Of a DNA stretch of 38,859 nt, positions 1 through 38,859 are shown piece after piece. The stretch is taken from assembly GCA_029883265.1 (NCBI GenBank), contig JAOUJM010000020.1, positions 1 through 38,859 on the forward strand. The letters are read 5' to 3'. Every line of letters starts with the position of its first letter. Within the stretch, counting starts at the first letter, position 1. Under the pieces are notes generated by a model that did no database searches, was not told the origin of the DNA, and saw only the letters and a list, made by a program, of their open reading frames with translations. The DNA comes from Gammaproteobacteria bacterium (GTDB lineage Bacteria; Pseudomonadota; Gammaproteobacteria; S012-40). The position numbers and the translations under genes were made by a program.

Positions 1-747
1 CTTGAGCAGTTGTTTGATTGCTATGGTGTGGAATCAGAAATTGATAGTGCGAAAAGTTTAATTATTCGTCCTGGTCATCACGCGCAGTCGGAAAGTTTTC
101 TCAGTCTTGCTGAGGACGGAATGACGATTACCTATGATCGGGAAACGGCCTTGGCCAATGAGGATATGCAATTTGTAACGTGGGAACATCCAATGGTTAC
201 GGCGGCATTTGAAATGATTAGTAGTAGCGAGATAGGCAATACCTCTGTTGTTACGCTTGACTATAAACAAGTTAAAGCGGGCACGCTGCTATTGGAAGCC
301 TTGTTCGTTCTAGAATCAGCCTCCAGTCAAAAAATTCAATCGTCGCGTTATCTACCACCCACTTCACTGCGTATTGTTTTAGATGAGCACGGACGCAATC
401 ATGCAGATGTTCTATCAGCAAAGAAAATTTCAGAAAATTTATCTATCATCGAAGCGCAAATCGCCAATAAAATTGTTCGCACCAAACAAACCGAATTGCG
501 CAATTTAGTACAACAAGCCGAACAACATGCACAAACCCAATCACCTGAAATTCTGCAGCAGGCACAAACCAAATCCTTCAACAACCTTAGTCATGAAATT
601 GATCGTCTACAAGCCTTGAAAGCGTATAACCCAAATATTCGTGAAGATGAAATTGAGTTTTTTCAATCTCAACTCGCAGACCTAAAACAAACCATTAGTG
701 ATGCCACGTTACGACTTGACGCAATTCGAGTGGTAATTGCGGTCTAA
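1..747 (+). CDS. rapA: RapA (RNA polymerase-associated SNF2 helicase), C-terminal part
   Basis: This is the C-terminal end of RapA/HepA, the Swi2/Snf2 ATPase that binds RNA polymerase and helps recycle it. The reading frame is open from the first base, so the gene starts outside the window; the helicase core is not seen. The visible 248 residues match my memory of the E. coli RapA tail: the stretch LFDCYGVESE, then GMTITYDRETAL and EDMQFVTWEHPMV, the segment RYLPPTSLRIVLDEHG, and the closing ALRLDAIRVVIA. A helical, Gln-rich stretch lies between the last two blocks. It ends normally at a TAA stop. It has no functional link to the flagellar genes. The family call is from remembered sequence similarity, not a search. 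Confidence 0.93.
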   Translation, partial: LEQLFDCYGVESEIDSAKSLIIRPGHHAQSESFLSLAEDGMTITYDRETALANEDMQFVTWEHPMVTAAFEMISSSEIGNTSVVTLDYKQVKAGTLLLEALFVLESASSQKIQSSRYLPPTSLRIVLDEHGRNHADVLSAKKISENLSIIEAQIANKIVRTKQTELRNLVQQAEQHAQTQSPEILQQAQTKSFNNLSHEIDRLQALKAYNPNIREDEIEFFQSQLADLKQTISDATLRLDAIRVVIAV

Positions 748-798
748 TTCACTTATTCGAATCAGCGTTTCCCCCAATAGTTAATTTATTTTTTAAGC

Positions 799-826
799 TA
801 AAGTTAGAATTATTTTAGGTCGATCT
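799..826 (+). promoter_or_regulatory. Possible sigma-28 (FliA) type promoter before the response regulator
   Basis: TAAAGTTA, a 12-base spacer, then GTCGATCT. The -35 part matches 7 of 8 bases of the FliA consensus TAAAGTTT and the -10 part 5 of 8 of GCCGATAA. The spacer is one base longer than the usual 11. It lies about 95 bases before the response-regulator start. Two other candidates in this window have the same 12-base spacer. It could be chance in AT-rich DNA. Confidence 0.27.
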
Positions 827-920
827 TTAGCTATTCATGTCTGATTGATAAAGGCAGTATTTGTGATGTCATTTATCGATTCAGATATTGCTGTTACAAA
901 CAAAAAGAGTATGTGTATTT

Positions 921-1292
921 ATGGCAAAGATTCTAGTCGTTGATGATGTGCCAGTGGTATGTGAGTTTATAAGTTTGGCGTTGACTGAAGCTGGTCACGG
1001 CGTCGATATGGCATCTGGTGGTCGTGAGGCCATGGAAAAAATTAAATCGAACCATTATGACCTGCTTATCACCGACTTACTAATGCCGGATATGGATGGT
1101 TTTGAGTTAGTGTCGGCTGCCAAAAAACAACTTAAGCAACTTAAAATCATTGCAATTTCAGCAGGAGGCGCCATTTCGTCAGATGTATATTTAGACATGG
1201 CCGATGATCGCTTACAACTGGATGGGCGTTTGCCCAAACCGATTGAGGTTGATGACTTGATTGAATTAACAGAACGGGTTTTGACAAAATAA
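921..1292 (+). CDS. Single-domain response regulator (CheY-like receiver)
   Basis: A stand-alone receiver domain of 123 residues with no output domain, so it probably acts by protein contact or as a phosphorelay shuttle. The usual residues are present: the acidic pair in VVDDVP near the N-terminus, the phospho-acceptor Asp52 in LLITDLLMPDMDG, a Ser in IIAISAGG, and the conserved Lys in LPKPIEV. The frame is open from 888, but the ATG at 921 starts directly at the first beta strand (MAKILVVDD), so I chose it; an AAGAG stands about 12 bases upstream. The region between beta4 and the Lys (about 25 residues with YLDMADDRLQLDG) diverges from CheY. The hybrid kinase downstream, separated by about 120 bases on the same strand, carries an Hpt domain and is the obvious partner candidate, but this is inference. 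Confidence 0.88.
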   Translation: MAKILVVDDVPVVCEFISLALTEAGHGVDMASGGREAMEKIKSNHYDLLITDLLMPDMDGFELVSAAKKQLKQLKIIAISAGGAISSDVYLDMADDRLQLDGRLPKPIEVDDLIELTERVLTK

Positions 1293-1414
1293 AAAATCCT
1301 AAACTCATCAAGTTTATTTTATTATCAAGTAAGTAGCGTTGATTTTTTATTTATTTTAATCTAATGCCAGCCGATACAATGCTAATGCAACAGAAGAAGC
1401 AAGAAATCACTCAT

Positions 1415-3592
1415 ATGACTGAAGAAGTTGTAGAACCCACTAGTTTCGAGGCGCTATCCAAAGAAATTGGTTTAGGCGAACGCATCGAACAGTTTTTTAA
1501 GCAATCCTTACCTGCAATTATCGGTGATGCTACCTCAGCTGTTGTGCTGTTCTTTTTACTATTTGGCACAGTAAGTTCAGTTGTGTTGGGTACCTGGTTT
1601 GCGGTTGCACAGTTGCTTAATGTCTTTCTATTTTCCACCTATATAATGTATCGAAAACTTCAGCCCACACCTCAACAAATATTCCAACATTGGCGTTACG
1701 CATTATATTTTCCAAGTATTGTTCATGGGCTAACCTGGGGAGCTTTTAGCATTATTGCCTATTATGCGAATCATGAATGGGCCTATGTTGTGTCCTTAGT
1801 CGTGGTGATGGGTTTAGCAGCGGGTAGTGTGCCTATAATGGGAACGGTATTCCCGCTGTTTGTATTACACAAAATTTTTCTCATTTTACCCTCAGGTATT
1901 GTAGTTTTTGTTGCAGGTGAAGCGGCAGAAAAATGGGGTTTGATGGTTTTTATCGCGGTGTTCTTTAATAGTATTGTCTTTAGTGGCCTGGTGTACTATC
2001 GCTCATTTCTTAAGACTATGCAGCTCAGGCATGAAAATGATGGAATTGTTTTCAATTTGAAAAAAGAAGTTGAAACGCGTAAAGAAATTGAGGCGCAATT
2101 AGTGGAAGCAACGACCCATGCAGAAGCAGCCAATATTGCCAAGTCGAGTTTTCTGGCAAACATGAGCCATGAAATACGAACACCTCTGACATCAATTATT
2201 GGTTTTTCAGAAGCCATTATGAAAGATACCAATAGTCAGCAAGAACGTGCCCGTTTAGCAAAAACAATTTTACGCAGCAGTCGCCATCTATTAGAAATTA
2301 TTAACGATATACTCGATTTGTCCAAAATTGAATCCAATAAGCTGGATTTTGAAAATATAGACACGCCTATATTCGAAATGATGGAAGATTTAAATTTTAT
2401 TACTGGTGAACATATTCGGGATAAAGGTGTTTCCTTTGAAATTCAGTACCAATATCCCGTGCCTTCAGTTATTCAATCCGACCCCGTTCGACTGAAACAG
2501 ATTCTGATTAATTTATGCAGTAATGCCGCAAAATTCACCCACTCCGGTAGGATACTCATCAGCGTACGCTGTGACGCAGAAAAAGAATTAATTTTCTTTC
2601 ATGTGAATGATACCGGAATTGGCTTGCCGGAAGATAAGTTGGAAACAATATTCGAAGCATTTTCACAAGCCGATTCATCGACTACACGCAAGTATGGGGG
2701 TACCGGCTTGGGCTTAAATTTATCTCGTCGTCTAGCGCATGCTTTGGGTGGTGACTTAACAGCGATGAGTACCGTCGGCATTGGTAGTACGTTCACTCTA
2801 AGTATTCGTACTGGTACCATAAGACCTGAAGTCATGATAGAAAATGACGAGTCAAGGCCGAAAGTGAAACCGGTCGCACAAACTCAGCTCTCTACATTGA
2901 AGGGGAAAATCTTAATCGCTGAGGACACGGACGTAATTCAAGAGTTAATTGCAACCTTATTGCAAAGGGCCGGTGTAGAATATGAATTTGCTGATAACGG
3001 AAAAATTGCCGTAGAAAAAACTGAGAAAACAAAATATGATTTAATTTTCATGGACATGCAAATGCCAGTGATGGATGGTATAGAGGCAACGAAAACAATC
3101 AGGGCGAATGGATATAAGGGCCCTATTATTGCGTTAACTGCTAATGCTTTTAAAGAAGATGAAGAAAAATGTAAGCAAGCGGGAACAACAGAATTTATTA
3201 CCAAGCCCATAGAAACCGACTTATTTTTCACTCGCCTGAAACACTACCTATTGCCTGATGCTGACGAGGATCAATTAGACGACGATGCCATATTTCCTAC
3301 ATTCAAGAAAGCCAGCAAAATCAATGAAAAATTAGCGAAAAAATTTGTTGTGGATTTCGAAAGTGTCATCAATGATACAGTTTCAGCATTTAAAAAAGAG
3401 GATTTGGATGCAGTATTATCCGAGCTTCATAAGATCAAAGGTTCATCAGCTACTTTTGGTTATCCACAATTGGGTGAGCTAGCAAAAGCGGCGGAGCAAC
3501 TTGGGAAAAAGAAAGATATTTCAGAACTCGCAGAAAAAGTCGAACAAATGGCACAAATGTTCAAGAAAATTCAACGTGGCATGGGTGCTTAA
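1415..3592 (+). CDS. Membrane hybrid histidine kinase (HisKA-HATPase-REC-Hpt)
   Basis: A multistep phosphorelay kinase of about 725 residues. The N-terminal 200 residues hold six or seven hydrophobic segments and no evident periplasmic sensor domain, suggesting sensing within the membrane. A short coiled-coil linker follows. The HisKA domain has the phospho-His in ANMSHEIRTPL (His252 from this start). The ATPase has its N box (INLCSNAAKFT) and G boxes (DTGIGLP, GGTGLGL). A receiver domain has Asp547 in LIFMDMQMPVMDG, and a C-terminal Hpt domain has His672 in LHKIKGSSATFG. An in-frame ATG at 1364 would add 17 residues. I prefer 1415 because MTEEVVEP is a natural N-terminus with an A/G-rich stretch before it, and the 1364 ATG has no Shine-Dalgarno sequence. 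The signal sensed is unknown. Confidence 0.93.
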   Translation: MTEEVVEPTSFEALSKEIGLGERIEQFFKQSLPAIIGDATSAVVLFFLLFGTVSSVVLGTWFAVAQLLNVFLFSTYIMYRKLQPTPQQIFQHWRYALYFPSIVHGLTWGAFSIIAYYANHEWAYVVSLVVVMGLAAGSVPIMGTVFPLFVLHKIFLILPSGIVVFVAGEAAEKWGLMVFIAVFFNSIVFSGLVYYRSFLKTMQLRHENDGIVFNLKKEVETRKEIEAQLVEATTHAEAANIAKSSFLANMSHEIRTPLTSIIGFSEAIMKDTNSQQERARLAKTILRSSRHLLEIINDILDLSKIESNKLDFENIDTPIFEMMEDLNFITGEHIRDKGVSFEIQYQYPVPSVIQSDPVRLKQILINLCSNAAKFTHSGRILISVRCDAEKELIFFHVNDTGIGLPEDKLETIFEAFSQADSSTTRKYGGTGLGLNLSRRLAHALGGDLTAMSTVGIGSTFTLSIRTGTIRPEVMIENDESRPKVKPVAQTQLSTLKGKILIAEDTDVIQELIATLLQRAGVEYEFADNGKIAVEKTEKTKYDLIFMDMQMPVMDGIEATKTIRANGYKGPIIALTANAFKEDEEKCKQAGTTEFITKPIETDLFFTRLKHYLLPDADEDQLDDDAIFPTFKKASKINEKLAKKFVVDFESVINDTVSAFKKEDLDAVLSELHKIKGSSATFGYPQLGELAKAAEQLGKKKDISELAEKVEQMAQMFKKIQRGMGA

Positions 3593-3637
3593 TTACACGG
3601 ATAGATTTTGTCGAAGATAATTCAAGACTAGTTCGAA

Positions 3638-4357
3638 TTAATTCTCAATTATGACATCGGGATTTACTTCAGGTACGACTTTGTAAAAGCCAATTTTCTT
3701 CAATACCCAATAACGTTGATAGCGCCGAAAAAATTCTTCATTTTGTTCCATTTTGAACATGATATCTGGAACGCGGATGAGTTTAATGCCACTTTGCTCA
3801 ACTGCTCTTGCTACATGGTCGCGCATAATGGCCCAGGCTTGATCCTTATGAAACTGTTCTTTCGCCAGTTGGAATGCACCAGCAACTAAGTTGCGAATCA
3901 CACGTAAATGTAGACCTTGTTCCTTTAAAGCGCCAATTGTGAATTCATAGGCGATACTCAAACGTCCAAATTCGATAGCTTTTTTCTCATTAAAGCCTTC
4001 AAATATGAAATTATCCCAGCCGCCTTCAACATCAAGAATGCGTTTGACTTCCAGGTGCTCAGACGCGGGTCTGCTATCGTCACCCATCATGATGCGTATA
4101 CAGCCAAGCATTTGTTGAAGCCCGGTCAGTGGATTGGTGCCAAGTAGTGCAATGGTTCTGGCATATCCTTGCTGATGATTATCATTAATACACAGCTCAA
4201 TATATACATCCTCGAGGTCTAGCGTATTGTCAGTGAATCCACGATAGGTTTCAGCCACCATTAGATTCGCTTGATAAAGCAAAAATGGATCATTAGTGAC
4301 GTCTTTGAGGATAAAAGGGGACTCTTGTGAATGAAATTTTCGCCTAGGTTGTACCAC
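3638..4357 (-). CDS. GNAT-fold acyltransferase-like protein, resembles N-acyl amino acid synthase (FeeM type)
   Basis: A soluble protein of 239 residues, second gene of a minus-strand operon. Its features fit the GNAT-like fold shared by autoinducer synthases, PEP-CTERM-associated acyltransferases and FeeM-type N-acyl amino acid synthases: a strand at about 82-92 (QMLGCIRIMMGD) leading to a disordered-looking loop, then EFGRLSI at 129-135, the position of the E-x-x-R signature in that group, followed by a helical C-terminal half. If so, it would transfer an acyl chain from acyl-ACP or acyl-CoA to an amine. The start is a GTG 11 bases after the stop of the upstream E1-nitroreductase gene. An AAGG overlaps that stop codon, so the two are probably translationally coupled. 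The family call is by motif impression only; a generic GNAT acetyltransferase remains possible. Confidence 0.6.
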   Translation of the reverse strand: MVQPRRKFHSQESPFILKDVTNDPFLLYQANLMVAETYRGFTDNTLDLEDVYIELCINDNHQQGYARTIALLGTNPLTGLQQMLGCIRIMMGDDSRPASEHLEVKRILDVEGGWDNFIFEGFNEKKAIEFGRLSIAYEFTIGALKEQGLHLRVIRNLVAGAFQLAKEQFHKDQAWAIMRDHVARAVEQSGIKLIRVPDIMFKMEQNEEFFRRYQRYWVLKKIGFYKVVPEVNPDVIIEN

Positions 4358-4368
4358 GTTAAACTACC

Positions 4369-6654
4369 TTATGGTTTGACTGGGTTGCTGGTTTCAAGAA
4401 CCAATTCCAATGGTCGACGTTTGGCTAATGCAGATGCTGGTTTATCTTCATATCCAATTCCGAAAAGAAACATTCGGGTCTGTTTATCATTTGATGCAAA
4501 TATCTGGTTAAATTGCGTTTCAATGTCTATCATTGTGCGTTGTTCTTTAGCGCTAAAACTATGACTCTCTGCATCATTAGCCATATCAAACATATAAGTT
4601 AAAACCGCTCGTGGCTGCAAAGCAATTTTGAATGCTGTTGCTTGTAACCAGATACGTTGCATTGCACGACCTGCTCTTACAAAATCGAGTGCATGATTAC
4701 CTTCAGTATTTAACATGCAGATCGCTGGGTAGGTTTTTACAGCGACTTCAGTCATAGTTGCGATGGCTTTACCCGCTTTAATGGTTCGAAGAAATCCTGC
4801 AACGGACGGGCGTGCCAAAATCTTCAAGACCATTATCTGGCTGGCAGGCATTTCTAGCGTTGCTACATCGACACCGTCCTTGGTTGTATCTGCATGACGT
4901 TCATTCCAACGTAGTTCGCTCATCATCTCGCGGTGTAAGTCTGGGCAAAGAAATCGAATTTGATCACCAATGCCAATTAAGTGGGCCAGTTGTTCTCGTT
5001 GCTCCTGTTCAGTGGCAACCTGTAACTCACAGTCAAGATCCTTTGCAATTTTCTTCAAGGTTTTGATTTGTCCTTCACTAATAGCTTCGGGTTTTACCGG
5101 TTGACGATTAGTTTTGCGCTCATCAATGTGGTGCACTAAGGTATCAATCCCTTGCGTTTTTTTGTTTTCATCAATTTTTATTTTTGCAACAATGGTTGGG
5201 TCTTGCTTTATTGGAAACCAATTGATTTCCAGGCTGCAAGACTTTTCTGAAGCGGCAAGAATTATATTTTCTATAGCGGCGCCAATACCTAGGAAAGCTG
5301 CTCGCTGTTGAAAATCCAAAGTACTTTCTGCTCGCTCCATATCAAGTCGAACCCAGAGATGTTGCTCAAAATAGTGGAACCGCCATTGCTGCATATTGCC
5401 GGCGGTTGGCGCTTTGATGGCTTGTTCAACCAAATGACGAATAATAGCCGGCAACGACTCCAAATCTTGGCGATCAGCGTTATCGTTCTTTATATTTGAA
5501 AATGCTTTTTCCGGAATCATATCTATGTCATTTACTCTATAATCGCCTAAAATAATCTGTTCCAAATCAACATATCGTCTACCCGAAGGTAGTGGTTCAT
5601 TTAAGCCCAACTTCCTAACAGCTGTGCAAACGGATGCGCCTCCAAGCGTTACATCTGATGCTAGCTGTGGCCAACTCGATATGGTATTCGATAATTCCAT
5701 CATCGAGGCCGCGGCCCGGGTTGACATGGTTTCGCTGCCAAGTAAAGTCAAAACATAATTAACTTTTTCATTAACAGTCAGGTTCTTTGGAATTGTTTTT
5801 GAGCTAAGTCCAGGGACAAGCCCATGAAACAATTCCCGTTGCGGTTCCAAGTCAAACCGTTCTATATCCAACATACCCCGGTCGCTGGTTTCCATTAATA
5901 CTGGAATGCCTAATGACCGTGCTTTTTCTCGTAACAATATTTTCAAATAAATGTCATCACACTCATCGATAATGACATCGAGTTTTTCATCACTAAAAAA
6001 CTCTTCAATATTGTCTTCATTAATCCCTTCGTGAAATAAACTGAGTTCAGCATAGGGGTTAATTTCAAAAATTTGTCTTGCGGCTAAAACTGTTTTTGGT
6101 ACTCCAATATCGTGCACTTGAGCTCGTAGTCGATTCATATTGGAAAGATCCAAGGAATCTGGGTCTGCAAGTTTTAAGTGTCCACCAATGCCTTCCATTA
6201 ATAGCGTTAGTGTTACTGCATTACCGACCGAGAGTCCGACAATACCAATGGTTAACTGTTTTAGCTTATCCTGTTCCTCTTGTGTTAACTTGGGCCGATT
6301 ACGATCTAAACGTAATCGATTAAATTCTTCTGCGGGTAAGGTATGAACCAAGTTACCCGACCATGGGTAGTAAACCCAGGTGCCAAATTCGTCAACGGTT
6401 TGCATCCAGTCAAGTTGTGCAAGTAAATGTTGAATAGGGGTGCGGTCATAATCGGAACTGTTTTGCGGGTGCGTCGCGCAAACATAATCTCTGATTTGTG
6501 CATGAATAGTGTCTGTAATTCGCCAAATCTTGTCATGTTCGATGAGTTCCTTTATCCGTTTCCACGTTTTCGCTAAGCTTGCGTCCATCAACTCCGGTCG
6601 CCAGACATATGCTTGAGAAAAAGCAGACTCAAAATTTTTCTCAAATTGATGCAT
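4369..6654 (-). CDS. ThiF/E1-like adenylating enzyme fused to nitroreductase (Rv1355c/MoeY-like family)
   Basis: A 761-residue two-enzyme fusion. Residues 1-130 are an uncharacterised helical N-terminus. Residues about 133-345 form a ThiF/MoeB/UBA1-type Rossmann domain: nucleotide loop GIVGLSVG (137-144), acidic strand end LADPD (162-166), and NMNR (172-175) as in E1-like enzymes. No CxxC zinc pairs and no obvious catalytic Cys are present, so it may adenylate without forming a thioester. Residues about 395-760 form an FMN nitroreductase domain of the Acg kind, with APTAGNMQQWRF at 415-426, ERKTNRQP at 512-519 and a late GRAMQRIWLQATA helix. The same fusion is known as mycobacterial Rv1355c (MoeY), whose substrate is not established. 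First gene of a two-gene operon with the acyltransferase-like gene. A sigma-28-like element lies 56 bases upstream. Confidence 0.8.
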   Translation of the reverse strand: MHQFEKNFESAFSQAYVWRPELMDASLAKTWKRIKELIEHDKIWRITDTIHAQIRDYVCATHPQNSSDYDRTPIQHLLAQLDWMQTVDEFGTWVYYPWSGNLVHTLPAEEFNRLRLDRNRPKLTQEEQDKLKQLTIGIVGLSVGNAVTLTLLMEGIGGHLKLADPDSLDLSNMNRLRAQVHDIGVPKTVLAARQIFEINPYAELSLFHEGINEDNIEEFFSDEKLDVIIDECDDIYLKILLREKARSLGIPVLMETSDRGMLDIERFDLEPQRELFHGLVPGLSSKTIPKNLTVNEKVNYVLTLLGSETMSTRAAASMMELSNTISSWPQLASDVTLGGASVCTAVRKLGLNEPLPSGRRYVDLEQIILGDYRVNDIDMIPEKAFSNIKNDNADRQDLESLPAIIRHLVEQAIKAPTAGNMQQWRFHYFEQHLWVRLDMERAESTLDFQQRAAFLGIGAAIENIILAASEKSCSLEINWFPIKQDPTIVAKIKIDENKKTQGIDTLVHHIDERKTNRQPVKPEAISEGQIKTLKKIAKDLDCELQVATEQEQREQLAHLIGIGDQIRFLCPDLHREMMSELRWNERHADTTKDGVDVATLEMPASQIMVLKILARPSVAGFLRTIKAGKAIATMTEVAVKTYPAICMLNTEGNHALDFVRAGRAMQRIWLQATAFKIALQPRAVLTYMFDMANDAESHSFSAKEQRTMIDIETQFNQIFASNDKQTRMFLFGIGYEDKPASALAKRRPLELVLETSNPVKP

Positions 6655-7115
6655 AGCAAACTACAACCTTACATCTAATGCCTGATTTTCATCGAGTTTA
6701 TCTGCATTTATATCGGCTTTAGTACTTGAAAACTAAATCTAAGTTTTCCTATTAATTACTGTAATACAGCGATTCATCTAAAAAAAAGTAATAATGGAAT
6801 TGTGAAGAAACCAGCAACTATTGAAATTTGATCATTTAATGCAACGTCCTTAAATAGACTTTCATAGCTTATGTAAAGAATTGGACTAGTTATTGGAGTT
6901 ATTGATTTGCTCTAAACTGTTCACTTTTTTTGAAATTGTATTGGTGAAACCATTTGAAAAAAAATGAATAGGGATGAATGGAATACATTTTACCGGATTC
7001 AAATTATGCTATTGTGGCGAATGTCATCACAAAGACGAAACAAAAACATTTCTGCTTTTATAATTTCATAACTTAGTTAAAATCTTTGCAAAATAAAAAT
7101 AGTAGAAGAACAGAA
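6655..7115. other. Divergent intergenic region between the E1-nitroreductase operon and the lamin-tail gene
   Basis: About 460 AT-rich bases between divergently transcribed genes. I see no credible coding frame. The left side contains the sigma-28-like element reported separately for the minus-strand operon. The right side should contain the promoter of the lamin-tail/barrel operon, but I could not pick a convincing -35/-10 pair. No repeat or RNA structure stood out. Confidence 0.6.
6710..6737 (-). promoter_or_regulatory. Candidate sigma-28 (FliA) promoter of the E1-nitroreductase operon
   Basis: Read on the minus strand: TTTAGTTT, 12 bases, GCCGATAT. The -10 part matches 7 of 8 bases of the FliA consensus GCCGATAA, including the diagnostic GCCGATA core; the -35 part matches 6 of 8 of TAAAGTTT. 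The spacer is one base over the usual 11. It ends 56 bases upstream of the ATG, a plausible distance. A housekeeping -10 (TATAAA) overlaps it, so sigma-70 use cannot be excluded. Confidence 0.42.
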
Positions 7116-8633
7116 ATGAAAAATCGAATAACTATATTTTTTTCAATTATTCAAATGGTCTGGATTCTCACTGCCTGTGATTTTGACTATCCTGATGTGT
7201 CGGAGGCCTGCAATATTCAGCCGGGCGAGCTAATCATCACTGAAATACTTAGTAGTAAAACAGTCGGCGCTGAATGGCTAGAATTACAAAACATTAGTAG
7301 AAAAAATCTTATCCTAAATAGGCTTTATATTACAATTCAAGGCGCTGGGTCGCCAAAGTCTGAAACTCTATTTACAGACAAACAACTAGGTGCTAACGAG
7401 TATGTTGTAGTTTCCGACAGGCCTGGTGGATTCTCAGATATTTCGTTGGATAGTTTTAATCTGGCCAGTGATAGTGGGCGGGTACAAATTGAATGTTTGG
7501 GGAAAATTATTGATACAGTTGAATATGGTACTGAAAAAAACCCTATTGAACCAGAAATCGATATTGCCATTAAGGCGGAATTGCTTTTTGATGGGCAGAA
7601 TAAATTAGTTTCTCGCCGGTGGTGCCATGCGAGCGAGGCCACTGAAAATGGACAGTTGGGATCGCCGGGTAAAAACAATTCTTTGTGCGGATTAATGTTG
7701 TGTCTAGATGAAGGGCAAGCTCGTAAAATTCGTCATGCAAAACAAGGCGACTTGTTTATATCTGAAATATTCAACAATCCACAAGGTTCTGATATTGATA
7801 AAGAGTGGTTGGAATTAAAAATAGTAAACGGAGGAATTGATTTAAATGGAATTGAAATTCAAATCAATTCAAAACAATGGAAAATACTACAACAAGAATG
7901 CATAACGACTGAAGCGAATAGCTTTGTTAGTATCAATGTTTACTCTAGCGTAGATCAATTTAAGCAAAATGAAAAGCAGCTGAAAATGAAAGGTGATGGC
8001 ATTCCCGGCAGTGTGGAAAGCATAAAGCTTGCTGTACAAGATCAAGTGATTGAATCGATAGACGTAACACTTAACGCTAAAGAAGGTGCCAGTTTGAGTC
8101 GTGATTGGAATGGCTCACAACAATGGTGTCATTCGCGTAGTGTTTTTATTGAGGGCGACGCTTATACTGAGCTATCAACGAAAGGATCAGAAAATGACCC
8201 TTGTGGGGCTGCATGTCTAAGCAATGGACGCTGGCGACTAATTGAAGTAGCGCAGCCACATATGCTACGTTTTGATAGCGCATTACCAAATCCAGCAGGG
8301 GCCGACAAAAACCAGGAGTGGGTTTTAGTGCAAAACATTTCCAATATCGAATTCGACTTGAATGACAGTCTATTAAAAAATACTAGCGATAGCTCAGGAA
8401 AGTCGAAAGAATTGAGCATAACTCAAGATGCGTGCTTGAGTCTGAGCCCTGGTGACTTTCTATTGATTGCTGGAAACGATGTACAACCCTCTATATCCGA
8501 TAAGACTTATAACTCGTCAAAGTTGTCACTTTATAATGATGCAAGTCAATTGCAGTTATTTGCAAATGAGCAGCTTCTTGCTGAAACTCAAATGGATGCT
8601 GCAAGTGAGGACACGCCGGTGGTGTTTAAATAG
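7116..8633 (+). CDS. Lipoprotein with three lamin-tail (LTD) modules
   Basis: A 505-residue predicted lipoprotein. The signal peptide ends in the lipobox LTAC with Cys21; Asp at +2 would favour inner-membrane retention under E. coli Lol rules, though rules differ between taxa. Three lamin-tail-like beta modules start near residues 37 (GELIITEIL), 211 (GDLFISEIFNNPQG) and 383 (MLRFDSALPNPAG), each with an acidic-Trp strand (EWLELQN, EWLELK, EWVLVQN). The first two end in a WCH...GS...CG cysteine signature, common in LTD lipoproteins of environmental bacteria; the third lacks this ending. LTD modules in bacteria are surface or nuclease-associated, with no settled function. An upstream frame extension to a TTG at 7086 exists, but ATG 7116 follows a GAAGAA Shine-Dalgarno and starts the signal peptide. 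Its stop overlaps the next start, indicating coupling. Confidence 0.82.
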   Translation: MKNRITIFFSIIQMVWILTACDFDYPDVSEACNIQPGELIITEILSSKTVGAEWLELQNISRKNLILNRLYITIQGAGSPKSETLFTDKQLGANEYVVVSDRPGGFSDISLDSFNLASDSGRVQIECLGKIIDTVEYGTEKNPIEPEIDIAIKAELLFDGQNKLVSRRWCHASEATENGQLGSPGKNNSLCGLMLCLDEGQARKIRHAKQGDLFISEIFNNPQGSDIDKEWLELKIVNGGIDLNGIEIQINSKQWKILQQECITTEANSFVSINVYSSVDQFKQNEKQLKMKGDGIPGSVESIKLAVQDQVIESIDVTLNAKEGASLSRDWNGSQQWCHSRSVFIEGDAYTELSTKGSENDPCGAACLSNGRWRLIEVAQPHMLRFDSALPNPAGADKNQEWVLVQNISNIEFDLNDSLLKNTSDSSGKSKELSITQDACLSLSPGDFLLIAGNDVQPSISDKTYNSSKLSLYNDASQLQLFANEQLLAETQMDAASEDTPVVFK

Positions 8634-10675
8634 TGCATTCTCTTGGTTCCATTATTCATGTAACTGTTATTGTTGTACTCGTTTCGTCTGCTACTGCTAA
8701 CGAAGTGCTTGATATCAATCCTCTGCGTCTAGAAAGCGCCAATGTAGATGATGTTGAGCAATCTATGACAGAACAAATGCTGCTCGCCCCGTTGAATATC
8801 AATACGGTTCAATACAATGAATTGCTAGTTATTCCATATATGCAAGCGAACGTGGCAAGGGCGATTGTTCAGGAGCGGGAACACAATGGCTCGTACCATT
8901 CCTTTAGTGATTTAGAACTTCGTCTTAAACGCGTGCAGTTCAATTGGCAAGAAATCAAGGTTTACATAAGTTTTTCAGAATCAGCTAGCAATTTACAAAC
9001 TCAGCTTGAGTTTAGAAGTCTGTTTTCACAAGCAGAGCAATTTCACGAAAAGAGTATTAAGCGCAATCAATATTTTACGTTTGCAATAAACAAAGGCACT
9101 GACTACAAACTCAACGCATCAATACACCCCTATACCTATCATTTGGTGAGCTACGATAGGGGAAGTGGCGCATTACTTATGTCAACAAGTGAACCCACAA
9201 TGCTTTTAAGTACATATAGTGTTGAGAGGGACTGGTCCTTTGGTAAAATTATTCTTGGTGATTTTAAGCTAGATTTGGGACAAGGCTTATTAGTTAAGAA
9301 TACCTATACAAGAGCACCTCAACAGCTTTCAAGCCAGCGCCGACTCAGTGCAAATATTGCGGATGCTAAACTAAAAAAAAAGGAAGGGTTTAGTGGTGTT
9401 GCAACAGAGTATCGATTTAATAAAGCTAATACACACAAACTAATAATGTTCTATTCAAGACAGAATCAGTCCTTGTACCAGTACTATTTTCAATACCAAG
9501 CTGATCCATGGTATGGGGATTGTAGTCGATCTGAGATTCGTTGTGATGGCTTTGAATGGCAGGATAATGCTTGGTGGGGCGGTCATGTTATCGATGAAAA
9601 AAGTAGACAAGTAGTATCGTATCAAACCTTAGACAATATTTATCGTGAAAATGTGTCAGGCTTTTCTTATAGTATGTCAAGCAAGACACAACACTATCAA
9701 CTCAACTTTTTGCAGTCGACTTATCAATTTTTGCTTGAAGATATTGAATTGCGTTTTGCACCTCACTCGGGGAAATATGGTCTAAATCAGCAGCATGCAC
9801 TATCATTCTACATTTCATTTAAACAAGCGAATTATCAATTCAATTCGGAGTGGGCGCAACTACAAAATGATGCGCTTGCTAGTGTTAATCAGCTTCATTG
9901 GCTGTGGTGGCCAAGCGCACAGTTTGAATTAACCCAATGGTATTATTCACCCGACTATACTCACAATCTGGCTAAAGCCATTTCCAGTAGCCACACCATA
10001 GAGTCATATTCAGAACGAAACGAACTTGGGTTGCAACTGACAGCGAGATATAATGGATGGAGCAAAACTCATCCATCACTACGCATCAAAATATGGGATT
10101 ATCCCTATAAACAACATGATAGTGCTAAACAGCATTCATGGCGCACTCGACAAATGAAACGCCCGAATTCTATTGTCAGTCACAATTGGCGCTATCAAAT
10201 CAATTCGTGGGCCGAGCTACGAATGTCACAGTTTTTTTCACTTCAATATTTTCCAAGTATTGAGCTGGGAAAAGAAATTATTGATGATCGAGTTCAACAA
10301 TTTTCTCAGGCATCTGGTTTGGGTTGGCAGGTAAAACATTGGAGTTTTTATCATGCTTATCAGTATCAATATTATGTGTATGGTAGCCATAAGCGTCTTC
10401 AAGTAATTAAACAAAGTTTGAAATCCTATATTGATTGGAAGCCCACAAGGAGATTTTCAATGCTTATGCGCTTATCTATAAAAAAACAGGATTCGCTATA
10501 TAAACAGAGAGTGTTGACAAAAGATTTACCTGAAAGCAGCATAATGATAAGCGCAAGATTTCAAAAGCGAAAGACAGTTTTTTTTGAAATCTTGGCCCGC
10601 TATAATGACCGCTATGAATTTCAACCACATAAGAAATTAAAAATATTAAGTGTACGAGCTCAGTATATTTTTTAG
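8633..10675 (+). CDS. ComEA-like helix-hairpin-helix domain fused to an outer-membrane beta-barrel
   Basis: A 680-residue exported protein starting with GTG within the TAGTG overlap with the lamin-tail gene. A signal peptide covers about residues 1-22. Residues 54-110 resemble a ComEA-type HhH unit (LNINTVQYNELLVIP, ARAIVQEREHNGSYHSFSDLE). However, the glycine of the first hairpin is replaced (IPYM where PGI is usual), so DNA binding is uncertain. The rest is rich in alternating aromatic/polar strands (Tyr, Trp, Gln), typical of an outer-membrane barrel, and the protein ends in Phe (RAQYIF), the usual C-terminal signal for barrel assembly. HhH-barrel proteins of this kind are familiar as uncharacterised proteins in Bacteroidota. 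It ends four bases inside the convergent gene. Function unknown; a surface nucleic-acid handling role with the LTD lipoprotein is only a hypothesis. Confidence 0.72.
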   Translation: MHSLGSIIHVTVIVVLVSSATANEVLDINPLRLESANVDDVEQSMTEQMLLAPLNINTVQYNELLVIPYMQANVARAIVQEREHNGSYHSFSDLELRLKRVQFNWQEIKVYISFSESASNLQTQLEFRSLFSQAEQFHEKSIKRNQYFTFAINKGTDYKLNASIHPYTYHLVSYDRGSGALLMSTSEPTMLLSTYSVERDWSFGKIILGDFKLDLGQGLLVKNTYTRAPQQLSSQRRLSANIADAKLKKKEGFSGVATEYRFNKANTHKLIMFYSRQNQSLYQYYFQYQADPWYGDCSRSEIRCDGFEWQDNAWWGGHVIDEKSRQVVSYQTLDNIYRENVSGFSYSMSSKTQHYQLNFLQSTYQFLLEDIELRFAPHSGKYGLNQQHALSFYISFKQANYQFNSEWAQLQNDALASVNQLHWLWWPSAQFELTQWYYSPDYTHNLAKAISSSHTIESYSERNELGLQLTARYNGWSKTHPSLRIKIWDYPYKQHDSAKQHSWRTRQMKRPNSIVSHNWRYQINSWAELRMSQFFSLQYFPSIELGKEIIDDRVQQFSQASGLGWQVKHWSFYHAYQYQYYVYGSHKRLQVIKQSLKSYIDWKPTRRFSMLMRLSIKKQDSLYKQRVLTKDLPESSIMISARFQKRKTVFFEILARYNDRYEFQPHKKLKILSVRAQYIF

Positions 10676-11778
10676 AAAGAATAAAATATTTGCAAGCGTA
10701 GACTTTGTTTCTTGGAAGAATAAATTGGCAAGAACCTAAATGGTGTTCGCTCACGATGAAATAAAGGTTTTAGCTGTAAATGGCGTGCGGTCATGTACGC
10801 AAAACTAGTGCTGATAGGAATAGAAAAAATATAGGATAAGTCAAAACTGTTCAATGTGGAATGCAGGCTATTATTAGCAACAGTCGATAATAAAATGATA
10901 GGAGTGATCGCGCCAATAAAACCGTAGCCAAGATATGGATCCTTGATTTCATGGCGTTGACTCACATAATAGGGCCCATAGGTCGCGCCCAAAAGAGCGC
11001 CGACATTGCCTAATATCAAGGTATGAACATCAGCGCAGCTATCACAAATACCACTCGCATTAACCGCCGTACCCGTTACAGAACCAATTCCAATGCCAAT
11101 AATGGAAGCGCCTATCATTCCAAGCAGACTGGCGCTAACATCTTTTGAGAAGCGATAGGTAAAGGGTGATTCCATGACGATGATCGGTTGAGAAATGGGT
11201 TTCTCACTTAATTCATCAATAGGTTTAACGGTTGTTTCAATGTCCTGATCATTTTTCGATTCTGTATTGCTAACATCCTGATCATCAACTTCATTTCTAT
11301 CATCGTTTAGCTTGTCTATTGTTTCAACAACAGGCGCACTAGGGAATGGCGTTTCAGGTAGCATAATCTGTTCCTCAGGCCGAGTTTGTGGTATTTGTGA
11401 ATCTATAGATTCGGTAGGTGGAATGATTGCTCTTTCGAGTGGAGTTTCACCTATGTCTGATGGTTCTTCGGTTTGATCATTATCTTTCTTACGCCCGAAG
11501 AATAGCCAGCCATTTTGTTTTTTTTCTGCAGCCTCTTTTTTTGCTTTTTCTTCGGCCAAGCGCTGTTCCTTTTGCAAACGCAAATATTCATAAAAATCAA
11601 TATCAGATTCTTCGAAGTAATTGCTATCGGGAGGTGGCAAATGTAGGCCGTCTTGCACATCGATTTCTTCTCTGTATTTTTCGTCCGGAATTGGGAACGA
11701 TTCACTCTCAGCAGAAAGCACGCACGGTAAGCAGATAAGCACCGCTAAAATATGCAGTATTAGACGTTTCTTTTGCAT
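10672..11778 (-). CDS. Unknown exported protein with coiled-coil, acidic linker and glycine-rich membrane region
   Basis: I do not recognise this 368-residue protein. It begins with a signal peptide (hydrophobic LILHILAVLICLPCVLSA). A charged coiled-coil region rich in Lys, Glu and Gln follows (about 65-90), then a Pro/Asp/Glu-rich linker to about residue 205. The last 150 residues contain several hydrophobic, Gly-rich segments (LLGMIGASIIGIGIGSVTG, LILGNVGALLGATYG, YGFIGAITPIILLSTV) that look like glycine-zipper membrane helices, with the only CxxC (CDSC) between them. It ends in Phe after a basic stretch. The start ATG has no obvious Shine-Dalgarno sequence. It converges with the HhH-barrel gene with a four-base overlap. 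It is probably an envelope protein; no function can be given. Confidence 0.6.
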   Translation of the reverse strand: MQKKRLILHILAVLICLPCVLSAESESFPIPDEKYREEIDVQDGLHLPPPDSNYFEESDIDFYEYLRLQKEQRLAEEKAKKEAAEKKQNGWLFFGRKKDNDQTEEPSDIGETPLERAIIPPTESIDSQIPQTRPEEQIMLPETPFPSAPVVETIDKLNDDRNEVDDQDVSNTESKNDQDIETTVKPIDELSEKPISQPIIVMESPFTYRFSKDVSASLLGMIGASIIGIGIGSVTGTAVNASGICDSCADVHTLILGNVGALLGATYGPYYVSQRHEIKDPYLGYGFIGAITPIILLSTVANNSLHSTLNSFDLSYIFSIPISTSFAYMTARHLQLKPLFHRERTPFRFLPIYSSKKQSLRLQIFYSF

Positions 11779-11984
11779 AAAGTTAAGTAGCCCAGGATAT
11801 CCTAGCAGGACAATTCAATTAATATGCCCACTAAAAATAAATCATGAATTTTCCATGAAATAGTCTAAAATTAACTACTAAGATTGATTTTTTACATTAT
11901 TGTGTGTGGGTTTATTTATCGGATCATTTGTCGACACTACACAAACAACGATTGATATGTCAGTTATAAAGAAATAGGACGTGT

Positions 11985-13097
11985 ATGCCATCCATTCCTA
12001 CCAAACAGGATATTAAAAATGCCTCAATAATGGTTGTTGATGACCAGGAAGCCAATATTAAGGTATTGGAGAAAACACTAAAAAATGATGGCTACACTAA
12101 CGTCACCTGCGTCAAAGATCCACGTGAGGCACTTCAACTGTACCAAGCCCAGACATACGATATTGTTTTGCTGGATTTGAATATGCCCTATTTAAGTGGT
12201 TATGATGTTTTAGATCAGTTGAAACAAATGACTAATGGCGATATCCCAATGATTATCGTTTTGACAGCACAAATTGATCGTGACTCAAGACTTAAGGCAT
12301 TAGAAAAAGGCGCTAGGGATTTTCTAACAAAACCATTTGACATCGTAGAGTTGTTAACAAGAATTTACAATATGTTGGAATCCCGTTTGTTGCAGCAACA
12401 AATTCAAAATCAAAATAAATTCCTAGAAGCCGCAGTTGCAGAACGTACCCGTGAATTGGAAGATACACGAAAAGAAATTATTCGTCGCCTGGGGCGTGCT
12501 GCCGAGTATCGTGATAATGAAACCGGTTTTCATATTGTGCGCATGAGTAAAATCGCAGGATTAATGGCTCATCGCATGGGGTTGTGTGAACATGACGTTA
12601 CCTTAATTGAAAACGCGAGCCCAATGCATGATATTGGGAAAATTGGAATTGCCGATAACATTTTGTTAAAGCCAGGTAAATTTACCAGTACTGAATGGGA
12701 ACAAATGAAAACTCATACTACGATTGGTGCAGAAATGTTGTCTGGACATGACTCGGATTTACTCAATGCTGCACGGATCATAGCACTCACGCACCACGAA
12801 AAATGGGATGGTAGTGGTTATCCCAATGCTTTAAAAGCTCAGGATATACCCTTATATGGACGAATTGTTGCCGTCGCCGATGTTTTTGATGCCTTAACTT
12901 CGGTTCGACCGTATAAACATGCTTGGAATTTTGAGGATGCTGTCAACTACATTAAAGATCAATCCGGTAGTCATTTTGATCCTAATTGTGCTGAAATATT
13001 TCTTTCAAGTTTAGAGGATGTACTTGCAATCAAACAAGCGTATCCAGAACCGGATAACAAAAACATTACTCATTTAAAACAAGCCAACAATGATTAA
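11985..13097 (+). CDS. Response regulator with HD-GYP domain (probable c-di-GMP phosphodiesterase)
   Basis: A 370-residue RpfG-like protein. The N-terminal receiver (about 10-130) has the acidic pair in VVDDQE, phospho-acceptor Asp64 in VLLDLNMPYLSG, and Lys in FLTKPFD. A coiled coil (about 135-165) joins it to an HD-GYP domain with HDIGKIG (His215-Asp216), the downstream His pair in ALTHHEKWDGSGYP, and the second metal/GYP block VADVFDALTSVRPYK. All ligands expected for an active enzyme that hydrolyses cyclic di-GMP appear to be present. It starts at ATG with AGGA about eight bases upstream and stands alone, about 140 bases before fliL. Its position next to the flagellar operon fits a role in the switch between motility and attachment, though that is inference. 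Confidence 0.93.
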   Translation: MPSIPTKQDIKNASIMVVDDQEANIKVLEKTLKNDGYTNVTCVKDPREALQLYQAQTYDIVLLDLNMPYLSGYDVLDQLKQMTNGDIPMIIVLTAQIDRDSRLKALEKGARDFLTKPFDIVELLTRIYNMLESRLLQQQIQNQNKFLEAAVAERTRELEDTRKEIIRRLGRAAEYRDNETGFHIVRMSKIAGLMAHRMGLCEHDVTLIENASPMHDIGKIGIADNILLKPGKFTSTEWEQMKTHTTIGAEMLSGHDSDLLNAARIIALTHHEKWDGSGYPNALKAQDIPLYGRIVAVADVFDALTSVRPYKHAWNFEDAVNYIKDQSGSHFDPNCAEIFLSSLEDVLAIKQAYPEPDNKNITHLKQANND

Positions 13098-13187
13098 TTC
13101 GCATTTTTTTCGCTAGCCATTAAATTGGCGCGGCTAAATTTGCATTTATAACCCCCTGAAACTTCAATCATAAATATCTTTTTTCAC

Positions 13188-13203
13188 TGGCATAGGACTT
13201 GCT
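13188..13203 (+). promoter_or_regulatory. Sigma-54 (RpoN) -24/-12 promoter of the fliL operon
   Basis: TGGCAT, five bases, TTGCT: the GG and GC are separated by exactly ten bases, as RpoN promoters require, and the match to TGGCAC-N5-TTGC is close. Transcription would start near 13214, about 25 bases before the fliL ATG. In polar flagellates the middle flagellar operons are read by sigma-54 with an FlrC/FleR-type activator; no such activator is encoded in this window. Confidence 0.8.
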
Positions 13204-13239
13204 CCCTGGTGAGTTAGCATATGCGAAAGAGGAATAATT

Positions 13240-13728
13240 ATGGCCGAAGATGCGGCAAGACAAGGTGGTGAGTCGTCAGCTAAACTCGTTCTGATCATGA
13301 TCATCGGTGCCGTGTTATTGGTGGCTGTCAGTATGGGCGGTGTTTTCTTCTTACTTAAATCGATGGGTATGTTAAGTCAAGGTGGTCATGCACCGGTTGC
13401 TGCAAACGCACCGGCCATCTATCACCCAATGGAGCCTGCGTTCATTGTTAATTTCAAGGAGCGTGGTCGAACCAAATATTTACAAGTGCAAGTTGAATTA
13501 ATGACGCGTGATTCTCAGGCTATTGATGATGTCATTGCGCACACCCCTTTGTTACGCAATAACCTTTTACTATTACTCGGCAGTCAAACCGCTGAAATTC
13601 TCCACAGTCCTGAAGGGCGCGAAGAGTTGCGAAAAAAAGCTTTAGAGGAAGTGCAACGTATTCTAATCGAAGAAACCGGTCGACAAGGTATCGAAGCGCT
13701 ATATTTTACTAGTTTCATAACGCAATAA
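13240..13728 (+). CDS. fliL: Flagellar basal body-associated protein FliL
   Basis: FliL surrounds the stator units and supports torque under load. The 162 residues show the family layout: a short cytoplasmic N-terminus, one transmembrane helix (VLIMIIGAVLLVAVSMGGVFFLL), a flexible linker, and a periplasmic domain with MEPAFIVNF, a middle segment LQVQVELMTRD, and the C-terminal VYFTSF-like end (EALYFTSFITQ). It is the first gene after the sigma-54 element, with GAGG ahead of its ATG, and fliM follows after nine bases. No fliK or fliJ precedes it, so the flagellar genes usually found upstream must lie elsewhere. Confidence 0.95.
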   Translation: MAEDAARQGGESSAKLVLIMIIGAVLLVAVSMGGVFFLLKSMGMLSQGGHAPVAANAPAIYHPMEPAFIVNFKERGRTKYLQVQVELMTRDSQAIDDVIAHTPLLRNNLLLLLGSQTAEILHSPEGREELRKKALEEVQRILIEETGRQGIEALYFTSFITQ

Positions 13729-13737
13729 AGAGTTCAT

Positions 13738-14736
13738 ATGAGTGGTACCGATATACTTTCACAAGATGAGATTGATGCCTTATTACATGGTGTCTCAAGT
13801 GGTGACGTCGATACCACCATCGGCGATGATGTAGACCAGCATTTAACGGCTTATGACTTTGCTAGTCAGGATCGTATTGTTCGTGGGCGCATGCCCACCT
13901 TGGAAATGATCAATGAACGCTTCGCTCGATTTTTTCGTATTTCACTTTTTTCTAAACTAAGGCGCGCCGCAGAGATTTCTGTTAATGGTGTGCAAATGAT
14001 GAAGTTTGCAGAATACGTGCATAGTTTGTTTGTGCCCACTAGTTTAAACATGGTGAAAATGAATCCACTGCGTGGTACGGGTTTGTTTGTTTTTGATCCC
14101 AAGTTGGTTTACATCCTAGTGGATAATTATTTTGGTGGCGAGGGCCGTTTTCACACCAAAATTGAAGGAAGAGAATTTACACCCACCGAGTTAAAAATTG
14201 TTGAGGGGGTTTTATCTCGAGCATTTGTCGATTTGCAAGAAGCATGGTCGCCGGTAGTGCAAGTTGATTTTGAATTTTTAAGTGCTGAAGTAAATCCACA
14301 TTTCGCCAATATTGTGAGTCCTAGCGAGGTTGTGGTGGTTAGCTCGTTCAATATAGAACTGGAGGGTGGCGGTGGTGAAATGCATATCACCTTTCCATAC
14401 CTTATGTTAGAACCTATTCGTGAGTTGCTCGATGCAGGTGTTTTAAGTGATCACGTGGAAATGGATGAGCGTTGGTCTCAATCGTTGAAAGAAGAAATTC
14501 TCGATGCCAATCTTGAACTTTCTGCCATTCTGGCTTCAGCAGATTTAACCCTGCGCGATGTTAAAAATTTAGAAATTGGTGATGTGATTTCAATCGATAT
14601 TGAAGATACCGCCGTAGCCAAAGCGGCTGGCGTTCCAGTATTTCGTTGTCAATATGGTTCTTTTAATGGCAATAAAGCCCTAAAAATTGTTGAACCAATT
14701 AACAATCCTAACGAAAGCCTGGAAAAACAAAAATAG
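13738..14736 (+). CDS. fliM: Flagellar motor switch protein FliM
   Basis: FliM is the middle part of the cytoplasmic C ring and receives phosphorylated CheY. The 332 residues include the N-terminal CheY-binding peptide (LSQDEIDALLHGV, residues 6-18), almost at the first residue as expected, a CheC-like middle domain with the conserved RGTGLFVFDPKLV, and a C-terminal SpoA domain (about 255-325). It lies between fliL and fliN in the standard order with short gaps. Nothing unusual is seen. Confidence 0.97.
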   Translation: MSGTDILSQDEIDALLHGVSSGDVDTTIGDDVDQHLTAYDFASQDRIVRGRMPTLEMINERFARFFRISLFSKLRRAAEISVNGVQMMKFAEYVHSLFVPTSLNMVKMNPLRGTGLFVFDPKLVYILVDNYFGGEGRFHTKIEGREFTPTELKIVEGVLSRAFVDLQEAWSPVVQVDFEFLSAEVNPHFANIVSPSEVVVVSSFNIELEGGGGEMHITFPYLMLEPIRELLDAGVLSDHVEMDERWSQSLKEEILDANLELSAILASADLTLRDVKNLEIGDVISIDIEDTAVAKAAGVPVFRCQYGSFNGNKALKIVEPINNPNESLEKQK

Positions 14737-14745
14737 GAGAGGCAA

Positions 14746-15156
14746 ATGGCAGAGCCGGATGATGATGATGTAAACGACGCCTGGGCCGATGCACTAGCCG
14801 AAGCAGGACAAGTCGATGTTGATGATGACATGGGTGACGATTTTGATTCGGCGCCATTAAATGAATTGACAGAAGAACCCAGTGGTGGGGGTGAAACTGT
14901 TGACTTGGAAATGATTCTTGATATCCCTGTTACCATCTCAATGGAGATCGGGCGCACATCTATTAGTATTCGTAATTTGTTAAAGTTGAACCAAGGTTCC
15001 GTGGTGGAATTGGATCGACTGGCGGGTGAACCATTGGATGTTTTAGTGAATGGAACTTTGATCGCACATGGAGAAGTGGTTGTCGTTAACGAGAAATTTG
15101 GTATTCGTTTAACTGATGTAATTACTGCAATGGAAAGGATTAAGAAACTAACATGA
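14746..15156 (+). CDS. fliN: Flagellar motor switch protein FliN
   Basis: FliN forms the base of the C ring and binds the export ATPase regulator FliH. This copy has 136 residues: a very acidic, Asp-rich N-terminal half (about 1-50), then the conserved SpoA domain from ILDIPVTISMEIGRT through LNQGSVVELDRLAGEPLDVLVNG to NEKFGIRLTDVI. The acidic extension is common in this family. GGAGAGG stands just before the ATG. The stop codon overlaps the fliO start (ATGA), so the two are translationally coupled. Confidence 0.97.
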   Translation: MAEPDDDDVNDAWADALAEAGQVDVDDDMGDDFDSAPLNELTEEPSGGGETVDLEMILDIPVTISMEIGRTSISIRNLLKLNQGSVVELDRLAGEPLDVLVNGTLIAHGEVVVVNEKFGIRLTDVITAMERIKKLT

Positions 15157-15599
15157 TGTGGCGAATGCTTATTATTTTCTGTTGCATATTATTGTCGGTT
15201 GAACTTGCTCTTGCCAACGAACTCGGATTTGCGCGCCCATCAAGCACTGCTACGTTCAAAGACAATGGATTTAGTGTATTCAAACTTGTATTTGCTTTGT
15301 TACTAGTAGTAGGAGCAATTTTTGCGACTGCATGGTTTTATAAACGTTTCGGCCAAGTTGCTAGTCTGCCCAACAATGCCATAAGAATTGTTGGTGGTGT
15401 GAGTCTTGGACAACGAGAACGAATTGTTGTTTTACAAGTAGGTGAGGAGCAATTATTGCTAGGTGTGACGCCGAGTCGCATCGATACTTTGCATAAACTC
15501 GAAAAACCGATCGAGATTAGTTCTCACACACCGACAAGTGATTTGTTTGCAGAAAAATTTCAGTCGGCCTTAAAGCAGTGGAAACTGCGGAAATCATGA
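15153..15599 (+). CDS. fliO: Flagellar export-gate assembly protein FliO
   Basis: FliO assists assembly of the FliP ring of the flagellar export gate. The family is poorly conserved, but 148 residues, position between fliN and fliP, an N-terminal signal-like segment (LIIFCCILLSVELALA), one transmembrane helix (VFKLVFALLLVVGAIFATAWFYKRF), and the motif VGGVSLGQRERIVVLQVGEEQLLLGVT all fit. The start overlaps the fliN stop and the end overlaps the fliP start, both by ATGA. Confidence 0.93.
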   Translation: MMWRMLIIFCCILLSVELALANELGFARPSSTATFKDNGFSVFKLVFALLLVVGAIFATAWFYKRFGQVASLPNNAIRIVGGVSLGQRERIVVLQVGEEQLLLGVTPSRIDTLHKLEKPIEISSHTPTSDLFAEKFQSALKQWKLRKS

Positions 15600-16345
15600 A
15601 AACCATTTTGCGTTTCATTCTATTCCTTGTGCTGATGCTGCTATCCACAACCAGTTTTTCAGCGGATCCGGGAATCCCTGCGGTGTCGGTTTCAACACAA
15701 GCCGATGGTGGCAAGTTGTATACCCTGAGCTTGCAAATTCTTGCACTAATGACCACCTTGACGTTATTGCCTGCGGGATTGCTAATGCTTACTGCTTTTA
15801 CACGAATCATTATTGTATTGGCCATATTGCGTCAAGCCATTGGACTTATGCAAGCGCCCTCGAATCAAATTTTAATTGGCCTAGCTTTGTTTCTAACTAT
15901 ATTCATTATGGCACCTATATTTGAACAAGTATTTAAGGAAGCGGTTGTGCCCTATATTGATGAGAAAATCGAAATAGGAAAAGCATTTGAAACTGCACAA
16001 GTACCAGTGCGGGAATTCATGATGGGACAAACACGGGAAAAAGATTTAACCATGTTCGCAGAAATTTCCGGTCAACAAGACATACCCGACGCTGCCGCCG
16101 TTCCCATGGCCTTGTTAATCCCTGCCTTTCTTACAAGTGAACTTAAAACCGCTTTTCAAATTGGATTTCTCATTTATATCCCTTTTTTAGTGATTGATCT
16201 TGTGGTGGCCAGTGTATTAATGGCCATGGGCATGATGATGTTGTCTCCAATGATGATCTCCTTGCCATTTAAAATCATGTTATTTGTTTTGGTGGATGGA
16301 TGGTCACTGATCATGGGAACACTCGCATCTAGCTTTTTCGTTTAG
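15596..16345 (+). CDS. fliP: Flagellar export-gate protein FliP
   Basis: FliP forms the pentameric core of the type III export gate with FliQ and FliR. I set the start at the ATG overlapping the fliO stop (249 residues); an upstream in-frame start at 15578 would place six residues before the cleavable signal peptide (LRFILFLVLMLLSTTSFSA) and is unlikely. Characteristic stretches are seen: TRIIIVLAILRQAIGLMQAPSNQILIG, the central domain with PVREFMMGQTREKDL, and IPFLVIDLVVASVLMAMGMMMLSP. Length and order are standard. Confidence 0.96.
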   Translation: MKTILRFILFLVLMLLSTTSFSADPGIPAVSVSTQADGGKLYTLSLQILALMTTLTLLPAGLLMLTAFTRIIIVLAILRQAIGLMQAPSNQILIGLALFLTIFIMAPIFEQVFKEAVVPYIDEKIEIGKAFETAQVPVREFMMGQTREKDLTMFAEISGQQDIPDAAAVPMALLIPAFLTSELKTAFQIGFLIYIPFLVIDLVVASVLMAMGMMMLSPMMISLPFKIMLFVLVDGWSLIMGTLASSFFV

Positions 16346-16353
16346 GAGGGCCT

Positions 16354-16623
16354 ATGACGCCAGAAATAGTTTTAGATGTGTTTCGCCATACTTTGGAGAT
16401 CTTAGTGGTGTTAGTGAGTTTGATTTTAATGCCGGCGCTGGTGGTGGGTTTGTTGGTTGCTATGTTCCAGGCGGCGACATCGATAAACGAAATGACGCTG
16501 AGTTTTATTCCTAAATTATTAGTTACCTTGGGAACATTAATGATGGCTGGGCCTTATATGATGAAAATCATGTTGAGCTATTTTGAACGAGTATTTCACG
16601 ATATTCCCTATCTCCTAGGTTAA
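16354..16623 (+). CDS. fliQ: Flagellar export-gate protein FliQ
   Basis: FliQ is an 89-residue, two-helix membrane protein that packs around the FliP/FliR gate. The first helix (TLEILVVLVSLILMPALVVGLLVAMFQAATSINE) runs into the conserved amphipathic loop MTLSFIPKLL and a second helix ending in FERVFHDIPYLLG. A GGAGGG precedes the ATG at good spacing. Only two bases separate its stop from the fliR start. Confidence 0.96.
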   Translation: MTPEIVLDVFRHTLEILVVLVSLILMPALVVGLLVAMFQAATSINEMTLSFIPKLLVTLGTLMMAGPYMMKIMLSYFERVFHDIPYLLG

Positions 16624-16625
16624 TC

Positions 16626-17402
16626 ATGATACTGACAGGTGCTGAAATTAGTGCAATTGTCGGCACGTATTTGTGGCCGTTTATTCGAATAACTGCCATG
16701 GTCGGGGCAATGCCTGTCTTTAGTTCGAATTTTATTCCTGTGCGCATTCGTTTAGTGATTGCCTTAGCCATGACAATAGTGGTGGTGCCAATTATTCCGC
16801 CAGCGCCTGCTGTGGATGCGATAAGTATTCCTGGTGCGTTGATAGTGTTTCAACAGATTGTGATTGGTATTGTGTCTGGTTTCATTTTTCATTTAGTGAT
16901 TAATGCTTTTATCATCGGTGGGCAAGTGATTGCGATGCAAATGGGTTTAGGTTTTGCCACCATGGTTGATCCGGTGAATGGAGCACAAGCGCCAGTACTT
17001 TCTATGTTCTTTTTGTTAATGGTGACCTTGTTTTTTATTCTATTGGATGGTCATCTCGCTCTGGTTGGCTTGATCGCAAAAAGTTTTCATAGCTTGCCCA
17101 TCAGCGTCGATGGATTAATACGTGATAACTATTGGCAGCTGGTGGCTTGGGCCAGTGAAATGTTTGCCGGGGCGGTGTTAGTGGCATTGCCTGCTGTGAC
17201 TTCATTGTTACTCGTCAATATGTCGCTTGGTGTCATGGGGCGTGCTGCCCCTCAATTAAATATTTTTGCTGTTGGTTTCTCAATAACAATTACTGCAGGG
17301 TTTTATGTTATTTTGGTTTCATTGCCCGTGAATTTATTACAATTTGAAAACTTGTCGGCAAGTGCTTTTCAAGTCGTCAAAGATATTTTACGAGTGAATT
17401 AA
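16626..17402 (+). CDS. fliR: Flagellar export-gate protein FliR
   Basis: FliR, 258 residues and strongly hydrophobic, completes the FliP5-FliQ4-FliR1 gate and contacts FlhB. Conserved features: the opening helix with YLWPFIRITAMVGAMPVFS, the RIRLVIALAMTIVV helix, IIGGQVIAMQMGLGFATMVDPVNGAQAPVLS, and the PQLNIFAVGFSITITAGF segment. It begins two bases after fliQ and ends two bases before flhB, so it sits inside the tightly packed operon. Confidence 0.96.
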   Translation: MILTGAEISAIVGTYLWPFIRITAMVGAMPVFSSNFIPVRIRLVIALAMTIVVVPIIPPAPAVDAISIPGALIVFQQIVIGIVSGFIFHLVINAFIIGGQVIAMQMGLGFATMVDPVNGAQAPVLSMFFLLMVTLFFILLDGHLALVGLIAKSFHSLPISVDGLIRDNYWQLVAWASEMFAGAVLVALPAVTSLLLVNMSLGVMGRAAPQLNIFAVGFSITITAGFYVILVSLPVNLLQFENLSASAFQVVKDILRVN

Positions 17403-17404
17403 CA

Positions 17405-18544
17405 ATGGCTGAAAATGAACAAGGTCAGGAAAAAACCGAAGACCCCACCGGAAAACGATTAGGTGATGCGCGCCAAAAAGGACAAGTTCCACGCTCACGT
17501 GAAATGAATACTTTTTTCATGATGCTGTGTTCGGCAATCACTTTGATGTTGCTCGGCGCACAAATTGTTGATGATATTACCCGTCTGTGGCGAGACTTGT
17601 TCACCATCAATCGCAAAGAAATTTTTGATGTGCAATTTATGATTCGATCAATACAGTATGGAGTTGTCGAAGGCCTTAGTTCCGTTAGTATGTTCGCCAT
17701 CATTTTAATCGCTGTTGCAATATTTTCCTCAATTAGTATTGGTGGCTGGAATTTTTCTTTAAAAGCGATGGAGCCAAAGGCGAGCAAAATGGGGCCTCTA
17801 AAAGGTCTGCAGCGCATCGTTGGTCCCAAAGGTTTTGTTGAATTATTGAAAGCGATTGCCAAGGTTTCGCTTATAGGCATAACAGCCGTCGTGATGCTGA
17901 ATTTTATAGCTGAAGACGTGGTAAATCTCGGTCGGCAAGCACTTGAACCCGCGTTAGCCAATATGGCGTGGTATGTCATTATATTTTTTGCCGTACTCAG
18001 CTTGAGTTTAATTCTTGTGGCAATGATAGACGTACCTTTCCAACAGTGGGACCACAAACGTCAATTACGCATGAGTAAGGATGAAATCAAGCAAGAAAAC
18101 AAGCAACAAGAAGGTAGTCCCGAAACCAAACAACGGCTGCGTAGTACGCAAAGAGAAATGGCTATGCGCCGTATGATGGAAGAGGTGCCGAAAGCCGATG
18201 TGGTGATCACCAATCCTACGCATTTTGCTGTCGCATTAAAATACGACACAGAAAAAAATGGAGCACCGATTGTAGTGGCAAAAGGTGCGGATATTGTTGC
18301 TGGGAAAATCAGGCAATTGGCGCTGGACCACAACATTCCGATTTTGTCTTCTCCTGTGCTTGCGCGTGCAATATTTTTCAGTACCGAATTAAATGATGAA
18401 ATTCCTTCAGCCTTGTATATGGCGGTGGCAAAAATACTGGCATATATATATCAATTGAAAGCTCGGCCTGGCACGAAATTTACAAAGCCTATCAATATGC
18501 CAGATGTGGACGTGCCGGATGACTACCGTTATGACAATGAGTAA
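17405..18544 (+). CDS. flhB: Flagellar export switch protein FlhB
   Basis: FlhB switches export from rod/hook to filament substrates. The 379 residues begin with the canonical N-terminus (EKTEDPTGKRLGDARQKGQVPRS), followed by four transmembrane helices and a soluble C-terminal domain. The autocleavage site NPTH lies at 270-273 (VITNPTHFAVALKY), as in the family. The tail (about 355-379) contains a Pro/Asp-rich end. It is followed after 17 bases by flhA. A near sigma-54 motif inside its 3' end is listed among the rejected items. Confidence 0.97.
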   Translation: MAENEQGQEKTEDPTGKRLGDARQKGQVPRSREMNTFFMMLCSAITLMLLGAQIVDDITRLWRDLFTINRKEIFDVQFMIRSIQYGVVEGLSSVSMFAIILIAVAIFSSISIGGWNFSLKAMEPKASKMGPLKGLQRIVGPKGFVELLKAIAKVSLIGITAVVMLNFIAEDVVNLGRQALEPALANMAWYVIIFFAVLSLSLILVAMIDVPFQQWDHKRQLRMSKDEIKQENKQQEGSPETKQRLRSTQREMAMRRMMEEVPKADVVITNPTHFAVALKYDTEKNGAPIVVAKGADIVAGKIRQLALDHNIPILSSPVLARAIFFSTELNDEIPSALYMAVAKILAYIYQLKARPGTKFTKPINMPDVDVPDDYRYDNE

Positions 18545-18561
18545 TACAAAAGGAAATTAGC

Positions 18562-20685
18562 ATGGCGGAGCCATCACCATTTAGTCAATTTTTAACGGTT
18601 GCAGCCAATCTGTCGCGCAATGGATTAGGCGTGCCGCTACTCATACTAGCCTTATTAGGCATGATGATTTTGCCTTTACCTCCGTTTTTACTTGACCTAT
18701 TTTTCACCTTTAGTATTTCGCTTTCCTTGATTATGTTGTTAGCCAGTGTCTATATTGATCGGCCATTAGATTTGTCAGTTTTTCCAACCATGTTATTGGT
18801 CGCTACATTATTGAGATTGGCTTTGAATATTGCATCGACACGAATCGTACTGTTGGAAGGGCATACCGGTACCGGTTCAGCAGGAAGCGTGATCGAAGCG
18901 TTTGGCGAGTTTGTTATTGGTGGCAACTATGCAGTGGGTTTGGTGGTGTTCGCCATATTGGTCATTATCAACTTCGTGGTTGTCACCAAAGGTGCTGGGC
19001 GAATTTCAGAAGTAAGCGCGCGCTTCACATTAGACGCATTACCTGGCAAACAAATGGCGATTGATGCCGATTTAAATACCGGACTCATTACTCAAGAACA
19101 AGCACAAAAACGGCGTGAAGAAGTTATTCAAGAAGCCGATTTCTACGGATCCATGGATGGTGCTAGCAAGTTTGTACGCGGCGATGCGGTCGCTGGTATT
19201 CTAATTTTATTTATTAATATTATTGGCGGTTTGATTATAGGAATTTTGCAACATGAATTAAGTTTTGCAGAAGCGGCACGTAATTATACCTTGTTGACTA
19301 TCGGTGACGGCTTGGTGGCGCAAATACCTTCGCTATTGTTGTCAACAGCTGCTGCCATTATTGTGACTCGAGTGTCATCAGAAGAAAAAATGACACAACA
19401 AGTTTATAGGCAGGTTTTTGATCATCCACGTGCACTAACCGTCACTGCTGTGATCATGGGCACTATCGGAATTATCCCCGGCATGCCAAATATTGCCTTT
19501 CTTTCATTGGCAGCCGTTGTTGGCACCGCGGCATTTTATCTAAACCGACAACATCAAGCAGATGCGCTGGAGTCGTCAAAACCACCACCTGTTGAAGACG
19601 CATCAAAACCAAGAGAGCTGAGTTGGGATGATGTAGCGCCCGTGGATTTAATTGGTTTGGAGGTCGGTTATCGTTTAATTCCCATTGTTGATAAAAATCA
19701 AGGGGGACAACTCATGGGACGGATTAAAGGTGTGCGAAAAAAATTATCCCAGGACCTAGGATTTCTCATTCCTTCAGTGCATATTCGCGACAACTTGGAA
19801 CTCGGACCCAATGTTTATCGCATCACCTTACACGGCGTACCCATGGGTGAAGCGGAAATATTTCCGGATAAAGACATGGCCATCAATCCAGGCCAGGTGT
19901 TTGGAAACCTACAAGGCAAAAAAACTCAGGATCCCGCCTTTGGGCTAGAAGCCATGTGGATCGAAAAAACTCAACGGGATCATGCACAAACCTTGGGTTA
20001 TACCGTAGTCGATGCTAGCACGGTTGTTGCCACACACTTAAGTCAAATACTACAAAAACATGCGTATGAACTATTAGGTCGAGAAGAAGTGCAACAACTT
20101 ATGGATAAACTTAATGAATCTTCACCAAAATTGGTTGAAGATTTGATCCCCAATAGTTTAAGTTTGGGTGAAGTCTTGAAAGTGTTGCAAAGTTTATTGG
20201 CAGAAAACGTGGCTATTAAAGATATGCGCACTATTGCAGAAACCCTCGCAGATCAGGCCACGATCAGTAAGGACCCGTTAGTTTTAACTGCGGCTGTTCG
20301 TCAAGCATTGTCACGTTCAATTGTGCAATCCATTTATGGCTTAAGCGAGGAACTAACAGTGATCACGCTCGATCCTTCACTGGAACAGATATTGCTCCAG
20401 AGTGTGCAATCAGGTGGTGATGCTGGCCCTGGATTAGAACCCGGATTAGCTGAGCGAGTTTATCAGTCCTTATTGGATGCAGTGCAACGACAAGAAGCCA
20501 ATAACCAGCCTGCAGTGTTATTGGTTGCTCCAGGTTTACGGCAAATGATGGCGGATTTTGCCCGGCGTTCGATCGCAAATCTTCATGTCTTGGCGTTTAA
20601 TGAAATTCCAGACAATAAACAAATTAAAGTGGTTTCGAATATTGGCCAACAGCCCAGCGCTGCACCGGCCATGGCGCCCGCTTAA
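18562..20685 (+). CDS. flhA: Flagellar export-gate protein FlhA
   Basis: FlhA is the nonameric ring of the export gate; it couples proton motive force to export and binds chaperone-substrate complexes. The 707 residues match the family length. The N-terminal half holds about eight transmembrane helices with the FHIPEP-like loop region (LNIASTRIVLLEGHTG, FVVVTKGAGRISEVSARFTLDALPGKQMAIDADLN), and the C-terminal half is the soluble cytoplasmic domain, with linker Pro/Lys-rich at about 335-350. GGAAAT lies ahead of the ATG. Nothing is missing or unusual. Confidence 0.97.
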   Translation: MAEPSPFSQFLTVAANLSRNGLGVPLLILALLGMMILPLPPFLLDLFFTFSISLSLIMLLASVYIDRPLDLSVFPTMLLVATLLRLALNIASTRIVLLEGHTGTGSAGSVIEAFGEFVIGGNYAVGLVVFAILVIINFVVVTKGAGRISEVSARFTLDALPGKQMAIDADLNTGLITQEQAQKRREEVIQEADFYGSMDGASKFVRGDAVAGILILFINIIGGLIIGILQHELSFAEAARNYTLLTIGDGLVAQIPSLLLSTAAAIIVTRVSSEEKMTQQVYRQVFDHPRALTVTAVIMGTIGIIPGMPNIAFLSLAAVVGTAAFYLNRQHQADALESSKPPPVEDASKPRELSWDDVAPVDLIGLEVGYRLIPIVDKNQGGQLMGRIKGVRKKLSQDLGFLIPSVHIRDNLELGPNVYRITLHGVPMGEAEIFPDKDMAINPGQVFGNLQGKKTQDPAFGLEAMWIEKTQRDHAQTLGYTVVDASTVVATHLSQILQKHAYELLGREEVQQLMDKLNESSPKLVEDLIPNSLSLGEVLKVLQSLLAENVAIKDMRTIAETLADQATISKDPLVLTAAVRQALSRSIVQSIYGLSEELTVITLDPSLEQILLQSVQSGGDAGPGLEPGLAERVYQSLLDAVQRQEANNQPAVLLVAPGLRQMMADFARRSIANLHVLAFNEIPDNKQIKVVSNIGQQPSAAPAMAPA

Positions 20686-20750
20686 TACGATTGCCAATGC
20701 AATCACTAACAATGACTGACTGAGTCACTCGCAGTACGAAGGAGTATTGA

Positions 20751-22235
20751 ATGGATGTGCAGCGTTTTTTTGCCGCTGATATTAGCCAAGCTATCGCACA
20801 AGTTCGTGCTGCCTTAGGGCCTGACGCAGTCATTCTTTCTAATCGGCGCATGGATGATGGTGTGGAAATTCTAGCGACAAAAGATTATGACCCCTCCATG
20901 AAAGACGAAGTAGATGCTTTAGTTAATCAAACAGGCAAAGCGGTCGCAGTGACAGACAATACAACGTCTAACAAAAAACCAGATAAGAAAAAAGAAAAAA
21001 ATGCTTTACTTAGTGGTAGCGAGCCTTTTTGGAAAAAAATCATGCCCCATTTAGATACACAGACCCAAGCGCAAGTAAGCCAAGCCTTACCTAATCGTCG
21101 TCAGGCCGAGCCAGCAAAATCCAATTTGGATTGGATTAAAACTTTTAGTCAATCGCGAGAAAACCTAAATCAAGCAGCAACCTTAGATGATTTACCTGAT
21201 GTTGTTGAGCAACCGACAAAAGTACCGATAACGAATGAGAATAAAACAATAAGTTCTCAAACCCATCAGGCAAGTTTTGCTTCAAAGCACGAAGATTTAG
21301 CTTCTCTGCGTGGTGTTTGGGACGAATTGCATAATTTGCGGAGTTTGTTGGAGCAGCAATTATCATCTTTAGCTTGGGGAGATTTAGCCAAACGTTTTCC
21401 CCAACGAGCTAAAGTGATGCGTCATTTGCTGGAAATGGGATTAAGCGCCAAAGTCTGTCGCCAGGTTGTGAATGATATTCATGAGGACCAACAGTTCAGT
21501 AACACTTGGCGCAAAGCAGTGGCTAATTTTGCTAGCCGTATTCAAGTGTCGCCGCGTGATATTGTATTAGATGGTGGTGTCTTCGCATTTGTTGGTTCAA
21601 CAGGTAGTGGTAAAACCACGGCGCTGGCAAAATTGGCTGCGCGATATGCGCTGCATCATGGGCATGAAGATATCGCATTTATTACCACGGATAATTTCCG
21701 CGTGGGATCAACTGAACATTTGCGCACGTTTGGCCGTATTCTTAACATCCCCGTTTATCCGGTCAACAATGTAAATGAATTCAAGAAAACCTTAAAGTCG
21801 CTTTATGATAAACAACTCATTTTAATCGACACGCCCGGTATGACGGCAAATGATGCTCATTTAAGCGAACAGTTTAAATTGCTCATGGAAAGTTCGGCAT
21901 TGATTAAAACTTTATTGATGTTGCCTGCGACTTCGCAACACGCGGTTTTATGTGATTCGATTCAAGCTTACCGCAAAATAGTAGTCGATGGTGTCATCAT
22001 TACTAAAACCGATGAGGCCAGCAGCCTCGGTGCCGCATTGTCCGCCGTGGTTGAGAATTTACTTCCGATTAATTATGTTAGTGAAGGCCAACAAGTGCCT
22101 GAAGATATCCATCAACACAGTGCCGCTCATTTAATAAAACAAGCCGTGGCGAAAATGCAAAGTCTGGAACATCGCATCGAGGATGAAGTCGTAGAGATGG
22201 CCTTTGGTAGTGCGGTGACTGATGACGTATTTTAA
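20751..22235 (+). CDS. flhF: Polar flagellum placement GTPase FlhF
   Basis: FlhF is an SRP-family GTPase that directs flagellar assembly to the cell pole and works with FlhG. The 494 residues have three parts: an N-terminal B domain with a long, low-complexity linker (about 1-190), a helical N domain (about 190-270), and a G domain with P-loop GSTGSGKTT (282-290), FITTDNFRVGSTEHLRTFG, the G3 motif DTPGM, and TKTDEASSLG near the C-terminus. AAGGAG stands at good spacing before the ATG. The 65 bases upstream contain no gene. Its last 14 bases overlap flhG. Confidence 0.97.
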   Translation: MDVQRFFAADISQAIAQVRAALGPDAVILSNRRMDDGVEILATKDYDPSMKDEVDALVNQTGKAVAVTDNTTSNKKPDKKKEKNALLSGSEPFWKKIMPHLDTQTQAQVSQALPNRRQAEPAKSNLDWIKTFSQSRENLNQAATLDDLPDVVEQPTKVPITNENKTISSQTHQASFASKHEDLASLRGVWDELHNLRSLLEQQLSSLAWGDLAKRFPQRAKVMRHLLEMGLSAKVCRQVVNDIHEDQQFSNTWRKAVANFASRIQVSPRDIVLDGGVFAFVGSTGSGKTTALAKLAARYALHHGHEDIAFITTDNFRVGSTEHLRTFGRILNIPVYPVNNVNEFKKTLKSLYDKQLILIDTPGMTANDAHLSEQFKLLMESSALIKTLLMLPATSQHAVLCDSIQAYRKIVVDGVIITKTDEASSLGAALSAVVENLLPINYVSEGQQVPEDIHQHSAAHLIKQAVAKMQSLEHRIEDEVVEMAFGSAVTDDVF

Positions 22236-23124
22236 TCAGCGTCTGCAAACTCAAAGTCAATCACTCAGTATAGATCAATCACCACTACAATCGTCGTCGG
22301 CCGTGCGAACCATCGCCATTAGTAGCGGCAAAGGCGGTGTAGGCAAAACCAGTTTGGCCATAAATCTGGCCATTGCGATTGCTCAGCTTGGTCGTGAAGT
22401 TATGTTGCTTGATGCGGATTTAGGTTTGGCCAATATTGATGTCTTGCTCGGCTTAAAACCAAAATATAATTTAAATCATGTATTGCTCGGTGAGCAGAGT
22501 TTACAAAACATCGTAACCCCTGGACCACGCGGCATACAAGTAGTTCCAGGAGCTTCCGGGGTGCAACAAATGGCCGCTCTTACGATTCAACAACAGGCCT
22601 GGGTTATAAATTCATTTTCTAAGTTAAATCAAAGCCTTGATACATTAATTGTGGACACGGCCGCAGGAATTTCTGAGGCGAATCTGTGTTTCTGTCGCGC
22701 GGCACAGGAAGTGCTAATAGTGGTTTGCGATGAGCCAGCATCAATTACTGATGCTTACGCCACAATCAAATTGTTATCCCAAGATTATGGTGTACGGCGA
22801 TTTCGTGTAGTTGCCAATATGACCCATAGCGTACAGGAGGGGCGCGATTTGTTTAACAAATTATTTTCCGCGAGTAGTCGATTCCTAGACGTGATTCTAG
22901 ATTACCAAGGCTGTATTCCGTTCGATGAGACCTTAAAAAAAGCGATCAAAAAGCAAAAAGCTGTGGTGGAAAGTCACCCTAGAAGTCGGGTTGCATTAGC
23001 ATTTAAGAATCTGGCTAAGAAAGCCGATACATGGCCGATGGAAAGAAACGCTCAAGGGCACTTAGCGTTTTTCGTTGAACGGCTCATAAATGCAAGTCAA
23101 ACCACAATGGAGGCGGTGGAATGA
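22222..23124 (+). CDS. flhG: Flagellar number regulator FlhG (FleN), MinD-like ATPase
   Basis: FlhG limits flagella to one per pole by stimulating FlhF GTPase activity and restraining the master activator. The 300 residues carry a short N-terminal activator-like segment (NQRLQTQSQSLSIDQ), the deviant Walker A SSGKGGVGKTS, LLDADLGLANIDVLLG, DTAAGIS, and DEPASITDAYATIK, all typical of the MinD/ParA group. The ATG lies within the last 14 bases of flhF, and the last four bases overlap fliA, so the three products are probably coupled. Confidence 0.96.
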   Translation: MTYFNQRLQTQSQSLSIDQSPLQSSSAVRTIAISSGKGGVGKTSLAINLAIAIAQLGREVMLLDADLGLANIDVLLGLKPKYNLNHVLLGEQSLQNIVTPGPRGIQVVPGASGVQQMAALTIQQQAWVINSFSKLNQSLDTLIVDTAAGISEANLCFCRAAQEVLIVVCDEPASITDAYATIKLLSQDYGVRRFRVVANMTHSVQEGRDLFNKLFSASSRFLDVILDYQGCIPFDETLKKAIKKQKAVVESHPRSRVALAFKNLAKKADTWPMERNAQGHLAFFVERLINASQTTMEAVE

Positions 23125-23852
23125 ATGGAATCGCCACGTATGATGATAGTGTAAAAGATAAAAAGGACCAGGAGCTCGTGGTGCAGTATGCGCCGCTGGT
23201 CAAACGCATCGCCTATCACCTTATTAGTCGCTTACCCCCTAGTGTGCTACCCGATGATTTAATTCAAGCAGGCATGATTGGCTTGCTCGAGGCAGCGCGT
23301 AATTATGATTCAACTCAAGGCGCAAGCTTCGAAACTTATGCGGGTATCCGTATTCGTGGCGCAATGTTAGACGAAATTCGACGCAGTGACTGGGCGCCTC
23401 GCTCAGTGCATAAAAAAGCACGTATGGTTGCCGAAGCCGTGCGTTTTATCGAGAATCAGACTGGACGCGATGCGCGTGACCATGAAGTGGCTGATGCTTT
23501 GGGAATACCCTTGGATGAATACCACCAAATGTTAATGGTTGCCAGTGGTTACCGAGTAACGAGTTTTGAGGAAATTACTCCAGGTGATGAAGCGTTTGTC
23601 GATACTTTTCTTGAAGACAGTAGTAGTCCATTAGATGGCTTACAAAAAGAAGATTTTAAACGTTGTCTAGCGGAAGCAATTTCAAGCTTGCCTGAACGGG
23701 AGCGTTTGGTCATGGCTTTGTACTATGACGAAGAACTGAATTTAAGAGAAATTGGGGAAGTATTGGGTGTGAGTGAGTCACGTGTTTGCCAAATACACAG
23801 TCAAGCTGTGATTCGCTTACAAGCACGTATGGCTTACTGGCGGAAGCCTTAG
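23121..23852 (+). CDS. fliA: Flagellar sigma factor FliA (sigma-28)
   Basis: FliA directs late flagellar and chemotaxis genes. The 243 residues contain region 2 (APLVKRIAYHLISRLPPSVLP, DDLIQAGMIGLLEAARNYD, FETYAGIRIRGAMLDEIRRSDWAPRSV), region 3, and region 4 with the helix-turn-helix LREIGEVLGVSESRVCQIHSQAV. It overlaps flhG by four bases. Its presence makes the sigma-28-like elements found upstream of three other genes in this window testable. The anti-sigma factor FlgM is not in the window. Confidence 0.97.
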   Translation: MNGIATYDDSVKDKKDQELVVQYAPLVKRIAYHLISRLPPSVLPDDLIQAGMIGLLEAARNYDSTQGASFETYAGIRIRGAMLDEIRRSDWAPRSVHKKARMVAEAVRFIENQTGRDARDHEVADALGIPLDEYHQMLMVASGYRVTSFEEITPGDEAFVDTFLEDSSSPLDGLQKEDFKRCLAEAISSLPERERLVMALYYDEELNLREIGEVLGVSESRVCQIHSQAVIRLQARMAYWRKP

Positions 23853-23891
23853 TGAAGTAGCGTTGTTTAATAGGAAAGGTTGGAGGTCACC

Positions 23892-24284
23892 TTGGACAAG
23901 AATATGAAAATCCTCATCGTGGATGATTTTTCCACAATGCGTAGGATCATCAAAAATCTCCTCCGTGACCTAGGATTTAATAACACCGAGGAAGCGGATG
24001 ACGGACAAACAGCATTGCCAATGCTGAAGAAAAATAATTACGATTTTTTAGTCACGGATTGGAATATGCCGGGCATGACGGGAATCGATTTATTAAAGGC
24101 CGTGCGAGCGGATCCCGAGATTAATACTTTGCCCGTATTAATGGTAACAGCGGAGCAAAAGAAAGAACAAATCGTGGAAGCGGCGCAGGCCGGTGTTAAC
24201 GGTTATATTGTGAAGCCATTTACCGCAACAACTTTAAAGGAAAAGCTCGATAAAATATTTGAGCGAATAAATGGTGGTGGTTAG
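23892..24284 (+). CDS. cheY: Chemotaxis response regulator CheY
   Basis: CheY carries the chemotaxis signal from CheA to FliM. Residues seen: acidic pair in [11 protein letters not shown], phospho-acceptor Asp in [11 protein letters not shown], Thr in VLMVTAE, and Lys in YIVKPFTA. I choose the TTG at 23892 (130 residues, [12 protein letters not shown]) because a strong GGAGGT lies four bases before it; the internal ATG at 23904 would be 16 bases from that site. A more distal TTG at 23880 overlaps the Shine-Dalgarno sequence. Relatives in Vibrio also have a few residues ahead of MKILIVDD. Confidence 0.96.
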
Positions 24285-24296
24285 GGGGGAGTTATC

Positions 24297-25034
24297 GTGC
24301 AAGACGAAACACCACAAAATGTGCTCGAAACTGCGCGCGCGTATGTGCAGGCGCTCGAACAAAACGAACAGGAAACGGCTGAAGAGAAACTATCTGAATT
24401 AGCTAGTTTACAAGAGTCAAAACTGTTTAATGAGTTGGGTAAGCTGACGCGTGAATTTCATGATGCTTTAAATAGCTTTCGCCATGATGAACGTTTTGCA
24501 GAATTGGCTGAAGACGAAATCCCTGACGCCAAGCAGCGCTTACACTATGTCATCGAACGCACCGATGATGCCGCTCATCGAACTTTAAATGCTGTTGAGC
24601 AAGCAATTCCCTTGTGTATTTCGTTAAAAGATAAATCTGACCATTTACACAAGACCTGGTTGAAGTTTACCAATCGTGAACTGACGCCTAAAGAGTTTCG
24701 AACGCTAAGCAAGGAACTCGACACATTTTTAGAAAGCGCTGTCAGTGAAACCAGTAATCTAAAAGGCAGCATGGATGAAGTTTTAATGGCGCAAGATTTT
24801 CAAGATATCACCGGACAAATCATTCGACGGGTGATTCAGTTGGTTGAAGAACTTGAAGGTGGTTTGGTTAACCTGGTGAAATTAGGCGGGGGAATTGTCG
24901 GTGGACGTAAGAAGAAAACCGATGAAGATAAAAAAGGTGAATTAGCCGGACCAGTGATACCAGGAATGGAAGACAGTAACATAGTAGCGACCCAGGATGA
25001 TGTGGATGACTTGCTTTCCAGCCTAGGGTTTTAA
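24297..25034 (+). CDS. cheZ: CheY phosphatase CheZ
   Basis: CheZ removes phosphate from CheY. The 245-residue, mostly helical protein shows the catalytic motif QDFQDITGQIIRRVIQL (about 161-177), whose central Gln reaches into the CheY active site, and the C-terminal CheY-tethering peptide VDDLLSSLGF joined by a flexible, charged linker. It starts with GTG after a GGGGGGAG stretch, 12 bases behind cheY, and is followed by cheA after ten bases. Confidence 0.96.
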   Translation: MQDETPQNVLETARAYVQALEQNEQETAEEKLSELASLQESKLFNELGKLTREFHDALNSFRHDERFAELAEDEIPDAKQRLHYVIERTDDAAHRTLNAVEQAIPLCISLKDKSDHLHKTWLKFTNRELTPKEFRTLSKELDTFLESAVSETSNLKGSMDEVLMAQDFQDITGQIIRRVIQLVEELEGGLVNLVKLGGGIVGGRKKKTDEDKKGELAGPVIPGMEDSNIVATQDDVDDLLSSLGF

Positions 25035-25044
25035 GGATGACGAA

Positions 25045-27390
25045 ATGGCGCTTGATCCCGATGACGAGATCTTACAAGACTTCTTAGTCGAAGGTGGAGA
25101 AATTCTCGAACTGCTTGGTGAGCAGTTGGTCGACCTTGAACAGCGTCCGGCGGATGCTGAACTGCTTAATGCGGTTTTTCGCGGATTCCACACCATTAAA
25201 GGTGGTGCAAGTTTTGTAAGTCTCGATAATATGGTCGAGGTTTGTCACGTGGCCGAAGATGTGTTTAATCTATTGCGCCAAGGTGAAAAACAAGTCGATT
25301 CACATTTAATGGACGTGATGTTACAAGTTCTGGATGTAGTAAACGACATGTTCGATAGTGTACGTGGCGGTAGAGAACCGGAACCCGCTAGCGCTCAATT
25401 AATTACTGAATTAAAATCCCTGCAAAAGAAAGACAGTGCCCCACCTCCACCCACAGCACCTGCGCCACAAACCGACGTTGCACCCGTTGCAAAAAAATCA
25501 CCCACGGAAACGGTTGGTCCTAGTGGTGACGAGGGTGATATTTCTGATGATGAGTTTGAACGCTTATTGGATGCCTTGGATGAATCAGAAACTGATGTGA
25601 CACAAGTGCTGGAAACCAGTAATGATGCAACACAAGAACTGGATGCCGATGAAGAAATTTCAGATGATGAATTCGAAGCATTATTAGATGATTTGCATGG
25701 CAAAGGCCAACACGGTGGTACGCCTCAAGGTGAATCTGTTGCATCAACGGCACCAGCCTCTAGCCCAAGTCAATCAAGTTTTGAAGATGAGGAAATTACG
25801 GAACAGGAATTTGAAGCACTGTTAGATAATTTACATGGCTCGGGTAAACATGGGGGTGTACCTCAAGCAGCCATAGAAGAACAAGAAGCTCAACGTAGCC
25901 AGAGTGCTAGTGCTGGTTCCGATGATATAACTGAAGAGGAGTTTGAAAAACTACTCGATGATTTACATGGACAAGGACAATTCAAGGCGGCGCCAGTTAG
26001 TACTGCTACTACGTCTACACCAACTCCTACGCCAACTCCAACTCCAGTCGCTGCAGTCGCACCTGAAAAGCCCACTGTAGTTGAGCAAGTGGCTGTCGCA
26101 GAAAAACCTGTCACTGCTGCACCTGCGCCAGCTCAAGAACCTGTCACAAATGCGGCTGGTAACAAAGATGTAAAGGCGAAAACCGGAAAAGATACTCAAG
26201 GGGGAGAGTCAACGGTTCGTGTGGATACTAAACGTCTCGATGACATTATGAACATGGTTGGGGAACTGGTGCTAGTACGCAACCGTCTTGTTACTTTGGA
26301 GAGTGCGTTAGGGAATGAAGATATTGCGCAAGCCATTGGCAACTTGGATTTGGTCACAGCTGATTTGCAAACCGCAGTAATGAAAACGCGCATGCAGCCA
26401 ATTAAAAAAGTGTTTGGACGTTTTCCTCGAGTGGTGCGCGATCTTGCGCGTAGTCTACGCAAAGAAGTCAATCTAGAATTACAGGGTGAAGACACAGATT
26501 TAGATAAGAATCTTGTCGAAGCTTTGGCTGATCCGTTAGTGCATTTAGTTCGTAACGCTGTAGATCACGGCATAGAAATGCCGGACATACGCCAAGCTGC
26601 TGGTAAACAGCGTGCTGGAACCGTGTTGCTTGCGGCTGAGCAAGAAGGTGATCACATTTTACTAACCATTAGTGACGATGGCGGTGGCATGGATGCCAAT
26701 GTGTTGCGCGACAAAGCAGTTGAAAAAGGTTTGATGGATAAAGACAACGCTGCACGTCTCAGCGACAAAGATGCTTACAATTTAATTTTTGCACCTGGAT
26801 TTTCAACCAAAGATGAAATATCCGATATTTCTGGGCGTGGTGTGGGCATGGACGTGGTGAAAACACGTATTGTGCAATTGAATGGTGTGATTGATATTGA
26901 GTCGGAATTAGGCAAGGGTACACGACTTTCGATTAAAGTGCCTTTGACTTTAGCCATTATGCCAACCTTAATGGTTATGCTCGACACGCAGATTTTTGCT
27001 TTACCGTTAGTGAGTGTTAGTGAAATTTTCAATCTGGATCTGACTAATACTAATCTTGTTGATGGGCAACCCGTCATTATGTTACGAGAAAAACCATTAC
27101 CACTTTATTACTTGAAAGACTGGTTAGTGCATATGGACGAACCTGAACCTCATCCTGACCAGGGGCATGTCGTGGTAGTAACCATCGGCAATCAAAAAGT
27201 TGGATTTGTCGTAGAGCATTTGATAGGTCAGGAAGAAGTGGTGATCAAGCCCTTAGGTGCGTTATTACATGGAACCGCAGGTTTATCAGGTGCCACGATT
27301 ACGGGTGACGGTCGTATCGCTTTAATTTTAGATGTGCCGAGTTTAGTTAAACACTATGCGCGCCGCGAACAACAAAGAGAATTCTCATGA
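25045..27390 (+). CDS. cheA: Chemotaxis histidine kinase CheA with repeat-bearing linker
   Basis: CheA phosphorylates CheY and CheB. The P1 domain has phospho-His49 in FHTIKGGASF. Residues about 130-385 are low complexity: four copies of an acidic motif of the form [DE]I[ST]xxEFExLLDxL begin near residues 165, 203, 249 and 293; copies 2-4 are followed by HG-K/S/Q-G segments, and a Thr-Pro run stands at about 324-334. I see no recognisable P2 (CheY-binding) domain. Then come P3 dimerisation (VDTKRLDDIMNMVGELVLVRNRL), the P4 ATPase (HLVRNAVDHGIE, DDGGGMD, FAPGFST, GRGVGMDVV) and the CheW-like P5. In Vibrio the CheA linker holds a region bound by ParP/ParC; the repeats may serve this role. Confidence 0.97.
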   Translation: MALDPDDEILQDFLVEGGEILELLGEQLVDLEQRPADAELLNAVFRGFHTIKGGASFVSLDNMVEVCHVAEDVFNLLRQGEKQVDSHLMDVMLQVLDVVNDMFDSVRGGREPEPASAQLITELKSLQKKDSAPPPPTAPAPQTDVAPVAKKSPTETVGPSGDEGDISDDEFERLLDALDESETDVTQVLETSNDATQELDADEEISDDEFEALLDDLHGKGQHGGTPQGESVASTAPASSPSQSSFEDEEITEQEFEALLDNLHGSGKHGGVPQAAIEEQEAQRSQSASAGSDDITEEEFEKLLDDLHGQGQFKAAPVSTATTSTPTPTPTPTPVAAVAPEKPTVVEQVAVAEKPVTAAPAPAQEPVTNAAGNKDVKAKTGKDTQGGESTVRVDTKRLDDIMNMVGELVLVRNRLVTLESALGNEDIAQAIGNLDLVTADLQTAVMKTRMQPIKKVFGRFPRVVRDLARSLRKEVNLELQGEDTDLDKNLVEALADPLVHLVRNAVDHGIEMPDIRQAAGKQRAGTVLLAAEQEGDHILLTISDDGGGMDANVLRDKAVEKGLMDKDNAARLSDKDAYNLIFAPGFSTKDEISDISGRGVGMDVVKTRIVQLNGVIDIESELGKGTRLSIKVPLTLAIMPTLMVMLDTQIFALPLVSVSEIFNLDLTNTNLVDGQPVIMLREKPLPLYYLKDWLVHMDEPEPHPDQGHVVVVTIGNQKVGFVVEHLIGQEEVVIKPLGALLHGTAGLSGATITGDGRIALILDVPSLVKHYARREQQREFS

Positions 27391-28451
27391 CAATAAAAGT
27401 GTTAGTGGTAGACGACTCCAGTTTTTTCCGTCGACAAATTTCAAAAATTTTGACTCAGGACAACCAAATCGAAGTAATCGATGTGGCGGTTGATGGACGT
27501 GAGGCTATTGATAAAGCTATTGCACTTAAACCCGACGTGATCACCATGGATGTTGAAATGCCCGTGCTTGATGGTATTTCGGCTGTTAAAGCGATTATGG
27601 CAAAAGCGCCAACGGCCATTCTCATGTTTTCCTCAGTCACGGTCGAAGGTGCCCGCGCCACTTTGGATGCCATTGAAGCAGGCGCTGTAGATTACTTGCC
27701 AAAACGATTTGAAGATATAGCACGCGATAAAGAACAAGTTGCGAAAATTCTTTGTGATCGAGTCAAAGCTGTTGGTTCAAAAGGTGCTCACGCTTTCAGT
27801 CAATTGGTTAAGACCACACCCAATGTAGTCACACCCAAAAAAGCCCCAGCACCCAAAGCAACAAGCGCACCTGTCGAAGCAGTGAAACCTAAGGCTCATT
27901 ATGAAGTACTTGCCATTGGCACTTCGACCGGTGGCCCGGTGGCATTGCAGTTGTTATTGACGGGTTTACCGGCGAATTTTCCCTTGCCTATTGTTATTGT
28001 GCAACATATGCCAGGTAGCTTTACCCCAGCGTTTGCACAACGTTTAGATCAAGCCTGTGACATTACCGTTCGACATGCGGAAGAAGGTGATCATTTGAAA
28101 CCGGGCGTGGCTTATTTGGCGCCGGGTGGAAAACAAATGCGAATCAAGCGCGGTATTATTCATATCGAGGAAAGCCAAGCCGGTCAAACTTACAAACCAA
28201 GCGTAGATATTACATTTGATGATTTAGCTGAAAACTATGGTGGCAATGTGCTTGCGGTTATTCTCACCGGCATGGGGCATGATGGCTGTGAAGCATCAAT
28301 TAAATTAAAAAATAAAGGCGCGACTATTTGGGCGCAAGATGAGGCTACAAGTGTGGTCTATGGGATGCCTGCGGCAGTTGCCGAAGCTGGCATTGTGGAA
28401 AAGATTTTGCCCATTGGCGACATTTCACAAACCATTCTTAGCAAGGTCTAA
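27387..28451 (+). CDS. cheB: Chemoreceptor methylesterase/deamidase CheB
   Basis: CheB demethylates and deamidates chemoreceptors for adaptation. The 354 residues comprise a receiver domain (acidic pair VVDDSSFFRR, Asp in VITMDVEMPVLDG), a Pro/Ala/Lys-rich linker (about 145-170), and the esterase domain with the catalytic Ser in IGTSTGGP, His in VQHMPGSFTP and Asp in LTGMGHDG. The start overlaps the cheA stop by four bases. No cheR lies nearby, so the matching methyltransferase must be elsewhere. Confidence 0.97.
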   Translation: MTIKVLVVDDSSFFRRQISKILTQDNQIEVIDVAVDGREAIDKAIALKPDVITMDVEMPVLDGISAVKAIMAKAPTAILMFSSVTVEGARATLDAIEAGAVDYLPKRFEDIARDKEQVAKILCDRVKAVGSKGAHAFSQLVKTTPNVVTPKKAPAPKATSAPVEAVKPKAHYEVLAIGTSTGGPVALQLLLTGLPANFPLPIVIVQHMPGSFTPAFAQRLDQACDITVRHAEEGDHLKPGVAYLAPGGKQMRIKRGIIHIEESQAGQTYKPSVDITFDDLAENYGGNVLAVILTGMGHDGCEASIKLKNKGATIWAQDEATSVVYGMPAAVAEAGIVEKILPIGDISQTILSKV

Positions 28452-28454
28452 GTT

Positions 28455-29195
28455 ATGGATGCGCTTAGTTTGCTGGGCGCAGCCATCGCAATTCTTGCGA
28501 TTCTATTCGGACAAATACTTGAAGGCGGACAAGTTGCTTCACTGCTGAATTTACCTGCATTAGTTATTGTGTTTGGCGGTTCTTTTGGTGCAGTGGTGCT
28601 ACAAACACCCGCTGCAGTATTAAAACGTGGTTTACGTTTATTTCACTGGATATTCATTCCACCGTCCTTGAATTTTTCTCAAGCCTTGAAACGTATCATG
28701 TATTGGGCCAGTGTTGCGAGACGCGATGGTGTGTTAGGTATTGAGCAAATTATTGGACATGAACACGAAGCGATTGTTCGCAAAGGTTTACAGTTACTGG
28801 TTGATGGCAAAGAACCTCACTATATTCGTAACGCCATGGAAATGGAAATTTATGCCGCTGAACGATACGACATGGCCGCCGCAAGAATGTATGAATCCAT
28901 GGGTGGTTATGCGCCGACTCTCGGCATAATTGGCGCGGTCATGGGTTTGATTTTAGTCATGGAAAATTTATCCGACCCCGAACGGCTCGGCGCCGGGATT
29001 GCCACCGCTTTTGTTGCGACGATTTATGGCATTGGACTAGCGAATCTTTTTTTATTACCCATTGCCAATAAACTAAAAACACTCATCGAACATCAAGCCA
29101 CTTTGCGTGAGATGTACATGGAAGGAATTGTTGGAATTTCCGAAGGTGATAATCCACGCAATATTGAACTCAAACTTCGAGGGTTGACAAAATAA
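28455..29195 (+). CDS. motC: Flagellar stator protein MotC (MotA/PomA family)
   Basis: A MotA-family stator ring subunit of 246 residues, named after the Pseudomonas gene at the same place. Four membrane helices are visible: LLGAAIAILAILFGQIL, LPALVIVFGGSFGAVVL, and the conserved pair MGGYAPTLGIIGAVMGLILVMENL and GAGIATAFVATIYGIGLANLFLLPIANKL. The cytoplasmic loop carries the charged residues that contact FliG. It starts three bases after cheB and overlaps motD by one base. The ion used (H+ or Na+) cannot be told from sequence alone. Confidence 0.94.
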   Translation: MDALSLLGAAIAILAILFGQILEGGQVASLLNLPALVIVFGGSFGAVVLQTPAAVLKRGLRLFHWIFIPPSLNFSQALKRIMYWASVARRDGVLGIEQIIGHEHEAIVRKGLQLLVDGKEPHYIRNAMEMEIYAAERYDMAAARMYESMGGYAPTLGIIGAVMGLILVMENLSDPERLGAGIATAFVATIYGIGLANLFLLPIANKLKTLIEHQATLREMYMEGIVGISEGDNPRNIELKLRGLTK

Positions 29196-29974
29196 TGCCT
29201 CGCCGACGTGTCAGACGATCAAAAGAAGATATTAATCGCTGGTTAATTTCTTATGCGGATTTTATAACCTTACTATTTGCTTTTTTTGTTGTGCTTTATG
29301 CTATGTCGACTATTAATGAAAGCAAATATCGGGTCATGGCAGAGACTTTAGAAGCGGCATTTTCAACTACACCTAAATCGTTGCAACCAATTCAAGTCGG
29401 CGAAGTGTCACGATCACCAAATAAGGCTGTGATCGAAACCTTTACCCAAGCACCTGCAGGTGACGGTGAGCTCTCAAATTTTGCGTCCATGGCGGCACAA
29501 GTGGAACAAGATCTAGCGGAATTGATTCAACAAGAATTAGTTCAGGTGAATCGTACTGAGGATTGGTTGGAAATTGAAATTAATTCAGAAATTTTATTTG
29601 CCAGTGGCAGTGCATTCATGGGAATACAATCGGTGCAAGTATTACAGCGCCTGTCAAGAATTTTGAAATCGGTACCGAATCCAATCAATGTTGAAGGTTT
29701 CACTGACAACCTGCCGATTAATAATGACCAATACACATCGAATTGGGAATTATCTGCCGCGCGTGCAGCCAGTGTGGTGCATTTATTTACCCGCGAAGGT
29801 GTGCAACCACAACGGTTGTCGGCCATTGCATATGGTGAGTTTCGCCCTAAAGCAAGTAATGATTTTGCGCGTGGGCGAAAACAGAACCGACGTGTGGTCA
29901 TTGCTGTGTTGGCGAAAGATTTTAATATGCGTCATACCATAGAAGCAAAACAAACACAGTCGGTTGCACCATAA
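29195..29974 (+). CDS. motD: Flagellar stator protein MotD (MotB/PomB family)
   Basis: The MotB-type partner of MotC, 259 residues. The single N-terminal helix (ISYADFITLLFAFFVVLYAMS) contains the ion-binding Asp22. A plug/linker region and an OmpA-like peptidoglycan-binding domain follow (INSEILFASGSAFM, VEGFTDNLPINND, NWELSAARAASVV, GRKQNRRVVI). The ATG overlaps the motC stop. As in Pseudomonas this second stator set may work beside a separate MotAB elsewhere in the genome; that is inference. Confidence 0.95.
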   Translation: MPRRRVRRSKEDINRWLISYADFITLLFAFFVVLYAMSTINESKYRVMAETLEAAFSTTPKSLQPIQVGEVSRSPNKAVIETFTQAPAGDGELSNFASMAAQVEQDLAELIQQELVQVNRTEDWLEIEINSEILFASGSAFMGIQSVQVLQRLSRILKSVPNPINVEGFTDNLPINNDQYTSNWELSAARAASVVHLFTREGVQPQRLSAIAYGEFRPKASNDFARGRKQNRRVVIAVLAKDFNMRHTIEAKQTQSVAP

Positions 29975-30005
29975 CTAAGACACATACGCCAATGGAGTCG
30001 CGTTT

Positions 30006-30797
30006 ATGAAAATATGGGCCATAGCCAATCAAAAAGGAGGCGTCGGCAAAACCACTACCGCAATTAATCTGGCTGGTATATTTTCGCGAACAAAACAGCG
30101 GGTGTTATTAGTTGACTTTGATCCGCAAGGCTCATTGAGCAGCTATTTAGGTTTAAACCCGGAACGTTTGAATCCTACGGCTTATCAATTGTTTCAAAAT
30201 GAAAGCACTTCGATCGCTGGCTTATATCAACATACCAAATTGCCCAACATCGCTATACTTGCCGCATCTACTGCCTTAGCTACGTTAGATAAACGCTTCG
30301 CCCAGCAACCAGGAAAAGGTTTGGTCCTTCATCAGGCCTTGATGGGTATCCAGCATCAATTTGACCAAGTGTTAATTGATTGTCCGCCGGTGTTAGGACT
30401 ATTAATGGTTAATGCGCTGGCTGCGGCACATCAATTAATTATACCCGTGCAAACAGAATTTCTTGCTTTGCAGGGTTTGCAGCGCATGTTGCACACCTTG
30501 GATATGGTGAATCATTCGCGCACAGAAAATTTAAACTCAATTATTGTGCCGACATTTTATGATAAGCGCACCCGTGCGGCGCAGCAGGCATTAACGGAAT
30601 TACGACAACGTCATCGTTCGTTGTTGTGGCCCGATGTTATTCCAGTGGATACCTTGTTTCGTGATGCCAGTCGCTTAGGTTCAGCCTTAACCCTCTTAAA
30701 ACCGAATGCCCGTGGTGCTCAAGCTTATGCACGTTTGTGGCGAAGCATAAGTCAAGACCAAGGCGAAATTAAAACCACACCCATGGAGCAAATATGA
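30006..30797 (+). CDS. parC: ParC, ParA-like ATPase for polar placement of chemotaxis arrays
   Basis: A 263-residue ParA-family ATPase. Motifs: deviant Walker A ANQKGGVGKTTT at the N-terminus, LLVDFDPQGSLSSYLG, and LIDCPPVLG. It is not a chromosome-partition ParA in context: no parB follows, and it sits between motD and a CheW-domain gene, exactly where Vibrio and Pseudomonas encode ParC, which brings chemosensory arrays to the cell pole and divides them between daughters. Its stop overlaps the ParP start (ATGA). Confidence 0.9.
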   Translation: MKIWAIANQKGGVGKTTTAINLAGIFSRTKQRVLLVDFDPQGSLSSYLGLNPERLNPTAYQLFQNESTSIAGLYQHTKLPNIAILAASTALATLDKRFAQQPGKGLVLHQALMGIQHQFDQVLIDCPPVLGLLMVNALAAAHQLIIPVQTEFLALQGLQRMLHTLDMVNHSRTENLNSIIVPTFYDKRTRAAQQALTELRQRHRSLLWPDVIPVDTLFRDASRLGSALTLLKPNARGAQAYARLWRSISQDQGEIKTTPMEQI

Positions 30798-31405
30798 TGG
30801 ATAGTGATGATGAATTATTAGCAGAGCAAAACGAAGTTCTGCAAGATTATCTCTCAAGCCTATTAACCCCTCCCGGTGAGAGCACGGCAAGCTTGCCGCA
30901 AAACAAAACAAAATCAAAATTTCATCCGGCGACAAAATCCACCGATTCCGCAGGTGCTCAAACCGTACGTGAAATCTGCAGTTTTATGACATTCCAGGTG
31001 CAGGGGATTAAAGTTGCGATTCCACTAGCCGCATTTGCTGGGGTGCAACGTTTGATAGATGTGCCTGAAATGCAAAGCAATGGACAGGACTGGTACATGG
31101 GATGTATTCAGCGCGATCAAACACATGTGCATTTGATTGACAGTAAGCGCTTAATTTTGCCACCGGAAAAAGATAAGTCTAATGTCTCTGTGGAATTATC
31201 AAAGCAAACCCTAGTGATGATTGATGAAGGTCGTGTGGCCCTGCTTTGTGATCAAGTAGGAACGATTGCACGAATCAAACATGCCGCTATTCATTGGAGC
31301 AATGCCCAGCAAAAAAGAGCGTGGTTGGGTGGCGTGATTAGTAGTGAGCGTTGCGTGATTCTCGATATTAATGGTTTATTGGAAGCCATTGCCATGCGCT
31401 GCTAA
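30794..31405 (+). CDS. parP: ParP, CheW-domain array-localisation protein
   Basis: A 203-residue protein with a disordered, Ser/Lys/Thr-rich N-terminus (about 1-55) and a C-terminal CheW-like domain (EICSFMTFQVQGIKVAIPLAAFAGV, WYMGCIQRDQTHVHLIDSKRLILP, MIDEGRVALLCDQVGTIARI). In Vibrio, ParP links ParC to CheA and the receptors through such a domain. The linker here is short compared with what I recall for Vibrio ParP. Two adjacent ATGs (30794, 30797) are possible; the first overlaps the parC stop. A gap of 80 bases leads to cheW. Confidence 0.85.
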   Translation: MMDSDDELLAEQNEVLQDYLSSLLTPPGESTASLPQNKTKSKFHPATKSTDSAGAQTVREICSFMTFQVQGIKVAIPLAAFAGVQRLIDVPEMQSNGQDWYMGCIQRDQTHVHLIDSKRLILPPEKDKSNVSVELSKQTLVMIDEGRVALLCDQVGTIARIKHAAIHWSNAQQKRAWLGGVISSERCVILDINGLLEAIAMRC

Positions 31406-31485
31406 TTGGTACAAATGATGCTGAATTTGTCTATTGGTTGAAATAGCCAAAAAACTGTCATGGCCAGGGCAAAGAGGGGTAAAAC

Positions 31486-31965
31486 ATGAAGGCGGATTTA
31501 GTGCAATCGGAAAAAGGCGAGGTTATTCGTTGGGTAACCTTCCAACTCGCCAAAGAGACCTATGGGATTAATGTAACCCAGGTACGTGAAGTTTTGCGTT
31601 TTACCGAAATTGCGCCGGTCCCCGGTGCGCCCCATTATGTATTGGGCATTATCAACCTGCGTGGTAATGTGGTGACGGTCATTGATACCCGCAACCGTTT
31701 CGGTTTGGAATCCAAAGAAATCGATGACTCCAGTCGAATTGTCATTATCGAAGTCGATGGCCAGGAAGTCGGTATTTTAGTGGATAGTGTGGCCGAAGTT
31801 GTAGACTTAGCAGTCGCTGACATAGAACCTGCGCCGAATGTGGGCAATGAAGACGCTGCGCGATATATTCAAGGCGTGACCAGTTTGGAAGGTCAGTTGC
31901 TCATATTAGTGGATTTAAATCGTCTCTTGAGTGAAGAAGAGTTACAAGAAGTTACGAGCTACTAA
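31486..31965 (+). CDS. cheW: Chemotaxis coupling protein CheW
   Basis: CheW couples receptors to CheA. The 159 residues form a single CheW domain: VTFQLAKETYGINVTQVREVLRFTEIAPVPGAPHYVLGIINLRGNVVTVIDTRNRFGL is contiguous in the protein (given here as family landmarks: QVREV, PGAPHYVLGIINLRG, VITVID-like strand), and the last part has GILVDSVAEVV and ILVDLNRLLSEEE. AGAGGGG stands six to ten bases before the ATG. The DUF2802 gene begins one base after its stop. Confidence 0.96.
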   Translation: MKADLVQSEKGEVIRWVTFQLAKETYGINVTQVREVLRFTEIAPVPGAPHYVLGIINLRGNVVTVIDTRNRFGLESKEIDDSSRIVIIEVDGQEVGILVDSVAEVVDLAVADIEPAPNVGNEDAARYIQGVTSLEGQLLILVDLNRLLSEEELQEVTSY

Positions 31966-31966
31966 A

Positions 31967-32380
31967 ATGGATACTGGTGCGATTCTGGTAGTCGCCCTAA
32001 CACTGTTTGCATTCACCGGCATCAATGGCCTCATTGTTTTTTGGTTAATCGCCCGTAACCGCCGTTTTGAAAAAAAAATCACCCGTCAATATGAACAAAT
32101 ACGTGATGATAATAAGATTTTATTTGACGCAGAAGCACGAATGGGTGAGAAGTTGCATCGAATGGAAAAACAACTTAGATTTCTAAATGATCGTCAGGAC
32201 CAATTCAGTTTAAAAGAACCTAGTGAACAAACTTACCAATATGCTTTACGCTTAATGCGCGAAGGTAAAAACGATAAGACGATTATCGAGGAAAGTGGTT
32301 TAGGTCAAGGCGAACTTGATTTGCTAAAACGCATGCAGAAAGTGAAAAAAACTCAAACGCTACAAACTGTAGTCGATTAA
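31967..32380 (+). CDS. DUF2802 membrane-anchored protein
   Basis: A 137-residue protein of the DUF2802 family, regularly found after cheW in polar flagellates (Pseudomonas, Vibrio); the function is not established. One N-terminal helix (ILVVALTLFAFTGINGLIVFWLIA) is followed by a basic stop-transfer (RNRRFEKK), a coiled coil (about 45-85), and a short C-terminal helix-turn-helix-like tail (YALRLMREGKNDKTIIEESGLGQGELDLLKRM). I place the start at ATG 31967, just after the cheW stop; a frame extension to 31931 would overlap cheW by 35 bases and add a basic segment before the membrane helix. Confidence 0.8.
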   Translation: MDTGAILVVALTLFAFTGINGLIVFWLIARNRRFEKKITRQYEQIRDDNKILFDAEARMGEKLHRMEKQLRFLNDRQDQFSLKEPSEQTYQYALRLMREGKNDKTIIEESGLGQGELDLLKRMQKVKKTQTLQTVVD

Positions 32381-32674
32381 CTAACTTGCCTTTTGCGTAT
32401 TTTCGTTTAACAAGCTAGCATAAATCTCAGAGCGTTCTTTGGCATAACCCAGAGCGCGATATAGCGTGAACAGATCGGGAATCGTATTGACGGAATCATT
32501 GCGTACACGCTTGACGGCCATTTCCAAGGTGATGAGTGGTGCAGCGCTAATAATAATTTTTCTGGCGTTATACCAAGTTTCTGCATTGGGGTCAGCCATT
32601 AATTGGCCAAGCAGTGTTTGTTGGGTTTGTGCTAAATTAGCATAAAGTTCTTTTGTTTGCTCAATAATACTCAT
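32381..32674 (-). CDS. Small helical protein of unknown function
   Basis: I do not recognise this 97-residue protein. It is predicted to be mostly helical and soluble, with heptad-like Leu/Ile spacing (MSIIEQTKELYANLAQTQQ at the start, LYRALGYAKERSEIYASLL near the end), no signal peptide and no Cys. Its stop codon abuts the stop of the DUF2802 gene, so it converges directly with the chemotaxis operon. AGGG lies about ten bases before its ATG. A sigma-28-like element and a 9-base inverted repeat lie upstream, which would fit a late motility-related gene, but that is inference. Confidence 0.6.
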   Translation of the reverse strand: MSIIEQTKELYANLAQTQQTLLGQLMADPNAETWYNARKIIISAAPLITLEMAVKRVRNDSVNTIPDLFTLYRALGYAKERSEIYASLLNENTQKAS

Positions 32675-32705
32675 GATTCTATACCCTATTGTTATGGTTT
32701 ACGGT

Positions 32706-32733
32706 GGTTTAAATAATTTGCAAAATTTAAACC
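32706..32733. repeat. Inverted repeat upstream of the 97-residue gene
   Basis: GGTTTAAAT and ATTTAAACC form a perfect 9-base inverted repeat around a 10-base spacer, 32 bases before the ATG of the minus-strand gene. It could be an operator or a hairpin at the 5' end of the transcript. It is not followed by a T tract, so it is not a terminator. Confidence 0.5.
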
Positions 32734-32742
32734 GGTAAGACC

Positions 32743-32770
32743 ATATCGTATTCTGCGTGTATAAGCTTTA
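32743..32770 (-). promoter_or_regulatory. Possible sigma-28 promoter of the 97-residue gene
   Basis: On the minus strand: TAAAGCTT, 12 bases, TACGATAT. The -35 part matches 7 of 8 FliA consensus bases, the -10 part 5 of 8 with the CGATA core. The 12-base spacer is the same as in the other two candidates. It lies about 70 bases upstream of the start codon. Confidence 0.3.
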
Positions 32771-32841
32771 TTATAGATTTGAATTATGACGGCCGTATGA
32801 CATTGAGCGAGTTTTAAGGGTATATAGGTAAGTATTTGAAT

Positions 32842-32897
32842 GGAACAAAAAGAAAAAAGAGTTTGCATAACATGCAAAGAACTGATGTTATGCAAAC
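32842..32897 (-). terminator. Rho-independent terminator of the 56-residue gene
   Basis: On the minus strand, GTTTGCATAACAT and ATGTTATGCAAAC form a perfect 13-base stem with an 11-base loop, followed by TCTTTTTTCTTTTTG. It begins 14 bases after the stop codon of the small minus-strand gene. The stem is AT-rich, but the length and T tract make it convincing. Confidence 0.75.
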
Positions 32898-32911
32898 TAG
32901 AATGCAAAGCT

Positions 32912-33082
32912 TTAATCTGATTTTGATTGATTATTGGCGTTTTTAATTTGCAATAATTCTTGCACTTGACTGATAAGTCCCAAATCACCACAAAAAGCTT
33001 CCAATAAACGACCTTCTTCACCATTGATGCGACGTTCGTTAGTTTGTGGTAGTGATTGTTTTTCAGATTTATTAAATAACAT
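32912..33082 (-). CDS. Very small protein (56 residues) of unknown function
   Basis: A short gene with strong signals. The ATG is preceded by GGAG at seven bases, the frame runs 56 codons to TAA, and a terminator hairpin follows at once. The peptide begins MLFNKSEKQSLPQTNERRI and contains EEGRLLEAFCGDLGLISQVQELL, which looks like an amphipathic helix pair with one Cys, and ends in a polar Asn/Gln/Ser tail. It has no signal peptide or membrane helix. It lies divergent from the Aer-type receptor and next to the chemotaxis operon. I do not recognise the family. A longer frame on the same strand (32692-33024, another phase) lacks such signals and is rejected. Confidence 0.6.
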   Translation of the reverse strand: MLFNKSEKQSLPQTNERRINGEEGRLLEAFCGDLGLISQVQELLQIKNANNQSKSD

Positions 33083-33334
33083 ATAAAATCTCCAAGCTAT
33101 GTATTACAAAAATTGGCTTGAACATCCCTTTCGATAAGCACACTTTAGCAAAGAAAATTTAAGCTTTTATTAAAGCTGACAAGAAAAGCAAATATATTTT
33201 GTTGCTTGTTTAGACATTATCTTATTTGGGATCTAAACGCTTATATATTAAAGCGCTACTACTATCACGAGACTTAATCTTTTTTTAACTTGGTCGCTAA
33301 TTTATACAGAATAAACAGAAGAGTTGGGCTATAA

Positions 33335-34915
33335 GTGAAAAAAAATCTCCCGGTTACTGATGTCGAGCGGCGTTTTTCTTACGAACAAACTATTGCTTCC
33401 GCTACCGATTTAAAGGGCATTACGACATATGTTAATCAGGATTTTGTTGCTATTTGTGGTTTCACAGAAGAAGAACTCATTGGCAAAAATCACAATGTTG
33501 TTCGTCACCCGGATATGCCGCCGGCGGCGTTTCAGGATTTATGGGATACGATTAAACTTGGCAAGCCTTGGATGGGGATTGTTAAAAATCGCTGTAAAAA
33601 CGGTGATTATTATTGGGTGGATGCCTTTGTTACACCTGTATTTGAAGGGCAAAATATTATTGGTTATGAATCTACACGGGTTCAACCAAAACAAGAATTA
33701 CGCGAACGTGCCGAGCAGGTTTATCAAACCATTAATGCCAATAAAAAACTCAAACTCAAAACACGGTTAGGTGGCTGGCGCAGGTCTATATTATTTAGCA
33801 CACTGGTTTGGTTAGGCTTGGTGTCTGCCGCATCAATGGTCGTCGCCTGGTTGAGTGCGATTCAGGCCATTAGTTTATTTGTATTGAGTGCCGTACCTCT
33901 GTGTGCTTGGTTGTTTCATCAAACTAAAATAATAGTGCGTCTAAAACACAGCGCAAACAACATTGTTGAAAACAAAATCATGCAGTACATCTACACCGGT
34001 CGTTTAGATGAGTTTGGCGAAATTCAGTTAGCCACGATGATGATCGATTCGGAAGTTAGAATATTAGTGCGTCGTTTACGCCAAGCAAGTGAATATTTAC
34101 ATGAAAGAAGTCAGCAAGTACAAGCGGCCATGAAATTTTCTACAGACGCTATGAATAATCAAAAATCGGAAACTGAACAAGTTGCCAGTGCAACTGAAGA
34201 AATGTCATATTCCATCAAAGAAATTGCAATGACGGTTGATCAAGTGGCGGCTTCAGCAAATGTCGCCAAAGAATTAAGTCAGGAATCAGCACTTAGCATC
34301 AGTGAAACCATGGGGATAATGGATACTTTGTCCTCTGTGGTTAAAGGTGCAAACGATCAAATCATTCATTTATCTGCCAATAGTGAAGATATTGAAAAAG
34401 TGGTGGAAGTCATTCGAGGAATTGCGGAACAAACCAATCTTTTAGCATTGAATGCGGCAATCGAAGCCGCTCGCGCAGGGGAACAAGGTCGTGGCTTTGC
34501 TGTGGTGGCTGATGAAGTGCGCACCTTAGCCAGCCGAACCCAAGAGTCGACACATGAAATCCATACCATGTTTGAAAATCTGCGACGTGATGTCCTTGAA
34601 GCGGTCAACAAAATGGAGTCGGCGGACAAAGGGGTAATCGAGGGTGTTGAGCGAGTGGAATCATCGGCAGAACGATTGGCAGGTATTTCCTCAAGCGTTA
34701 ATAAAATTCAGGAAATGATGATGTCTGTTGCTGCGGCTGCCGAACAACAAGCGAACGTGGCTGAACACATTAGTGAAAATATTGGGAATATTAGAGATGT
34801 TGCTTATTCCACCTCTGAGGCAGTGGAGAAAACCAGCAACACCAGTCAAGACTTGATGGATCAACTCAAGCGTCTGAAAACGATGGCGGATCCGTTTGAT
34901 CGACACCAGCAATAG
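33335..34915 (+). CDS. aer: Aer-type PAS-containing chemoreceptor (aerotaxis)
   Basis: A 526-residue receptor with the E. coli Aer layout. The N-terminal PAS domain carries Asn34, Arg57-His58-x-Asp60 (VVRHPDMP) and Trp70, at the same residue numbers as the FAD-binding and signalling positions of E. coli Aer, plus [15 protein letters not shown]. Two adjacent membrane helices (about 152-196) have no real periplasmic domain between them, then come HAMP-like and long coiled-coil cytoplasmic regions with the receptor tip ([32 protein letters not shown], in pieces). It should sense redox state or oxygen through FAD and signal to the CheA/CheW above. No NWETF-like C-terminal methyltransferase tether is present. 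The start is GTG, with AGAAGAG about 12 bases upstream. Confidence 0.9.
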
Positions 34916-34926
34916 CCCTGGCAGAT

Positions 34927-35535
34927 TTAGCGAATCAACACGAGTCCAGTCTTATTACGTGGGCGTGCAGGTGCAAGCACTGGGTTACAAGGCATACCGA
35001 ATGCACGATAAGCGTCTTCACTATAACAACTCAAACCACGACCCCGAGGCAAACGTTCATAATCAAATTGTTGCAAGGCTGCGCGTACCGGTTTTTTCTT
35101 AAACGGGATATGGATAACATTGGCGCTATTATCCCGAATACGCGTCATTAAAGCATAAGGCCAGTAGTCGGATAATTCATAAGGATTGCGAATCGGTTCA
35201 TCGGTCATGGTATAGGCCGCGATAATTGGAATTTTCATTTTGTCCACGGCTTGGCGGATTTCCATGGGTAGCCATTCTTCATCTTCGCAGGTGGTAATGC
35301 CAATCACTAACAAAAGTTGGCTGGCCATATACATGCGACTAACCAAATCGGTTCGTACTATAGCCCGTTGGTTAATGTCTTTTTTGGCGAGTTCTTTTTC
35401 GTAACGGCTGACATAGGTCAATTCCTCCGCACGTCGAATACGCCATGCTGTAATGAGACGATGGTACTTGGCATCCATCTCAACCGGCTCGGTGCTACAG
35501 TTCGCATAAAACGAAACATAGGTTTTGGTACGCAC
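34927..35535 (-). CDS. Solitary TIR-like domain protein (ThsB/DUF1863-like)
   Basis: A 202-residue protein whose N-terminal 115 residues resemble TIR-like domains of the ThsB/DUF1863 kind: strand KTYVSFY at the N-terminus, a helical insertion, MASQLLLVIGITTCEDEEWLPMEIRQAV (69-96) with Trp88 and Glu92 in the W-x-x-x-E arrangement of that family, then strand IPIIAAYT. The C-terminal 80 residues are basic and unassigned. In Thoeris defence ThsB senses phage and makes a cyclic ADP-ribose signal for ThsA; no ThsA or other effector is visible here, so the role is open. The start is GTG with a very strong GGAGAGGAG six bases upstream. It converges on the Aer-type gene with an 11-base gap. The call is by motif pattern only. 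Confidence 0.62.
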   Translation of the reverse strand: MRTKTYVSFYANCSTEPVEMDAKYHRLITAWRIRRAEELTYVSRYEKELAKKDINQRAIVRTDLVSRMYMASQLLLVIGITTCEDEEWLPMEIRQAVDKMKIPIIAAYTMTDEPIRNPYELSDYWPYALMTRIRDNSANVIHIPFKKKPVRAALQQFDYERLPRGRGLSCYSEDAYRAFGMPCNPVLAPARPRNKTGLVLIR

Positions 35536-35566
35536 GATTGACTCCTCTCCCTAATACTTTATTTTT

Positions 35567-35584
35567 CTCGTAAGGCATTACGAG
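35567..35584. promoter_or_regulatory. Palindrome upstream of the TIR-like gene, possible operator
   Basis: CTCGTAA and TTACGAG form a perfect 7-base inverted repeat around GGCA, flanked by ATTTTT on both sides. It ends 31 bases upstream of the GTG start of the TIR-like gene, a position typical for a repressor operator or a leader hairpin. Immediately beyond it (35590-35607), TGTCC and GGACA form a second inverted repeat with an 8-base spacer. As no plus-strand gene ends nearby, a terminator role is less likely. Confidence 0.45.
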
Positions 35585-36299
35585 ATTTTTGTCCATTCAA
35601 AAGGACAGTTTTCGAATAATCATACTCCAATGCTTATTGGAATCAAGGAATTTCGTCGTTTTAACCCTACAGCAAGCTTTCGCAAGTATGAAAAATGATC
35701 AAATTTAAATGTTCTCGCGATTTGCACCAACGCTGGATTTGGGTGCAGCATAGGATGCCTAGCCGCCACAAGAATAGTAAAAGTTGTGGATTTTGTGTCA
35801 GTAGTTGTATGTATCACTGCTGCATTATTTAATGCAACAAGGAGTGACTTGTGAAAATACCCATGATAAATATTGGTGAATAGTTCATGAATCAATGAGA
35901 CTAAACAGCGAATGTGATTATTAAATGACGGCTTGCTTGTTCCACTTATTAATGGTTCGCCGTTTTGCTGATGATAGGCTTGCAAATAATGTTGCTATTA
36001 AATCGTTAGGTATATGATATTGAAGGCCTGGTTTTCATTGTTAAGCTAAACAATTCTTTCGATACAATCGTTTTCATTTGACCATATTAACTACGCTATG
36101 AAAATACTTGACCAATTTCCTTATGGAGCCTATTCTAAATTTTACCTAACTAGGTTTTGCATCTAAAAAATTATTGTTGTTATAAGCAAAACATCAACTC
36201 GTTGGGTGAGTGTGGGGGATGAGAGGGTTTCACGCAAGTTGCATAGTGCTTGGTTTTCTTGTACTTGAATTTCCATTCATCTCATTTTTGTTAAACAAA

Positions 36300-36348
36300 T
36301 CCGGTTAGTCCGGAGCCATCGTGCTGTGAAAAATATTTTTTCAACAGC
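36300..36348 (+). repeat. Two inverted repeats in the leader of the large lipoprotein gene
   Basis: TCCGG and CCGGA are separated by five bases (36300-36314). Ten bases further, GCTGTGAAAAA pairs with TTTTTC-A-ACAGC across a TAT loop (36323-36348), giving an 11-base stem with a one-base bulge. Both lie within 100 bases of the lipoprotein ATG. They may be a leader structure or protein site. I compared the first one with the cyclic di-GMP-I riboswitch consensus and did not find the conserved core. Confidence 0.4.
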
Positions 36349-36394
36349 GGCGTTATATTGCTTTCAAAAAGCAAATCGTTGTGAGGGATGTAGA

Positions 36395-38356
36395 ATGGTA
36401 AGAGGAAAAAAATTTTTACAACAAATTGGAATTATTTTTGTTGTTTCATTGTTTGCGGCCTGCGCTGGGCAAGAGTCCACAGAGACCGGTTTTGGCATTA
36501 GCAGTATATCACCCGCAGAAGACGCCGAAGATGTGTCAGTAGGTAGCAGTATACGCGTAGGCTTTAGTGGTGCAATCGATCAGACCAGCTTAAATGCTTA
36601 CACTTTGCGTGTCGAAGAGGTGGTCAGTCAAAGTTTAGTGGAAGGGAAAGTGACCTGGGATGGATCGAGCAATACTGCGATTTTTAAACCCTATATGCCG
36701 CTACCTTATTGGACCGATTTTCGAGTGATTGTTAGTGACAAAATTCGTTCATCGTCAGGTGTACATGTGGGGCAAGCTCGTGAGTGGTGGTTTACCACGG
36801 TCACGAATGATCACCAATTTTCAACACGACCCGCCGCTAATGCGACAGGGGTTAGTCCTGATTCAATCATTCGTGTGCAGTTTGCTCATGGTACGGATAT
36901 GAACACCGTGACAGATAGCAATTTTAATGTCTATGCTAGCACCAATCCAGGCAATAGCATCAGTGGAACTTTGGAAGCAGATACAGAAGATGATACTTAT
37001 GTCGCTATTTTTTATCCTGACTTCTCTTTAGCGACTAACACAGGTTATACGATTGAGTTTGGTGATGGAATCATGCAAAACGGCTCGTCTGCATTTCCCA
37101 CCGGGAGTGCCAATAAAACCATAAGCTTTACCACAGGTTTCAGTTCGACTAACTCCGTGGTGATGGGAACCATTCAAGACGATTATTCCTATAACATCGA
37201 AACCCTAAGCAATGGTTATTTAGTCATAGCTGGGGAGACTTGGGGTTATTTTACCGATAATGCTAGCGGTGAAGGCGATGGTTTAATTGCAATTTATGAT
37301 CAAAGTGGTGAAGAAATTGTAGTGCATCAATTTGGTGGTATGACACCTGAAGCAATTTATGACATGACGGTGATTGGGAATAATATTTATGTCACTGGTT
37401 ATGTTGACACTTATGATTTCAATGACGAACTTGCAGAACGTCAAACCTTTATTAAACAATTTACCTTTAACCAAAATAGCGAAACCATATTTGAAAGTTG
37501 GTCACAAACGATTGCAAGTAATGACAGCTTTGTCGAGGGCGTCGCAATGACAAATGATGGAAACAATGTCTATGTGGTGGGCTTAACTCATGGTGGAATA
37601 GGCAGCAACTCTGCGGTTGGCGGAAATGATATTATGGTGGCCTCTTATACGTCGACGGGTGGTCAAAATTGGGTTAAAGTTTTTGGCACGGCTTCAGATG
37701 ACTTTCCTGCCGGTATCACGGTGAGCAATGGAACGGTTTATGTTGCGGGTGACACCTTAGGCGACTTTGCATTTCCAGCATCGACGCATGTGGGCCTGGC
37801 GCCGTTTCTAATTTCAGTGAGTAGTGATGGTTTCACCAGCAATGCACGCAACCTAACAACCGGTGCAATAAGCGCAAATACGGAACGTACAGTGGTTGGA
37901 ATCGAATCCATGGGCAATGATTTATATGTGGCCGGCACTTATCGTACGGGCAGCATGGTCGAAGTGTTTTTGAGTAAGTATTCCACTGATGGCACCGAGA
38001 GCAATACCTATACCCAGTCGAGCACCATCAGCGGTGGTGATTTGCGTGCGACGAGTTTAAATGTGGAAAACAATACACTTTACCTAGGAGCAACCTTGTT
38101 TCATGTACCGGGTGGCGGCCAAAATGGTGGCCATGGGGGAATGGAAATGTCATTCCATGGTATGTCGCAAATCTATGCTTTTAATGGTTTCAGTTTCAAT
38201 CAGGTAGGAAGCGATATTATGGCCGGTATGCATGCCAGTGTTCGTGATGTGGTGCATACAGGATCGTCGCTCTACATCACCGGTTTTGTTCATGGTGGAG
38301 TGGATAATTTAATGTCCCATGGTATGGGTGATGTGTTTATCAAACAAGTGCAATAA
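36395..38356 (+). CDS. Large lipoprotein with Ig-like domains and propeller-like repeats
   Basis: A 653-residue predicted lipoprotein. The lipobox is LFAAC with Cys23. Two bacterial Ig-like (SbsA/Big_5-like) domains follow, each opening with a similar line (SISPAEDAEDVSVGSSIRVGFS and RPAANATGVSPDSIIRVQF). From about residue 245 there are recurring four-strand units with a signature like NGYLVIAGET, NNIYVTGYVDT, NNVYVVGLTHGG, GTVYVAGDTLGD, NDLYVAGTYR, NTLYLGATLF, SSLYITGFVHGG, which look like blades of a beta-propeller of the SBBP type. The last 70 residues are rich in His, Met and Gly. I choose ATG 36395 because it starts the signal peptide and has GAGGGA seven bases ahead; the frame stays open to a GTG at 36326 inside a hairpin. 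Probably surface-exposed; ligand unknown. Confidence 0.78.
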   Translation: MVRGKKFLQQIGIIFVVSLFAACAGQESTETGFGISSISPAEDAEDVSVGSSIRVGFSGAIDQTSLNAYTLRVEEVVSQSLVEGKVTWDGSSNTAIFKPYMPLPYWTDFRVIVSDKIRSSSGVHVGQAREWWFTTVTNDHQFSTRPAANATGVSPDSIIRVQFAHGTDMNTVTDSNFNVYASTNPGNSISGTLEADTEDDTYVAIFYPDFSLATNTGYTIEFGDGIMQNGSSAFPTGSANKTISFTTGFSSTNSVVMGTIQDDYSYNIETLSNGYLVIAGETWGYFTDNASGEGDGLIAIYDQSGEEIVVHQFGGMTPEAIYDMTVIGNNIYVTGYVDTYDFNDELAERQTFIKQFTFNQNSETIFESWSQTIASNDSFVEGVAMTNDGNNVYVVGLTHGGIGSNSAVGGNDIMVASYTSTGGQNWVKVFGTASDDFPAGITVSNGTVYVAGDTLGDFAFPASTHVGLAPFLISVSSDGFTSNARNLTTGAISANTERTVVGIESMGNDLYVAGTYRTGSMVEVFLSKYSTDGTESNTYTQSSTISGGDLRATSLNVENNTLYLGATLFHVPGGGQNGGHGGMEMSFHGMSQIYAFNGFSFNQVGSDIMAGMHASVRDVVHTGSSLYITGFVHGGVDNLMSHGMGDVFIKQVQ

Positions 38357-38735
38357 GCAAAGTCAGGTGTTTCTGATTTTACGGAGGCTATCATCATGAT
38401 GAGTGTATTCATCAGGATTAGATAATGTGTTCCTCTCAACCTATGCCTCTCCCGTGTTGGGAGAGGCTTTTTTATTTTCCAGCACGAGCTATGCAAGAAC
38501 AAAAAGCGCGGTGTGTTTATTTACATGAGTTTGATGTTCTTAATCCAGTCTTCACCCAAAACGTATATGCTAGGCGACTCATGCGCAGATTTTCATATGA
38601 TTATTGTGCCATAACATATGTTGTGTTTAATGAATTAGGACGTATATGCAGTCAGGCAGTCAAACCTTAGCCACTCGAAACAATTTTTTGATTTTAAGCC
38701 TTTTTTTCTCATTTACTGCTAAGCGATAACGAGCC
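38357..38735. other. Intergenic region with one terminator
   Basis: About 380 bases between the lipoprotein gene and the truncated last gene. It contains the terminator reported separately and otherwise no credible gene: the 81-codon plus-strand frame from 38425 runs straight through the terminator hairpin and has no Shine-Dalgarno sequence. The promoter of the last gene should lie in the AT-rich part after 38480, but I cannot point to it. Confidence 0.6.
38445..38478 (+). terminator. Rho-independent terminator after the lipoprotein gene
   Basis: GCCTCTCCC and GGGAGAGGC form a perfect 9-base GC-rich stem with the loop GTGTT, followed by TTTTTTATTTT. It lies about 90 bases after the lipoprotein stop codon, on the same strand. 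Confidence 0.93.
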
Positions 38736-38859
38736 ATGGCGACAAATCAAATTAAAGTGTCACGCTTTTTTATATGGGTATTGCGCAATTCTCTACGCTT
38801 GTTTGTTCCTTTAATGACCGCTGCAGTGGTCGTAACCCTATGTGAACTCAGTATTCCTT
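38736..38859 (+). CDS. N-terminus of a membrane protein, cut by the window end
   Basis: An open frame of 41 codons from ATG to the last base, with no stop. It begins MATNQIKVSRFFIWVLRNSLRLF and runs into a hydrophobic helix (VPLMTAAVVVTLCELSIP), preceded by basic residues, as in an inner-membrane protein with a cytoplasmic N-terminus. AACGAG stands a few bases before the ATG. Too little is seen to assign a family. Confidence 0.55.
   Translation, partial: MATNQIKVSRFFIWVLRNSLRLFVPLMTAAVVVTLCELSIP

Follow-up and report, generated by a model that had tools for sequence, protein, structure and literature searches.

A pair of adjacent genes in a 38,859-nucleotide stretch of gammaproteobacterial DNA (hereafter the window) very probably constitutes an operon for the biosynthesis of acyl oxazolones, of the kind represented by TrzAS and OxzAB, with its reactions read across from homologues. 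N-acyl oxazolones are small fatty amino acids closed into a ring; their chemistry is already known, having lately been worked out in mycobacteria and relatives, and what the window pair adds to it is an unusual acyltransferase partner. The domains, family membership, conserved residues, kinship and pairing described below were computed here, whereas the reactions and their products have been shown for homologues; by analogy with these we infer the same reactions for the window enzymes, and equally which amino acid and acyl chain they use and any role of the product in signalling. The pair and its spacer are as follows:

4369..6654, minus strand: TrzS-like fusion enzyme of 761 amino acids, ATG start (NF005901; Pfam ThiF and Nitroreductase)
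4358..4368, minus strand: spacer of 11 bases between the fusion and acyltransferase genes (read from the sequence)
3638..4357, minus strand: putative N-acyl amino acid synthase-like acyltransferase (FeeM/autoinducer-synthase superfamily) of 239 amino acids, GTG start (profile match)

On the minus strand the fusion gene thus comes first, followed by the 11 bases and then by the gene for the small protein, and the coordinates, strand and gap given in a preliminary description of this DNA match the list of open reading frames exactly. A TAAGG lies 5' of the GTG of the small-protein gene and overlaps the stop codon of the fusion gene. Given this overlap of a Shine-Dalgarno-like AAGG with the upstream stop codon, the two genes probably share one mRNA from which both proteins are translated. 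The pair has the same GC content as the whole window, and the contig is coherently chromosomal in its gene content (rapA; fliL, fliM, fliN, fliP, fliR, flhA; cheA).

The fusion enzyme as a member of the TrzS family

Over residues 14-755 the fusion scores 709.5 bits with the NCBIfam model NF005901, which describes the Rv1355c family and has its cut-off at 476; this identifies it, far beyond chance, as a full-length member of this family by sequence. That ThiF and FMN nitroreductase domains are combined in one chain had been recognized in the preliminary description, and Pfam recovers both of them (ThiF at residues 120-297, 9e-23; Nitroreductase, 8e-10), while the PDB matches include Acg (2ymv) and ThiF/UBA5 chains. 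The predicted organization of the protein is:

residues about 1-105: N-terminal region
residues about 115-300: ThiF/E1-like adenylating cyclase
residues about 400-740: FMN-dependent oxidase of the nitroreductase/Acg superfamily, preceded by a linker

An alignment of 79 sequences showed that nearly every position invariant in the family is kept in the window fusion. D233 and M254 are invariant in all 79 relatives, and D233 corresponds to D217 of Mycobacterium smegmatis TrzS, the aspartate of cyclisation, as the relatives L093 and L100 number the same residue 217. The FMN-site residues R540 and Q651 probably correspond, when placed at an offset of one residue, to R567 (present in 71/79) and Q680 (Q in 42 and H in 34 of the 79). 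The ThiF half has cysteines at positions 59, 232 and 343, of which only C232, next to the adenylation aspartate, is conserved (78/79), and this half contains no zinc-type cysteine pair. This bears out the earlier remark that the E1 part lacks zinc cysteines, with C232 as the lone conserved cysteine, and it agrees with the accompanying guess that this part acts by adenylation only.

Several other assignments were considered and rejected. A sulfur-carrier E1 of the MoeB/ThiF type was dismissed on account of scores of 38-52 bits against 266-377 for MoeB and of 54-73 bits against cut-offs of 152-275 for ThiF, along with the lack of cysteine pairs. Molybdopterin synthesis, as implied by the name MoeY, was set aside since the fusion falls below the curated MoeB/ThiF cut-offs, and ubiquitin-like conjugation since the PADLOC E1-E2 and E1 matches are weak and confined to the region of the nucleotide loop.

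Phylogenetically, the window fusion forms a long branch of uncertain placement. Its nearest TrzS relative by BLAST (L032, 41% identity) has no acyltransferase neighbor, and among 369 genomes of the class only one other, at L002, encodes a full TrzS that passes the cut-off; its partner is of the TrzA type. Certain relatives depart from the standard architecture: a TrzS from Streptomyces sp. ISL-43 (L034:5980-9306) bears about 350 additional C-terminal residues, and open reading frames of 630-660 amino acids from Nocardia (L108-L110) contain the TrzS-type ThiF half without the oxidase half. The first about 260 residues of the latter show weak similarity to the acyltransferase profile (11-14 bits), pointing to a possible acyltransferase-cyclase fusion.

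A putative acyltransferase of a different branch and the recurrence of the pair

The small protein gave no significant match to Pfam, NCBIfam, PADLOC or the PDB, and BLAST, tblastn and seed searches through about 1,100 genomes (covering most of the class and phylum), plasmids and viral contigs recovered no homologue; three matches below 0.01 in a search of the phylum sample cover short stretches and were taken as chance. Its AlphaFold model, with the single sequence as input, reached a pLDDT of 35. We constructed a profile from 19 acyltransferases of the class that resemble N-acyl amino acid synthases, excluding every copy of the small-protein gene, and this detected the small protein with 24.8 bits (E = 3e-6 among 3,922 open reading frames), as against 7.3 bits for the best of 2,000 shuffled sequences. 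The alignment spans residues 81-197 and places both GCIR and EFGRL, the latter starting at residue 129, on motifs of the family. The next-ranked reading frames include matches of FeeM-family searches, followed by acyltransferase-ThiF fusions and TrzA-family genes, and a protein with 136 bits to the curated FeeM model (L129) attains only 11.3 bits under our profile, below the small protein. A profile of the same acyltransferases finds AHL synthases in the PDB. Hence, by one profile and the placement of its motifs, the small protein is assigned to the acyltransferases of the N-acyl amino acid synthase/FeeM superfamily, in keeping with the preliminary description, which had called it N-acyl amino acid synthase-like: the profile match is clean and EFGRL lies in register. 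With FeeM and the AHL synthases (LuxI, BjaI, TofI) the protein has in common the superfamily and a motif of the E-x-x-R-L type, but it is known here from its sequence, which is too distant from them for detection by Pfam.

Against a profile of the TrzA family, the usual partner of TrzS, the small protein scored -1.3 bits, with the top shuffled sequences at 5.8, while the TrzA-family profile and the profile of the small protein's relatives align across the same core (hhalign 92%). On this comparison the small protein is placed in a branch other than TrzA and, as it lies outside that branch, the substrate cannot be transferred to it from M. tuberculosis. The window pair suggests that TrzS can also work with acyltransferases from elsewhere in the superfamily, and a greater variety of products may result.

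To find whether such pairs recur we scanned one genome per species for TrzS-like loci and obtained 80, mainly from Bacteroidota, Actinomycetota and Myxococcota. Profiles of the neighboring genes in Bacteroidota and in mycobacteria, although grown separately, converged on one TrzA family, and a gene of this family lies beside TrzS or is fused to it in 62 of the 80 loci. The Bacteroidota partner has no Pfam match; its structure model (pLDDT 91.6) has AHL synthases and FeeM as the best PDB matches, so that it is predicted to adopt the three-layer alpha/beta/alpha fold of FeeM and the AHL synthases. In three Acidimicrobiales loci (L074, L086 and L091) the TrzA-family protein and TrzS form a single polypeptide, and in ten loci of the window's own class the acyltransferase branch whose profile finds the small protein adjoins ThiF/oxidase genes. 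The pairing proposed in the preliminary description has therefore been found again in unrelated phyla (62/80 loci), and it held on the two points on which it could have failed, as the pair recurs and the small protein shows acyltransferase kinship.

It could be argued that the acyltransferase is functionally unrelated to the fusion, belonging for example to a PEP-CTERM/exosortase context, and became its neighbor by accident. Such an origin would be consistent with the position of the small protein outside the TrzA branch and with the makeup of the profile that finds it, as this includes members called TIGR03694 (exosortase-associated acyltransferase). Nevertheless, we regard it as highly improbable: the two genes lie on one strand only 11 bases apart, pairs of this type are found again across phyla, and genes like TIGR03694 themselves adjoin ThiF/oxidase genes.

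Two further observations concern these relatives. The Acidimicrobiales fusions (L074:4619-7516, L086:5125-8022 and L091:3701-6550; 949-965 amino acids), with the TrzA-family acyltransferase at the TrzS N-terminus, amount to the whole oxazolone pathway within one protein, and a GAF-GGDEF-EAL gene comes next in L074 and L091. The TIGR03694-type genes adjoin either ThiF/oxidase fusions or separate genes for these domains at L005, L008, L009, L010, L012, L013, L016, L021, L027 and L028, so that the products of acyltransferases associated with exosortases may be N-acyl amino acids or oxazolones.

The predicted reactions and their product

The chemistry of homologues of the window pair is known. Rv1356c-Rv1355c of M. 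tuberculosis, reported in December 2025 as trzAS, makes N-acyl tryptazolones: TrzA uses short acyl-CoAs to N-acylate L-tryptophan, and on this product TrzS catalyzes first an ATP-dependent cyclisation and then a desaturation with FMN and O2 (PMC12856293). Related tyrazolone makers are TyzACB (PMC10404671) and OxzAB of Pseudoalteromonas rubra (described in PMC12856293). By analogy, the 239-residue enzyme of the window would take an acyl group from acyl-CoA (or acyl-ACP) and place it on the amine of an amino acid, in all likelihood an aromatic one, and the ThiF domain of the 761-residue enzyme would use ATP to adenylate the carboxylate of the resulting N-acyl amino acid. The amide oxygen would then displace AMP and so close the ring of the 5(4H)-oxazolone, following which the FMN domain would desaturate the side-chain bond with O2. 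The preliminary description had arrived at acylation, carboxylate adenylation and a flavin-dependent oxidation or reduction in this same order, and acylation, adenylation and flavin oxidation is the order shown for TrzAS (PMC12856293). Its statement that no substrate is established for the Rv1355c family has been overtaken by the tryptazolones made by Rv1356c-Rv1355c (PMC12856293), and its suggestion of an undescribed lipid finds no support, as N-acyl tryptazolones (TrzAS) and tyrazolones (OxzAB, TyzACB) have already been described.

With the TrzA-TrzS systems of M. tuberculosis, M. smegmatis and R. jostii the window fusion shares the family, the architecture and the tested catalytic residues, and as in Rv1356c-Rv1355c the acyltransferase gene is adjacent and on the same strand. 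In contrast to these systems, the window has the fusion gene first (a reversed order) and a host of the gammaproteobacterial type; its acyltransferase belongs to another branch of the superfamily, and its operon lacks a GGDEF-EAL gene. OxzA-OxzB of P. rubra, which makes tyrazolones and phenazolones, resembles the window in having two genes, a ThiF-oxidase fusion and a proteobacterial host, and the acyltransferases beside the OxzB-like fusions of the class belong to the branch whose profile finds the small protein. However, OxzB belongs to another cyclase subcluster (PMC12856293), and with the Rv1355c model the OxzB-like fusions of the window's class give weak scores that fall far short of the cut-off. 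TyzA-TyzC-TyzB of M. tuberculosis, which makes a C12 tyrazolone, carries out the same three reactions that are proposed for the window pair, but with the cyclase and oxidase on separate proteins and without an obligate order of steps.

A related question is which compound persists. The lasting product might be an open-chain N-acyl dehydroamino acid of the thalassotalic or kyonggic acid type, with the oxazolone as a short-lived activated intermediate, lost by hydrolysis or spent in acylating something. Oxazolones do readily hydrolyse and alcoholise; yet they accumulate with homologues of TrzS and of TyzB/C under mild extraction, and their lack elsewhere may be an artefact of extraction. We therefore consider an open-chain end product unlikely and favor the acyl oxazolone itself.

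Sensor genes beside TrzS operons

The authors who described the oxazolones regard their physiological role as a major unresolved question (PMC12856293), and the hint published so far is the presence of two c-di-GMP genes beside trzAS in M. tuberculosis. Published work on these systems mentions c-di-GMP neighbors in M. tuberculosis only, and the term histidine kinase is absent from the JBC papers. What is new here is that sensor genes with unrelated receptor architectures lie beside TrzS operons in several lineages. The operon of Bacteroidota comprises TrzS, TrzA, a 7TMR-DISM histidine kinase and a second kinase, and in many cases a response regulator gene lies divergently in front of TrzS. Actinomycetota have a GAF-GGDEF-EAL gene 3' of TrzS, about five bases away in mycobacteria, two deltaproteobacterial or myxococcal bins have a hybrid kinase gene directly 5' of TrzS, and one bin labelled Patescibacteria has a 7TM kinase 17 bases after it. 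Histidine kinase or c-di-GMP genes make up 24, 49 and 43% of positions +1, +2 and +3 after TrzS, against 0-3% at all other positions; the baseline is thus given by more distal genes in these related loci, which within each phylum are kin by descent. When clustered at 60% identity, 25 of 36 clusters have a co-directional kinase or c-di-GMP gene within 1.1 kb, with at least four architectures.

This repeated presence of adjoining sensor genes in the relatives supports a signalling role for the product, and unrelated receptor types are what the separate pairing of one signal with different receptors would give. In the window itself the candidates are two genes on the opposite strand:

1364..3592, plus strand: membrane hybrid histidine kinase (HisKA, HATPase, REC and Hpt by Pfam), candidate receptor or partner
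888..1292, plus strand: single-domain response regulator (Pfam Response_reg, 6.8e-20) upstream of the kinase, candidate partner

The kinase gene is convergent to the pair, with 45 bases between its end and the acyltransferase gene. Paralogues of this type of kinase are numerous, both in the same genome and in related ones, and the matches of the window kinase in the relatives show about 30-48% identity. Its adjacency, which we estimate would arise by chance in a few per cent of cases, is accordingly weak evidence, given its orientation and its many paralogues. A quorum-sensing module would have its synthase and receptor co-transcribed, an arrangement at odds with the convergent kinase of the window but compatible with the co-directional sensors of the relatives.

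An adjoining sensor, i.e. the hybrid kinase and response regulator in the window or the 7TMR-DISM kinase or GGDEF-EAL protein encoded co-directionally in relatives, might read the product as a signal between cells or inside the cell; such a role would be compatible with the oxazolone operon and is in our estimate nearly an even prospect. The concentration of histidine kinase and c-di-GMP genes at +1 to +3 and the membership of the acyltransferase in the superfamily of the autoinducer synthases speak for it; the orientation and many paralogues of the window kinase weaken it, as do loci of Nannocystis, Polyangium and several Nocardia, at which no sensor neighbor was found. L032 and Nannocystis, the nearest by similarity, likewise have the operon without an adjoining sensor. 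Somewhat more tentatively, acyl oxazolones could be cross-phylum signals with dedicated, mutually unrelated receptors (7TMR-DISM or other 7TM histidine kinases, hybrid kinases and GAF-GGDEF-EAL proteins); the window would then represent the gammaproteobacterial type, distinguished by its particular acyltransferase and a membrane hybrid kinase next door. The receptor hypothesis can now be tested, for example in Algoriphagus.

The remainder of the window contains, beyond the pair, a gene for a lamin-tail-domain protein (7086-8633) directly followed by one for a helix-hairpin-helix protein of 680 amino acids (8633-10675). Further along, an HD-GYP response regulator (11985-13097) precedes a flagellar and chemotaxis operon (13240-32380), in which Pfam identifies fliL, fliM, fliN, fliP, fliR, flhA and cheA.
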